Positions 1 to 64,000 of a stretch of 64,000 bases of DNA are shown in pieces. The DNA comes from Candidatus Endobugula sp. (lineage in GTDB: Bacteria; Pseudomonadota; Gammaproteobacteria; Pseudomonadales; Cellvibrionaceae). Position 1 is the stretch's first letter, and each line of letters begins with the position of its first letter. Made by a program: the position numbers and the translations under genes. The notes beneath the pieces were generated by a model. The model searched no databases. It was not told where the DNA came from and saw only the letters and a program-made list of their open reading frames with translations. The stretch spans positions 144,761 through 208,760 of the forward strand of contig JAHDEM010000001.1 of NCBI GenBank assembly GCA_020628895.1, given 5' to 3'.

Positions 1-6
1 TCCGAT

Positions 7-1194
7 ATGCGCATGCCTAATATGGATGGTGCAGAATTCTTAACGAAAGCTAGAGACAAATGCCCCAATACGGTTAGAATTTTGTTAACCGGTTATGCCG
101 ATATGGAAGCAGTGATTGCTGCGGTGAATCAAGCGAAGATCTATAACTACCTGAACAAACCTTGGGACGACAACATGCTCGAAAGCGTGATAAATAGCGC
201 TTTGGATTTTAAAAACAAAGAGGACGAGCGTTTACGATTAGTTAACGAGGTAGCAGAAAAAAACAAAGAGCTTGCAGAATTAAATGGGTCGCTAGAAGCG
301 AAGGTCAAAGAGCGTACCGAAAAACTACAAGTTGCGATGCAGGAAGTACAAGAGTCCAGTAAGCGTATTAACAAAAGCTTTAGAGAAGCGTTAACGTTGA
401 TTACTTCTGTTATTGAAATGCAAGATGGCAGTAAAAATAACTATAGTGAACTGATCTCAAAAGCCAGTGCCAGTATTGCAAAAGCATTAGAGCTTTCTCC
501 TCGCGAAGTAGAGCAGGTCCGTATAGCGGGTTTGCTGCATAATATTGGCAAGTTTTCTTTGCCTGAATCGATCCGGAAAAAGCCGATGAATAATCTCAGC
601 CAAATGGAGCTAGACGTTTATCGGACACACCCCATACAGGGTGAAGCGGTACTCTCGGGTATGACAGGCTTAAAAACAGTTTCTAAATTGGTTCGTTCTC
701 ACCAAGAATACCTCAATGGTAAAGGGTTTCCTGACCGTTTACACGATAGCCGGATACCGATTGGCTCTAAAATTATATGTGTGACCAGTGATTTTGAAAA
801 ACTAGAAAGTAATCTTCTTTTGAAGGAGGTCTCCGGTCCAGAAGAAGCCGTGGCTTATCTTAAGTCCATGGCTGGCAAGCACTACGATGCTAGGATTGTT
901 GATTTATTTGAAAAATACTATGAAGAAAACCTCAAAAACTACCGCAGCTACTTATCCCAGCTATCCTTAGCGGAGGTTAAAGAGGGCATGGTACTGGCTG
1001 AAAATTTAGTCTCGTCAACAGGTTTGTCTTTATTAACGAAAGAAACCACTATTACTGCCGCGCATATTGAGCGCTTTACGGAATATGAAACTGGCGTTGG
1101 AGCAAAGCTTATCTTCCCAATACTTAACTCATCGATTGATGCGTTAGAAGAGGAGGGGGAGTCACAGGATAAGCAAGAGCCTCAAGGCGACTGA
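7..1194 (+). CDS. Response regulator receiver (truncated at window edge) with degenerate HD-GYP-like domain
   Basis: MRMPNMDGAEFL and LLTGYAD...NKPWDD receiver motifs; LLHNIGK and SHQEYLNGKGFPD in the HD-GYP-like region. Confidence 0.8.
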   Translation: MRMPNMDGAEFLTKARDKCPNTVRILLTGYADMEAVIAAVNQAKIYNYLNKPWDDNMLESVINSALDFKNKEDERLRLVNEVAEKNKELAELNGSLEAKVKERTEKLQVAMQEVQESSKRINKSFREALTLITSVIEMQDGSKNNYSELISKASASIAKALELSPREVEQVRIAGLLHNIGKFSLPESIRKKPMNNLSQMELDVYRTHPIQGEAVLSGMTGLKTVSKLVRSHQEYLNGKGFPDRLHDSRIPIGSKIICVTSDFEKLESNLLLKEVSGPEEAVAYLKSMAGKHYDARIVDLFEKYYEENLKNYRSYLSQLSLAEVKEGMVLAENLVSSTGLSLLTKETTITAAHIERFTEYETGVGAKLIFPILNSSIDALEEEGESQDKQEPQGD

Positions 1195-1655
1195 GGCGTA
1201 TTAATCAGCTCATCTACCTCGGAAGTGTCATCGCTTTCCTCAAGCGGTGGTTGTGTAAGGTGCTCAATAATGCCCTTGGCCACAAAATCGTAAGCAGCTT
1301 TTCTGCTTGGATCTTTATTTTCTGAATGAAACTTCAATGTTAGGCCTAAAAATGTTTCTGTTTGTACATTGGTAATAAACTGTATATTTACTGATTGTTC
1401 AAATTCTTCTACGGTGATACCAGTGGGTTTTAATAGTTCTGCTAACCCTTCTCGATCGACGGTAAGTCCCTCAAGTGCATCACTTAGCTGACTCTCAGTA
1501 CTAATATTCAGCTCTTCAGCCGATACGGTAATCTGGTAAGCGGGAGCTGGGTCAAAATTGATCACATCGAGTATATAAAGTGCATAAGCAATAACAATGA
1601 CTATAAATGCAATATTCATTATTTTATGTATCAAGGGCTTTTCTGAGAATTTCAT
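1182..1655 (-). CDS. Hypothetical membrane-anchored protein
   Basis: ORF with N-terminal hydrophobic segment; convergent 13-nt overlap with the preceding gene. Confidence 0.6.
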   Translation of the reverse strand: MKFSEKPLIHKIMNIAFIVIVIAYALYILDVINFDPAPAYQITVSAEELNISTESQLSDALEGLTVDREGLAELLKPTGITVEEFEQSVNIQFITNVQTETFLGLTLKFHSENKDPSRKAAYDFVAKGIIEHLTQPPLEESDDTSEVDELINTPQSP

Positions 1656-2001
1656 ACAGTCGATAAACCTTCTAATGGTAATAAACGGGCGCAGTCTACC
1701 ATTATATCCACGATTTCATACCATTAGTTTGGTTTTTAAGAGGGAATATTGCATGGTATTTTTTAAAGAAAAGCCTGTTTTGACTCGTCTTTTTTATGGT
1801 CTGTCATGTATTTTTATGGCAAATCACACTACATTATCTGCTTATTTTCGTGGTTGTATAAAATAAAAATGAAAAACATTTGCTTGTAACGTTATAAGTG
1901 ATACAGCCGTATTTTGGGCTATTGCGCATCAGTTTTCTTATCATGATAATACCGCCAGCAAGTCCTAGACGGCTTGTCTAATCAACTAATTTTCCTCCTT
2001 A

Positions 2002-3480
2002 ATGAATACACAACAAAGGTACTCAGCGGTGAATCGACCTAAGCCAGATGATTTTTTTAAAGATTGGAAAGAGCGCGAAGCGTTAGCAGAAGCAATGATC
2101 CCCATGATAGGTAAGCTCTATCGTGAGAATAACGTGAAAACCTACATGTACGGTAAACCTCTCATTAACCGCTCGGTTATTGATATATTAAAACATCATC
2201 GTGCTGTACGTCAGGTCGAGGAAAATGAGCTCTCAGAGTTTGATACCTATCCGGTATTAAAAGCGATCGCAGATTTGGGGCTAGGTAGCTGTCATATCGA
2301 TTTGGGCAAATTGGCGGTTAAATATATGTCACTCACTGAGAAAGAAGATGTGACATCCTGGGCAGCTAAAGAGCTTGCCAGCTTTATTGGCTCTCCAGAT
2401 AAGCTGTTAGATACGCCTCAAGACGTAGTGTTATATGGTTTTGGGCGTATCGGTCGGCTACTCACTCGGCTGTTAATTGAAAAAACCGGTAGTGGTGATC
2501 AGTTACGCTTAAAAGCAATTGTCGTGCGTAAAAGCAAATACGATAATGATCTTATCAAGCGTGCCAGCCTGTTACGCAGAGACTCCGTACATGGCAGTTT
2601 TAAAGGAACCATTCGTGTTGATGAAGACACCAGCACTCTGATTTGTAATGGTTCGGAAGTGAAAATCATCTATGCCAATTCCCCGTCAGAAGTTAACTAT
2701 CAAGAGCATGGTATTGATAATGCGATCTTACTTGATAGCACTGGCGTATGGCGTGACGAAGCGGGCCTGTCGCAACATTTAGCAGCGCCAGGTATTAGCA
2801 AAGTGTTATTAACTGCACCGGGGCAGGGTAGTCTTAAGAATATTGTATATGGCATTAACAGTGACACGATCGATGCCGATGATAAAATTATATCGGCCGC
2901 TTCTTGCACAACCAATGCGATTACTCCGGTACTAAAAGCATTAATGGATAAATACGGTATTGAGAAAGGACATGTTGAGACAGTTCATTCTTATACAAAT
3001 GATCAAAATTTAATCGATAATTATCATAAGGGTGAGCGTCGTGGACGTAGTGCGGCTCTTAACATGGTGCTAACAGAAACTGGTGCTGCAAAAGCGGTAC
3101 AAAAAGCCATTCCTGAATTAGCGAATAAGCTAACGGGTAATTCTATACGTGTACCAACGCCTAATGTCTCTATGGCAATACTTAATATACAACTTGAAGC
3201 AAGCACAACAAAAGAAGAGCTCAATCAATATATGCGAACAGTGGCTTTACATTCGCCGCTACAGCAACAAATTGATTACACGAATTCTCCAGAGGTGGTG
3301 TCAACCGATTTTGTTGGTTCCCGCCATGCGTGTATTTTTGATAGCAAAGCAACGATTGTTAATGATAACAGCTGTGTACTTTACTGCTGGTATGACAATG
3401 AGTTTGGTTATAGTTGTCAGGTGATTCGTTGTTTGGAAAAAATGGCAGGCATCAATGGAGAAATTTATCCTGCCTACTAA
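2002..3480 (+). CDS. gap: Glyceraldehyde-3-phosphate dehydrogenase, long form
   Basis: YGFGRIGRLLTR Rossmann motif, SAASCTTNAITP active site, WYDNEFGYSCQV. Confidence 0.93.
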   Translation: MNTQQRYSAVNRPKPDDFFKDWKEREALAEAMIPMIGKLYRENNVKTYMYGKPLINRSVIDILKHHRAVRQVEENELSEFDTYPVLKAIADLGLGSCHIDLGKLAVKYMSLTEKEDVTSWAAKELASFIGSPDKLLDTPQDVVLYGFGRIGRLLTRLLIEKTGSGDQLRLKAIVVRKSKYDNDLIKRASLLRRDSVHGSFKGTIRVDEDTSTLICNGSEVKIIYANSPSEVNYQEHGIDNAILLDSTGVWRDEAGLSQHLAAPGISKVLLTAPGQGSLKNIVYGINSDTIDADDKIISAASCTTNAITPVLKALMDKYGIEKGHVETVHSYTNDQNLIDNYHKGERRGRSAALNMVLTETGAAKAVQKAIPELANKLTGNSIRVPTPNVSMAILNIQLEASTTKEELNQYMRTVALHSPLQQQIDYTNSPEVVSTDFVGSRHACIFDSKATIVNDNSCVLYCWYDNEFGYSCQVIRCLEKMAGINGEIYPAY

Positions 3481-3509
3481 ATAAGCGGTTATTTTATAGC
3501 CACTGCATA

Positions 3510-3548
3510 AAAAATCTGAATATTATTTTCTGTAGTATTCAGATTTTT
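3510..3548 (+). terminator. Rho-independent terminator-like hairpin after gap
   Basis: AAAAATCTGAATA...TATTCAGATTTTT, 13-bp perfect stem with T tract. Confidence 0.75.
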
Positions 3549-3901
3549 CAGTTTTAATGTGTGTTGAGCGAAAACTTTCCGATTAATTAATAACCAAAAA
3601 TTAGAATCCAGTTACTTTTTATGCCCAAAGTCCGTATTTTTACTGGAAAGCCCCTGTATCCGCCCTTATAATTGCCGCCGTAGCAGAAACCATGCTTTTT
3701 CTGTGTAATTGTCTACACTACTATAGATTGTGACATTATTTTTATCCGTTCTAATATCGGGTAAAACTCAATCTGAGAATCTATATTAAAGATGTACTGC
3801 TTACTAACCTGTGGTGTACTCCCTATGCGGTTTATCCATAATTTCGTAGCAAAGACAGTTAAATGAACATTCATCCATCAATAAACTTAGGCTAGAGACG
3901 T

Positions 3902-5245
3902 ATGATTACTATCCGTCGAGGTTTGGACTTACCTATCAACGGTAAACCAGAGCAAGTCGTTTCAGATGCACCAGCAGTCAACTCGGTTGCAGTCATTGGC
4001 GCTGACTATCACGGCATGAAACCCACCATGGCAGTAAAGGAAGGCGATACTGTTAAGCTGGGACAACTACTATTCACTGACAAAAAAACTGAAGGGGTTC
4101 GTTATACTGCACCCGCTTCAGGTACCGTAAGCGCAATTAATCGAGGTGCTCGACGAGTACTTCAATCCGTCGTGATCGATGTTAAAGGCGAAGAGGCCGA
4201 GACATTTGATAAATATGCGGCAGAAGACATTGCCGGCTTAGATCGCGACAAGGTAGTTAACAATCTTGTTGAATCCGGAGCTTGGGTTTCATTCCGTACT
4301 CGCCCTTATAGCAAGGTACCAGAAATCGATAGCACACCTGCATCGATCTTTGTTACCGCCATCGATACCAACCCTCTAGCTGCAGATCCTGCACCGATTA
4401 TCGCTGCTGAAAATGACGCATTTAATACAGGCTTGTTATTGTTAACCAAGCTGACAGAAGGCAATATTTTTGTTTGTCAGGCAGAAAAAGCGGATTTTAA
4501 TGTTCTTAATCAACCTAAGATTAAAGTGGAATCTTTTGGTGGTGTTCATCCAGCAGGTAACGCGGGTACACATATTCACTACTTGGATCCTGTTAGTGCT
4601 AATAAAACTGTGTGGACCATTGGTTATCAGGATGTTATCGCGATAGGCCATCTATTCTTAACCGGCCAATTGTATACCCAGCGTATTGTCTCTGTAGCTG
4701 GACCTCGTGTACAAACCCCAGGGCTCTACAAAACGCGTGTGGGTGCAGATCTCACTCAGTTGTGTGCTGGGAATATTGCCGGAAGCAACAACCGAATTAT
4801 CTCTGGCTCTGTATTTGGCGGCCATATTGCTAATGACGCCATGGCTTATCTAGGACGTTATCATAACCAAGTGTGTGTATTAGAAGAGGGTAACGATCGC
4901 CCAATGATGCATTACTTACGCGCAGGTTTTAATGGGTTTTCTACATTAGGTATTTACGTGTCTAGTCTTATGAAAGGTAAGACCTTCGACTTTACAACAA
5001 CTACCAATGGTAGTGAAAGAGCCATGGTGCCAATTGGCGCGTATGAAAATATTATGCCGTTGGATATCTTGCCAACACAATTATTGCGTTCACTGATCGT
5101 GGGCGATACCGAAGTGGCTCAGCAGTTAGGCTGCCTTGAATTAGATGAAGAGGATTTAGCCTTGTGTACTTATGTATGTCCAGGTAAATATGAATATGGA
5201 CCTATTTTGCGTGATAACTTAACACGTATTGAGAGAGAGGGCTGA
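3902..5245 (+). CDS. nqrA: Na+-translocating NADH:quinone reductase subunit A
   Basis: First gene of nqr[24 protein letters not shown]. Confidence 0.97.
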
Positions 5246-5247
5246 TC

Positions 5248-6447
5248 ATGAGTTTACGTTCTTATTTAGATAGTATTGAACCGCATTTCCATAAAGGCGG
5301 TAAATATGAAAGCTGGTACGCCCTATATGAAGCGATAGATACCGTTTTCTATCGTCCAGGTGATGTGACAAAAACAACCGCTCATGTGCGTGATGGTATC
5401 GATCTTAAGCGTATTATGATCACGGTGTGGATGTGTACATTCCCAGCCATGTTCTATGGTATGTATAACGTGGGTTTTCAAGCGAACACGATTATGGCTG
5501 ATCTTGGTCTTGCCGCAATCGAAGGTTGGCGAGGCGGTATTATCGAATTACTAGCAGGCTATGATGCCAGCAGTGTGTGGGATAATATGATCCACGGTGC
5601 GGCTTACTTCTTGCCGATTTATGCCACCGTATTTGTGGTCGGTGGTTTTTGGGAAGTCCTATTCGCTATGAAGCGCGGTCACGAAGTGAATGAAGGCTTC
5701 TTTGTTACCTCTATTTTATTCGCGCTTATTTGTCCTCCTGATCTACCATTGTGGCAAGCAGCCATCGGTATTTCTTTTGGTGTGGTTATTGGTAAAGAAG
5801 TATTTGGGGGAACCGGTAAAAACTTCCTTAACCCAGCATTAACTGGTCGTGCTTTCCTTTACTTTGCCTACCCAGCTTATATGTCTGGCGACTCTGTTTG
5901 GACAGCGGTTGATGGTTATACGGGCGCAACTGCGTTGTCTCACGCTGCTTCTGGTGGTGTTGACGCACTTAACGCGCAAATCGGTTTAATGAACGCCTTC
6001 TTCGGTAACTTACAAGGTTCTATCGGTGAAGTATCGACATTAATGATCCTTATTGGTGGCGCTGCACTATTAGTGATGCGAATTGCTTCATGGCGCATCA
6101 TGGCTGGTGTCATGATCGGTATGGTGGCAACATCTACCTTATTTAACCTGATTGGTTCTGACACTAACCCAATGTTTAATGTGCCTTGGTACTGGCATAT
6201 GGTTATCGGCGGTTTTGCTTTTGGTATGGTCTTTATGGCAACAGACCCGGTTTCTGCATCAATGACTAATGCAGGAAAATGGTGGTTTGGTGGCCTTGTG
6301 GGATTAATGACAGTATTGATTCGGGTAGTTAACCCAGCCTTCCCAGAAGGAATCATGCTAGCCATTTTATTCGCGAACTTATTTGCACCGCTGATCGACC
6401 ATTTTGTCGTTCAAGCCAATATCAAGAGGAGGTTAGCCCGTGTCTAA
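5248..6447 (+). CDS. nqrB: Na+-NQR subunit B
   Basis: Synteny; [12 protein letters not shown]-attachment region. Confidence 0.97.
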
Positions 6448-7219
6448 CGATTCTACTCAACGCACACTCACCGTTGCATTTTTGCTATGTTTGGTTTGCT
6501 CTATTATCGTATCGACTGCTGCGGTAATGCTAAAACCTGCTCAGGTAGCGAATAAACAGAAAGATTTTAAAATTAATATTTTAAAAGCCGGTGGTTTATA
6601 CGAACAGGGCATTGCTGATGGTCAAAGTATTAGCGATATGTTTGCCAATGTGACCACTAAAGTGGTTGATCTAAGCTCCGGCAAATATACCGATGCGGTC
6701 GATGCGGATACCTATGATCAGCGTAAAGCAGAAAAAGATCCTCAGTTATCAACCAAGCTTTCAGCAGAAGAAGATCTTGCCAAAATCTTAACGGTAGAAA
6801 AGTATTCAAAAGTCTACTTAATCGAAAATGAGCAAGGGATTCAAAAGGTTATTCTGCCCGTTAAAGGTTATGGCCTATGGTCAACCATGCGTGGATTTAT
6901 TTCCTTAGAAAGTGATTTAAATACGGTAGCAAATATCGTTTTTTATGAGCACGGTGAAACCCCTGGATTAGGTGGTGAAATCGATAATCCGAAGTGGAGA
7001 GGCTTATGGGAAGGCAAGCACGTTTATGCTGATGAAAGCGTTGCCTTAACCGTTATTAAAGGAACGGTAACGCCTAATACCGCCGATGCCAACCACAAAG
7101 TTGATGGTTTATCAGGTGCTACATTAACCTCCAAAGGTGTCGATAACATGGTGAAATTTTGGATGGGCTCTATGGGTTATGCCAAATTTCTTAACAATCT
7201 TAAACAGGGGGAGGCTTAA
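6440..7219 (+). CDS. nqrC: Na+-NQR subunit C
   Basis: Synteny; [16 protein letters not shown]-attachment motif. Confidence 0.97.
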
Positions 7220-7222
7220 GTC

Positions 7223-7882
7223 ATGAAAATTAAAGACTTGCTTTACAAGCCATTATTTGAGAACAACCCAATTGCCTTACAAATCTTAGGCATTTGTTCT
7301 GCGCTTGCAGTAACCAGTAGCTTACAAGTCACGTTTGTCATGTGTATTGCAGTAACGATTGTGACGGCTTTTTCTAACTTTTTTGTTTCACTTGTACGTA
7401 ATCATGCGCCAAGTAGTATTCGTATTATTGTGCAAATGATTATTATTGCTTCTCTAGTAATATTGGTTGATCAAGTATTAAAAGCCGTTGCTTATGATAT
7501 TAGTAAGCAATTATCGGTCTTTGTGGGCTTGATTATTACAAACTGTATTGTAATGGGCCGCGCAGAAGCTTTTGCGATGAAGAATCCACCCATTCCAAGT
7601 TTATTAGACGGTATTGGTAATGGTCTGGGATACAGTGTTATTTTGTTAGGTCTCGCATTTATTCGTGAGCTCTTTGGTTCCGGTAAACTATTCGGTATAG
7701 AAATATTACCATTGGCAACAGACGGTGGTTGGTACGTATCAAATGGTATGTTGTTATTACCACCAAGTGCTTTCTTCTTAATCGGTTTATTTATCTGGGC
7801 TATTCGTGCAGTACATACCGACCAAGTTGAAGAAGATGAATTTAGTATTGCACCCAATACACAAGGTAAGGAGGCTCACTAA
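7223..7882 (+). CDS. nqrD: Na+-NQR subunit D
   Basis: Synteny and multi-TM sequence ([15 protein letters not shown]). Confidence 0.96.
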
Positions 7883-8490
7883 TGGAAGCGTTACTGAGTT
7901 TATTTGTTCGTTCTATTTTTATAGAAAATATGGCACTTGCCTTCTTCTTAGGCATGTGTACTTTTATCGCTGTTTCCAAAAAGGTTGAGGCTGCTATTGG
8001 CTTAGGTATTGCTGTTGTTGTAGTGCTTATTATTACAACACCTGTAAACAACTTACTTTATACCTATTTATTGGCCGATGGCGCTCTAGCATGGGCGGGT
8101 TTGCCTGATGTCGATTTAAGCTTCCTCGGTTTAATTACCTATATTGGTGTTATTGCAGCACTGATCCAAATTATGGAAATGGTATTAGATAAATACGTTC
8201 CTTCTTTATATAACGCCCTTGGTGTTTTCCTACCATTAATTACAGTGAACTGCGCTATTTTAGGTTCTTCGCTGTTTATGGTTGAACGTAATTATAACTT
8301 CTCAGAAAGTGTTGTATTTGGCGCTGGTGCTGGTGTTGGTTGGGCATTGGCGATTACTGCACTAGCAGGCATCCGTGAAAAGATGAAATACAGCGATGTA
8401 CCAGATGGTTTAAAAGGGTTAGGCATTACATTTATTACTGTAGGTCTAATGTCTCTTGGTTTTATGTCCTTCGGCGGCATCGATTTATAA
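7882..8490 (+). CDS. nqrE: Na+-NQR subunit E
   Basis: Synteny and multi-TM sequence ([18 protein letters not shown]). Confidence 0.96.
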
Positions 8491-8510
8491 TTACGGGGTA
8501 AAGCAGAAAA

Positions 8511-9734
8511 ATGAATATTGAAATTATTCTAGGCGTTGCCATGTTTACGGTCATTGTTTTGGCCTTAGTGGTCATTATTTTGTCCGCTCGTGCGAAATTG
8601 GTTAACACCGGCGATGTGGTTATCACCGTCAATAACGAGAAAAAAATCACCGTTCCTGCTGGCGGCAAACTATTACAAACGCTAGCAGAATCAGGTTTGT
8701 TTCTACCATCCGCTTGTGGTGGTGGTGGTAGCTGTGCCCAGTGTAAGTGTATTGTTGAATCTGGTGGCGGCGAAATTCTACCGACAGAAGAAGCACACTT
8801 TACGAAAAGAGAAGCGGGCGAGGGTTGGCGTTTATCGTGTCAGGTTGCTGTTAAGCAAGACATGGACGTTGAGGTTGAAGATGATGTATTTGGGGTTAAG
8901 CAGTGGGAATGTACTGTTGAATCAAACCCCAATATGGCGACCTTTATTAAGGAGCTAACATTAAAGCTACCAGAAGGCGAAAACGTTGATTTCCGTGCGG
9001 GTGGTTATGTTCAGCTAGAAGTGCCTCCTCACCACGTTAAATTTAAAGATTTCGAAATCGAAGAAGAATATCGTGGCGACTGGGAACGTTTTGGCTTTTT
9101 TGACCTAGAGTCGAAAGTGGATGAGCCAGTCATTCGTGCTTATTCGATGGCTAATTATCCTGAAGAAAAAGGCTTGGTGAAGTTTAATATTCGTATTGCG
9201 ACTCCACCTCCAGGCGCTCAGGGGATTCCACCGGGTCAAATGTCGTCTTATGTATTTAACTTAAAAGCGGGCGACACAATCACAGTATACGGACCATTCG
9301 GTGAATTCTTTGCTAAAGATACCGATGCAGAGATGGTATTTATTGGTGGTGGTGCAGGTATGGCACCGATGCGTTCACATATTTTTGATCAGCTAAAACG
9401 ATTAAAAAGCGACCGCAAGATGAGCTTCTGGTACGGTGCTCGTTCACTACGCGAAATGTTTTACGAAGATGAATACGACATGCTAGCAAAGGAAAATGAC
9501 AACTTTAAATGGCATGTTGCGCTTTCGGATCCACAGCCTGAAGATAACTGGGAAGGGCTGACTGGCTTTATTCACAATGTTCTATTTGAAGAATACCTCA
9601 AAGAGCATCCAGCTCCAGAGGATTGTGAGTACTATATGTGCGGGCCTCCAATGATGAACCAAGCCGTGATTAAAATGCTCAAAGATTTGGGTGTTGAAGA
9701 CGAAAACATTATGCTCGACGACTTTGGTGGTTAA
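8511..9734 (+). CDS. nqrF: Na+-NQR subunit F
   Basis: 2Fe-2S motif [18 protein letters not shown]-binding [10 protein letters not shown]. Confidence 0.97.
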
Positions 9735-9746
9735 GTTATAGTAATA

Positions 9747-10802
9747 ATGAATATGTTGATTCAATCAGTGATCACGAAAACGAGGCATGCATTACATGCC
9801 TCGTTTTTATTTGTGATAGTGCTAATTTCCCTCTTGTTAACAGGCTGTTTCGAAAAAAAGCAAGAACTTCAGCTTTCTGGAAACACTATGGGAACCACCT
9901 ACCATGTCACCATGGTGGCGGAAAAGTCTCTATCACTTGACTTAACACAATTACAGCAACAAGTGGACGCATCGTTACATCACATTAATCAGTTGATGTC
10001 GACATACGTTGCAGACTCTGAACTTTCTCGCTTTAATCAATCTAATTCTGTAGAGTGGTTTGATGTATCGCCGGAGACTTTGAAGGTTATTGATTACAGT
10101 TTACAGCTGTCACAACAAACCCAAGGTAAATTTGATGTAACCGTATCGCCTTTGATCAATTTGTGGGGGTTTGGTGAGCAAGGGCCTACTGATTTTCCAA
10201 ATGATGAAGAGATCGAAGAAGCTAAAACCACTGTCGGCTGGCAGAAATTAATACTGGATGTTGCTAACCTTCGCATCAAAAAAAGCCATCCTCTGTTAAC
10301 AGTTAATTTGTCAGCTGTTGCAAAAGGCTATGGTGTTGATGTTATTGCTACACTGCTAGAGAATAACGGTGTGCAAAATTACCTTGTTGAAATTGGTGGC
10401 GAGATTCGGGTAAAGGGTAAAAATAAGTCGGATAATTGGTGGAAGATAGGTGTTGAAAAACCATCACTCATGCAATCGACGACACAGGCGATAATCTCGC
10501 TTCAAGACAAGGCCATTGCTACTTCTGGTGATTATAGAAATTTCTTCGAAAAAGACGGTATACGATATTCACATACCATCGATCCTAATACGGGTAAGCC
10601 GGTGCGGCATAATATTGCATCGTTAACTGTCATCGCCGATTCTGCGATGGAAGCTGATGGTTTAGCAACAGCCTTCATGGTATTGGGAGAGGAAAAAGCA
10701 CTCGCTATGGCGTTGGAATATAACATTCCAGTCTATATTTTGTTATATAACGGTGAGGAATTTACATCCGTTCATTCTGATAGTTTTACACCTTACTTAT
10801 AA
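9747..10802 (+). CDS. apbE: FAD:protein FMN transferase lipoprotein
   Basis: Lipobox LLLTGC; GNTMGTTYHV; adjacent to nqr genes. Start codon uncertain. Confidence 0.93.
   Translation: MNMLIQSVITKTRHALHASFLFVIVLISLLLTGCFEKKQELQLSGNTMGTTYHVTMVAEKSLSLDLTQLQQQVDASLHHINQLMSTYVADSELSRFNQSNSVEWFDVSPETLKVIDYSLQLSQQTQGKFDVTVSPLINLWGFGEQGPTDFPNDEEIEEAKTTVGWQKLILDVANLRIKKSHPLLTVNLSAVAKGYGVDVIATLLENNGVQNYLVEIGGEIRVKGKNKSDNWWKIGVEKPSLMQSTTQAIISLQDKAIATSGDYRNFFEKDGIRYSHTIDPNTGKPVRHNIASLTVIADSAMEADGLATAFMVLGEEKALAMALEYNIPVYILLYNGEEFTSVHSDSFTPYL
9777..9807 (+). terminator. Terminator/attenuator-like hairpin overlapping the annotated 5' end of apbE
   Basis: AAAACGAGGCATG-catta-CATGCCTCGTTTT then T's. Confidence 0.6.
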
Positions 10803-10845
10803 TGACTCGTTCATTCGTTACGTAAGGCAAATAGATAAAGGTTTT

Positions 10846-11112
10846 ATGGTTATGATGACATTTTTATTAGTTTTTATTCTTCTTGGACTCATTGTTGCCG
10901 GAATGTCAGTGGGTGTTTTAATGGGGCGTAAACCCATCACGGGCTCTTGTGGCGGAGTAGGTGCTGCTCTGGGACAGAAAAATTACACCTGTGATATCTG
11001 TGGCGATGACCCTAATAAATGTGAAGAGCAAAATGGTGTAAATCAAAACTCTTTACTAAAAGAAGCTGCATCAGAGAATGATTTAGGCTACGACGCAACA
11101 ACAAAAAAATAA
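10846..11112 (+). CDS. nqrM: Na+-NQR maturation protein NqrM
   Basis: Single TM followed by SCGGVGAALGQKNYTCDICGDDPNKCEE; start moved from ORF start 10753 to in-frame ATG at 10846. Confidence 0.88.
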   Translation: MVMMTFLLVFILLGLIVAGMSVGVLMGRKPITGSCGGVGAALGQKNYTCDICGDDPNKCEEQNGVNQNSLLKEAASENDLGYDATTKK

Positions 11113-11148
11113 TCGAAATACAATTAGGGGCATAGAGTAAGGCATATT

Positions 11149-12552
11149 ATGGCAAAGTTTGATGTAGATCTATTGGTCATTGGAACGGGTCCTGCTGGTG
11201 AAGGCGCAGCTATGGCTGCAATTAAAAATGGTCTGAAAGTGGCTGCAATAGAATGTCGTTCTGATGTCGGCGGAAGTTGTTTGCATAAAGGCACTATCCC
11301 ATCTAAATCATTACGTCACGTGATTCAGCAGATCATTCGTTATAGAAAAAGTGGCATCTTTAGTCAACTCGGTGATACCCGTTCTATTACTTATCCTGAT
11401 GTTCTTAAAGAAGCAATGAAAGTTGTGCCTAAGCAAGTGAGTGTACACAACGCGTTTTATGATAAAAATCGCGTTAAACTGCTTGAAGGAGAGGCTAAAT
11501 TCTTAAGTAAACACAAAGTAGAAGTCACGGACGCCTCCAATAATAAAGAAACAATTACGGCAAAAAATATTGTGATTGCAACAGGCTCTCGTCCTTATCA
11601 ACCCGCGGATATTGATTTTTCGCATCCTCGTGTCTACGACAGCGACTCTATCTTAGAGATGGAACATACCCCTCGTAATATTATTATTTACGGTGCTGGT
11701 GTGATTGGTTGTGAATATGCCTCAGTGTTCGCAGGTTTGGGTATTAAGGTGGATTTGATTAACACACGAGACCGTCTTTTATCCTTCCTGGACGATGAAA
11801 TTTCAGGTGCCTTAAATTATCACTTGCGAGATGTTAGTGTGATGATTCGGCATCAAGAAGAATTTGATTCTCTTGAAGTAACGGATAAGTCCGTTACTGT
11901 TCATCTTAAGTCTGGAAAACGATTATATGCTGACGCGTTGCTTTGGTGTAATGGACGAACAGGAAATACTGATGATTTGAATCTCGAAGCAACCGGTTTA
12001 AAAGCCGATAGCCGTGGTCAGCTAGCAGTAGATCATAGTTATCGTACCGAAGTCGAAAATATTTATGCCGCTGGTGATGTGATTGGTTGGCCAAGTTTAG
12101 CCAGTGCTTCATACGATCAAGGTAGAGCGGCGGCAGGGGCGTTGTTAGGAAGAGATATTAAATATGTCGATGATGTTCCTACTGGCATTTATACCATCCC
12201 CGAGATTAGTTCTATCGGTAAAACCGAGCGTGAGCTAACCGATGAAAAGGTGCCTTATGAAGTGGGCCGCGCTTTCTTTAAAAGTATTGCTAGAGCACAA
12301 ATTAGTGGTGAGGAAGTAGGGATGCTTAAGATACTTTTTCATATTGATACCTTTGAGATATTAGGTATTCATTGCTTTGGGGCAGAGGCCTCGGAAATTA
12401 TTCATATTGGTCAAGCGATTATGAAACAGCCCGATAAGCAAAATAATATAAAGTATTTTCTAAACACGACATTTAATTATCCAACAATGGCAGAAGCCTA
12501 TCGCATTGCCGCATTGGCTGGCTTAAATAGAGCACAGCGCTTTTCCTATTAG
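11149..12552 (+). CDS. sthA: Soluble pyridine nucleotide transhydrogenase
   Basis: [14 protein letters not shown] motif; full-length flavoprotein disulfide reductase fold signatures. Confidence 0.93.
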
Positions 12553-12577
12553 CTTGCCTTGTAACATTAAAAGACAC

Positions 12578-12612
12578 AAAAAAGCCCGCATGGTTTGCAT
12601 GCGGGCTTTTTT
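12578..12612. terminator. Bidirectional terminator between convergent sthA and nhaB
   Basis: AAAAAAGCCCGCATG-gtttg-CATGCGGGCTTTTTT. Confidence 0.9.
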
Positions 12613-12636
12613 ATTGGTACCTCTCAATCTGATTAA

Positions 12637-14121
12637 TTAGGTGAAGTATATAAGGCTGGCAAGACCTACACCGCCCAATACAAATGTATAAGGCAGTGCC
12701 ATTATGACCATGCGTCCGTAGGACAGGCGAATTAACGGTGCAAGAGCCGATGTTAATAAGAATAAGAAAGCCGCTTGACCATTAGGTGTCGCCACACTAG
12801 GTAGATTCGTCCCCGTATTAATCGCAACAGCCAAGTCTTCAAAGTGTTCACGTGAAATACTGCCGGACTCAAAGGCAGCTTTAACTTCACCGATATATAC
12901 TGTTGCAACAAACACATTGTCACTAATCATGGAGAGAATACCATTAGCCACAAACAACATAGGCGCTTGCTGGCTAACATCCATACTCAATACAAGATTA
13001 GTAATCGGGCTAAATAGGTGTTGATCGTGAATAACGGCAACAATTCCAAAAAATACAACCAATAAGGCAGTAAATGGTAATGCTTCTTCAAAGGCATGAC
13101 CTATTTGATGTTCTTCGATAACACCATTAAATGCTGTTAACAAGACAATAATCATTAAACCAATAATACCTACTTCGGCAACATGGAAAGCTAAGGCAAA
13201 TACGAGGATTATTGCGACAATCCCTTGAATAATTAACTCAGCAGTCTCTTTGTGTCCTCTATGTTTATCTTGTTCCTCCGAGAACTCAATCAAAATATTA
13301 CGTACGTTTTCGGGGATTTTCATGCCATAACCAAACATTCCTTTACTTTGGCTCTCTAGTAATGCACAAGTAATCAAACCACAAATTAGAACTGGGAAAG
13401 TAATCGGTGCCATAACTTCGACAAACTCGATGAAATTCCATCCCATTGTTTCGGCAATCAATAAATTTTGTGGTTCACCGACAGTTGTACAAACACCACC
13501 CAGAGCCGTACCAACTACACCATGCATGACTAGGCTACGTAAGAAAGCTCTGAATTTTGATAAGTCCTCAGTGTGAGCATCCGCGAGTTCTTTGGGAACA
13601 TGGCCTTTAGAAAACACTTTGTGATAAACATCATAAAAACCAACAGCTACGGTGATTAGTACTGCCGTTACCGTCAAGGCATCAAGAAAGGCAGATAAGA
13701 TCGCTGAAACAAAGCAGAATAGCAGTGACAAAAGAACTTTAGAGCGGACTTTTACTAGCAGTTTAGTAAAGACATATAGCAGCAAGTTCTGCATAAAATA
13801 AATGCCAGCAACCATAAAGACTAATAAAAGGATAACTTTTATGTTTGCTTCAATCTCATGGTAAACGGACTCGGGGCTTGTCATACCAAGAACCACGGCT
13901 TCAATGGCCAGCAACCCCCCAGGTTGTAGTGGATAACATTTTAATGCCATTCCTAAGGTGAAAATAAATTCCGCAATGAGCACCCATCCAGTAACAAAAG
14001 GGGTGGTTACTAGAAAAAGGATCGGGTTGAGTATTAAAAAGCCAATAATAGCTTGTTTATACCATAGCGGCGCGTTGCCCAAAAAGTTACGAGCAAAACC
14101 TTCTGCAAGATTATGAGTCAT
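12637..14121 (-). CDS. nhaB: Na+/H+ antiporter NhaB
   Basis: 494-aa multi-TM protein; [21 protein letters not shown] start, [11 protein letters not shown]. Confidence 0.93.
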
Positions 14122-14393
14122 TTGCTTTTCCTAGATAATCTCAAGTGAATAGGGTGGGTATAAACTACCCATATTATAACGTTGTGTTATAACCAAATTA
14201 GTACACATGCTAAGTAACGACATATACATTTAAGTTTAGTCAAAGAATAGGTTGTGTGCTATTTTCTGATACGAGTCGCAAAAATGGTGTAATTATTTAT
14301 TTTCAAATACAATAGGTCCTATCACATGCCCCTATTTCCAAATGAAAATGGTATAGTAAGCCCTATTATTTATTTAACGGTTGAGATTATTCA

Positions 14394-16100
14394 TTGAGTA
14401 ACAAACAAGCGATCAATTTAACATCCCTTAGCCTCATACAAATGGAGTTAATGTCGACGATTGATGAAGCATCCACACATCTTGAAACGTTTATTAGCGA
14501 AAGGGATAACCTGAAAGTCCTAGAAGATTGTATTCATTCTCTTCAGCAAATTCGCGGAAGCTTAGAATTAATACAGTTACATGGTGCCTGCGAGCTTGCA
14601 GGAGAAATTCTACTGACGGCCACAAAAATTGATCCTCAAAACCCACATAAACTGGATCAGAAACTGGCTGCACTGACTAAGGGTTTCTTTGTACTTAGTT
14701 GTTACTTTGAATATACACAGCAGCATGAAATAGGGATGCCGGTTTTATTAATTCCTTATATTAATGATATCCGTATAGCCAACAACGAAGCGTTGATGCC
14801 TGAGTCATATTTTGAGCCAACAGTAACCTCTTATCGGCGGCCCATAACGTCCCAAACAGTAGATATCCCTGTTGATAAAAGTAAAGCCATGTTGCGTCGA
14901 TTCAGGCACATGTTTCAACTGGGTTTATTAGGCTTAATGAAAGATCAACATACCAGTCAGTCGATTAAGCTTATCCATCACGCAACAACCAAACTGTATA
15001 AGCTTTCTAAAGGGTATCAAAGTGAAACCCTATGGTGGTTAGCTGCTCACTCACTGACAGCATTTGTAGAAGCAGGCTTAACTCCTACAATCACCCGCAA
15101 GCGTTTATTTGCCCAGCTGGAAAAACTATTAAAGCATGTAGAAAAAAATGGCCTTATTGGTTTTGACGTAACACCACCAGATGACTTACTAAAAGAATTA
15201 GCATTTTATATTGCTATTTCTGGCGCCAAAAATCCTATCTACAGCAAAATTATCCAATTATTTGGTCTAGATAATATTGGTTATACCGAATCTATTCTTT
15301 TGCAGGAATCCGTCGCCCTAACAGGGCCTAGTGCAAACACAGTGCAGTCCGTTGCCGATGTACTTCGTGTTGAGTTGAATATTTCAAAAGAAAATATAGA
15401 GCGTGTACAAACTTCAGATACGGATGTAGAAGCCGAGTATGAAGACACTATATCGCGCCTACAAAAAGTGAAAGATATTTTAAATGTGGTTGGCTTAACT
15501 TCAGCGTCTGGTGTTTTAACGGAGCCATTAGAGCATTTGCAAGAGGCGTACAACAAACAAGAACGTATGCAAGAGATTGAGAACTCATCTATGGTAGATG
15601 CTTTTTTATATGTAGAAAGTGTCTTAAATAGTTTAGAAAAGCGTAATTTTTCTGGCGATAAACTCGAAGAGCTTAATAAGCTAACGCAAAATGAAATGAT
15701 TTCGAATAATCATCTGCAAAGTGCACAACTTGTTGTTATCGAAGAAACAGAACTCGGTTTATCAGAAATCAAGCAAGCATTAACGGGCTTTGCTGATTCG
15801 AATTATGATAAAGCGCATTTGCAGGACATTGCGACACGTCTGGACGAAGTAAGAGGGGGAATGATAGTACTTTCCCAGCCACGGGCTGCAGCAATTATAT
15901 CTGGGTGCTCAGAATTTATTAACCAGACCCTTATGGCAACCGAAGAGCCTGCAGCACTTGAGCATATGTTAGAAACTTTTGCCGATGCATTAATTTGTTT
16001 GGAATATTATTTAGATTGCATGAAAATCGACAAGAATATTTCAGACAATACACTCTCTATTGCTGAAGAAAGCCTAGCGGCTCTTGGATATACCATATAG
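14394..16100 (+). CDS. FimL-like protein (Hpt-related, lacking clear phosphorylatable His modules)
   Basis: Resembles N-terminal region of ChpA/PilL-type proteins; no kinase domain in ORF. Confidence 0.6.
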   Translation: MSNKQAINLTSLSLIQMELMSTIDEASTHLETFISERDNLKVLEDCIHSLQQIRGSLELIQLHGACELAGEILLTATKIDPQNPHKLDQKLAALTKGFFVLSCYFEYTQQHEIGMPVLLIPYINDIRIANNEALMPESYFEPTVTSYRRPITSQTVDIPVDKSKAMLRRFRHMFQLGLLGLMKDQHTSQSIKLIHHATTKLYKLSKGYQSETLWWLAAHSLTAFVEAGLTPTITRKRLFAQLEKLLKHVEKNGLIGFDVTPPDDLLKELAFYIAISGAKNPIYSKIIQLFGLDNIGYTESILLQESVALTGPSANTVQSVADVLRVELNISKENIERVQTSDTDVEAEYEDTISRLQKVKDILNVVGLTSASGVLTEPLEHLQEAYNKQERMQEIENSSMVDAFLYVESVLNSLEKRNFSGDKLEELNKLTQNEMISNNHLQSAQLVVIEETELGLSEIKQALTGFADSNYDKAHLQDIATRLDEVRGGMIVLSQPRAAAIISGCSEFINQTLMATEEPAALEHMLETFADALICLEYYLDCMKIDKNISDNTLSIAEESLAALGYTI

Positions 16101-16116
16101 TGGTTAGTCGGCTACT

Positions 16117-16770
16117 ATGACCTATATCTTATTTTCCGCCTTTCTCCTACTGATATCGCTTTATATTGTTTATAAGGTATGTCGTTTATTTTTTAAGACG
16201 CCGTGGTTTTTAGCTTGGTTAAAAGGAACCTGCGGTTTTGGCTTAATTTTCCTAGTACTAATATTAGCTGTGATTGCTATAGACATTGCTAGTTATAATG
16301 AGCTCGTTGCGGAAAAAGACATTGCCACTATACGTTTTGAGAAAAACAAAGAGCAGCATTACACCGCTACCTTGATTACCAATTCTGGAGATATGGATAG
16401 ATATGAGCTCTATGGCGATCAATGGCAGCTTGATAGCCGTATCCTAAAGTGGTCAAGCCAAGCTGCTCGACTAGGTATTAAAACCGGTTATCGCCTAGAA
16501 CGCTTGGCGGGTCGATATATCTCCTTAAATGATGAACGCGATAAGCCCAGACGCTTATATGCGTTAAACGAAAGCCCTTGGAGCGTAGATATATGGATGT
16601 GGCTAAATAACATTGATGACAAAATTGGGATGGTTGATGCCCGCTACGGTAATAGTGTTTTTTTGCCAATGAGTGATGGTGCTTTTTTTCAAATTGCTTT
16701 AAGTAACACAGGACTTGTTGCTCGCCCATTAAATCGCTCTGCAAAAGACGCAGTAAAACAGTGGCAGTAA
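16117..16770 (+). CDS. Conserved hypothetical membrane protein
   Basis: ORF with two N-terminal TM segments. Confidence 0.6.
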   Translation: MTYILFSAFLLLISLYIVYKVCRLFFKTPWFLAWLKGTCGFGLIFLVLILAVIAIDIASYNELVAEKDIATIRFEKNKEQHYTATLITNSGDMDRYELYGDQWQLDSRILKWSSQAARLGIKTGYRLERLAGRYISLNDERDKPRRLYALNESPWSVDIWMWLNNIDDKIGMVDARYGNSVFLPMSDGAFFQIALSNTGLVARPLNRSAKDAVKQWQ

Positions 16771-16861
16771 TGGTTAGACGCCCAACGAGAGACACAAGGC
16801 GCTTTTACATACAATACTTAGAATATTAAAAAACTAACTAATAATACAAAAAGGAGTTAAC

Positions 16862-17920
16862 TTGGAATTTTTATATGAATATGGTCTTTTTCTTGCCAAA
16901 ACGATAACGTTCGTTGTCGCTATTGCAATTGTTTTGGCGCTTGTAGTGAGTGCAGGTTTAAAAAATAAACCAGCCGCTCAGGGAAATATTAAAATCACTA
17001 AATTGAATGAACGCTTTGATGAAATTCAAGACGAGTTAAAGTCAGTGATTACCGATGATGAGGTTTTAAAAGCGCAGCGGAAACAGAAGAAACAAGAAGA
17101 AAAAGCAGAAAAAAAACGTAAAAAGAAAAAAGCTTCAACGGACACTGACGATCAAGAGCCACCTAAAAGATTGTACCTATTAAACTTTGATGGCGATATC
17201 AAAGCCTCTGCCGTCGATCACTTGCGTGAAGAAATTACCGCTTTACTGTCGATTGCTACAGAAAAAGACGAGGTTGTTGTTAGACTGGAAAGTGGTGGTG
17301 GTATGGTTCACAGTTATGGCCTAGCTTCTAGCCAACTTGCGCGCATACGTGATAAGTCCATCCCTTTAACAGTATGCGTCGATAAAGTTGCCGCCAGCGG
17401 GGGGTATATGATGGCCTGTGTTGCACAAAAAATCTGTGCAGCACCCTTTGCAGTTATAGGCTCTATTGGTGTGGTGGCGCAATTACCTAATTTCCATCGT
17501 TTACTAAAGAAAAATGATGTCGATTTTGAAATGTTTACCGCTGGCGAGTATAAGCGCACATTAACGATGTTTGGCGAAAATACGGATAAGGGGCGTGAAA
17601 AATTCACCGAAGACTTAGAAACAACCCATACATTATTTAAGACCTTTGTCAGTACCCAGCGTCCAGTTGTGGATATAGACAAAGTGGCTACGGGAGAAGT
17701 GTGGTTTGGGTCTCAAGCCAAAGAGCAACAATTAGTTGATGAACTGATCACCAGTGATGACTATATTACTGCTCAATTGGGTGAAGCCGAGATTTACGAG
17801 CTTGAATATGAGCTTAAGAAAAGCTTACCTGAGCGCTTAGGGCTCGATGTACAGCACGCTATCGAAAATAGCATCACAAGGCTATTTAGCCGTTTAAATA
17901 GTTCAAGGTTTATGCAATAA
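16862..17920 (+). CDS. sohB: S49 family inner-membrane peptidase SohB
   Basis: ESGGGMVHSYGLASSQL, DKVAASGGYMMACVA; Lys-rich linker. Confidence 0.92.
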   Translation: MEFLYEYGLFLAKTITFVVAIAIVLALVVSAGLKNKPAAQGNIKITKLNERFDEIQDELKSVITDDEVLKAQRKQKKQEEKAEKKRKKKKASTDTDDQEPPKRLYLLNFDGDIKASAVDHLREEITALLSIATEKDEVVVRLESGGGMVHSYGLASSQLARIRDKSIPLTVCVDKVAASGGYMMACVAQKICAAPFAVIGSIGVVAQLPNFHRLLKKNDVDFEMFTAGEYKRTLTMFGENTDKGREKFTEDLETTHTLFKTFVSTQRPVVDIDKVATGEVWFGSQAKEQQLVDELITSDDYITAQLGEAEIYELEYELKKSLPERLGLDVQHAIENSITRLFSRLNSSRFMQ

Positions 17921-18539
17921 GTCATATCTTTGACTTATTGTCCTCCCGACTTTAGCTTTATCAGCCTTTAATAGTGGAATTGGTTACCTTTCTACACAGC
18001 TATAAAGCTAAACGTCCTCATTATCCATCGATTAAATGGAAAAATGCGAACTACCCAGTTTGTGGCTACTAACGCAATGTTATGCACATATGTAAGAAAA
18101 ACGTCACAGAATCAAGATAAAAAATCTATTTTTTTAACAATGACGTGTTGACATTCCTAACCTATTGAAAAATAAAGATATTTTTAGCTTGGTCAAATTT
18201 TAAACAATTTGTCTTTAAGCCTATAATTACGGTGTTTGAGGCCCTTAATCAAACTTTGCTCACAAAGTTATCCACAGGTATTGTGGAAAAACCGATTTCC
18301 CAATATCGATCTATTTTGTCATCAAACAGAGCATATTGAGTGTAAAGAAATAAGTGGATGACGATGATTCTATATTTATGGGCTGATGACGTGTATTTCT
18401 TAGCAAACTAGTAGCACTGGTTGATCAAGGTGTGTACATCGCACTGACAACCCTTTATTCACCGTTACTACTAAAAAGAATTTACTTATTCAAAAAAGAT
18501 TTGAAGAAAACCAGCGTCCAAACTGGAAAAAGCAAAAAT

Positions 18540-18642
18540 ATATACCATACTAAAAGTATAGTTAGCTTCCCCCTAAGCTAGCTCATTAAGTTTACTCCTA
18601 ATGGTCTTGTCCAGGTGATCTCCCCAGACACCTGGTTTTTTT
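18540..18642 (+). ncRNA. Candidate small RNA ending in an intrinsic terminator
   Basis: Orphan CCAGGTG...CACCTGG-T8 terminator in a long ORF-free intergenic region; 5' boundary unknown. Confidence 0.3.
18611..18642 (+). terminator. Intrinsic terminator
   Basis: CCAGGTG/CACCTGG stem followed by TTTTTTTT. Confidence 0.75.
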
Positions 18643-18712
18643 TGTCTGTCGTTTCCTATATCAACCAAAAACTATTTCTATTTGGATGCCATAATTTTTT
18701 ACTGTCTACTTT

Positions 18713-20614
18713 TTATTCTCTATTTTTATAGAACTCGGTTTCCATACCATTAGCTTGAACTAAAGTCGCCTCTACGGATTCACAATTTTGCGTGATGTAG
18801 ACTTTGCCGATACCAGAGGTATTGGCTAAAGTAGCAAATGCATGGCCTTGAGGCTGGCGATGTTTAATACTCATAGTACGCCGTTTAGTGAGCCAATTAA
18901 GAGGCGAGTATGTGTGATAAAGAATACGGTTTAGGTAGTCAAAACATCGCAACAAGGTATTGGGAAACTCATTTTTTAAGCCGCTGCTGGTAATCTGTGT
19001 AATAGAAGGGGTGTTACGACGGAATCGTAAACTCACATCATAAACAAAAGAATAATGTACATCGCCAGAGAGAATAACAAAATTAGGTGGTGTTTTAACG
19101 TGTCTAAAAATGTTTAATATGACACTGGCAGCGCCCTTATGGGCCATCCAGTTTTCTGCATCAACCATTAGCGGTTGACCAAAGAAGGTAAATATTCGCT
19201 GAACGGCTTCGATTAATTTAACCCCAAAAATAGGGGAGGGAGAGACCATGATCACCGATGGTTGATCAATCAACTCATCTTGTAATTCGCACAAGGCTTC
19301 CCAATCCATTAACCCTGAAGGTTTATTGGCATTAGATTCTGAGCGCCAGCGTCGCGTGCGGGTATCCAGCACCACAATTTTAGGGTGTGTGTCTATTGTG
19401 TAGTGCCAGTTTTCCCATTGAAACAGTGTATCGATCAACACATCATGTTGTTGTAACCCTGCGTCTTTGAAGTGCGGTAATAATTTTTCGGCTAGAGGTG
19501 CCATTTTGGTCAGATTATTTCCCCAACCTTGACAGAGCCAATAGCCAATTAGCGCATTACCAACTATACGTTTAGCAAATTCGTTGCTGTATACCGCTTC
19601 TTCCCATCCTCGTGTCAGATTCCAGTCATCGGTAACATCGTGATCATCAAAAATCATATACACGGGTATATGTGCCAGTGCTCGTCTCACACGGCCAAGC
19701 CCACTCACAAATTCCTTGATAATAACGAGTTCATCATCGTACAAAGATCGAAATTCTTCGGGAAGATCGGTTTTTTCCAAATCAACACAATTCCACATCT
19801 CTGGCGACCAAACCAAGATATACATGGCAATCACTTCGGCAAAAGTGATTAGATGATTATTGGCATTCACCGAGGTAAAAATAGGTTTTCTTTTCCCTGA
19901 TATAAATTGCTCTATCAGCGTTTCGTTGGCTTCGGTATCGGGGAGCAAATTTTCGCGTTGGTAAAAAAGATGCTGATGCTTATTAAGGTATTCACTGCTT
20001 TTTAAGCCGTTCACTTCTTGCTGGGGAAGAGTGGTATCGAATAATTGCAATTTATTCATCACCTGATGAATAGCATGTAACATTGGGCCAGATACATCGT
20101 CGATATAAACCTGATCACCTGACATCATCAAAAGGTCGGGTTGTTGCTGTGGATTGTTAAAGGCTTGAGCCAGTTGGGTGTCAACCGCAAGTAAACCATC
20201 GTCGCTCTTATGATGAGGTTTGCGGCAAGAGCCGTGCAGTAGATGACTCACTTCATTTTTAAAGACAAAGCTGGGTTTTGATTGGTTCTCGTACAAGAAC
20301 TGCTCAAGGTGCTGTCCTAAACCTGTGTCTTTATGCTCGTTAAAATATAAATCATAATAATAACGAGCTCCATGATGCAATGTTGATTGGCATTGCAACG
20401 TCACTATGTTGATAAAAGCAAATTCGCCCACTTTAACTGGTGTATGATCCACCAATATGTCGATTAATTGACCTTGCTCATCGTTTATTTCAGCAAAAAT
20501 AGGTGAGTCATGGCTTGTTATTAGCCATAGAGTCACTCTTTGGTCAGTGACTTCTCTTAGGATAGGACCTGCGATAATGTCAGGTAAAGGTGTTGTTATC
20601 TGTTCGGTAGCCAT
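18713..20614 (-). CDS. PhoD-like metallophosphatase
   Basis: MMSGDQVYIDD, IFDDHDVTDDW, ILSGDVHYSF. Confidence 0.82.
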   Translation of the reverse strand: MATEQITTPLPDIIAGPILREVTDQRVTLWLITSHDSPIFAEINDEQGQLIDILVDHTPVKVGEFAFINIVTLQCQSTLHHGARYYYDLYFNEHKDTGLGQHLEQFLYENQSKPSFVFKNEVSHLLHGSCRKPHHKSDDGLLAVDTQLAQAFNNPQQQPDLLMMSGDQVYIDDVSGPMLHAIHQVMNKLQLFDTTLPQQEVNGLKSSEYLNKHQHLFYQRENLLPDTEANETLIEQFISGKRKPIFTSVNANNHLITFAEVIAMYILVWSPEMWNCVDLEKTDLPEEFRSLYDDELVIIKEFVSGLGRVRRALAHIPVYMIFDDHDVTDDWNLTRGWEEAVYSNEFAKRIVGNALIGYWLCQGWGNNLTKMAPLAEKLLPHFKDAGLQQHDVLIDTLFQWENWHYTIDTHPKIVVLDTRTRRWRSESNANKPSGLMDWEALCELQDELIDQPSVIMVSPSPIFGVKLIEAVQRIFTFFGQPLMVDAENWMAHKGAASVILNIFRHVKTPPNFVILSGDVHYSFVYDVSLRFRRNTPSITQITSSGLKNEFPNTLLRCFDYLNRILYHTYSPLNWLTKRRTMSIKHRQPQGHAFATLANTSGIGKVYITQNCESVEATLVQANGMETEFYKNRE

Positions 20615-20851
20615 TGATGAGCGTTTTCAAACCTTATGGCAGTTATATTAACGATGGAGTATGTTCTTGCTCATCAAGTCTGCATTAGCTGTATGGACTA
20701 GTCAATGGGAAAATAGGTGCAGTTGTATACAATGTTGACAACTTTGTTATACAAAGTTATACAAATAGCCAGTTTGACGAATTATCTATTATCTTTATAG
20801 CGCTGCACTTTATTCTGTAGGCTATAAAGATAATAGAAGCGGGTAGTGGGT

Positions 20852-21217
20852 TTAATATTTATCTTTAAATGCTTTTAATTGATCCTGAAGGTTTTCTTTA
20901 ACATCTTCTCCCATTTTGTCCTGAGCGCTTTCTTTAATATCTTCTATTTTTTCCATGCTTTGCTCTTTGACTTCTTCTATTTTTTGAGCACTTTGCTCTT
21001 TTACTTCTTCGACTTTTTCAGCTACCGCTTGTTTTGCCTCTTGCACTTTTTCTGCGGCTTGTTCTTTTAGTGTATCTACCGTACTTGTTTCAGACTCGCT
21101 AACTTCTGCAGGAGCTGGGGCTGTCTTGGCACTTGGCGATGGTTTTTCTTCTTCAGGTTTGGAGCATCCCACTGTAATGAGAGCTAGTAGCATTGTCATC
21201 AAAAAAATATTTTTCAT
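20852..21217 (-). CDS. Small lipoprotein with coiled-coil heptad-like repeats
   Basis: LITVGCSKPE lipobox; repeated EKVEEVKEQSAQKIEEVKEQ. Confidence 0.65.
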   Translation of the reverse strand: MKNIFLMTMLLALITVGCSKPEEEKPSPSAKTAPAPAEVSESETSTVDTLKEQAAEKVQEAKQAVAEKVEEVKEQSAQKIEEVKEQSMEKIEDIKESAQDKMGEDVKENLQDQLKAFKDKY

Positions 21218-21414
21218 CGTATTCCCCTAGTGATTTGTTATATGTATATTTTCAAGCTGTCTATAACGACTAAAAGCTTAATTTATCATCGTGTGATCAA
21301 ACAACTTAGATAATCACATTTATAAATTAACACATAACCGTTATTTAATTAAGTGGTAGGAGTTATGACAGGGAAGCACTATAATAAGAGGAGAGATCAG
21401 TACTGGAAAACCCT

Positions 21415-21615
21415 ATGACTATTGAACAATTCGAAAGCTATGCACTGATGTTATGTGTTGGAGGTTTAATCCTCTTTATGACATTCATTATGTGGGATTT
21501 AGCTAAAAAATCTAACGCGGGTAAATTTGGTACGATAATATTATTTGGCGCACTGGGCGTAGGGTTGCTGGGATTTATTATTAAAACGATTATGGTAGAA
21601 GTCATCACAAAGTGA
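21415..21615 (+). CDS. DUF2788-family small membrane protein
   Basis: 66-aa two-TM protein, sequence reminiscent of DUF2788. Confidence 0.65.
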   Translation: MTIEQFESYALMLCVGGLILFMTFIMWDLAKKSNAGKFGTIILFGALGVGLLGFIIKTIMVEVITK

Positions 21616-21634
21616 TAACTTCTAAGCGGAATGG

Positions 21635-22453
21635 TTATTCACCAAAATAACTCCAAATAGGGCAGTGATCCGAAGGCTTTTCCATCCCTCTCACATCATA
21701 ATCAATGCCTGCGGAATAACATTTTTCATTCACGATGTTTGTGGCCAAAATTAAGTCAATACGTAAACCTCTTTTAGGCTCTCGATCAAAACCTTTACTG
21801 CGATAGTCAAACCAGCTGAACTTATCATTGGTATCTGGGTGAATAGTACGATACGTATCGTGTAATCCCCACCCATATAATCGATCTAGCCACTCACGCT
21901 CTACGGGTAAAAAACTACATTTCCCCGTTTTCAGCCAGCGTTTACGATTATCTTCACCAATACCTATATCGTCATCGGTTGGGGAGATATTCATATCTCC
22001 CATGACGATTAGCTGGTCGTCTGGAGTATGGTGTTTATTGAGATAATCTTGTAAATCTTCGTAAAACTTCTTTTTATTAGCAAATTTTGTAGGGTGATCT
22101 TGATTTTCACCTTGGGGGAAATAACCATTAATCACTGTTATTTCACCGCCATAAGGGGATGTAAAAGTGCCTGCAATAAAACGGCGCTGAGATTCGTCGG
22201 TATCCGTTTCATAACCCTTATTCACCGACAAAAAAGGCGTTTTAGATAAAAGGGCCACGCCATAGTGAGTTTTTTGCCCGTGAAAGTGAACGTGGTAGCC
22301 CAGCTCTGTAATTGTATCGATCGGAAATTCTTCGTCGGTGACTTTGGTTTCCTGGATGCCAATAAAATCCGGTTGGTGGGTTTCTATTAAGGCTTCGATT
22401 TGATGGATACGCTGCCGAATACTATTTGTATTAAAAGAAATCGCTTTTATCAT
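21635..22453 (-). CDS. xthA: Exodeoxyribonuclease III
   Basis: [29 protein letters not shown] motifs. Confidence 0.92.
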
Positions 22454-22489
22454 AGTGAAAAGTGTCTTATTACTCCGAAAGGTTCTTAT

Positions 22490-24664
22490 TTATTTTTTTG
22501 GATTATTCGCTAGCTTACCAACACCTTCGTCCAATAGGTGAATATAGTCCTTAAGAATATATCCAGCCTCTTTTAGAATGGCATCGTCCTGCGTATCGAT
22601 AGTGGTTGTACCAGCATTGGCTGCTCGTTCCTCATTATCTTTTTCTAATTGTGTTTCATAGGCATCGAAATCTTTATATTCGTTTTGTCCTTTTGCTTTG
22701 CGACGTTTATTTTCGATGGTTAGAGAGCGCTGTTCCAGTTCTGCCTTTTCTTTTAAACGAGTGCTTTCTTTAAGAGAAATAGTTTGTCGTGCCTCTTGTT
22801 CTTCTTGTAGTGCTTTACGCTCATTTAAATAGATAAAATCAGGGTTCGTACGAATACGCTGATCGTGCAATGACGTTAGTTCTCCCAACAAAGGATCTAA
22901 GGAGCGATAAACCCCATGTCTCACTGGTTCTGTTTGACTCCAGGGGAGGGCTGTATCATAGCTACTTTCACCTACCTCGGAGTTATCGATCAACTCAGGC
23001 ATTAAAATATCAGGAATAACTCCTCGGTGCTGAGTACTATCACCCGAGACGCGATAAAATTTCGATTCTGTGACTTTCAATTCCCCTTGGCTTTGTAAAG
23101 GGGTTAAGGTTTGAACGGTACCTTTACCAAATGATTGGGAGCCAACCACTAGGCCTCGATGATAGTCTTGAATAGCCCCTGCAAAAATTTCTGATGCCGA
23201 AGCACTTAGGCGATTAATCAATACCACTAAAGGGCCATTGTAAGCGGCATTCTCATGAGAAAACTGACTTTGTTTTCTACCACCGTCTTTGCCAATTTGC
23301 ACCACTGGGCCCCGGTTAATAAATAGATCAGTCACGGCTGTAGCTTCCAATAAGGAACCACCGCCATTGTTGCGTAGATCAACAACAATACCATCCACAT
23401 TTTCGGCATTCAGTTCTTGTAATAAACGATAAACGTCTTTTGATGTACTGCGGAAGTTAGGATCACGCTTACGGTAAGCTTCAAAATCGAGGTAAAAGGT
23501 AGGAATATTAATAATGCCTAATTTAAGTTTTTTACCGTTATCATCAACCGTAATGACGGCTTTTTGTGCCGCTTGGTCTTCTAATTTAACCTTATCGCGT
23601 TTGATGCGAATAATCTTAGTGGTTTCAGCACCACTGGCATCGCTGGAAGCCACTTCTAGGCGCACGATGGAATCTTTAGGCCCACGGATTAAATCAACTA
23701 CCTCATCTAAACGCCAGCCAACCACATTCACAATCTCGCCATCATCACCTTGTGCAACACCAGAAATTTTATCGGAAGGCTTAAGCTGGCCTTGTTTATC
23801 GGCAGGGCCTGCAGCCACAATACGAATGACTTTGGTGTAACCATCTTCACTTTGTAAGACGGCACCAATGCCTTCTAAAGAAAGCGACATTCTGATAGAA
23901 AAACTTTCAGAACTGCGAGGGGAAAAATAATTGGTATGAGGGTCGTACAATTCAGTAAATGAATTAATGTATATTTCATACACATCTTCCGATGTGCTTT
24001 TTTGTAAACGATCGCGTTGATCGGTGTAACGTTTAATTAAGCTCTCACGGGTTTTTTCTACCGAATCACCCGCTAATTTTTGTGCTAAGAAGGATGATTT
24101 AATGCGCTTGCGCCATAATTCATCGGCCGCTTTCATATCGCTAGGCCAAGCTCGATTATCATCATCGATGGTCATTTGTTCATCAATGGTAAAGTTGATA
24201 GGGGAGTTGTCACTTAAATCATTAATAACTTTACTTAAACGATCATTCATTCGTTCCTGCAATCGTCTATATATGGCAAAACCAATTTTGTTTTCGCCTT
24301 TCTTTAATTGGTCATCTAATAAAAAGCGCTGTTGATTAAACTCATCAATATCTGACTGTAAAAAATAAGACTTAGTGGGGTCTAGGCGATCTAAATAGCT
24401 GTTCATAAAACGAGCAGAAAGATCGTCATTAATAATTAAATCCACAAAATGCTTACGGTCTAGTGTTTTTAAAATCTCGACAGTTGCTTGCTGCTGTAAT
24501 TGGCTACTGGTTAGATTTGGTAGCGATGTGTCTTGCGATGCTGCAAAACTTAGCGGGCTAGTGAGTAAAAAGGAAACCGAAGAACCAAGAAGAAAATGCT
24601 TTATAAACCTTGTAATCGTAGAGGGCATAAGTAACGTCGCAATAATCAAATAAGTGATAATCAA
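22490..24664 (-). CDS. prc: Carboxy-terminal (tail-specific) protease
   Basis: PDZ plus S41 protease motifs: DLRNNGGGSL, RLSASASEIFAGAIQDY, GSQSFGKGTVQT. Confidence 0.95.
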   Translation of the reverse strand: MIITYLIIATLLMPSTITRFIKHFLLGSSVSFLLTSPLSFAASQDTSLPNLTSSQLQQQATVEILKTLDRKHFVDLIINDDLSARFMNSYLDRLDPTKSYFLQSDIDEFNQQRFLLDDQLKKGENKIGFAIYRRLQERMNDRLSKVINDLSDNSPINFTIDEQMTIDDDNRAWPSDMKAADELWRKRIKSSFLAQKLAGDSVEKTRESLIKRYTDQRDRLQKSTSEDVYEIYINSFTELYDPHTNYFSPRSSESFSIRMSLSLEGIGAVLQSEDGYTKVIRIVAAGPADKQGQLKPSDKISGVAQGDDGEIVNVVGWRLDEVVDLIRGPKDSIVRLEVASSDASGAETTKIIRIKRDKVKLEDQAAQKAVITVDDNGKKLKLGIINIPTFYLDFEAYRKRDPNFRSTSKDVYRLLQELNAENVDGIVVDLRNNGGGSLLEATAVTDLFINRGPVVQIGKDGGRKQSQFSHENAAYNGPLVVLINRLSASASEIFAGAIQDYHRGLVVGSQSFGKGTVQTLTPLQSQGELKVTESKFYRVSGDSTQHRGVIPDILMPELIDNSEVGESSYDTALPWSQTEPVRHGVYRSLDPLLGELTSLHDQRIRTNPDFIYLNERKALQEEQEARQTISLKESTRLKEKAELEQRSLTIENKRRKAKGQNEYKDFDAYETQLEKDNEERAANAGTTTIDTQDDAILKEAGYILKDYIHLLDEGVGKLANNPKK

Positions 24665-24881
24665 TATACTATATCAGAGTTTAGGTGTTAACTTTGATAT
24701 GTTCCTGTTTTTGGATAATTAATTTGTTAAGCCTGTCCGTGTTGTTTTGTATCCATTAGTACTCTGTCATGGTTTTTATCTAAAGGTTCATTGTATTCGA
24801 CTTTATATCGGTAATTTAATGTTTTCTTTATTCTATAATTTACTTTATTTTTTAATTATAAAGTTTTGATAAAATTGGATT

Positions 24882-25940
24882 TTATTGGTCTTCTGGCTTT
24901 GTTTCATACTGCACTTTTTCTTTTCGTAAGCGCTCTCGGAATAACTTTTTGGCCAGTGCTTGCATATCTTCCACTACGTCGCGTTCATCAACAATTTCTC
25001 GACCTAGTAGGGTTTCTATAGCGTCTTCTAAGGTAACAATCCCCGAGAATTGACCAAACTCATCCTCCACCAAAAACAAATGGGCTTTCTGCTTAATAAA
25101 CGTATCTAGCAGCTTCTGTACCGATAGTTTTTCTGAAACACGAAAAATAGAATCCTTTATCTCGCTAATAGGGTGATCACTTTTCCCTTTGTGTGATGCC
25201 TCTAGTAAATCAATAAGAAAGACTTTACCGGTTACCATATCCGTATTGCCCGCATAGATAGGAATACGACTAAATTGCCTCGTTTGAGGGTGCTCTAATG
25301 CCTGCGCAACGGTCATGGACTCGTCGAGCATATGTACCACGGTACGAGGGGTAAGGATTTTTTCGGTTTTAATATCTCGTAAACTCAGCAAATTGGATAC
25401 GTAAGCATTTTCTTGAGGAAATAGGGCGCCTTCCTTATGGGCTAATGATGCTAGAGCAATAATCTCTTCTCGGGTGATATCGTTCTCTTTACGGCTAAAT
25501 AAGCGGGTTAAACGGGTAGATATCCACACCAGTGGATAGACCAACTTCACTAGCAGGCTAATAGTCCACGCAGCAGGTATCGCCAATTGTTGCCAAAACG
25601 TAGCGCCTAATGTTTTAGGAATGATTTCTGAGCAATACAGAATCACTAAAGTGAGCAGAATCGCAATTAAGGTTTCCCATTCTGGCCCAAATACCTGCAA
25701 TGCCTGAGAGCCAACACCCGCAGCGCCCATGGTGTGAGCAAAGGTGTTAAGAATTAAAATACTGGATAGTGATTCATCTAAACGTTGCCGAACCTTGACT
25801 AAGTGCACCGCAGCACGAGGCTTTTCTCTTTGTAGCTTTTCCACATAACTGGGCGTAACGCACAGTAATACTGCCTCGAGAACAGAGCAAAGAAATGAAA
25901 TACCAATGGCAATGGCAAGATAAATCAGTAAAAGGGTCAT
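24882..25940 (-). CDS. CNNM/CorC/HlyC-type transporter (DUF21 plus CBS)
   Basis: SEIIPKTLGA, CBS region FLVEDEFGQFSGIVTLEDAIETLLG. Confidence 0.87.
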   Translation of the reverse strand: MTLLLIYLAIAIGISFLCSVLEAVLLCVTPSYVEKLQREKPRAAVHLVKVRQRLDESLSSILILNTFAHTMGAAGVGSQALQVFGPEWETLIAILLTLVILYCSEIIPKTLGATFWQQLAIPAAWTISLLVKLVYPLVWISTRLTRLFSRKENDITREEIIALASLAHKEGALFPQENAYVSNLLSLRDIKTEKILTPRTVVHMLDESMTVAQALEHPQTRQFSRIPIYAGNTDMVTGKVFLIDLLEASHKGKSDHPISEIKDSIFRVSEKLSVQKLLDTFIKQKAHLFLVEDEFGQFSGIVTLEDAIETLLGREIVDERDVVEDMQALAKKLFRERLRKEKVQYETKPEDQ

Positions 25941-26163
25941 TAGGGAATCCCGTAAATGATAAAGTAGTCATACTATTATGTGATGTCATGGGGTTAAATG
26001 CCACAACAGAAGGTGCGTATTTATATCATGGCCATAAATGGATATTTTTAAAGCCTAATATGCAAAAAATACAGATAAGATGGTTGAAAAAGGGCGTTCA
26101 GTATCCTTAATGCTTTTCTTTATGTTGATAACAGTATACTAAGCCGCCGGCTTATGGTGATTT

Positions 26164-26556
26164 ATGAACAATAAAATTGGCGATGTAGCAACCGAGCTTG
26201 GCATATCGGTAGATACACTGCGTTACTACGAAAAAATGAATTTGCTAGGGCAAGTCCCACGTAATCACAACGGTGTGCGCCATTACGATGATCATTTATT
26301 AACCCGTATTCGCTTTATCCTTCACGCCAAACGTATGGGCTTTAGCCTCTATGCCATCAAGGAATTACTCGTATTTCGCGACCAACCCAATAATGTAAAG
26401 CCACAAGTTCGCCAGATGATACAAAGCAAACTGGTCGAGCTCGACCAACAAATAGAGGATCTTTCCCAATTAAGGGATCAGTTGCGTTCACTCACCATGG
26501 CTTGCGAGGGTAGCACAGAGCAAGACTGTCCCATTTTAAAAGAATTTGAAAAATAA
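26164..26556 (+). CDS. MerR-family regulator, CueR-like C-x7-C
   Basis: SVDTLRYYEKMNLLG; C-terminal CEGSTEQDCPIL. Confidence 0.87.
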   Translation: MNNKIGDVATELGISVDTLRYYEKMNLLGQVPRNHNGVRHYDDHLLTRIRFILHAKRMGFSLYAIKELLVFRDQPNNVKPQVRQMIQSKLVELDQQIEDLSQLRDQLRSLTMACEGSTEQDCPILKEFEK

Positions 26557-26566
26557 TCATGATTCG

Positions 26567-26596
26567 CTTGACTCTGGAGTCAACTCTAGGTGTTTA
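26567..26596 (+). promoter_or_regulatory. MerR-type promoter/operator
   Basis: CTTGACTCTGGAGTCAACTCTAGGTGTTTA; 29/30 identical to 43140-43169. Confidence 0.75.
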
Positions 26597-26627
26597 CTAG
26601 TTGGTAAGCAACACTTAGGTATTAATA

Positions 26628-27080
26628 ATGACTCAAACCAACACGTCTTCCGTTTTATCTATTCACTGGGGCTGTAAGCATACTTGGAGGCGTTCTGCCT
26701 ACAATACCTCTTGGTGCTTATTGGGTTGTGCCATAGGGGACTTGGGGACTATTTTTGCTTTCCAAATATATGCGCCTAACACCAACCCGTTCCTAGTGAT
26801 GGGATTAGCGATTATCAATGGCCTATTAACAAGTATTGCGTTAGAAACAATCCTGCTAAGTCGTCAAATGTCACTGAAATTAGCCCTTAAAACAGCACTA
26901 GGAATGAGCTTGGTCAGTATGATTGCCATGGAAGTTGCTATGAATGCAACAGACTATTTACTGGTTGGAGAGGCGCGTATTACTTGGTGGTCGTTATTCC
27001 CTATGCTACTAGCTGGCTTTCTAGCGCCTTGGCCCTATAATTACTGGCGTCTTAAACACTTGGGGAAGGCTTGCCACTAA
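26628..27080 (+). CDS. DUF4396-like membrane protein
   Basis: WGCKHTWRRSAYNTSWCLLGCAIGDLGTI; C-terminus APWPYNYWRLKHLGKACH. Confidence 0.65.
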   Translation: MTQTNTSSVLSIHWGCKHTWRRSAYNTSWCLLGCAIGDLGTIFAFQIYAPNTNPFLVMGLAIINGLLTSIALETILLSRQMSLKLALKTALGMSLVSMIAMEVAMNATDYLLVGEARITWWSLFPMLLAGFLAPWPYNYWRLKHLGKACH

Positions 27081-27436
27081 TGTCGCTAACAATCAATATG
27101 CAGCGCTCATTATGGGTTATATTAATACTGCTCTTTACCGTGCAGAGCGTCTCCGCGTCTTATTCTCACTGGCCGGAGGATCGACATCAGTCGTCCATAG
27201 AACATCCTTGTTCTGAGTCTGATAAAAGTGCTAACTCCGTGCATAAAGCGGATCATAAACACTATACACATACCATAGATTGTGAAAATTGTATTTATCA
27301 TTTTCAATTATCGTTGTTGATCGCACTTGATTTTGGGTTTCAAAATCACTCCCATTTGACACAAGCCTTAAGTGAAAATACTTTTATCCCTTCAGCGCCT
27401 TTTTATCACCTTTATCGGCCTCCGATTTTTATTTAA
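27071..27436 (+). CDS. Small periplasmic DUF2946-like protein, Cys/His motif
   Basis: DCENCIYHFQ; C-terminal YRPPIFI shared with 44097-44492. Confidence 0.6.
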   Translation: MPLMSLTINMQRSLWVILILLFTVQSVSASYSHWPEDRHQSSIEHPCSESDKSANSVHKADHKHYTHTIDCENCIYHFQLSLLIALDFGFQNHSHLTQALSENTFIPSAPFYHLYRPPIFI

Positions 27437-27525
27437 CACCTGATCACTTTATATAAATATTCTTAGCTGGTGATAGGTTAACAATCGCCAGCGTGTTAAA
27501 TAATTTCCCTAATTGGAGGCATCTA

Positions 27526-28041
27526 ATGCCATATATTACCAAGGCCCACTTACCATTAATCATCAGCCTGCTGCTATTAGTGCTCAGTGCTTGTGATAAA
27601 AAAGATGAACGTTCTTCATCTATAGTGAACATCGATAACAACAAGCTTGCTTTTAGTGAAGTCACATTAACACCAAAGCAGGGTACTCAAAGATGGTACT
27701 TTGCTGAGCAAGCCGAGCGCGGCAAAGCCGTTTTTGCGGCTAATTGTAGCTTGTGCCATGGAGCCAATGCACAAGCCACACCTAATTGGAAAACACCTAA
27801 TGATAATGGCCATTATCCGCCGCCACCACTAAATGGAAGCGCTCACGCATGGCATCATCCCTTAGCTATTCTGGGGCGTACTATTTATTTCGGCGGAGAA
27901 CCTGTTGGTGGACAAATGCCCGCGTTTAAAGATCAATTAAGTGAAACAGATATTATCGATGTTATTGCGCATTTTCAGACATATTGGTCAGACGATATTT
28001 ATGAGCGCTGGTTACAAATTGAAAATAGCTCACGAAACTAA
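27526..28041 (+). CDS. c-type cytochrome lipoprotein (copper-operon associated)
   Basis: LSACDKK lipobox, CSLCHG heme motif; strongly similar to 52285-52797. Start moved to ATG 27526 after GGAGG. Confidence 0.85.
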   Translation: MPYITKAHLPLIISLLLLVLSACDKKDERSSSIVNIDNNKLAFSEVTLTPKQGTQRWYFAEQAERGKAVFAANCSLCHGANAQATPNWKTPNDNGHYPPPPLNGSAHAWHHPLAILGRTIYFGGEPVGGQMPAFKDQLSETDIIDVIAHFQTYWSDDIYERWLQIENSSRN

Positions 28042-28076
28042 TCCCTATTTTGGCTTATACCTTGGAGAATCTAATC

Positions 28077-28634
28077 ATGTTAACTCAAACATTTATACGT
28101 GCTTGTGTAACGATGATCATTACATTTTTTGCACTATCAACAACCGTTCAGGCGGTAGAGACAAGCCAATATGCTGGGCAACAAAATCGATCCATTAAAA
28201 GCCTTAGCGACGAAGATATTCATTCATTAAAAACGGGGCAGGGCTGGGGGCTTGCAAAGCCTGCCGAACTTAATGGCGTTCCTGGACCAGCTCATATAAT
28301 AGAATTAAAAGAAGAGCTACAACTCTCTGATAAGCAACTCGCTTCTATTCAGGCACTCTGGGAAACGATGAACCGTTCTGCTAAACACTATGGCGAACTT
28401 TACTTACAAAGCGAAAAAAACATCGAGCATTTTTTTCAATCAACGACTACCATCGAAGAACAACAACTATCTTCGTTGCTGGCTGAATCAGCCAATCATC
28501 TTGCCAAACTACGATATGTTCACCTACAAGCACATCTAAAAGCCAAACCATTATTAACCAAACATCAATTAATGATGTATCAGCGTTTGCGTGGTTACAG
28601 GGTTGTTGGGAATCATGGGGAGCATAAGCATTAA
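28077..28634 (+). CDS. Periplasmic 'AGQ..RSIKSLS..DI..L..GQGWGLAKPAELNG' protein
   Basis: Signal peptide; paralogue of 52824-53375. Confidence 0.75.
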   Translation: MLTQTFIRACVTMIITFFALSTTVQAVETSQYAGQQNRSIKSLSDEDIHSLKTGQGWGLAKPAELNGVPGPAHIIELKEELQLSDKQLASIQALWETMNRSAKHYGELYLQSEKNIEHFFQSTTTIEEQQLSSLLAESANHLAKLRYVHLQAHLKAKPLLTKHQLMMYQRLRGYRVVGNHGEHKH

Positions 28635-28640
28635 CAATTT

Positions 28641-28670
28641 GTTAGTGCGCTTTATTAAAAGCGTACTAAC
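28641..28670 (+). terminator. Hairpin at end of the core copper operon
   Basis: GTTAGTGCGCTTT...AAAGCGTACTAAC. Confidence 0.65.
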
Positions 28671-29101
28671 CTTTTACTCAAAAATTTTTTGTCTCAATAA
28701 AACATTTCTTTGTATATAGAAAACCTTACTAATTGATTCTTTTATACAGGTTCGAATTACGGACAAACCCTCGGTTACAACAAGGATAATATTCTATTCA
28801 TTTTTTATATTTCACTCCGTTTTAGTATCATTTGATTGTCAATTGTTCTTAAAACCATCGATGAAATGTCTATTGAGCACTGCTTACCAGTAAATGATTG
28901 GTCCGATAATCTTCGTACGTATTAATGACCTACTATTGTCTGGTAATCTAGTTAGAGGGTGACGGGTACAGCCTCTTCATCATTCAATTCGAGTAATAAA
29001 ATCTCTATGCTTGATGAAGCAACATTTGGTACTATCAAAGGTAGCAAAAAGCCTATCAAACGAACGTCAATAAAGCGTAACAACAAACTCAAGGTAGACT
29101 G

Positions 29102-29941
29102 ATGGATAATCTTAGTACACTTCTTACTCAATTAATCAGTAGCCATAAACTCGCTTTCTCCTTTTTGCTGATTATCCTGTTGCTTATTTTTCGATGGGCT
29201 TTAATCAGGGTGATCAGGCAACGTAATATTCTGGATTCTGAGTCCCCACGTCGCTGGGTGAACAGCATCACTAACCTGACAACACTCTTAATTGCTGCAG
29301 GTTTAGTGGTTACTTGGTTACCCGAGATCCGCTTATTTGCCTTGTCCATTACTGCTTTTGCAGTTGCGATTGTTCTGGCCACTCGTGAGTTTATTCAATG
29401 TCTAGTAGGGTCATTGTATTTAGCGAGCTCTCGTGCATTTTCAATAGGTGATTGGGTCTGTATTAACGATAATTATGGAGAGGTTGTGACAAGCGATTGG
29501 TTAAGTACAACACTACTAGAAATCGACATGATATCAAATAAGTATGAATATACTGGAAAAACGCTCATTATTCCCAATAATCTTTTTGTTAGCGGCACCG
29601 TACATAATTTAAACTTTATTCGACGTTATGTATTGCATACGTTCTCTATTACTATGGAACCTGAAAAAACCGATTTTAGCTCACTAAAACTGAAATTATT
29701 GAATAATGCTAAAGAATACTGCAAGGATTTCCAAGAAGTGGCTGGACGATATGGCAATTTAATCGAAAAAAGATTAGGGATTCAATTAAATAATTCAGAA
29801 CCGAGCATTAAAATTGGTACGACGGACTTAGGAAAAAATATATTGACTATCTCGATATTTTGCCCAACTCATGAAGCGACGAATATTGAGCAAAAGTTAA
29901 CAGAAGATTTTATGAGAATATACTATGAAAGAGCCGAATAG
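29102..29941 (+). CDS. MscS-family mechanosensitive channel
   Basis: AVAIVLATREFIQCLVGSLYL, FSIGDWV. Confidence 0.8.
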   Translation: MDNLSTLLTQLISSHKLAFSFLLIILLLIFRWALIRVIRQRNILDSESPRRWVNSITNLTTLLIAAGLVVTWLPEIRLFALSITAFAVAIVLATREFIQCLVGSLYLASSRAFSIGDWVCINDNYGEVVTSDWLSTTLLEIDMISNKYEYTGKTLIIPNNLFVSGTVHNLNFIRRYVLHTFSITMEPEKTDFSSLKLKLLNNAKEYCKDFQEVAGRYGNLIEKRLGIQLNNSEPSIKIGTTDLGKNILTISIFCPTHEATNIEQKLTEDFMRIYYERAE

Positions 29942-31223
29942 TTTTTTGGAAAGACTAGATTCATACATATCATCCGTATGGTCCAGTGAATACCTGTACG
30001 CCGAAATGGTTATCATATGCTGCTGTCTTTTGGGTGCTTATATTTTTTCTTTAATTTCAATAAAGTATATACATCAAGTATCTAATCGGGTTACTGGTTT
30101 TTTAAAGGTGATTAGTAATATTTTCTTATCTTTTGAAAAAGTAATTTTTCCACTCACATTGGTTTTCTCTCTTAATCTCTTAAAAGCCATATACTTTGAA
30201 GCCAATATACAGCTATTACTGATAAACACTACTATATCCATAGTGACGCTGTGGCTATTTTACACATTGATTGACTCATTTTTCTCTAATTCAACTATTC
30301 GAAAAATTATTCTTTGTGTAGGATTGCCAATCCTAATATTTCATTTAACTGGTGCGCTTGGAGATATTATTGATGTATTAGATGCAACAGCGATAGCGAT
30401 AGGGGATATTCGTGTTTCTTTATACAGCATTTCTAAAATTATTATTTTTGGTACGCTACTTTTTTGGTTGGGTCGATTATCAAATTCTACCGGTAAAAAA
30501 TTTATTAAAAAGCAGGTAGGGCTAGATCTAAGAACACAAGAGATATTATCAAAGCTATTCGAAATTGCTGTATTTTGCCTCTTTTTCATTCTTTTACTTC
30601 AGGTAATGGGAATCAATTTAACAGCTTTGGCAGTGTTTGGTGGCGCTATTGCTGTAGGTTTGGGCTTTGGTCTGCAATCAATCGCATCAAACTTTATTTC
30701 TGGCATTATTATTCTGCTAGATCGCTCTGTTTCTTTAAATGATTACATAGAAATGGAGGATGGGAAATCAGGGCGTGTGACCGAAATGACGTTAAGGGCA
30801 ACCACATTAGAAACCTATGATGGTAAAGATATTGTAGTCCCCAATGAAAAGTTTATTAGTAGTGCTTTTGTTAACTGGACGCACAAAGACCCTAAACAAC
30901 GCTATAGAATTGATTTTTCTGTTGCTTATTCAACCGACGTTCGTCAATTAGTTGAACTGCTTAAGAGTGTCGTGTCTGATCACCCGCAAGTCTTGAGTGG
31001 GGATACATTTACTGAGGAAGAGCAACCTGATTGTGAAATTGATAGCTTTGGAGACTCTGGTATTAACATGTTTGTTGAGTTTTGGATAGAAGGTATTGAT
31101 GATGGAAAAAATAGGGTAGGCGGAGATCTACTATTATCTATTTTGGAAACCATTCGAGAAAATGGGTTTGAAATTCCTTTCCCGCAAAGAGAAGTACGTA
31201 TTATTAAACCAACTAAAAAATAG
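29925..31223 (+). CDS. MscS-family mechanosensitive channel
   Basis: GGAIAVGLGFGLQSIASNFISGIIILLDRSV; overlaps upstream MscS gene. Confidence 0.9.
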   Translation: MKEPNSFLERLDSYISSVWSSEYLYAEMVIICCCLLGAYIFSLISIKYIHQVSNRVTGFLKVISNIFLSFEKVIFPLTLVFSLNLLKAIYFEANIQLLLINTTISIVTLWLFYTLIDSFFSNSTIRKIILCVGLPILIFHLTGALGDIIDVLDATAIAIGDIRVSLYSISKIIIFGTLLFWLGRLSNSTGKKFIKKQVGLDLRTQEILSKLFEIAVFCLFFILLLQVMGINLTALAVFGGAIAVGLGFGLQSIASNFISGIIILLDRSVSLNDYIEMEDGKSGRVTEMTLRATTLETYDGKDIVVPNEKFISSAFVNWTHKDPKQRYRIDFSVAYSTDVRQLVELLKSVVSDHPQVLSGDTFTEEEQPDCEIDSFGDSGINMFVEFWIEGIDDGKNRVGGDLLLSILETIRENGFEIPFPQREVRIIKPTKK

Positions 31224-31233
31224 AGGCTTGGCA

Positions 31234-31528
31234 TGATGACTCATCGCATTAAAAAGGTTTTTGATTTAATCGTAGGAGCTGTATTTTCTATTATTTTGAT
31301 ACTCAACCCACAAGGCTAACATTTATTATCGGTCTTGCCATTATTTTTATTATTAGAGAAATATTGATCGGCTTATTTAAGCATAATCTGATAGTAAGCA
31401 TGATTTATGCACTAATGGCATTAATTTTTGTACTAGGAATACTTCGAGTGCATCCATTATTTTGTATCGACAAAAAAATTATATTAAAGCATCGTCAGAT
31501 ATGTGTAACTAAAACTCAGAGTCGATAG
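31234..31528 (+). pseudogene. Frameshifted small membrane protein (possibly PsiE-like)
   Basis: MMTHRIKKVFDLIVGAVFSIILILNPQG* continues in another frame as RLTFIIGLAIIFIIREILIGLFKHNLIVSMIYALMALIFVLGILRVHP. Confidence 0.5.
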
Positions 31529-32408
31529 GCGCTAGTGTTGTTTCAGGCTTAATGTCTCTTGCTTTTAAGAAATTGATAATAGGGCCTAATGAAAGACTGG
31601 TTTCTGCCCCACTGAGATAAACAACGTAAACTTCTTGTTTAATTTCTAATGAATCTGCAACTTGAAATAGTAGTTCATCATCCAGATAGGTTTGTACCAG
31701 GGCTCTGGGTAAATAGGCAGCACCTCTGTGACTTAAAATAAACTCTAATGCTATCCGGCTTTGTGCTGTATGCAATATGGGGGCTGCTGGCTCAGTAAAT
31801 AACTTTGCCTGCTGGATGTTAAAAGCGGTTCCCCAATCAACAAATACATGTCCAAGCGACGGTATGTCATCTACTTGTTGCTTATCTACGTTGCAAACCA
31901 TTATCAACTCCAAGTCGCCAATTATCTCTGCTTTAAAGTCATTATTGGCTGGTGGATCAAGGGTTGCGAATAGATCAACACGTCCTCCCAGTAGAGAACG
32001 TACTAAATGTTGAGAAGTGTTGATTTCGGTGCGCATATACAGATTAGGGAATTTAATGGATAACCTCGGTAGCAATGACTGTAAAAAGGTATCCCAGAGA
32101 TTCGAAGTGCCGCCTAATGACATTTGTGTATTTTTCTTCGATGGGACACCGACTTCTTGAATGGCGAGCTGCCATGACGCCAATAGGCTCTCAGCATGCG
32201 GTATTAAGCGCTCTCCAGCCGTAGTCAGCAATATATTATTACGTTGTCGGGTAAAAACAGGCATTCCCAGAACAGTCTCAATCTGCTTTATTCGGGAACT
32301 GACCGCTGATTGAGTCAAAAAGAGGTTTTCAGCTGCGTGCCCAAAGTGACGAGTTTTGGCCACTTCAAGAAATGTTCTTAACAGATCGGTATTCATTATA
32401 ACCCTCAT
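31509..32408 (-). CDS. hdfR: LysR-family regulator, HdfR-like
   Basis: LRTFLEVAKTRHFGHAAENLFLTQSAVSSRIKQIE; divergent from DUF413/maoP gene as in E. coli. Confidence 0.85.
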   Translation of the reverse strand: MRVIMNTDLLRTFLEVAKTRHFGHAAENLFLTQSAVSSRIKQIETVLGMPVFTRQRNNILLTTAGERLIPHAESLLASWQLAIQEVGVPSKKNTQMSLGGTSNLWDTFLQSLLPRLSIKFPNLYMRTEINTSQHLVRSLLGGRVDLFATLDPPANNDFKAEIIGDLELIMVCNVDKQQVDDIPSLGHVFVDWGTAFNIQQAKLFTEPAAPILHTAQSRIALEFILSHRGAAYLPRALVQTYLDDELLFQVADSLEIKQEVYVVYLSGAETSLSLGPIINFLKARDIKPETTLAPIDSEF

Positions 32409-32516
32409 CGATCGATTTTTTTTATCGATAACTAGAAAAAAACATCATTTTACTAAGTTCTCATTCAATACCACAATAAATATCTATAGATAATCTGATA
32501 AGAGAATTTTATTGAT

Positions 32517-32867
32517 ATGTCTGTTTTGAGTTCATTTAGTAGCAATAAGAAATTTCATGAGGAAAAACACTTTCCTTACGGTATCGCACGAAGCGGCGAG
32601 TTCAATAAGAGCCAAGCGACATTGCTGGAGACTTATGGAGTGGCTTACCAAGAGCTACACTCAGGGGTACGTAAACCAGTAAACAAGGAAGAGATAGACT
32701 TTGTATCCGTCTGTCTAGGTAACAAAAAGGCTAACACACAACATGAAATCGCTTGGATGCGCTATTGCCAAAAAATAGAGGAACGGAAGACGCTTCCTAC
32801 TTTAAGAAATACAAGAATGAAAGATGAAATGAGTGATAGCACCTCAATAATTCAGGATTTTCGGTGA
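32517..32867 (+). CDS. maoP: DUF413 family protein (MaoP)
   Basis: FPYGIARSGEFNKSQATLLETYG; hdfR synteny. Confidence 0.85.
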   Translation: MSVLSSFSSNKKFHEEKHFPYGIARSGEFNKSQATLLETYGVAYQELHSGVRKPVNKEEIDFVSVCLGNKKANTQHEIAWMRYCQKIEERKTLPTLRNTRMKDEMSDSTSIIQDFR

Positions 32868-32874
32868 AATACGT

Positions 32875-33909
32875 ATGAAAATTTGTTTCGTAATGTACCC
32901 GTGGGATCGTATAGAACCAGAAACGGATAGCACTTTAAGATTAATCCACGAAGCAGCTTCACGCGGTATAACCGTAGCTGTAACAACCCCTAATAATCTC
33001 ACAATTCGAGAAAGTGTTGCCTTTGCATTTTGTAACGTTCTCAAAAAATCTATCAAGGTTAGCAATAACATTCCGTCATTCTATAAAACTGCCGAATTTA
33101 AACGTTGCAAGCTTCCGCTTGGCGGGTTTGATGCGATCGTAATGCGAGCTAACCCGCCATTGGATACAACCGCGTTAAACTTTCTGGATTCTGTACGCAA
33201 CGATGTCTTTATCATGAACGACATTGATGGCTTGCGTATAGCCAACAACAAACTGTATCCAGCCTCTTTTAGTGGTGAGGCGGCCCAATTTATTCCTGGC
33301 ACTTATGTCTCTAAAAGCCAAGATTATTTAGAGCAGGTTTTGGAAGAATCGAAAACAGAAAAAATGATCATGAAGCCTCTCAATGGTTTTGGTGGGCAAG
33401 GCGTTATTGTCGTCGAAAAAAATGCACAGCAAAATTTTAGATCACTGTTGGAGTTCTATATAGGCCGAGAGCAGGGTAACTACGTGATTTTGCAGGAATA
33501 TGTTGAGGGAGCAGACCAAGGCGATGTTCGTATCTTATTGCTTAACGGTGAACCTATTGGCGCAATGCGAAGAGTGCCTTCCGGAAGCGATATTCGTTCC
33601 AATATTCATGCCGGAGGCAAGGAAGTTAAACATACATTAACAAAAGAAGAAAAATTATTATGTAAGGCATTAGGGCCACAGCTAGTGCGTGATGGCTTGT
33701 ATCTAGTTGGGCTTGATGTAATCAATGGAAAGTTAATCGAAATTAATGTCCTTAGTCCGGGTGGTATTTCACGGATTAACAAGTTAAACCGAACCAAACT
33801 GCAAAAACTGGTTATAGATTTCCTTGAAAATGTAGTCTCTACGCGAGAGTTAGTGATTGAACGAAAGAACTCATTCCGTAAGGTGATTGAAGATGCAGAA
33901 GCTATCTGA
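32875..33909 (+). CDS. Glutathione synthetase-like ATP-grasp protein
   Basis: FVMYPWDRIEPETDSTLRLI; KPLNGFGGQGV; LLNGEPIGAMRRVPS; EINVLSPGG. Confidence 0.85.
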   Translation: MKICFVMYPWDRIEPETDSTLRLIHEAASRGITVAVTTPNNLTIRESVAFAFCNVLKKSIKVSNNIPSFYKTAEFKRCKLPLGGFDAIVMRANPPLDTTALNFLDSVRNDVFIMNDIDGLRIANNKLYPASFSGEAAQFIPGTYVSKSQDYLEQVLEESKTEKMIMKPLNGFGGQGVIVVEKNAQQNFRSLLEFYIGREQGNYVILQEYVEGADQGDVRILLLNGEPIGAMRRVPSGSDIRSNIHAGGKEVKHTLTKEEKLLCKALGPQLVRDGLYLVGLDVINGKLIEINVLSPGGISRINKLNRTKLQKLVIDFLENVVSTRELVIERKNSFRKVIEDAEAI

Positions 33910-35938
33910 GCAAGAAATCATTCGACGTATTGATTCAAGCGAACAGTTTGAATGTGAATTGTTTGATGGTAGCTTCGTTATAAAGATTGAGTCTTATACA
34001 CCCATTATTTGTACTGCCATTCATGCAGGCAATCAATTTAGGTCAAATATTACAGACAGAATCGATCTATCTGAACAAGAAAGATTTTATGAAGAGGATC
34101 CATACACTGATCAATTAATTCAGTCGATGCCAATTACCTTAATTGCGCAAGATTCTCGTTATGAATATGATCTCAATCGACCCATATCAAATTGTATTTA
34201 TACCAAAGCTTGGGGAAAAACCGTTTGGAAGACCAAACTTTCACCCAAAGAAAGAGCAGAGAGTACCCGTAAGCATCAAGCATTTTATCGTGTGCTTGAT
34301 GCATTGGTGACTAAACTTGAAAATCAATTTGGTGCAACGCTTGTTTTCGATATCCATTCATACAACCATATACGCCGAGAAGAGGGGACACCTACGTTTA
34401 ATATTGGAACGGAACAAATTGATATGGATCGCTGGCATAGCGTCATCAGCTTGTCGCTGTCAAAACTCTCAGCAATTGACTTACCCAATATGCCTGTGAA
34501 TGCTGCTGAAAATAATGTTTTCTATGGCCGTGGTTATATGATTTCTCATATTAATAGCCGTTTTCAGAATTGTCTTGTATTACCTATCGAAGTAAAAAAA
34601 GTATTTATGGATGAGCTAACAGGGGAGCTTTATCCGCTTGTGATGCAATCTTTGTGCCAGCAATTTAAAGACTGTCTTGTTGATATAGCGGCTTTTTTCT
34701 CACGTCGTTTTACCTCTAAGAAAAAAATTAAAAAATTCGATATGCTGGCTGAAACAATGGATCCTGCCGTTACCAAAGTAGATCGAGCACTGTTTCAACT
34801 TGCTAAAGGCTTGGAGACATTACTTTATATCAACCCCATCAATATACCTGCTGAAAAAAAACAGTTTTTTAAATCTAACGGCAACTACCATCCAAATTTC
34901 AGATATCGTCAACTTGATATCGATCCTTACTGGTTTCGAGAAAAACTATATCGTTTGCCGATCAGTTCAATAAGAGATGCCAGCATTCAGTCTCTCTATC
35001 GAGACGTTGTCGATGGGCTAAGTGAAAAAATTGCCATGCTTGTAAAAGCAGGGCAGCCTGATTTTTTATATGAATCGCTTAAGTATTATGGAGAGCCTAG
35101 CTCAGTAGACGAACAAAATGCCCGTTTTTTGCTACACGCAAATCCCCTTGAGCATATGGACGACAGCCATGTTACAACAGATGCTTTGCTGAAAAAAATG
35201 AAAAATGCGGCTGCTCAATGGAATATGCCTTGTAAAGTTGAAACTAGCACAAAACTCGTTGCTGCTGCTATGGTTTCAAATAGCCGAAAAACAGTAATGA
35301 TTGCCAAAAATCTCAGCATTTCTAATACCGAAGCTGAAGCGCTTGTTCATCATGAGCTTGGGGTCCATATGGCGACCACCCTCAATGCATCGTCACAAAA
35401 ATTAAAAGTATTTTCATTGGGTTTACCAAGTAACACTCTTACTCAGGAAGGACTTGCCATCTTAAATGAATATCATTCTGGCAATATGACATTAGAGCGT
35501 TTACAAGGTCTAGCTTTGCGAGTACTCGCAGTGCGTGAAATGCTTAATCATAATGATTTTCGCCACACCTATAGTTTTTTAGTCGAGGATCATCACCTTT
35601 CTCAAGAAGCAGCCTTTAAATTGGCCGTGAGAGTACATAGAGGAGGAGGGTTCACCAAAGACTACCTCTACCTTAATGGAGTAAGTATGGCGTTGACGTT
35701 ATACAAAACTCAAAATATTAAGAACCTCTATGTTGGAAAAACAGGATTTGGCTACCTTCCCATCATTAATGAAATGATCGATAGACAGCTAGTACAGGAA
35801 CCTAAATATTATCCGTCTTTTCTTGATAGCCCTAAGGAAGTTTCTCCAATATTGGAGTATCTGATGAACTGTATTCGTCCGTCTGATCGCTACAGTACCA
35901 TTGGTTATAAACAAAATGGCGGTGTAATTGCTGCGTGA
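33887..35938 (+). CDS. N-formylglutamate amidohydrolase-like domain fused to DUF1704 'QEGLA' metallopeptidase-like domain
   Basis: FDIHSYNHIRREEGTPTFNIGTEQ; HHELGVHMATTLNA; LTQEGLAILNEY. Confidence 0.85.
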   Translation: MKMQKLSEQEIIRRIDSSEQFECELFDGSFVIKIESYTPIICTAIHAGNQFRSNITDRIDLSEQERFYEEDPYTDQLIQSMPITLIAQDSRYEYDLNRPISNCIYTKAWGKTVWKTKLSPKERAESTRKHQAFYRVLDALVTKLENQFGATLVFDIHSYNHIRREEGTPTFNIGTEQIDMDRWHSVISLSLSKLSAIDLPNMPVNAAENNVFYGRGYMISHINSRFQNCLVLPIEVKKVFMDELTGELYPLVMQSLCQQFKDCLVDIAAFFSRRFTSKKKIKKFDMLAETMDPAVTKVDRALFQLAKGLETLLYINPINIPAEKKQFFKSNGNYHPNFRYRQLDIDPYWFREKLYRLPISSIRDASIQSLYRDVVDGLSEKIAMLVKAGQPDFLYESLKYYGEPSSVDEQNARFLLHANPLEHMDDSHVTTDALLKKMKNAAAQWNMPCKVETSTKLVAAAMVSNSRKTVMIAKNLSISNTEAEALVHHELGVHMATTLNASSQKLKVFSLGLPSNTLTQEGLAILNEYHSGNMTLERLQGLALRVLAVREMLNHNDFRHTYSFLVEDHHLSQEAAFKLAVRVHRGGGFTKDYLYLNGVSMALTLYKTQNIKNLYVGKTGFGYLPIINEMIDRQLVQEPKYYPSFLDSPKEVSPILEYLMNCIRPSDRYSTIGYKQNGGVIAA

Positions 35939-36251
35939 TACATAGTCGATCTCTGGGTGATTCTCTATAAAGAGGGGTAAAGTTCCACAACTCCTATCTA
36001 ACCTATTGAATTAAAAGAACTTTATAGTATATTTTATTCTATACTTCCTCTTGTTAATCAACATTAAAAATACGCCTTTAATGCTCTAAATATTCAACAC
36101 TTTAGTTTTAAAAGTCGCATATTCATGTTAAAAAGGATTTTAAAATAATTTCTTATATATTAGGCACTTAATTCAACGTAAGCAATAAATATTGCACGAA
36201 AATACAGCAATTACGGGTCAATTTTTGGCAACACCCAAAAGGAATTTAATC

Positions 36252-37286
36252 ATGCAACTTACAAATCTAATATTTCATGAGCTTATTACTCAGCAGCACA
36301 GCTCAACCGTTGAAGTTATTCCACGAGAAGATGTTCTTCCACTTCCTAATGACAAAGCCGATCGCTTAGTTATTCAAGCTCGGCAAAGCTATAATAAAGA
36401 TTCAGGTGTTGCTTATGCTGATTTTGGACATGGTTGGTTTCCTGATTGTTTAAGTCAGTTAATTAACGATGAAATTGACTTTGTGTCTTTTTCCGAAAGC
36501 GGTTTGTCAGACTTAGAAGGGCGTATATCTAGAGAGCCGCTAACAACCGGTGGACATCTATTCTTTATACAATATGAGGAAGACAACACCCGGTACATGA
36601 TGACCCTCTTACTTAAGGATATTGACGGATTTGTCATTGATGATCAAAACATATCCGAGGGGCATATTTTAAACCTAGAAAAGCTACACTTTGCAGCCAG
36701 AATCAATATTGATAGATGGTTAAACCAAGAAACAGGCTATATTTCTTTTCTTAAAGGCAGTAAAAGGAAGGAGGTAAGTGATTATTTTAAAGGCTTCTTA
36801 TGTATAAACGAAGATAGTTTTAACGACCCTAAGCGTAATACAGATCTCCTAGTTGAGGCTATAAAAGAATACTGTAATGAGAATATTCAGAATGATACTG
36901 AAAAGTCCGAAATTAGAAATCGAATTACTGATGAAATCAGACGAAGAGTTGAAAATCAAGAAAGCGTGACAGTAACAGCTGTTGCAGCACTAATCAGCCC
37001 TGAAGAACCTGAACGGTTTACATCATTTGTTAATGCATCAGCCTATGATATTCAAGCCGAATTTCGGGCTGACCTGAATGCAATAAGAAAACTCACTCGC
37101 TACGCAGGTCGCACAAAAGATATCAATATAAGCTTTGAGGCTGAAGCAATGGAAGAGGGAAGAGTGAAATTTACAGAAACTACGAAAGATGGCGTTGTTA
37201 CCTCTACATTAACTATTTTTGATATTCCTGATAAGCTATTAGAAGAATTACGCAATAACACTGGCAGTAGTAATAATGTCAACTGA
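36252..37286 (+). CDS. Nucleoid-associated protein, NdpA/37kD family
   Basis: QLTNLIFHELI...RLVIQARQSYNKDSGVAYADFG; ATG 36252 preceded by AAGGAA. Confidence 0.7.
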   Translation: MQLTNLIFHELITQQHSSTVEVIPREDVLPLPNDKADRLVIQARQSYNKDSGVAYADFGHGWFPDCLSQLINDEIDFVSFSESGLSDLEGRISREPLTTGGHLFFIQYEEDNTRYMMTLLLKDIDGFVIDDQNISEGHILNLEKLHFAARINIDRWLNQETGYISFLKGSKRKEVSDYFKGFLCINEDSFNDPKRNTDLLVEAIKEYCNENIQNDTEKSEIRNRITDEIRRRVENQESVTVTAVAALISPEEPERFTSFVNASAYDIQAEFRADLNAIRKLTRYAGRTKDINISFEAEAMEEGRVKFTETTKDGVVTSTLTIFDIPDKLLEELRNNTGSSNNVN

Positions 37287-38499
37287 CCTATTAGAGAAGT
37301 TAATCTCACTTTATAAGAGCCTGTCCCTTTCCTTTTTGAAAAACCAGCTGATTGGTGAAGATATTTTCCTTAATGAGGAAGATGTTGAATCAATTAAGTT
37401 ATTAGATACACAAGGGAGTGATTTTGTAGAGGTTAATGTGGTCAGAGAAGGCCCTAATGTAGTTGATTCGATAATTGCTGGGGAAAAACTCAGTATTAAT
37501 ATCAAAATACATCGATCCGGAGGTTTTTTCTTTGGTGAGAATTTATCTGACTTATTACAATCAAGTGGTTCAAAGTACTGCCATGAAAAACCAGCACTCT
37601 GTTATCTAGTTAAGGAAGATTGGAAAAGTTGGGAAGACGTTGAGCAAAAACAATCGATACATGCTTATCTTGGGGTTTTAAACTTTATCATGCTACTAAA
37701 AGACTCAGTGGCAGATCATCAAGAAGAAACGGAACTGCACTTTTTTGGTAGCCAAGAGAAATTATCCTTACCTTTAATCTATGATGCTAATAGCATCGAA
37801 AGTGCACCAGGAAAAATACTCGATGCCTTAGCAGTTATCACCAAGCTTATGGAAGGAGAGAAGTATAAAAAGGATAAAGGTGTACAATTAAAAGCCATAA
37901 TCATTGATATCCTGATAAACTCAAACAAAAAAGAGAGATTTAATAACCTTATAAGATGTATTGATCAATTATCCACACGTTTTAGTCATAATCATGATTT
38001 ATTTGTTAGTGGCTTTTCTTTTGAAGACAACAAAGAAAAGCTAAAAGGTGAAAATAGGAAATATGCGGCTGAAATGAATGCCGCTATAAACTCGATACAT
38101 ACTAGAGTAATAGGTATACCCATTGGTACTTTGGGGGCTGCGTTGCTAATGAAAACAAAAGAAGCCTCCGACCATGGGTTAGGTTTTGTTCTTCTATTTT
38201 CATCGGTATTTATTATTATCGTCATTTTTATGAGCTTAATGAGTCAATTTTTTTTATTGATGAAAATCAGAGCTGAATACCAAGAAAAATGGAATCGAAT
38301 GGAAACTAAAATTCCCAATCTCTTAGAGGATTTAAAGAGCGAGTTTACGAACCTAGAGAGACACTACTATCTAAATGCTGGTTTAATTATATTCTTTTTT
38401 CTTGCGCTAGCCTTCTTTTCATATTATCCGTTATCGGTATATTTTGAATTTAATATCACTGATGCTATTCGTGAGTATTTAGAATCCAAGGAAAATTAG
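37276..38499 (+). CDS. Hypothetical protein with C-terminal TM segments
   Basis: ATG overlaps the 3' end of the NdpA-like gene by 11 nt; two hydrophobic segments. Confidence 0.65.
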   Translation: MSTDLLEKLISLYKSLSLSFLKNQLIGEDIFLNEEDVESIKLLDTQGSDFVEVNVVREGPNVVDSIIAGEKLSINIKIHRSGGFFFGENLSDLLQSSGSKYCHEKPALCYLVKEDWKSWEDVEQKQSIHAYLGVLNFIMLLKDSVADHQEETELHFFGSQEKLSLPLIYDANSIESAPGKILDALAVITKLMEGEKYKKDKGVQLKAIIIDILINSNKKERFNNLIRCIDQLSTRFSHNHDLFVSGFSFEDNKEKLKGENRKYAAEMNAAINSIHTRVIGIPIGTLGAALLMKTKEASDHGLGFVLLFSSVFIIIVIFMSLMSQFFLLMKIRAEYQEKWNRMETKIPNLLEDLKSEFTNLERHYYLNAGLIIFFFLALAFFSYYPLSVYFEFNITDAIREYLESKEN

Positions 38500-38586
38500 A
38501 TATTCATATGTGGTCTGCCATATCAAGGCGTACTATTTTATGAAAATTGTGTATTCCTATTTTAAATAGATATGATCGAATTTTAT

Positions 38587-41500
38587 TTATTGCTTAGCCC
38601 TTCTATTTTTCTTGAAATTAAGCTTCTTAAGCTTTTCATAGTTAAATTGCCCAATCTTACTGCTAGTTTTAGTAAAGTCATAACTCCCTGTAAAATTGAC
38701 ATGTCTCCATGATAATACGCTGCCTTTTTTAATGGAGTCCAGCATATCTTCTTCATCTTGTTTATTTTTAGTTGAGGATAAATGCTTAGTTAAAAATAGG
38801 TAATTCCATAGGATAATGGCGTTTTGCATCAGTGATTTACACAGGATTTGTATTTCTTGCTCCTCTTTTGTGCCCACATAGAACTGTTTGCCTCTATCCC
38901 AAAATACCGCATCAGAGAACTTGTTCGACAATTCAACAACATTGAGTTGTTTCTGGATGCGTTGTCTAAATTCTAAGTCATCATAATAATTTAAAATATG
39001 TTGGCTTTTCGGTATTCGTCCTAGTTCTTTTAAAGCCTGGTAGAGTGGATGATCTTTTGCATAGGAATTAAGCCGTTTAAATATCTGCGATGCGCTACAA
39101 TGACCTAAGATAACACTCGCCATTAAGCGTAAAATATCGTCCCAACTGTCTTCTATAATTTCTGTTTTTATTTTTCGAGTCGGTAATACTCTATAGTCCT
39201 TATTTTTGTATTTTTCTTTCGTATGAAAACTATAAATATATTGATCTTCGATAGATTTAAAGCGTGGCGCAAAAGAAATCCCTAATAAGTGTGTGGCAGC
39301 AAAGATAGTTTCTGTATAACCATGTGTATCTGTTGTATGGATATGTCTCGTATCTGTTGTGTTATTCAGTAGACCATCAATAAGATACATAGCTTCACGA
39401 TCAGAAGAAGCAAATACCGTAGAATGAAAGAGTGACTGTTTTTCATTAATAAAGGTATACATCGCAACACCTTGCTCCTTACCATAGTATTTATAAGAAC
39501 GGGATGCTATCAATGAATCTACAGCAACAGTAATTTTCTTACCATCACTGCTAGTCAATAAGTGATTTTCATCAATTTTAAAGATATTTGGTAAGTCTAT
39601 TGATTCAATTTTATCAACAATCTTTTTATTGGCTGCTTGTAGGTTTTGTTTAGAAAAACGCCAATTGACAGTATCCAATAATATCTTATTTTGTATTCCA
39701 TGAGATTTTTTAGCCATTTTATGCGTGCCGATATTACAGCCAAGGCCCATAATGCCTGCAACGATCACTTTTTCTTTAGCCTCCTTGATGACCTTGCTGT
39801 TAGAGTGATGTTTAAAGCTACTTGTATAGTCACAAATACGATCCATCTCCATCAATATATGGATAATGGATATTTCATCATCACTAGACAGTAGGGTGCT
39901 GATATATTTAGATTGCTCGTGGTTGATAGCAGGAGTTTTTACATGAAATTTACCACTGGGACGCATGAATAAATAACCATTATGGCCAGCAGAAAATCTT
40001 TCATTAACTTTAATGTAAGTATCTTCTAATTTTTCTTTAAGATAATCTAAATGTTGTTGGCAATTTTTATATTTAAGCAAGTTGGTCGTGCGTAATATCG
40101 ACCCTTTTTCTTGCTCAAATTGTGCAACACTTATCATATAATCATTAATGTCACGATATTCAAAACTATAATTAAGCGATAATTTTCCTGATTTTATGCA
40201 TTCTGCAATGTGTATATACAAAAAGACTTTATACAACTTCTTATTGATGTGGCCTTCAGAAAACACCGCTTTCTTTTCTTTAGCGGTTAAAAATTGAGTG
40301 GGAGCATTTTCTCCCACTTTTCCTTTCTTTGATTGATAGTAACTAATAGCTTCCATGATATATGCTGATGAATTCACCTTATCAAATACTAATAATTGTA
40401 ATGTCTGGCTCAGCGAACGAATTAGACTTGTGGATTCTTCAATTAAGCCTTCGAGTAACATAAAATCTTGGCGCTCTTTTTCACGATAATCATCAAGAAA
40501 CTCAGATTTTTTAATAAATCCGTCATCTTGAGCATCAATAGCCTCAATGGCTTGATTACGAATAATTTCAATTTTTCTTTGGTCTGTTAATAAAGAGTCT
40601 TCGGTAATTCGTATGATTTCACTGACTAAACGTGTTAAAGCCTTTTGCGACTCGGATACTGCATCGATAGCTTTATTCTTTTTCGATTTTTGTTTTTCTT
40701 CATAATTCTTTGCTTTATTGAGTGCACGCTTTAAAGATTTACTGACCTTATCTAAGAAACCTTTAACAGCAGCATCCTGACGCTTAAAAAACTGACACTG
40801 AATAAACGCTATAAGATACAAATAGGCTTTATATGGATCTTTATATTGTTTGACTTGAAAGGTCGGAGCTTTAAGTACCCAGCTAGAATAATAGTTAATT
40901 GCTGAGTCAGTGAGCTGTAGTTCTTTAATGACTGTTTGGTTGTCCAAAAAGAACTGTTTAAGGTTTGACAGTATGACGGCATTTCGGTTGAGAGATTGTT
41001 GGCGACTAGATTGATTGATCCGCTTAATTTTCGTCAACACAGAAATAGAGCCGTCATGTGTTGTTAATAGTGTATTAAGAGAGTTAATATTGCTCGAAGG
41101 TAATAACTGTTTAAGATTGTCTATCGTGTTTGTTTCAAATGTCTGAGCACTCTTACCGACAATTTGGCTAAATACGTGATAGCTAGGGACAACCCACTGC
41201 ATATCGATACACTTGCTATGCAACGCCCAGAGTACATCCGATGGATTTGTTTGTTTAGCTGTATGCCATTTTGCTGTCTCGTGTAAGGTGTCCATCCCAG
41301 ACTCATTAATATGACTCCAGCCTCTAAATTCGAGTATTTTTTCTCGATGCCTCAATGATGAAGCACCACCATAAAGCGCTTCATAATTTTTAACGTCATT
41401 ATATTTATCCGACCAGGGGAGGTTATACATTTTATGGATATATTTGATATCAGCACACCGATATTGCCTAGCCTCAAAAAAACGGCCTTTAGCGATAAAA

Positions 41501-41676
41501 TAGCCATACTGCAGAAGAAAGCTGGTTTTATTATCAGTAGTGCGTAATCGCCGAAAATAACGGTACGCATCGGCATTCATCTCAAAGAATGCTTGACGCT
41601 CTTCATTGTTAAATTTAGGTATGGAATCAAAGGTCTTCTGTTGTTTCGCAGAGAGAATCTGGAGGGTTGTCGCCAT
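38587..41676 (-). mobile_element. tnpA: Tn3-family transposase TnpA
   Basis: 1029-aa ORF, N-terminal QYRCADIKYI-type domain; HTTDTHGYTE and MYTFINEKQSLFHSTVFASSDREAMYLIDGLL DDE-region motifs. Confidence 0.92.
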
Positions 41677-41740
41677 AATAAGGTTGTCCTATTAGTGTTT
41701 TTATTTTATTGTTCATGTACATTCTCACTCGATACCTTAT

Positions 41741-41798
41741 TGATCAAAAAACACCCATTTCTGTATAGTACTATACAGAAATGGGTGTTTTTTGATCA
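41741..41798. repeat. Perfect 58-bp palindrome
   Basis: TGATCAAAAAACACCCATTTCTGTATAGTACTATACAGAAATGGGTGTTTTTTGATCA. Confidence 0.95.
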
Positions 41799-41920
41799 GC
41801 ATACTTCCTTATTCTGCTTGTCACCTTCCTTCTTTATGAACTCATCCTACCAAATTCTCAACTGGTATACATTTGCGCTTTTAAGTACTATACATAAATC
41901 GTACTTCTTGGCTAATTCTT

Positions 41921-42736
41921 ATGAATCCTACTGATGAGCTCTATCAATCTTTACAAGTAGCTTACGTTCATTTCAATCAAAGCTTATTTAAAGGCGAATT
42001 ACCTGACGTTATCTTTACCGTACAACGACAGAAGGGTGTTTTAGGATATTTCGCACCAGAGCGTTGGACCTCCCTTGAAGGTCAAAAAAGACATGAGATA
42101 GCTATCAATCCTTCACATATAGGTCAATCAACACTCATTGATGTCATGCAGACATTAGTCCATGAAATGGTCCATTGTTGGCAACATTGCTTTGGTACAC
42201 CCAGTCGCAATCACTACCATAATCGTGAATGGGCGCATAAAATGAAACAGGTTGGTTTGCAACCAACTTCAACGGGATTACCGGGTGGGGCAACAGTAGG
42301 GCAGCAAATGAGTGATTACCCTATTGAAGGAGGACTCTTTTTACAGTCTTGCTACGAATTAATTGAACAGGCAGCCTTTAATATCCCTTGGATTGATCGC
42401 TTACCTACGCCTAAATCAACTCTTCAACAAAATAGTGAATCAACGTTTCAAACACAGCAACTTGTTAAATCACAAGACTCTGATGTTGCTACTCTGAATC
42501 ACCAGCTACATAACTTAGATAGCAGTTCAGTAGTTAATAGCCCATCGATTACCGATATACTACAAACAACGTATTCAGATTTACTACCTGTGAATAGTAT
42601 TTTGCCACCTTCTACTAAAAAGCCTTATAAGTATAAATATCAGTGCCCTAGTTGTGAGAGTAGAGTGTGGGGTAGACCTAAAATGAACATTGTATGTGGT
42701 GATTGTAATGCCAAGTTTGAGTGGATTAGAGACTGA
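41921..42736 (+). CDS. SprT-like metallopeptidase domain protein with C-terminal zinc ribbon
   Basis: LVHEMVHCWQH; YQCPSCESRVWGRPKMNIVCGDCNAKF. Confidence 0.85.
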   Translation: MNPTDELYQSLQVAYVHFNQSLFKGELPDVIFTVQRQKGVLGYFAPERWTSLEGQKRHEIAINPSHIGQSTLIDVMQTLVHEMVHCWQHCFGTPSRNHYHNREWAHKMKQVGLQPTSTGLPGGATVGQQMSDYPIEGGLFLQSCYELIEQAAFNIPWIDRLPTPKSTLQQNSESTFQTQQLVKSQDSDVATLNHQLHNLDSSSVVNSPSITDILQTTYSDLLPVNSILPPSTKKPYKYKYQCPSCESRVWGRPKMNIVCGDCNAKFEWIRD

Positions 42737-43128
42737 TGACTAAAAAAATCGGCGAAGTTGCTGTAATACTCGATGTATCTGTCGATACTCTGCGTTATTA
42801 CGAAAAAATTAGTTTGCTAGGGCAGGTACCACGGAATAATAGCGGCGTACGTCATTACGATGATGCTCTTATTGCACGAATTCGCTTTATTCGGCATGCT
42901 CAGCGAATGGGCTTTAGTCTTGAGTCTATTGGTGAAATGCTGACCTTTCGAGAAAGCCCTACACAGGCCAAGCCTCAAGTACGCGCTATGGTTCAGGAGA
43001 AAATTGTAGAACTGAATCAGCGAATTCATGATCTATCCCAACTAAAAAATGAGCTCGTCGTGTTAACAGAGTCTTGTAAAACCAATACAGAGTCTCATTG
43101 TCCCATTCTGCAAGAATTCGAAAAATAG
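42736..43128 (+). CDS. MerR-family regulator, CueR-like C-x7-C
   Basis: SVDTLRYYEKISLLG; CKTNTESHCPIL; overlaps SprT stop codon. Confidence 0.87.
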   Translation: MTKKIGEVAVILDVSVDTLRYYEKISLLGQVPRNNSGVRHYDDALIARIRFIRHAQRMGFSLESIGEMLTFRESPTQAKPQVRAMVQEKIVELNQRIHDLSQLKNELVVLTESCKTNTESHCPILQEFEK

Positions 43129-43139
43129 TATATTAGCCC

Positions 43140-43169
43140 CTTGACTCTGGAGTCGACTCTAGGTGTTTA
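43140..43169 (+). promoter_or_regulatory. MerR-type promoter/operator
   Basis: CTTGACTCTGGAGTCGACTCTAGGTGTTTA. Confidence 0.75.
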
Positions 43170-43279
43170 ATCCATTTCATGTTGTCGCTATAGCGTGTTA
43201 AATCCGTCAATCGTAACGGTTACCGTCACACTATAGGTTTATGAAACTGCTCGTCAATCAAACGAACTTAGGAGGCACT

Positions 43280-44014
43280 GTGTCAGCAAAACAAGCAACA
43301 CTTTATCGGATGGTGACTGATAAGCACGTCTGTCCTTTTGGCATTAAGGCAAAAGATTTGCTGACCCGAAAAGGGTATCAAGTCGATGATCATCACTTAA
43401 CATCGCGTGAACAGATAGACGCTTTTAAGGCCGCCCATGATGTCAAAACCACACCTCAGATAGTCATCGGTGGTGAACGTATTGGAGGATACGAGGCGCT
43501 AAGAGCTTACTTGGGTTTATCGGTAATTGATAAAAACCAAGTCACATACAAACCTATCATAGCCATTTTTGCGATGGCATTATTGATGGCGTCTGCACTG
43601 CATTGGGCTGTGTTTGCCGCTGTGATGCATATCAGGGTCATTGAGTGGTTTATTGCAATAAGCATGTGTGTCTTAGCTATACAAAAGTTGAGGGATTTAA
43701 ATGCATTTAGCAATCAATTTATCACTTATGATTTATTGGCCATGCGCTATGTGCCTTATGCTTACATTTATCCCTTTGCAGAAGCTTTTGCTGGTATTGG
43801 TATGTTATCCGGTGCATTCAGTGGCTTAGTCGCTGCAGTTGCATTGTTAATAGGGACTATTGGTGCCGTTTCTGTTGTTAAAGCGGTATATCTCGATAAG
43901 CGTGAGATAAAATGTGCCTGTGTTGGCGGTAACAGTAACGTACCTTTGGGTTTTATCTCGTTAACAGAAAACCTCTTTATGATGGGTATGGGGATCTGGA
44001 TGATAATCAGTTAA
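43280..44014 (+). CDS. Glutaredoxin-MauE-like fusion membrane protein
   Basis: Glutaredoxin-like DKHVCPFGIKAKDLL then four-TM MauE-like region; GTG 43280 follows AGGAGG. Confidence 0.7.
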   Translation: MSAKQATLYRMVTDKHVCPFGIKAKDLLTRKGYQVDDHHLTSREQIDAFKAAHDVKTTPQIVIGGERIGGYEALRAYLGLSVIDKNQVTYKPIIAIFAMALLMASALHWAVFAAVMHIRVIEWFIAISMCVLAIQKLRDLNAFSNQFITYDLLAMRYVPYAYIYPFAEAFAGIGMLSGAFSGLVAAVALLIGTIGAVSVVKAVYLDKREIKCACVGGNSNVPLGFISLTENLFMMGMGIWMIIS

Positions 44015-44032
44015 GGATTTTTTATTTTGCCC

Positions 44033-44095
44033 TTTTTAACTCCATGGCCTTATAATCACCAACGTCTGAAACACTTAGGTAGAGCTTATTACTGA
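44033..44095 (+). pseudogene. Remnant C-terminus of a DUF4396-like gene
   Basis: FLTPWPYNHQRLKHLGRAYY* versus FLAPWPYNYWRLKHLGKACH* of 26628-27080. Confidence 0.8.
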
Positions 44096-44096
44096 T

Positions 44097-44492
44097 ATGC
44101 ACCGTCAACAAATAACATGGTTAGTCGTGTTAATGCTGTTAACTCAACAGGCGTTGTCGAGCTCCTTAATGGGTTGGGGGCAGGCTGACTCGCCAATGAT
44201 GTCTGGTGCTCACGCACATATGTCGTGTTTAGATGCAGCTGACGGATCACATAGTGACCATGCCGATCATTCCGATCAACATTGCCAGCAATCCTCAGTC
44301 CATACACAGCACGGTGATCATGATCATCACGCCTCTTGTGATAATTGTGTGAGTAATTGTCAGTCTTTTTTCTTCACCACTATTCACGTTCAACCGTTAG
44401 AGCCTTCCAGTAGTTCATTAATGGGGGCTTATTATTCTCGAGTACCGTTTCCGCCACTCAACAACCTCTATAGACCTCCCATTACTGCCTAA
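44097..44492 (+). CDS. Periplasmic His/Cys-rich DUF2946-like protein
   Basis: SDHADHSDQHCQQ, CDNCVSNCQ, C-terminal YRPPIT. Confidence 0.6.
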   Translation: MHRQQITWLVVLMLLTQQALSSSLMGWGQADSPMMSGAHAHMSCLDAADGSHSDHADHSDQHCQQSSVHTQHGDHDHHASCDNCVSNCQSFFFTTIHVQPLEPSSSSLMGAYYSRVPFPPLNNLYRPPITA

Positions 44493-44585
44493 CGCAGGAT
44501 AAATCCGTCTACGTAATACTCGCTTGAGGTGTTTACCTCAGCTAAACCTATTTATTTTTCGATCCCAATGCATTGGAGGTTTCTT

Positions 44586-45089
44586 ATGCAAGCCGTAATA
44601 TGTCGTTTTGTAAAAACGCAGATGCCCTTTTTATTGTTTACTGTTTTTACAATGACCAGTTTTAACCTTGTCCATGCGGACACGATAGCAAAGTCTGACA
44701 CACTGACTGTTTATAAAAGCCCTAGTTGTGGTTGCTGTTCTGCCTGGGTTGAACATATGCAAAACGCAGGGTTTCATACTGCCGTAGAACACCCAAATAA
44801 CTTACAAGCCATCAAAAGAAAACTCGGTATTAAGCCGCAATATCAATCCTGTCATACGGCAGTACACAATGACTTTATTTTTGAAGGGCATATCCCAGTC
44901 AAATTCATTCAACAGTTTTTAGATAACCCACCAAAAGGCGCAATAGGCCTATCGGTACCGGCGATGCCTGCGGGTAGCCCCGGTATGGAAATGGGCAATC
45001 GTTTTACACCTTATACCATCTATCAATTACAACAAGATGGAACCCAACAAGTTTTCGCCACCGTTTCTCAAGCAAAGGAGCAATTTTAA
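44586..45089 (+). CDS. DUF411 metal-binding protein
   Basis: YKSPSCGCCSAWVEHMQNAGF; YQSCHTA; GLSVPAMPAGSPGME; start chosen downstream of GGAGG. Confidence 0.85.
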   Translation: MQAVICRFVKTQMPFLLFTVFTMTSFNLVHADTIAKSDTLTVYKSPSCGCCSAWVEHMQNAGFHTAVEHPNNLQAIKRKLGIKPQYQSCHTAVHNDFIFEGHIPVKFIQQFLDNPPKGAIGLSVPAMPAGSPGMEMGNRFTPYTIYQLQQDGTQQVFATVSQAKEQF

Positions 45090-46405
45090 TGTTTAGGATA
45101 AACACATTATGTATCGGAGCTGCTGGTCTATTGTTAAGTACTACCAGTTTCGCAAACAACTTATCACTGGAAGAGGCCATTGGCCAGGCAATCGCCAACG
45201 ATCCATGGTTAACAGCCAGTGAATATCAACAGGAAGCATTAGATAACCAATCGATTGCCGCAGGACAATTACCTGACCCCAAAGTATCGGTAGGACTAGC
45301 TAATTTGCCAACAGATACCTTTGATTTTGATCAAGAAGCTATGACGCAGCTAAAGTTTGGTGTCAGCCAACAGTTCCCCCGCGGTAAAACACGGCGACTG
45401 AAACAACAACAGCTAGCGCAACAAAGTGAGCAAACGGTTTTTCAGCGTGAAAATCGTAAAGCCATGGTGACGTTAACGATTACGCAGCTATGGCTGGATT
45501 GGTTAAAACAAGAAAAAATAATCGAACTGATCGAAAACGATCGCAGTTTATTCGAAGACTTGGCTGACATTGTCAACGCCAATTATGCCAGTGCCCTTGG
45601 GAAAACGCAGCAGCACGATATCATTCAAGCGCAAGTAGAACTGACACGTTTAGAAGATCGTTTATTCCGTCTTGCTGAGGCAGCCGACATTCATCAAGCC
45701 AAACTGAACGAGTGGCTGCCTGAGCCGCTTGATACACTGACAAATCTTGCATTACCGCCTCTACCTTTGAATGCTTCGAACGTTCTTAACAAGCTCGGTA
45801 ACAATATCCTCAAAAATAATGACACATTAAGTCAACACTTTTTACAACATCCCAAAATCTTACTGCTAGACCAACAAATTACGGTAAGTGATACCGCCAC
45901 ACAATTGGCCAAGCAACAATATAAACCTCAGTGGGGTATTAGCAGCAGTTATGCCTGGCGTGATGATGACCTGATGGGTAATGACCGTGCCGATTTATTA
46001 TCGGTAGGTGTCACATTTGATGCGCCTTTCTTTACAGCGAATCGTCAAGATAAACAGGTCAGTGCCACTATTGCACAAACCGAGGCAATTAAAACTCAAA
46101 AGTATCAAGTATTACGCCAATTCATTGCTGAAACCAATCAAGCGACAGCAAAACTTCAACGTTTAGATCAACGACAAGCGCTTTACCAAACGCGTTTGTT
46201 GGAAGAAATCCATGAGCAAGTTGAAGCCTCCTTGACAGCTTATACCAACGACAATGCGGATTTTAACCAAGTCGTACGTGCCCGTATCACCGAGTTAAAT
46301 AGTCGTATCGATGCACTAACGATTGATATTGATCGTTTAAAAACCATTGCACAATTAAATTATTTATTTACAACAACGACAGACTCAACAGGGGCCAAGC
46401 GATGA
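45089..46405 (+). CDS. cusC: TolC-family outer membrane factor of CusABC-type efflux
   Basis: TolC-like sequence, first of three overlapping/adjacent RND genes. Confidence 0.82.
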   Translation: MFRINTLCIGAAGLLLSTTSFANNLSLEEAIGQAIANDPWLTASEYQQEALDNQSIAAGQLPDPKVSVGLANLPTDTFDFDQEAMTQLKFGVSQQFPRGKTRRLKQQQLAQQSEQTVFQRENRKAMVTLTITQLWLDWLKQEKIIELIENDRSLFEDLADIVNANYASALGKTQQHDIIQAQVELTRLEDRLFRLAEAADIHQAKLNEWLPEPLDTLTNLALPPLPLNASNVLNKLGNNILKNNDTLSQHFLQHPKILLLDQQITVSDTATQLAKQQYKPQWGISSSYAWRDDDLMGNDRADLLSVGVTFDAPFFTANRQDKQVSATIAQTEAIKTQKYQVLRQFIAETNQATAKLQRLDQRQALYQTRLLEEIHEQVEASLTAYTNDNADFNQVVRARITELNSRIDALTIDIDRLKTIAQLNYLFTTTTDSTGAKR

Positions 46406-48243
46406 AGACATTAATCATTATTTTAATCAGCATGGCGATCGGTGGTGGGGCTGTTTTTTTTACACTTCCGCATATCAACACTGAAGCATTATCCTCAACG
46501 AATATGGGTAGCGATGAAAAAAAACCACTCTATTGGGTGGCACCTATGGATGCCAATTACCGTCGAGATGGACCGGGTAAATCACCGATGGGCATGGATC
46601 TAGTCCCTGTTTATGAAGAGGACAGTGGCGGTGCAGACGCAGGCCCAGGTACGATTAGCATTCACCCCAGCGTTGTTAATAACTTAGGGGTTCGTACTGC
46701 AACAACAGAGATGCGTACGTTGGATCGAATGATCAATACCGTCGGTTATGTGCAATATGATGAAGAATCACTCATTCATATTCACCCACGCGTCGAAGGC
46801 TGGGTAGAGAATTTATACGTTAAAGCAGAAGGCGATCCCGTTAAAAAAGGTCAGGCACTTTACGCTTTATATTCTCCGCAGCTAGTCACTGCACAAGAGG
46901 AATTGTTAATTGCCTTAAACCGTAAAAACCAGACCTTAATTGCTGCAGCAAAAGATCGGTTACGTGCGCTTCAATTGTCTAGCACATTTATTAATACACT
47001 GACTAAAACCCGCAAAGTCAAACAAACCGTGACCTTTTATGCACCGCAATCTGGTGTACTGGATCGGTTGAATATTCGCGAAGGTTTCTTTGTTAAGCCC
47101 GGCACCTCCATGATGTCGATCGGTTCTCTTGATGAGGTATGGGTTGAAGCAGAAGTCTTTGAACGACAAGCAGGGTTAATCGACGTGGGCTTACCCGTGA
47201 CCATGACACTGGATTACAAACCCAGTCAGCGTTGGCAGGGCAAGGTGGACTATATCTATCCCACATTAGATGCCAAAACGCGTACCCTGCGTATTCGGTT
47301 ACGCTTTGCCAACGATGACAAACAACTCAAGCCCAATATGTTCGCCCAGATTCAAATTAATGCTGAATCCGATGATAGTGTTTTAGTGGTACCTAACGAA
47401 GCAATTATTCGTACGGGTTCTCAAAACCGTGTGGTATTGGCTTTAGAGGAAGGGCAGTTTAAATCCATAGCAGTCACACTGGGGCAGAGCGGTGACCAAT
47501 GGACAGAAATCACCGAAGGCCTGTCAGAGGGTGACCGCGTTGTCACATCCGCACAATTCTTATTGGATTCAGAATCCAGCAAAACATCGGACTTTGTGCG
47601 TATGGAAGCCGCTGCACAACCTACTAGTGTCTGGGCAGCAGCACGCGTCATTGATGTGATGACCGATAGTGCAATGGTGAAGTTAGATCACGATCCTATC
47701 CCCGAGTGGGAATGGCCGCAAATGACGATGAATTTTGCGGTTTCAGATGAAGTCGATCTAAGTACTTTGAAGGAAGGGCAGTCACTGCATGTCGAAATCA
47801 ACAAAGTAGGCGATAGTGGTTTTTCCGTTACCCAAATTCATATTATGGAAAGAATGCAAGGCGAGCATGATGACCACGAGTCCATAGATCATTCTTCAAT
47901 GGATCACTCCACTATGGGGCATGCTGACGATTCGTCGATGGATCATAGCCAAGACGCAACCATGAACCATGACAAGCATGATATGGAAAATACCGATCAC
48001 GCTTCAATGGATCATGGCGAACACTCATCTATGTCTCATGATCAGCACGATATGAAAGACGTTGTTGATCATTCAAGTATGGATCATAGTCAACACACGG
48101 CGGAATCAGACTCGATGAATAATCATCACGATCATTCATCGATGGACCATACCGATCACTCCAACATGGATCACAGCCAGCATACGATGCCTGATCAAGC
48201 CGATTCAGATAAGGTTGATCACAGCAAGATGAATCATCATTAA
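46402..48243 (+). CDS. cusB: RND periplasmic adaptor CusB with HMBD, CusF-like domain and His/Met-rich tail
   Basis: YWVAPMDANYRRDGPGKSPMGMDLVPVYE; EWPQMTMNFAV; DHSSMDHS repeats. Confidence 0.92.
   Translation: MKTLIIILISMAIGGGAVFFTLPHINTEALSSTNMGSDEKKPLYWVAPMDANYRRDGPGKSPMGMDLVPVYEEDSGGADAGPGTISIHPSVVNNLGVRTATTEMRTLDRMINTVGYVQYDEESLIHIHPRVEGWVENLYVKAEGDPVKKGQALYALYSPQLVTAQEELLIALNRKNQTLIAAAKDRLRALQLSSTFINTLTKTRKVKQTVTFYAPQSGVLDRLNIREGFFVKPGTSMMSIGSLDEVWVEAEVFERQAGLIDVGLPVTMTLDYKPSQRWQGKVDYIYPTLDAKTRTLRIRLRFANDDKQLKPNMFAQIQINAESDDSVLVVPNEAIIRTGSQNRVVLALEEGQFKSIAVTLGQSGDQWTEITEGLSEGDRVVTSAQFLLDSESSKTSDFVRMEAAAQPTSVWAAARVIDVMTDSAMVKLDHDPIPEWEWPQMTMNFAVSDEVDLSTLKEGQSLHVEINKVGDSGFSVTQIHIMERMQGEHDDHESIDHSSMDHSTMGHADDSSMDHSQDATMNHDKHDMENTDHASMDHGEHSSMSHDQHDMKDVVDHSSMDHSQHTAESDSMNNHHDHSSMDHTDHSNMDHSQHTMPDQADSDKVDHSKMNHH
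47860..48240 (+). repeat. Imperfect coding repeats, (D/N)HSSMDHS-type metal-binding tail
   Basis: Repeated DHSSMDH / DHASMDH / DHSNMDH in the translation. Confidence 0.9.
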
Positions 48244-48256
48244 ATAGGAGTCAATC

Positions 48257-51200
48257 ATGATAGAAGCGATTATTCGTTGGTCGATTGGCAACCGTTTTTT
48301 GGTGTTGCTGGCGACCTTTATTATTACTGGCTGGGGATTGTATTCATTAAAAAACACCCCGCTGGATGCCATTCCTGACTTGTCTGATGTGCAGGTCATT
48401 ATTAAAACCTCGTACCCGGGGCAAGCACCGCAAGTGGTAGAGGATCAGGTAACATACCCACTGACGACGGCTATGTTATCCGTGCCTGGTGCCGAGACTG
48501 TTCGAGGCTATTCCTTTTTCGGTGATTCTTATGTGTACATTATTTTTAATGAAAATACGGATCTCTATTGGGCACGTAGTCGTGTATTGGAATATTTAAG
48601 CCAGGTTGCGCCATCACTCCCCAGCAATGCCAAACCACAACTGGGACCTGATGCAACGGGTGTGGGCTGGGTTTATGCCTATGCGCTGGTGGATCGTAGT
48701 GGGCAGCGAGATATTAGCCAATTGCGTAGTTTACAAGACTGGTTTTTAAAGTACGAATTACAAACCGTACCTGGGGTAGCTGAAGTGGCGACTATGGGCG
48801 GTATGGTCAAGCAATACCAAGTGGTAGTTGACCCAGACAAACTGCGTGCTTTTGATATTCCCTTATCCCATGTGCAAATGGCTATTCGCCGAGCCAATCA
48901 GGAAGTCGGGGCGTCGGTGATTGAAATGGCCGAAGCGGAATATATGGTACGTGCAACCGGCTATTTGGCCTCTATTGAGGATATTAATACCATTCCATTG
49001 GGACTCAATGTTAACGGGACACCTTTGTTGTTAAAGGATATTGCCCAAGTACAACTTGGCCCGCAAATGCGTCGAGGTGTCACCGAATTAAACGGTGAAG
49101 GTGAAGCCGTGGGTGGTGTCATCGTCATGCGCTTTGGTGAAAATGCACAAACCACTATTGAAGGTGTTAAAACTAAAATCGCTGAGCTGGAACAGGGCTT
49201 ACCTGAAGGCGTTGAGGTAGTCACCGTTTACGACCGTTCAGGATTAATTGAGCGTGCCGTTGATAATCTTTGGCATAAACTCTTGGAAGAGTTTCTCGTC
49301 GTTGCGTTGGTTTGTGTACTCTTTCTGTTCCATGTTCGTTCATCGCTGGTGGCGATTGTTAGCTTACCTGTGGGCATACTCGCTGCGTTTATTGTGATGC
49401 ACTGGCAGGGTATTAACGCCAACATCATGTCGTTGGGAGGAATCGCCATTGCTATTGGCGCTATGATCGATGGTGCCATAGTGATGATTGAAAATATGCA
49501 CAAGCATATGGAGAAAACACCACTGACCAAAGATAACCGCTGGGAAATCGTGACTCGCTCTGCCACAGAAGTAGGGCCAGCCTTATTTTTTAGTTTACTG
49601 ATTATCACCGTCAGTTTTGTTCCCGTGTTTACCTTAGAAGCGCAAGAAGGACGATTGTTTTCTCCATTGGCGTTTACGAAAACCTATGCCATGGCTGCCT
49701 CAGCAGCATTAGCCGTGACCTTGGTGCCCGTATTAATGGGCTACTTTATTCGTGGGCGCGTCATTGCCGAGCATAAAAATCCCGTTAATCGTTTGCTGAT
49801 TTTTTTGTACTTGCCGGTGCTGAAAAAAGTCTTGGCATTTCCTAAAACTACACTACTGATAGCACTAGTCATACTTGCTAGCACCTTGTGGCCTTTGGAG
49901 AAAATCGGCAGTGAGTTTATTCCACCGTTAGATGAAGGCGATTTAATGTACATGCCCACAACTTACCCCGGTATTTCTATTGGTAAAGCTCGTGAGCTGT
50001 TACAGCAAACGAATAAACTGATCAAAACCGTACCTGAGGTAGAGAGTGTCTTCGGTAAAGTGGGACGTGCAGATACCGCAACCGATCCAGCACCTTTGAC
50101 GATGATAGAGACGTTTATTCAGCTCAAAGATCGCAGTGAATGGCGACCGGGTATGACGACCGAAGGCCTTAAACAAGAGCTGGATAGTCTGGTTAAAATT
50201 CCCGGATTAACCAATGCGTGGGTCATGCCCATTAAAACGCGTATCGATATGTTAGCTACAGGTATCAAAACGCCTGTGGGCATTAAAGTCGCGGGCCCAG
50301 ACTTAGCGGTAATTCAGGATATTGGTCAACAACTGGAGGTGATTATGCAAGAGGTTCCGGGAACACTGTCTGTCTACTCTGAGCGTGTTGCCGGTGGTCG
50401 TTATATAAAAGTGGATATCGATCGTGTTAAAGCGGCACGATTTGGTTTAAACATTGCTGATGTTCAACAAGTGGTGTCTTCCGCGATTGGTGGCATGAAT
50501 GTGACTCAAACCATCGAAGGTTTGGAGCGTTACCCGGTGAATATTCGCTATCCACAAACTTATCGCAATTCACCTGAACAATTACGTCAACTGCCTATTG
50601 TGACACCCAGCGGCCAGCGTATCGGTTTAGGGGATGTCGCCACTATCGCTATTGAAGATGGCCCACCGGGGATTAAAAGTGAAAACGCGCGCTTAAATGG
50701 TTGGACGTTTGTTGATATTGAAGGCGTTGATATTGGCACTTATGTTGAGCAAGCTCAGCAAACTGTCAAAGAGCAATTGTCACTACCTGCGGGCTATTCC
50801 GTGATTTGGTCTGGCCAGTATGAATATATGCTGCGAGCCAAAGAGCGATTAACTTTCGTGATACCCCTTACCATTGCCATTATTGCTCTGCTGTTGTACC
50901 TGAACTTCAGAAGTGTTATCGAAGTCGCAATATTGCTAACAACATTGCCTTTTTCTGTCATAGGTAGTGTATGGCTGATGTACTGGCAGGACTTTAATTT
51001 TTCTATCGCGGTCGGCGTTGGATTTATTGCCTTAGCAGGAGTCGCTGTAGAAATTGGCGTGATTATGCTGGTCTATTTAAATCAAGCCTGGCAACGATAT
51101 CAGGAAAATAACACGCCAGACCTTCATGGTTTAAAAAATGCGATTCAAGAGGGTGCGGGTATGCGTATCCGTCCGGTGATGATGACCGCGGCTGCCATTA

Positions 51201-51403
51201 TTGTTGGCCTGCTGCCGATTCTGTATGGCACAGGAACCGGATCAGAAGTCATGAGCCGTATCGCAGCACCGATGGTGGGTGGCATGGTGAGTTCAGTTTT
51301 ATTAACGTTAATCGTATTACCTGCCATTTATTTTCTATGGAAAAAAAATGATTGTAAAAAATATATTCTTAGTGAGAAAAAACGTGAGGAAAAAAATGAC
51401 TAA
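48257..51403 (+). CDS. cusA: Heavy-metal RND efflux pump CusA
   Basis: 1048-aa RND; KNTPLDAIPDLSDVQVII; GAMIDGAIVMIENMHKH. Confidence 0.95.
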   Translation: MIEAIIRWSIGNRFLVLLATFIITGWGLYSLKNTPLDAIPDLSDVQVIIKTSYPGQAPQVVEDQVTYPLTTAMLSVPGAETVRGYSFFGDSYVYIIFNENTDLYWARSRVLEYLSQVAPSLPSNAKPQLGPDATGVGWVYAYALVDRSGQRDISQLRSLQDWFLKYELQTVPGVAEVATMGGMVKQYQVVVDPDKLRAFDIPLSHVQMAIRRANQEVGASVIEMAEAEYMVRATGYLASIEDINTIPLGLNVNGTPLLLKDIAQVQLGPQMRRGVTELNGEGEAVGGVIVMRFGENAQTTIEGVKTKIAELEQGLPEGVEVVTVYDRSGLIERAVDNLWHKLLEEFLVVALVCVLFLFHVRSSLVAIVSLPVGILAAFIVMHWQGINANIMSLGGIAIAIGAMIDGAIVMIENMHKHMEKTPLTKDNRWEIVTRSATEVGPALFFSLLIITVSFVPVFTLEAQEGRLFSPLAFTKTYAMAASAALAVTLVPVLMGYFIRGRVIAEHKNPVNRLLIFLYLPVLKKVLAFPKTTLLIALVILASTLWPLEKIGSEFIPPLDEGDLMYMPTTYPGISIGKARELLQQTNKLIKTVPEVESVFGKVGRADTATDPAPLTMIETFIQLKDRSEWRPGMTTEGLKQELDSLVKIPGLTNAWVMPIKTRIDMLATGIKTPVGIKVAGPDLAVIQDIGQQLEVIMQEVPGTLSVYSERVAGGRYIKVDIDRVKAARFGLNIADVQQVVSSAIGGMNVTQTIEGLERYPVNIRYPQTYRNSPEQLRQLPIVTPSGQRIGLGDVATIAIEDGPPGIKSENARLNGWTFVDIEGVDIGTYVEQAQQTVKEQLSLPAGYSVIWSGQYEYMLRAKERLTFVIPLTIAIIALLLYLNFRSVIEVAILLTTLPFSVIGSVWLMYWQDFNFSIAVGVGFIALAGVAVEIGVIMLVYLNQAWQRYQENNTPDLHGLKNAIQEGAGMRIRPVMMTAAAIIVGLLPILYGTGTGSEVMSRIAAPMVGGMVSSVLLTLIVLPAIYFLWKKNDCKKYILSEKKREEKND

Positions 51404-51677
51404 ATCAGTATTGTTATTATGTGGTATCACCGTGGCTTTATTGACACTGGCACTCAAGACTTATGCGCATGCGCCTGAGTTACATAAAAAAGAGAGTGCA
51501 GACAAACCGCAATGTGAAGCGATGCAAAAAATGGATCACTCTGATATGGATAAGGATATGGAGGATCCTATCATGCAAGCGATGATGGAGCAGTGTAAAG
51601 ACTGGCTCCATGATGAGCATGAACAAGATGTCAAAGAGCATCCCTCTGATGGCCATGATAAACACAATCAAGGTTAA
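51396..51677 (+). CDS. Small secreted Met/His/Asp-rich protein
   Basis: Signal peptide; CEAMQKMDHSDMDKDMEDPIMQAMMEQC. Confidence 0.65.
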   Translation: MTKSVLLLCGITVALLTLALKTYAHAPELHKKESADKPQCEAMQKMDHSDMDKDMEDPIMQAMMEQCKDWLHDEHEQDVKEHPSDGHDKHNQG

Positions 51678-51736
51678 CGATTCATGACGGTGAAGGTAAT
51701 AGACCTTCACCCACTCATTATGATTAGGAGAATACG

Positions 51737-52282
51737 ATGACTATTATAAAAACGCTAGTCGCTGTCATAATCTTCACTCTTGTTGTCGGTTTAGGTGTTA
51801 TCTATTCCGGTATTTACCCCATCGGTGCAGACCAGCGGCACTCTGCTGTGACTTTTTGGTTACTGGATACATTACGTAAACGCTCCGTTGCTCGTGCATC
51901 AGAAGATATCGAAGTCCCATCACTGGGAAGCCCGCAACAATTACTCAGTGGCGGGGCAGACTATAACGATATGTGTGCAGGCTGCCACCTTAAGCCCGGT
52001 GTCACAGAAACGGATATGACGATTGGTTTATATCCAACGCCACCTGATCTGACGGTACCACCAGAAAAACACGACCATGATCATGGCTCCGGTGGTCATG
52101 ATGACCCAGTGGTTATTGCTAAGCAGCAATACTGGGTCATTAAGCATGGCATTATGGCATCAGGCATGGCGGCTTTTGGGCCGACACACAGTGATGAACG
52201 CATTTGGGCGATGGTGGCTTTTTTACAGAAGTTGCCAGAAATGACCCCAGAGCAATATCAAATTATTACAACGAGGCGATAA
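51737..52282 (+). CDS. c-type cytochrome
   Basis: CAGCH heme motif, DHDHGSGGHDD insert. Confidence 0.82.
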   Translation: MTIIKTLVAVIIFTLVVGLGVIYSGIYPIGADQRHSAVTFWLLDTLRKRSVARASEDIEVPSLGSPQQLLSGGADYNDMCAGCHLKPGVTETDMTIGLYPTPPDLTVPPEKHDHDHGSGGHDDPVVIAKQQYWVIKHGIMASGMAAFGPTHSDERIWAMVAFLQKLPEMTPEQYQIITTRR

Positions 52283-52284
52283 CT

Positions 52285-52797
52285 ATGAAGATGCGAACAA
52301 TAACACTGGTTATCTGTCTGTTTCTGGTATTGATGGTGACGGCTTGTGATAAAAAAGAAAAGGAGACACCTGCTGTGTCAATAAATACAAGCAGTAACTC
52401 AGCTTCTTTTGCCGAGCTCACATTAACACCAAAATCAGGAACGGATCGTTGGTATTTTGCGGAGCAAGCAGAGCGTGGGCAGGCTGTTTTTGCGGCTAAC
52501 TGTGCTGTTTGCCATGGCAACAATGCAGAGGCTACACCGCACTGGAAAACCCCTAACGATAGTGGCCATTATCCGCCGCCACCTCTAAACGGTTCTGCTC
52601 ATGCTTGGCATCATCCTTTATCCATTCTTGGGCGCACTATTTATTTTGGTGGTGCACCAGTGGGAGGGCAAATGCCAGCCTTTAAAGATAAATTAACAGA
52701 ATCCGACATCATTGATGTCATTGCACACTTTCAAAGTTATTGGTCAGACGACATCTATGATCGCTGGTTACAAATTGAAAATAGTTCACGAAATTAA
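52285..52797 (+). CDS. c-type cytochrome lipoprotein
   Basis: VTACDKK lipobox, CAVCHG; paralogue of 27526-28041. Confidence 0.85.
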   Translation: MKMRTITLVICLFLVLMVTACDKKEKETPAVSINTSSNSASFAELTLTPKSGTDRWYFAEQAERGQAVFAANCAVCHGNNAEATPHWKTPNDSGHYPPPPLNGSAHAWHHPLSILGRTIYFGGAPVGGQMPAFKDKLTESDIIDVIAHFQSYWSDDIYDRWLQIENSSRN

Positions 52798-52823
52798 TAT
52801 TCCTATAACAGGAGAAAACCAAT

Positions 52824-53375
52824 ATGTTTACTCAACTTTTTTTACGCTTATTAGTCATCATGGTAGTTATCGTACCCATTTATTCTCAGGCGATAGAAAC
52901 AAAACCTTATGCCGGACAGCATACCCGATCCATTAAAAGTCTGAGTGATGATGATATTCATTCATTAAAAACAGGGCAGGGTTGGGGGCTGGCAAAGCCT
53001 GCAGAACTTAATGGTGTGCCAGGACCAGCACATATTTTGGAATTAAAAGATGAACTGAAACTATCCGAAGAACAACTGGTAGCCATTCAAGCACTGTGGG
53101 AAGAAATGAATCAGTCTGCACGACAATACGGTGAATTGTATCTGCAGAGCGAAGCTAAGATTGAAGCGTTTTTTAATACACCTGATGCAGACGAAGCGTT
53201 ATTACTGAAGTTACTTTCGGAGTCAGCGAATAATTTGGCACAGTTGCGCCATGTTCATCTACAGACACATTTAAAGGCTAAACCATTATTAACAGTGCAT
53301 CAAAATATGCTTTACCAAAAATTACGCGGATATGCTGATGGTACTCATCCAAAGGGGCATCAACATAAACATTAA
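52824..53375 (+). CDS. Periplasmic GQGWGLAKPAELNG-family protein
   Basis: Paralogue of 28077-28634. Confidence 0.75.
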   Translation: MFTQLFLRLLVIMVVIVPIYSQAIETKPYAGQHTRSIKSLSDDDIHSLKTGQGWGLAKPAELNGVPGPAHILELKDELKLSEEQLVAIQALWEEMNQSARQYGELYLQSEAKIEAFFNTPDADEALLLKLLSESANNLAQLRHVHLQTHLKAKPLLTVHQNMLYQKLRGYADGTHPKGHQHKH

Positions 53376-53382
53376 CGGCTTA

Positions 53383-54813
53383 TCAGCACGCTTTATGAAA
53401 AGCGTGCTGTAACATAATCAATTCCTCATAAAACTGTCCAGACAGCGATAAATTTTTCTGATCAGCAACATAGACGCCTTCTTCTGTCATTGACTGAACA
53501 TTAATGTCTACATCCGAGTGTAAACTCTCTTCAGTGACCGGTGTAACAGGAGACCCTAAAGAAAGATTATTTTGCTGTTGATCACTTAGAATCATATCGA
53601 AGTTATCTCGTTCAATATGAGTTTCCTCTTGCATGTTATTGAGTTCAACTGTAGCTAAATGTTCGGGTAAATCATCACCAATAGATTTGGCATAAGTTAA
53701 CAGAGTGTCTTCCGCTAATATGTACATATAAGCAAAAGGGAGCTTTTCTTGTTGGGAACGCACAATACGTCCAAGCACTTGCCGAAAGTATAATTCTGTT
53801 TTAATACGGCTTAGATAGCAGCAAAGCTGCAAACGGGGAATATTGGTGCCTTCACTGATCATACCGATGGCGATAATCCATTGAGAGTCAGAGTGTTCAA
53901 ATTCTTCAATAATACGATGGGCATGATTATCTTCATGGGAGACAACAATCGACGATTGATCTAATTCACTCTTGAGTAATGCTTTAATCCAATAGGCATG
54001 ATGAACGGATGAGGCCACAATTAAACCAGCTGCCTGTGGATTTTGTTGGCGAATAGACTGTAGCTTTTCAACGGATTGTTGCAGCATAAAGGTCACAATC
54101 GACGAGTGGTGTAGTAAGTCACTATAACGAACATCAGTATTCTCGAGTAACTCACCGATACTACCATATTCCTCGGGTTCATCGGCTCTATTAGTATGAC
54201 GAATTTGGTCATTATCAATGGCTACTACTTTAGGGATCCGGCACACGCCATCATGAATAGCTTGCGCGAGGGAATAGATATAATCACATTCGAGTTTACT
54301 GGGATCACCACTATAACGTGCGAGCGCAATCGGTAATTTATCGGAGCGCCATGGCGTACCTGATAACGCTAATGTATAGGCTGCACGTGAACGAATATTC
54401 CGTAGTATTTTCTCTCCCCATACATTTGCCAAATTGATATCGTGACCGCCACAGTGATGAATTTCATCAAAGATAACAAACACACGATATTCTCGAAAAA
54501 CATCCCAAAAACTACCGGATAAAAAGCTTAAACTGTGATAGGTAAGCACTTGCCCTGACGATCCCATCCGACCATTCATACGCTTTTCTGTGATCGCTTC
54601 GAGGTTGTGCTGAAAACTGTTGGTGACACTAATGGATGGCGTGAAGCAAATCACTAAATCAATTTTATCAAGATCAAACAAGCGACTGGCTAGATGTGCG
54701 GCCATCCGTGTTTTGCCAGCACCTGGTGTTGCCATCGCTAGAAAATCGGTCTGACCGAGTTGGTATTTCAGTAGCGCAGTGGTAATGCATTCATCTTGCC
54801 ACAATCTTAACAT
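53383..54813 (-). CDS. DEAD/DEAH-box (type III restriction-like) helicase
   Basis: ATPGAGKTRMAAHLA Walker A; VIFDEIHHCGG; QVLGRIVRSQ motif VI. Confidence 0.88.
   Translation of the reverse strand: MLRLWQDECITTALLKYQLGQTDFLAMATPGAGKTRMAAHLASRLFDLDKIDLVICFTPSISVTNSFQHNLEAITEKRMNGRMGSSGQVLTYHSLSFLSGSFWDVFREYRVFVIFDEIHHCGGHDINLANVWGEKILRNIRSRAAYTLALSGTPWRSDKLPIALARYSGDPSKLECDYIYSLAQAIHDGVCRIPKVVAIDNDQIRHTNRADEPEEYGSIGELLENTDVRYSDLLHHSSIVTFMLQQSVEKLQSIRQQNPQAAGLIVASSVHHAYWIKALLKSELDQSSIVVSHEDNHAHRIIEEFEHSDSQWIIAIGMISEGTNIPRLQLCCYLSRIKTELYFRQVLGRIVRSQQEKLPFAYMYILAEDTLLTYAKSIGDDLPEHLATVELNNMQEETHIERDNFDMILSDQQQNNLSLGSPVTPVTEESLHSDVDINVQSMTEEGVYVADQKNLSLSGQFYEELIMLQHAFHKAC
53384..53409. terminator. 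Hairpin ending copper island, overlapping helicase 3' end
   Basis: CAGCACGCTTT...AAAGCGTGCTG. Confidence 0.7.
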
Positions 54814-54830
54814 AGTGTTTCCTTCATTAA

Positions 54831-55361
54831 TTAGCAGGCTACGGTCTCGATCAACTTCTCAATCGCACGAATACGACCTAGCATGCGATAGTTTTCATCA
54901 ACAACCTGCTTAAACTGGGTTGTTGCAACGACCTCTAGCTCTGGATATTGGTCACGAATACGTCGATATTCTTCAATCTCACCCAATTGGCTCAACATGG
55001 TTTGTCGATAAGACTTTAATTCTTCGTGAAGTACACTGTTCTCTGCAGAAGCTGCTACGGGCGTTTTGGGTGTATCATCTAGCATTTTCTGCTGCGGCAT
55101 TGATTGTTGTGCGTAGTACTCAGCAAAATAGGGGCTTTTTTCAAAATAGTGCTTTTTACTTCCGGGTACTGATTTGCGGATTAAAACGCCTCTATTGACA
55201 AGTGTTGTAAATTTTCCATTGATCCAACGGCGTACTGCCGCGGCGTCAAGTTTGCCATCGGTACACTGCTCAATAAATTGGTCCCTAATCTCGGTGACAC
55301 GAATACGTGCTGATTGGGATTGATGCAATACCGTTAAAAGGATTCGATCTTTATTTTTCAT
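54831..55361 (-). CDS. Hypothetical protein, possible winged-helix N-terminus
   Basis: Co-directional 17 bp upstream of helicase; basic N-terminal region. Confidence 0.55.
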   Translation of the reverse strand: MKNKDRILLTVLHQSQSARIRVTEIRDQFIEQCTDGKLDAAAVRRWINGKFTTLVNRGVLIRKSVPGSKKHYFEKSPYFAEYYAQQSMPQQKMLDDTPKTPVAASAENSVLHEELKSYRQTMLSQLGEIEEYRRIRDQYPELEVVATTQFKQVVDENYRMLGRIRAIEKLIETVAC

Positions 55362-55422
55362 GAGTTGATTCTTGCGCCAAAAAAAGAGGATTATAGTCCG
55401 TGGTCTTTAAATCCTCAATCCC

Positions 55423-55440
55423 GACAATGAAAGGATTGTC
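55423..55440. promoter_or_regulatory. Candidate XRE-protein operator dyad
   Basis: GACAAT-gaaagg-ATTGTC in the divergent intergenic region. Confidence 0.5.
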
Positions 55441-55458
55441 ATTAATCGGTTGGGATAA

Positions 55459-55686
55459 ATGGAAAACCTTGAGGTATGTTTCGGTCAAAATGTGCGTAAG
55501 GCTCGGAGAAAACAGCGTATTTCTCAAGAGAACCTTGCATTAATTGCCGGCATCGATCGCAGTTATATGAGTAGGATAGAGCGAGGGATTGTCAGTATTA
55601 CCTTGCAGAAAGCCTATGTGATCGCCCAAGCCTTAGAATGCGATATAAAAGACTTGTTGCCGACAATGGCACAACTGAAGGGCTAG
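55459..55686 (+). CDS. XRE-family HTH regulator (restriction C-protein-like size)
   Basis: ISQENLALIAGIDRSYMSRIERG. Confidence 0.87.
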   Translation: MENLEVCFGQNVRKARRKQRISQENLALIAGIDRSYMSRIERGIVSITLQKAYVIAQALECDIKDLLPTMAQLKG

Positions 55687-55688
55687 TA

Positions 55689-55913
55689 TCAACAACAGCT
55701 ATTTTTATTGTCTGGTGCTAACTGAATAGGAGGACAGGGAACAGTGCCATAGGAGCAATAAACACAGCAATCACCCGCTTTAGGGCTAATAACTTCGCTA
55801 CATTCTGTGCACTCATAAAACCATTGGCATGCATCCGTCGGCATCGTTTCCTGTTTCGAGAACCCACAATTAGGGCAAGTAATGGTAGATTCTAACTGAT
55901 ATTCTGCATTCAT
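55689..55913 (-). CDS. GDCCVxC-motif protein (putative mercury-resistance associated)
   Basis: TCPNCGFSK; CTECSEVISPKAGDCCVYCSYG; adjacent to merP. Confidence 0.85.
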   Translation of the reverse strand: MNAEYQLESTITCPNCGFSKQETMPTDACQWFYECTECSEVISPKAGDCCVYCSYGTVPCPPIQLAPDNKNSCC

Positions 55914-55915
55914 GA

Positions 55916-56275
55916 TTATTGGTCTTTTCGAGTTGAAGGATAGCCCGTATTTTTTGTCGCTAGTGTTAAGTTTTCTAGCGTAACCTTCTCATCATCATAA
56001 GTGACTACAGCCTCCTTATTTTCTAAGCTAGTTTCTACAGTTTTAACGCCATTCACCGCTTCTAATGATTTCTGAACAGTGATAGGGCAAACAGGGCAAT
56101 TCATGTCAGGAACAGAGAGGGTAACGCGCTGTATGTCTGCCCACGATGGAGATGTGAAACTGATAGTAGATAAAATAAATACGGAAAAAATACGTTTCAT
56201 AATGACCTCTAGAAAAACCATAGTACCCAATAGGGGCTCAAAATTAATATGATAGATATGACCAACAACCCCCAA
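55916..56275 (-). CDS. merP: Periplasmic mercury-binding protein MerP
   Basis: VPDMNCPVCPITVQKSLEAVNGVKTVE; true start probably internal (MKRIFSVF). Confidence 0.88.
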   Translation of the reverse strand: MGVVGHIYHINFEPLLGTMVFLEVIMKRIFSVFILSTISFTSPSWADIQRVTLSVPDMNCPVCPITVQKSLEAVNGVKTVETSLENKEAVVTYDDEKVTLENLTLATKNTGYPSTRKDQ

Positions 56276-56562
56276 AATATGAGGCGATAATAGCGGCGGG
56301 TTTCAGGAATGGCACAAACACTTCCTTCTTTACACTGTGAGATCGGGCGATAAAGCTGCCAGCCGATATAGAGGTATAAGATAGCAAAAACACCAATAAA
56401 GTAGGGACGTACTGCATCAAATGCAGTTAACGTGCTAATCCAGGACCCAGTAACACCAAGAACCAATAATAGTAATGGTCCGATACAGCAGACACTTGCA
56501 CCAATTGCAGCAAATATACCGCCACCTAAAAGCCAGTTAGGCGAGCTTCTTTTCATAATCAT
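56209..56562 (-). CDS. merT: Mercury transporter MerT
   Basis: GASVCCIGPLLLLVLGVTGSWI. Confidence 0.9.
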   Translation of the reverse strand: MIMKRSSPNWLLGGGIFAAIGASVCCIGPLLLLVLGVTGSWISTLTAFDAVRPYFIGVFAILYLYIGWQLYRPISQCKEGSVCAIPETRRYYRLIFWGLLVISIILILSPYWVLWFF

Positions 56563-56577
56563 GACCTCTGCTTATGA

Positions 56578-56608
56578 GTATAAGTGCCGTACCCAAGTAC
56601 GGAGTCAA
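56578..56608 (-). promoter_or_regulatory. mer promoter/operator
   Basis: Minus strand TTGACT-CCGTACTTGGGTACGGCAC(19 bp)-TTATAC with CCGTAC/GTACGG dyad. Confidence 0.85.
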
Positions 56609-56620
56609 CTAACACGGCAT

Positions 56621-57007
56621 TTAATTCGTAATTAATGACTCAATTAAAGGGCAGTGGTTTCCATCAATATTCGAGTGGCATGCTTGAAGTAACTGTTTTA
56701 AGCTGTGTTCCAGTTGTTTTAGGTCGCTAATTTTTGTTTGAATGCTTTGCAGCTTATTTTCTGCTAATTGCTGGATATCTTGACAACTGTCAGTATTGAG
56801 CTGGATAAGAGTATTAATTTCGTTCAGTGTGAATCCTAGTGTTTGTGCACGTTTGATAAATAATAGTGCCGTGAGTGTTGACTCTGGGTATTGACGGTAG
56901 CCTTGGGTCGGTTTCTGCGGCTGAGTAATAAGTTGTTGCCGCTCATAGTAACGTACCGTTTCTACGGTTACATCTGCTGCTTTAGCGAGTTGGCTAATAG
57001 TGTACAT
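56621..57007 (-). CDS. merR: MerR-family regulator of the mer genes
   Basis: DVTVETVRYYERQQLI; C-terminal CHSNIDGNHCPLI. Confidence 0.87.
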   Translation of the reverse strand: MYTISQLAKAADVTVETVRYYERQQLITQPQKPTQGYRQYPESTLTALLFIKRAQTLGFTLNEINTLIQLNTDSCQDIQQLAENKLQSIQTKISDLKQLEHSLKQLLQACHSNIDGNHCPLIESLITN

Positions 57008-57021
57008 ATATCATGATTCCA

Positions 57022-57999
57022 TTAAATATCGTCGTTATGGTCAAAAAATTGTTCCATCTTTTCAAATAATACTAGTGCTGCGTTGTCAGTAAATTGCTGG
57101 CCTTCTTCAATGTATTCATGGACGGTAGCATCATTTTTCCAGCCGCCTTGTTTTTTGATAAGTCCAAAATCAACTTTTTCTCGAGCGGCAGACGTGGATA
57201 ATCCTCGGCGAAAGCTATGGCTACTCAACAGAGGAATAAAATCAAACCCACTTTCACTGCCTAATAGTTTAAGTATTTGATTAATAGAGCCTGGATTAAG
57301 CGGCTTTTCACCCAACTGATCCCAGCGATTAATCGATCGAAAAATGGGCCCTTTGGTGATAGCAGAAAGTTCCAACCAGTTTATAAGAGCTCTTACTGGG
57401 CAAATAGTTTCTCGTTCTGTTGACGGAATGGCACGTATGATACCTTCGCCTTCTTGGTCTGTTTTTGAGCGTGCTAATGTGATCACAACACCATCAGAGT
57501 GCCATTCAATGTCCTCGTATTGAATAGCAGCCAACTCGCTACGCCTAAAAGCCCCAAAAAAGGCGATTAGGATTAAGGCAACATCACGTGCTTTCTTTTG
57601 TGAATCCGGCTTTGCCTGTAATGTTTTAATGAGTGTCGCAATATGCTCTAAACGTAGGGCTTTCGCTTTTTGCTTGGGCTTACCGTGCTGACGTTGAATA
57701 CCTTTCATGGTCTTTTTGACCAATAAGCTCTGAGTGGGGTCGTTGAATCCTTGCGAGGCATGCCACTGACTGAGCGCTGATAAATGCAGTGATAGGCTCC
57801 TAGGGTTTAGTGTTTGTGCATTTTTAGTGAGATAAGTCAGGATGTGCTCTTCAGAGCAGGGGAGTTTTAACCCCCACTGCTGTACACGACGTACCGCCGA
57901 TTGATAAGTTTTACGAGTATTTTCCGAGGTTGCTGCCGTAATGTAGTGTTGCGGCGTAGCTCGTTTTATTTCATTCGCGGTGGTGCGTATTTCTCTCAT
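57022..57999 (-). CDS. Tyrosine recombinase, TnpS-like
   Basis: Catalytic region HSFRRGLSTSAA...GGWKNDATVHEYIE; divergent from KfrA-like gene. Confidence 0.87.
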   Translation of the reverse strand: MREIRTTANEIKRATPQHYITAATSENTRKTYQSAVRRVQQWGLKLPCSEEHILTYLTKNAQTLNPRSLSLHLSALSQWHASQGFNDPTQSLLVKKTMKGIQRQHGKPKQKAKALRLEHIATLIKTLQAKPDSQKKARDVALILIAFFGAFRRSELAAIQYEDIEWHSDGVVITLARSKTDQEGEGIIRAIPSTERETICPVRALINWLELSAITKGPIFRSINRWDQLGEKPLNPGSINQILKLLGSESGFDFIPLLSSHSFRRGLSTSAAREKVDFGLIKKQGGWKNDATVHEYIEEGQQFTDNAALVLFEKMEQFFDHNDDI

Positions 58000-58063
58000 T
58001 ATTGCTTGTCAGCCTATTTCCAGTGTTTTGTATCGTCTTACATTTGCCTAATCGTTTTTCCAT

Positions 58064-58103
58064 TATATAACATACGATAATATTGATTATAGTAAGTTAT
58101 ATA
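58064..58103. other. Candidate recombinase core site (rst-like dyad)
   Basis: TATATAACATACGATAAT-attg-ATTATAGTAAGTTATATA, 18-bp arms with 2 mismatches. Confidence 0.6.
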
Positions 58104-58134
58104 GACTAATTAATAAACAAATAAATATTGACAA

Positions 58135-58163
58135 TATTATGTAATATTACATAATACGTATTA
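58135..58163. promoter_or_regulatory. Overlapping palindromes upstream of KfrA-like gene
   Basis: TATTATGTAATATTACATAATA and TAATACGTATTA, both perfect. Confidence 0.6.
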
Positions 58164-58184
58164 CATTATGAAATATAACGAGTA

Positions 58185-59216
58185 ATGATTATGGCCAGAG
58201 CAGGCGTTACTTATACTGAAGTTGCTAAAGCAGCGGAAACATTAAAGCAGCAGGGCCAAGACCCAACGATTGAGCGTGTGCGCGGACTTTTAGGAACGGG
58301 TAGTAACAGCACGCTAAATAAGCATTTAAAGCAATGGAAAAACACACATCTTGAAGAAGGAAGCATCTCTGGCTTACCGGATGATTTGCTAAGAACGGTG
58401 AAGTCGCTTCATGAAAGCATTCAAGGTAATGCCGAGCTAAAGATTGAAGAAGTTACAAGAGAACTTAACGCTGTTATTGATGACCTTAGAGCTAAGCTTA
58501 CAGCGGCTCAAGAACAGAATAATAGACTTACCCATAACAATGAGCAGTTAACTCAACAAAGCGAAGAGTTAAGCAATCAATTAGAAATTGCCAATAAAGA
58601 CAACCTTACTTATCAGCTAAAACAAGAACAGCTAGAGCAAAATGTTACTCGTTTAACATCGGAATTAGCTGAGGAAAAAGGGAGCGCCAAACAACTACAG
58701 GCACATATTGAGCACTATCAAGAAAAAACAGCTGAGGATCGCCAGCAAGAAAGAAATCAACATCAATTAGCACAGCAACAGTCGCAGAATTATATTAATC
58801 AATTAACAGTTCAAGTCAACGAATTAACTAAGCAAATCTCAGTATTGCGCTCGCAAGAGGAAGAGAGTAGCACTGCTATCTCTAATTTAGAAAAAGAAAA
58901 AGTTGTATTGGCACAAAGACTTAATGAAGAAACCAATAAAAATGAAAATTTAAATGCCAATTTGACACTTAAAACTTCAGAAATTGAAAAACTGATAGAA
59001 ACAAAACAAAAATTGCAGGATGATTATAGATCAGCGTTTGCTGAAAAATCAGTCGCTGAAAAAGCAGTTGAACATCTATCAGTTACTCTTCAAAAAACTG
59101 AGTCTGACCTTGATGATGCGAAAGAACGCTTGCTGTTAGTAAGTGAAGAAAACAAACTCGTCATACAACAAAAAGCAGAAATGCAAGGTCAATTAAACCA
59201 GTTACAGAATTCGTGA
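58185..59216 (+). CDS. KfrA-like DNA-binding coiled-coil protein, TnpT-like
   Basis: N-terminal AAETLKQQGQDPTIERVRGLLGTGSNSTLNKHLKQW then long coiled coil. Confidence 0.82.
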   Translation: MIMARAGVTYTEVAKAAETLKQQGQDPTIERVRGLLGTGSNSTLNKHLKQWKNTHLEEGSISGLPDDLLRTVKSLHESIQGNAELKIEEVTRELNAVIDDLRAKLTAAQEQNNRLTHNNEQLTQQSEELSNQLEIANKDNLTYQLKQEQLEQNVTRLTSELAEEKGSAKQLQAHIEHYQEKTAEDRQQERNQHQLAQQQSQNYINQLTVQVNELTKQISVLRSQEEESSTAISNLEKEKVVLAQRLNEETNKNENLNANLTLKTSEIEKLIETKQKLQDDYRSAFAEKSVAEKAVEHLSVTLQKTESDLDDAKERLLLVSEENKLVIQQKAEMQGQLNQLQNS

Positions 59217-59240
59217 TAATGATTATTAGAGGGTAGTGAT

Positions 59241-59984
59241 ATGGCAACTAATAGTAAGATTGAATGGACAGAACAAACATGGAATCCTGTAACCGGTTGT
59301 ACAAAAGTATCGCCTGGTTGTAAGTATTGTTATGCTGAAGTTATGGCAAAACGTTTACAAGCAATGGAGGCGCCTGGATATGAGAATGGTTTTAGTCAAA
59401 TTAGCTTAATGTACGATCGATTAGATCAGCCTAAGCGACGTAAAAAACCAACAATATACTTTGTAAACTCCATGAGTGATTTGTTTCATGAAAGCGTGCC
59501 TGATGATTTTATTGACTTAGTCTTTGATACGATTTGGCAAACACCACGACACTCGTATCAGATACTCACAAAACGCTCTAAGCGCATGAGAGATTACTTT
59601 AAAAAGCGTTTGGTACCAGATAATGCATGGCTAGGGGTTTCGGTAGAAGATAAAGAGTATGGGGTACCAAGAATTGCAGACCTGCAAAACATTAATGCAA
59701 AAACTCGCTTCTTATCAGTCGAGCCACTTTTAGAAAAACTAGGGCGTATTCCATTAAAAGGCATTCATTGGGTGATTGTTGGTGGTGAGTCTGGTGTAAA
59801 AGCACGCCCAATGCGGGAAGAGTGGGTATTATCATTACGTGACCAATGTCGTCGCTATGAAATTGATTTCTTCTTTAAACAGTGGGGCAGCTGGGGTAAA
59901 GATGGAATCAAAAGAAATAAGTCTGCGAATGGTCGACAACTAGAGGGGCAAACATGGGATATGATACCAGCGATTGCCGTTTAA
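59241..59984 (+). CDS. DUF5131 / phage Gp37-Gp68 family three-Cys-motif protein
   Basis: IEWTEQTWNPVTGCTKVSPGCKYCYAEVMAKRLQ. Confidence 0.9.
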   Translation: MATNSKIEWTEQTWNPVTGCTKVSPGCKYCYAEVMAKRLQAMEAPGYENGFSQISLMYDRLDQPKRRKKPTIYFVNSMSDLFHESVPDDFIDLVFDTIWQTPRHSYQILTKRSKRMRDYFKKRLVPDNAWLGVSVEDKEYGVPRIADLQNINAKTRFLSVEPLLEKLGRIPLKGIHWVIVGGESGVKARPMREEWVLSLRDQCRRYEIDFFFKQWGSWGKDGIKRNKSANGRQLEGQTWDMIPAIAV

Positions 59985-60004
59985 AATAACGAGAGGGATT
60001 ATCA

Positions 60005-61180
60005 TTGGCAATTCCAGAACATTATATTGGTAGAGAGCAAGCACTTGTAAAGCATACGATATTAAAAGATTATATACTACGTTTATTTATGATTATTGGG
60101 CAATCAGGTGAAGCTACAATCAATTTTGTTGATTGTTTTGCTGGCCCGTGGTGCGAAGGAGATGCCGATCTAAAAGATACCTCTATCGGTATTTCTATCA
60201 ACGAAATCAACAAGGCTATCAATACTCTCAAAAAGAATAATAAAAGTGTTAAATTTAGGGCACTTTATATAGAAAAAGATGATGAAGCTTTCAAAAAACT
60301 GAATGCTTTCATTTCTAAATCATCACATCAGCAACTTGACGCTTCTTGTGTACAAGGCGATTACACCCAAAAAATAGATGAAATTGTTAGCTGGGCCGGA
60401 GATTATTTTACATTTTTCTTCATTGACCCCAAGGGATGGAAAGATGTTGTTAGCCCTGAGGTTTTACGCCCGCTATTACAAATCAAAAAATCCGAATTTT
60501 TAATCAATCTTATGTATGACTTCGCCAATCGAGCTGCCAGTATGAGTAAGCATATAGAAGATATTGAATCTCTAGTCGGTGAGAGAATTCATCTAACAGG
60601 TGAAGAGACATCTGATGTTCGTCAAAATATTTTTCTTAGTACATATTGTAAAAATATTAAATCAATCTATCAAACGGATAAGGCCAACAAAGTTCGTGCC
60701 TCTTATTTACCAATATATAGGCCTGGAAGTGAAAAAGTCCTTTATTTTTTAGTGTATTTTACTTCGCACCCAACAGGAATTAAAACGTTTAAAGAAACAT
60801 CTGAAAAAATGCTCTATGTTCAGCGAGTAACACAACAAGAAGTGAGACTAAAGAAGCAAGAAGAACAAAGAGGAACTGGAGATTTGTTTGGTTGCGATGA
60901 ATCACTAGAATTAACATCTGAAAAAAATAATAAGTACCAAGCTAAATATTATTTAGAAGATAAGCTTTCAGATGCTGAAGATATACTCATAGATATTGAC
61001 TGCTGGGCAGACTTTTTAGAGGAAAGTGGCTTATACCCAACTGATTTTCAACTTGCAATAAAAGAGTTATATCAGCAGGGCAGTGTTGTTAATATAGACT
61101 CTGATGTTAGCAGACGCAGAACACAATTTATTCAACCCAAATGGAAAAGCAAAAGTGAGCGTTGGAAAAAAATAAAATAG
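60005..61180 (+). CDS. tcmP: Three-Cys-motif partner protein TcmP
   Basis: INFVDCFAGPW, FFIDPKGWKDV, adjacency to DUF5131; TTG start assumed. Confidence 0.87.
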   Translation: MAIPEHYIGREQALVKHTILKDYILRLFMIIGQSGEATINFVDCFAGPWCEGDADLKDTSIGISINEINKAINTLKKNNKSVKFRALYIEKDDEAFKKLNAFISKSSHQQLDASCVQGDYTQKIDEIVSWAGDYFTFFFIDPKGWKDVVSPEVLRPLLQIKKSEFLINLMYDFANRAASMSKHIEDIESLVGERIHLTGEETSDVRQNIFLSTYCKNIKSIYQTDKANKVRASYLPIYRPGSEKVLYFLVYFTSHPTGIKTFKETSEKMLYVQRVTQQEVRLKKQEEQRGTGDLFGCDESLELTSEKNNKYQAKYYLEDKLSDAEDILIDIDCWADFLEESGLYPTDFQLAIKELYQQGSVVNIDSDVSRRRTQFIQPKWKSKSERWKKIK

Positions 61181-61215
61181 CTTTTCCAAAGACAATGTCT
61201 TATCACCAGAAACAC

Positions 61216-61851
61216 CTATTTTACACCAATATCTTCCCTACGTTCCTTCAGTGCTTGGCGCACTATTTGAATAGCGGATGATAAAAATAATCCTGACATA
61301 ATAGCTGCAACAATGAGGTCAGGCCATCGACTTGCTGTACTCCAAACACTCAATGCGGCAATCATAACGGCAACATTACCTATTGCATCATTACGCGAAC
61401 AAAGCCAAACGGAGCGGACATTTGCGTCTCCATCTTTGTATCGTACAAGAATCAACACACTGGCTAGGTTCGTCATAAGAGCTAAAAAACCAATGGCTCC
61501 CATGATCTCTGCTTGCGGTATATCCGCATAGAAAACACGGTAAAGAGTGGAGCCCAATACCCAGAACCCCATCAAGAAAAGACTAGCGCCTTTAAAAAGA
61601 GCCGCATTCGTGCGCACCTGGATTGACGCCCCGATCACTGCTAGTGAGATACCGTAAGTCAATGCATCCCCCAGAAAATCAAGCGCATCCGCTTGGAGCG
61701 CTTGTGATTTTGCCAGCTGTCCCGCTGTTATCTCAACGATAAACATGATCGCATTCAATGCGATAACAACCCACAAACGCCGCTTGTAATCCTCTGAAAT
61801 GCCATCAAACTTTGTATTATTTTCGCAACATTTAGCCATTGAAAGCTCCAT
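61216..61851 (-). CDS. Short cation diffusion facilitator-like transporter
   Basis: QALQADALDFLGDALTYGISL; SRNDAIGNVAVMIAALSVW. Confidence 0.85.
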   Translation of the reverse strand: MELSMAKCCENNTKFDGISEDYKRRLWVVIALNAIMFIVEITAGQLAKSQALQADALDFLGDALTYGISLAVIGASIQVRTNAALFKGASLFLMGFWVLGSTLYRVFYADIPQAEIMGAIGFLALMTNLASVLILVRYKDGDANVRSVWLCSRNDAIGNVAVMIAALSVWSTASRWPDLIVAAIMSGLFLSSAIQIVRQALKERREDIGVK

Positions 61852-61873
61852 CAGTTGTAATCAATTTGATGGC

Positions 61874-61904
61874 AGTATAATATCTCTAGCGACTAGAGGT
61901 TCAA
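61874..61904 (-). promoter_or_regulatory. MerR-type promoter for the CDF gene
   Basis: TTGAAC-19 bp-TATACT with CTCTAG-TCG-CTAGAG dyad in spacer. Confidence 0.82.
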
Positions 61905-61914
61905 GGTATTTTTT

Positions 61915-62331
61915 ATGTTTTCTATTGGAGAGCTTTCAAAACAAGCCAAGGTTAAGATTCCTACGATTCGTTATTATGAGAGTATTGGCTTATTAGCGCC
62001 TGCTGAACGTACAGAAGGAAATCAACGCCGTTACACAGCAGAAGGCCTAGAGCGCTTAGGCTTTATTAAACACGCAAGAGAGCTCGGTTTCTCAGTTGAG
62101 TCAATCTCATCGTTGATTGAGTTGCAAGAACACCCTGATAGATCTTGTTATGAGGCTACAGAACTCGCCGAAACCCAACTCCGTGCAGTCCGAGCAAAGA
62201 TTAGACAATTACGCTCATTGGAACAGGAGTTAGCACGCATATCGACAGGTTGTAGCGGGGATGATGTCTCTGAAAATTGTTATGTTTTATCTGCTTTAGC
62301 TAACCATAATTTATGTAACAAAGACCATTGA
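61915..62331 (+). CDS. MerR-family heavy-metal regulator (PbrR/CadR-like)
   Basis: KVKIPTIRYYESIGLLAPAERTEGNQRRYT. Confidence 0.87.
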   Translation: MFSIGELSKQAKVKIPTIRYYESIGLLAPAERTEGNQRRYTAEGLERLGFIKHARELGFSVESISSLIELQEHPDRSCYEATELAETQLRAVRAKIRQLRSLEQELARISTGCSGDDVSENCYVLSALANHNLCNKDH

Positions 62332-62362
62332 GCGATAATCCGAGAAACTTGGCCATTCAAGT

Positions 62363-62512
62363 ATGGCCACAACAGATACCACCTACGTACAAAGTGAGAA
62401 TAAGAAGCGCAAAAGATCGATTAGTCGATTAAAACCTGAAAAATCTAACAAAATTAACGTTTTAGAAGAACCTTTTAAACAAGCAACAATTGCTAAGAAA
62501 TTACTGAAATAG
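62363..62512 (+). CDS. Very small basic ORF (49 aa), unknown
   Basis: MATTDTTYVQSENKKRKRSISRLKPEKSNKINVLEEPFKQATIAKKLLK; no independent support. Confidence 0.25.
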   Translation: MATTDTTYVQSENKKRKRSISRLKPEKSNKINVLEEPFKQATIAKKLLK

Positions 62513-62556
62513 CGACTACCATTTCGTCAAATCAATTAGTTACAGAGGTTTTTTAA

Positions 62557-62649
62557 CTACAAGAGGGCGGTGAACTGATTTACCCTAAAACCCAGTTTAT
62601 TAAACTGAAATGGTCAAGCAAAAGTGAGCGCTGGAGAAAGATAAAATAA
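62557..62649 (+). pseudogene. Remnant C-terminus of a second TcmP-like gene
   Basis: LQEGGELIYPKTQFIKLKWSSKSERWRKIK* versus TQFIQPKWKSKSERWKKIK* at the end of 60005-61180. Confidence 0.8.
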
Positions 62650-62656
62650 TAAATAC

Positions 62657-63439
62657 TTATATATTTGCCAATGCATCTTCTACGACTTCTTCTGGCGGCT
62701 CTTCATAAATAATAGTGGTTGATGGATTAACATGACCAGCAATTTTTTGTGCGATTTTCAATGACTTTTTCTGTTTATGAATAATATTAGTGATTAATGC
62801 TCGTCGCCCAGAATGAGAACTTGCTTTTTCAATACCCGCCCAAGAGCGCAACATCAGAGCCATGTGTTCTTGCAAAGTGTTAGGAGAGTAGGGACCACCT
62901 TTTTGTGTTAAGAAAAGGGGGGCAGTAGGTTTTAAATGTGAATCTTTTTCTAACCGTATTTGCAGATAATTAGCCAGCGCTTTACGAAGCTCATCATCAA
63001 CCATTGGTAAATCACGTGACTTACCTTTATGTTTTTTAACAGGAGGATAAAAGTCTTCCGGGTTAATTTCAGCCCCAGCTTTTGCTAAAGCTTCTACTTG
63101 GCTAATCATCGCATCAAAGGCTTCGATTTTAAAACTAACCGATTGGCGCTTATACGTAGATTTAGAACGTTTCATCGCATCTGCGCCTTTGGTGTAAGCT
63201 GCAGGCAAACTCATCACTTCATGCAACACAAAGGATCGATCAGTGCTTTTGGTGTAATTATCGAGACTAGCAATTTCTTTGACTTGGAGTAGAGCAATTT
63301 CTTGAGCTCGCAGGCCAAGCTTGAAGCTGATCTGCATAATTGCCGTATTCTTTTCTGGATGACGTTTGGATTTAATAGCATCGAATAATTGTGCTTGTTG
63401 CTGCTTGCTAGGAACACGTGCTTGACCAGATTTCGCCAT
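62657..63439 (-). CDS. Tyrosine recombinase/integrase
   Basis: KLGLRAQEIALLQV; SSHSGRRALITNIIHK; AGHVNPSTTIIYEE. Confidence 0.87.
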   Translation of the reverse strand: MAKSGQARVPSKQQQAQLFDAIKSKRHPEKNTAIMQISFKLGLRAQEIALLQVKEIASLDNYTKSTDRSFVLHEVMSLPAAYTKGADAMKRSKSTYKRQSVSFKIEAFDAMISQVEALAKAGAEINPEDFYPPVKKHKGKSRDLPMVDDELRKALANYLQIRLEKDSHLKPTAPLFLTQKGGPYSPNTLQEHMALMLRSWAGIEKASSHSGRRALITNIIHKQKKSLKIAQKIAGHVNPSTTIIYEEPPEEVVEDALANI

Positions 63440-63618
63440 AAAATCACCGTAAGAAGGGAGTCAAAATAAATCCGTAATAATCCTATTTTAACGGATTATT
63501 TGAATTTAACAATAAAACAGGGCGCTTATTCGCTAATTTTTTGTGGCCTTTAATAGCTAAATAACAAGTGGTCCTGGGCCATTCATTTAAATATTCCTCT
63601 CTAATGGATAGTTTAACA

Positions 63619-63640
63619 AAGGCTCCATCAAGGGAGCCTT
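63619..63640. terminator. Short hairpin, terminator-like
   Basis: AAGGCTCC-atcaag-GGAGCCTT; no clear T tract. Confidence 0.35.
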
Positions 63641-63732
63641 CACCAAGAAAAATCTTGGGGTCAGAAAGTCATTACCGGACACAGCCGCGACCTCAGAGAG
63701 GTTACTTGATGTTATGCCAGAGCTGGCATATC

Positions 63733-63765
63733 TGTTACATCGATGGCTATTATATCGAAGTAACA
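63733..63765. repeat. Imperfect inverted repeat next to a smaller palindrome
   Basis: TGTTACATCGAT...ATCGAAGTAACA (1 mismatch); ATGCCAG-ag-CTGGCAT at 63714-63729. Confidence 0.6.
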
Positions 63766-64000
63766 TGATGTTGTGTGCCTGATATTGCCAGTAACTTTCA
63801 AAATAACAGGCCTAGAGATTATCAGACTTAATTAAACACGATCAAAACTCCTAAAACTGTTGTACAGCTTTAATTACATCAAAAATAATATGAAAGACGG
63901 CATTACTGAGTAGCTTTAAAAATAGCTATATAATTATATATAAATCAGTAGCTTATGATAGCTTTGTGGAAGATTGTCCCTCTATATGGTAAAACACCCA

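Follow-up and report, generated by a model that had tools for sequence, protein, structure and literature searches.

The tyrosine recombinase TnpS, the helper protein TnpT and the site rst have been described as a cointegrate resolution system, and TnpS with TnpT has already been reported in more than one TnpA subgroup (PMC7157771). The type element is Tn4651 from pWW0, and work on TnXocp1 and Tn4651 has described rst as holding a TnpT accessory site besides a TnpS core (PMC4619425). Tn4651 has divergent tnpS and tnpT genes with tnpA far off, an arrangement also found at the locus described here, but the proteins of the two are only 34% (TnpS), 23% (TnpT) and 22% (TnpA) identical. The mercury transposon of pIP40a, which is also present in genome G239 (TnpA 97% identical), is like this locus in its divergent tnpT and tnpS with an rst core, in having merR directly after tnpS and in its terminal repeats; it differs in its end sequence, in a TnpA of only 24% identity and in carrying a classical mer operon with merA. 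The only solved TnpA structure found by sequence was that of the Tn4430 transposase (PDB 7QD4, E 1.8e-69), and Tn4430 is resolved by TnpI (PMC7157771), unlike the element with TnpS and TnpT considered here.

The DNA analysed, referred to as the window, is a stretch of 64,000 nucleotides from Candidatus Endobugula sp. (contig JAHDEM010000001.1). Its features are collected in Table 1. tnpA and tnpS are co-oriented, as they are in pIP40a, ANA3, G239 and G262.

Table 1 Features of the putative transposon, in window positions
Feature	Position	Strand	Remarks
Left direct-repeat copy ATCTCT	35949-35954	.	6 bp, flush with terminal repeat
Left terminal inverted repeat	35955-35990	+	GGGTGATTCTCTATAAAGAGGGGTAAAGTTCCACAA; imperfect similarity on to about 36013
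NA37/YejK-like protein	36192-37286	+	Pfam NA37, E 2.5e-56
407-aa partner of NA37/YejK-like protein	37276-38499	+	
tnpA	38587-41676	-	1029 aa, Tn3-family transposase, reading frame open
Perfect palindrome	41741-41798	.	58 bp, GTAC-centred, between tnpA and SprT-like gene
SprT-like gene	41921-42736	+	Divergent from tnpA; Pfam SprT-like, E 1.9e-12
Copper cargo	42736-53375	+	MerR regulator, glutaredoxin/MauE, CopL-like, DUF411, CusC, CusB, CusA, two cytochromes c, 183-aa protein
DEAD helicase	53383-54813	-	Three-gene cassette 53383-55680
176-aa protein	54831-55361	-	Three-gene cassette 53383-55680
XRE regulator	55459-55680	+	Three-gene cassette 53383-55680
GDCCVxC	55689-55913	-	Operon 55689-57007
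merP	55916-56275	-	Operon 55689-57007
merT	56209-56562	-	Operon 55689-57007
merR	56621-57007	-	Operon 55689-57007
tnpS	57022-57999	-	325 aa, tyrosine recombinase of TnpS/TnpT resolution system
rst core	58068-58099	.	TAACATACGATAA-TATTGA-TTATAGTAAGTTA; 13-bp arms, 6-bp spacer
Putative TnpT-side accessory site	58134-58170	.	Block around TATTAC(A/G)T, adjoins tnpT
tnpT	58185-59216	+	343 aa, KfrA_N plus coiled-coil helper protein
DUF5131	59241-59984	+	
TcmP	60005-61180	+	
CDF cation exporter	61216-61851	-	
MerR regulator (right cargo)	61915-62331	+	
260-aa tyrosine-recombinase-like protein	62657-63439	-	Adjoins right end, not TnpS-like
Right terminal inverted repeat	63964-63999	-	Read inward on minus strand: GGGTGTTTTACCATATAGAGGGACAATCTTCCACAA
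Right direct-repeat copy ATCTCT	Base 64000 plus 156-160 of right neighbour (L007)		

The recombinase, its helper and the rst site

A sequence-only reading of this DNA had proposed that a 325-aa recombinase and a 343-aa KfrA-like protein, encoded divergently across 185 bp, form a TnpS/TnpT pair. Both ORFs were found as described, with Pfam matches to Phage_integrase (E 9.5e-16) and KfrA_N (E 1.5e-22), respectively. Against known Tn3-family elements the identity reaches 58% for TnpS and 36% for TnpT, with 52-57% and 32-36% for the nearest elements; the values for pIP40a, Shewanella ANA-3 and Alteromonas elements are 54-57% and 34-36%. Relatives of TnpS with 58-59% identity occur in five other genomes of the same class, and a contig scan of genomes with a single TnpS query returned only 3 loci.

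The catalytic residues of TnpS (R152, K179, H261, R264, W287 and Y296) are conserved, and in a tree a 100/99 branch separated all TnpS sequences (13/13) from TnpI, IntI1 and another integrase. TnpT aligned over its full length with the TnpTs of pIP40a, Amac, ANA3 and ZM3 (E 1e-38 to 1e-48), whereas IncP KfrA aligned with it over 36 residues only. The tree and the short KfrA alignment rule out an ICE integrase accompanied by a plasmid KfrA, the outcome that would have overturned the proposal. Judged by their sequences, and with an rst core between their genes, the 325-aa protein is a TnpS and the 343-aa protein a TnpT, as had been suggested.

For the rst site, a weight matrix was built from 10 relatives and scores were compared with those of 5000 shuffles. 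The core in the window scored 23.6 against a shuffle maximum of 17.6 (0/5000). Inverted 13-bp arms around a 6-bp spacer lie in the same intergenic place in nearly all relatives, Tn4651 and pADP-1 being the exceptions. The block taken as the putative accessory site corresponds to conserved columns in a nine-sequence alignment.

Ends, transposase and cargo

The region from 33 to 53 kb was scanned for ends against the whole flank from 58 to 72.6 kb. A single inverted pair (28/37) emerged, starting with GGGTG... at 35955 and with its inverse ending at 63999; no comparable pair was seen in 12 shuffled sequences. The two ends agree at 27/36 positions without gaps, and a 60-bp gapped alignment scored 54, which none of 5000 shuffles reached (maximum 26). 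The imperfect inverted repeats are thus of about 60 bp, in keeping with the 38 bp or more usual in the Tn3 family. The left-end pattern recurs in the assembly only at the right end and in the copy of that end within the scaffold overlap. Ends had been sought up to about 250 bp from the tnpA stop, or by match to the ends of pIP40a, ANA3, Amac, ISVsa19 and G358, and none were found; the ends came to light only in the wider scan because a two-gene cargo sits between tnpA and the left end. The element so bounded measures 28.05 kb and contains tnpA as well as tnpS/tnpT. The earlier suggestion of one large metal-resistance transposon is thus borne out in that a single element with ends and a direct repeat is seen, but its edges are at 35955 and 63999 rather than at 38.5 and 59 kb.

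The direct repeat, taken as a target-site duplication, reads as 6 bp, whereas those of the Tn3 family are of 5 bp; it may be a 5-bp duplication plus one chance base, and a 6-bp direct repeat also flanks the related element of G591. On the right the flank is interrupted by a scaffold gap: the neighbouring sequence opens with 100 N, after which the final 55 bases of the window recur unchanged. It appears that the assembler joined two contigs through this 55-bp overlap, in which case the contig break coincides exactly with the right end of the transposon. The gap and overlap may be a sign that the source population contains the insertion at more than one site. An empty site was sought at loci L070-L072 without success; relatives there matched only one flank each.

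The transposase scored 612.7 bits with the NCBIfam model transpos_Tn3 (cut-off 500), and its acidic residues D711, D783 and E915 are invariant across 18 TnpAs, so it has the DDE transposase characteristic of the Tn3 family. It is encoded by the one Tn3 tnpA in the whole assembly (2.9 Mb, 99 contigs, with the window in contig C9). The label "Tn4651/Tn5041-type" given to the locus in the sequence-only reading is wrong for this protein. Its identity is 22% with Tn4651 and 22-24% when pIP40a and ANA-3 are included, and the AU test rejected a clade with Tn4651, pIP40a and ANA-3 (p 5.5e-52), which places it outside the Tn4651 subgroup; a clade with Dyella and G262 was rejected as well (p 7e-5). The TnpAs of ISVsa19 and the G358 element are of the same lineage and 38-39% identical, with ISVsa19 at 38%, but neither SprT nor TnpS/T was seen there, and in G358, unlike the window, a tyrosine recombinase lies directly upstream of tnpA.

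The ends point the same way. In ungapped comparison in register, the left end matched that of a Sulfitobacter element at 22/36 positions (p <=0.0005) and that of a Thiothrix element at 21/36 (p <=0.0025), the closest matches found; both elements share the TnpA lineage but carry the serine resolvase TnpR in place of TnpS/T. A similar end (GGGTATAACTACATAAA...) is seen in the G723 element, which shares this TnpA lineage. The ends are unlike those of pIP40a, Amac and G262 (p 0.09-0.98). Ends of Tn4651-subgroup type were rejected with pIP40a, the TnpA of which groups with Tn4651, standing in for the subgroup (p 0.10-0.95). By these comparisons the terminal repeats are of the type of the broader TnpA lineage and unlike those of the TnpS/T-bearing elements tested.

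The placing of tnpA some 15 kb away with copper and mercury genes between was correct as to positions and CusCBA, but the mercury operon lacks merA. MerR, MerP and GDCCVxC are above their NCBIfam cut-offs, and merR-merT-merP-GDCCVxC without merA is a complete operon type that is present elsewhere; it is collinear in G297 and G239-C25, without TnpS and near the same cytochrome genes. The GDCCVxC gene and these collinear copies led to rejection of the idea that this is a truncated merA operon. A search of the assembly for a MerA ortholog carrying the N-terminal metal-binding domain found none, and GDCCVxC occurs in 63/369 genomes sampled in the class. The XRE/176-aa/DEAD helicase trio travels as a cassette and is also found on P. 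aeruginosa and Alteromonas plasmids, and relatives of the helicase and the 176-aa protein lie near the tnpA of G653 and of G447.

Among the remaining cargo, the pair between tnpA and the left end is distantly like anti-phage DS1_1/DS1_2, at 59.6 of 330 bits and 42.9 of 315 bits (NCBIfam), both below cut-off. The DUF5131 of the DUF5131-TcmP pair matches PADLOC candidate families. The 3' end of TcmP recurs as an incomplete copy at 62600-62650, which suggests a duplication or an insertion as the origin of the CDF-MerR segment.

The tnpA-palindrome-SprT core

Genes for a window-type TnpA and an SprT-like protein are divergent in six other genomes of the same order (G447, G575, G653, G722, G672 and G633; loci L117-L127), and the seven SprT-associated TnpAs form a 100/99 clade. 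At 7/7 of these loci the best intergenic palindrome is GTAC-centred. Those of the window, G447 (44 bp) and G575 (42 bp) each beat 500/500 shuffles; at the other four loci the palindromes are of 16-18 bp and each is individually weak. The palindrome is a possible operator or recombination site. Eukaryotic relatives of SprT-like proteins cut DNA-bound proteins. No terminal repeats were found at most SprT-tnpA loci, and the literature search found no paper naming both SprT and 'Tn3 family transposase'.

The G447 locus has much in common with the window, sharing tnpA-palindrome-SprT, the helicase cassette, merRTP-GDCCVxC, a cytochrome and CusCBA with it (for CusA, 170 residues were compared and the identity was 87%), but it has no TnpS/T and no convincing transposon ends within 40 kb. 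It is conceivable, at a little less than an even chance, that tnpA, a long GTAC palindrome and a divergent SprT-like gene make up the core of a Tn3-family lineage not described before, in which the palindrome and the SprT-like protein may act in transposition, its control or resolution, and that the window element swapped the usual resolvase for TnpS/T.

Exchange of the resolution module

Terminal repeats enclose tnpA together with TnpS/T in eight other elements of three TnpA lineages, represented by pIP40a, ANA-3, G239 and G156, by Amac and G141, and by G262 and G375; the window adds a fourth. Between G156 and Amac, TnpS is 86% but TnpA only 23% identical and, therefore, the resolution module has been exchanged. 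Since TnpS with TnpT was already known from more than one TnpA subgroup, it is the lineage that is new here and not the principle. In other members of the window TnpA lineage the resolvase is a TnpI-like tyrosine recombinase or the serine resolvase TnpR, or none is recognised, and the window element, therefore, probably acquired its TnpS/T module by exchange.

The pair is probably the cointegrate-resolution module (TnpS, TnpT and rst) of one 28.05-kb Tn3-family transposon at 35955-63999. TnpA bound to the ends would generate a cointegrate via paste-and-copy transposition, and TnpS with TnpT would then recombine the two rst cores, separating donor and target. That TnpS/T would resolve the cointegrates of its own element is suggested by its position and integrity. 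Set against this reading are the failure to find an empty site, the scaffold gap on the right, the 15 kb between tnpA and tnpS, their GC of about 33% vs about 43%, and the finding of no TnpS/T pair in the other members of the SprT-tnpA clade examined.

These observations leave some room for TnpS/TnpT/rst having been carried along passively, or being what is left of an older TnpS/T transposon trapped within the present one, with resolution carried out by host recombination or another recombinase. The TnpA lineage of the window differs from that of every TnpS/T-partnered TnpA found, Tn elements with TnpS/T but without tnpA have been published (pZM3H1, PMC3606827), and the adjacency of merR to tnpS, shared with pIP40a, would suit such an origin. 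A remnant is nevertheless rather unlikely: the rst core, the catalytic residues of TnpS and a TnpT of full length have all been kept, no foreign terminal repeats turned up within the element, and module exchange is common among intact elements. Resolution might also involve the 260-aa recombinase or the tnpA-SprT palindrome. A TnpI-like recombinase beside SprT in G722, G672 and G633, and the recurrence of the palindrome at every tnpA-SprT locus, would favour one of them as the working system instead of TnpS/T, but the 260-aa protein is neither TnpI- nor TnpS-like, it may be partial, since its Pfam match begins at position 62 of the profile, and no recombinase adjoins the palindrome within the window. 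There is only a slim chance that either is the working system.

It is extremely improbable that the region is a metal-resistance island of unrelated parts with end repeats arising by chance. The clustering of merRTP-GDCCVxC with cytochrome genes in genomes where TnpS is absent, and the fact that left and right synteny come from different relatives, could be read in that way, but the score of the paired ends, the direct repeat flush with them, their lineage-type sequence and the contig break at the end all argue for a single element.

The TnpS/TnpT module, then, is an exchangeable unit that passes from one Tn3-family transposase to another, and this exchange reaches the window lineage too, in which no other TnpS/TnpT case was found. 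The same lineage has a conserved tnpA-palindrome-SprT core for which no described role was found. Module exchange of this kind bears on the assembly of large metal-resistance elements.
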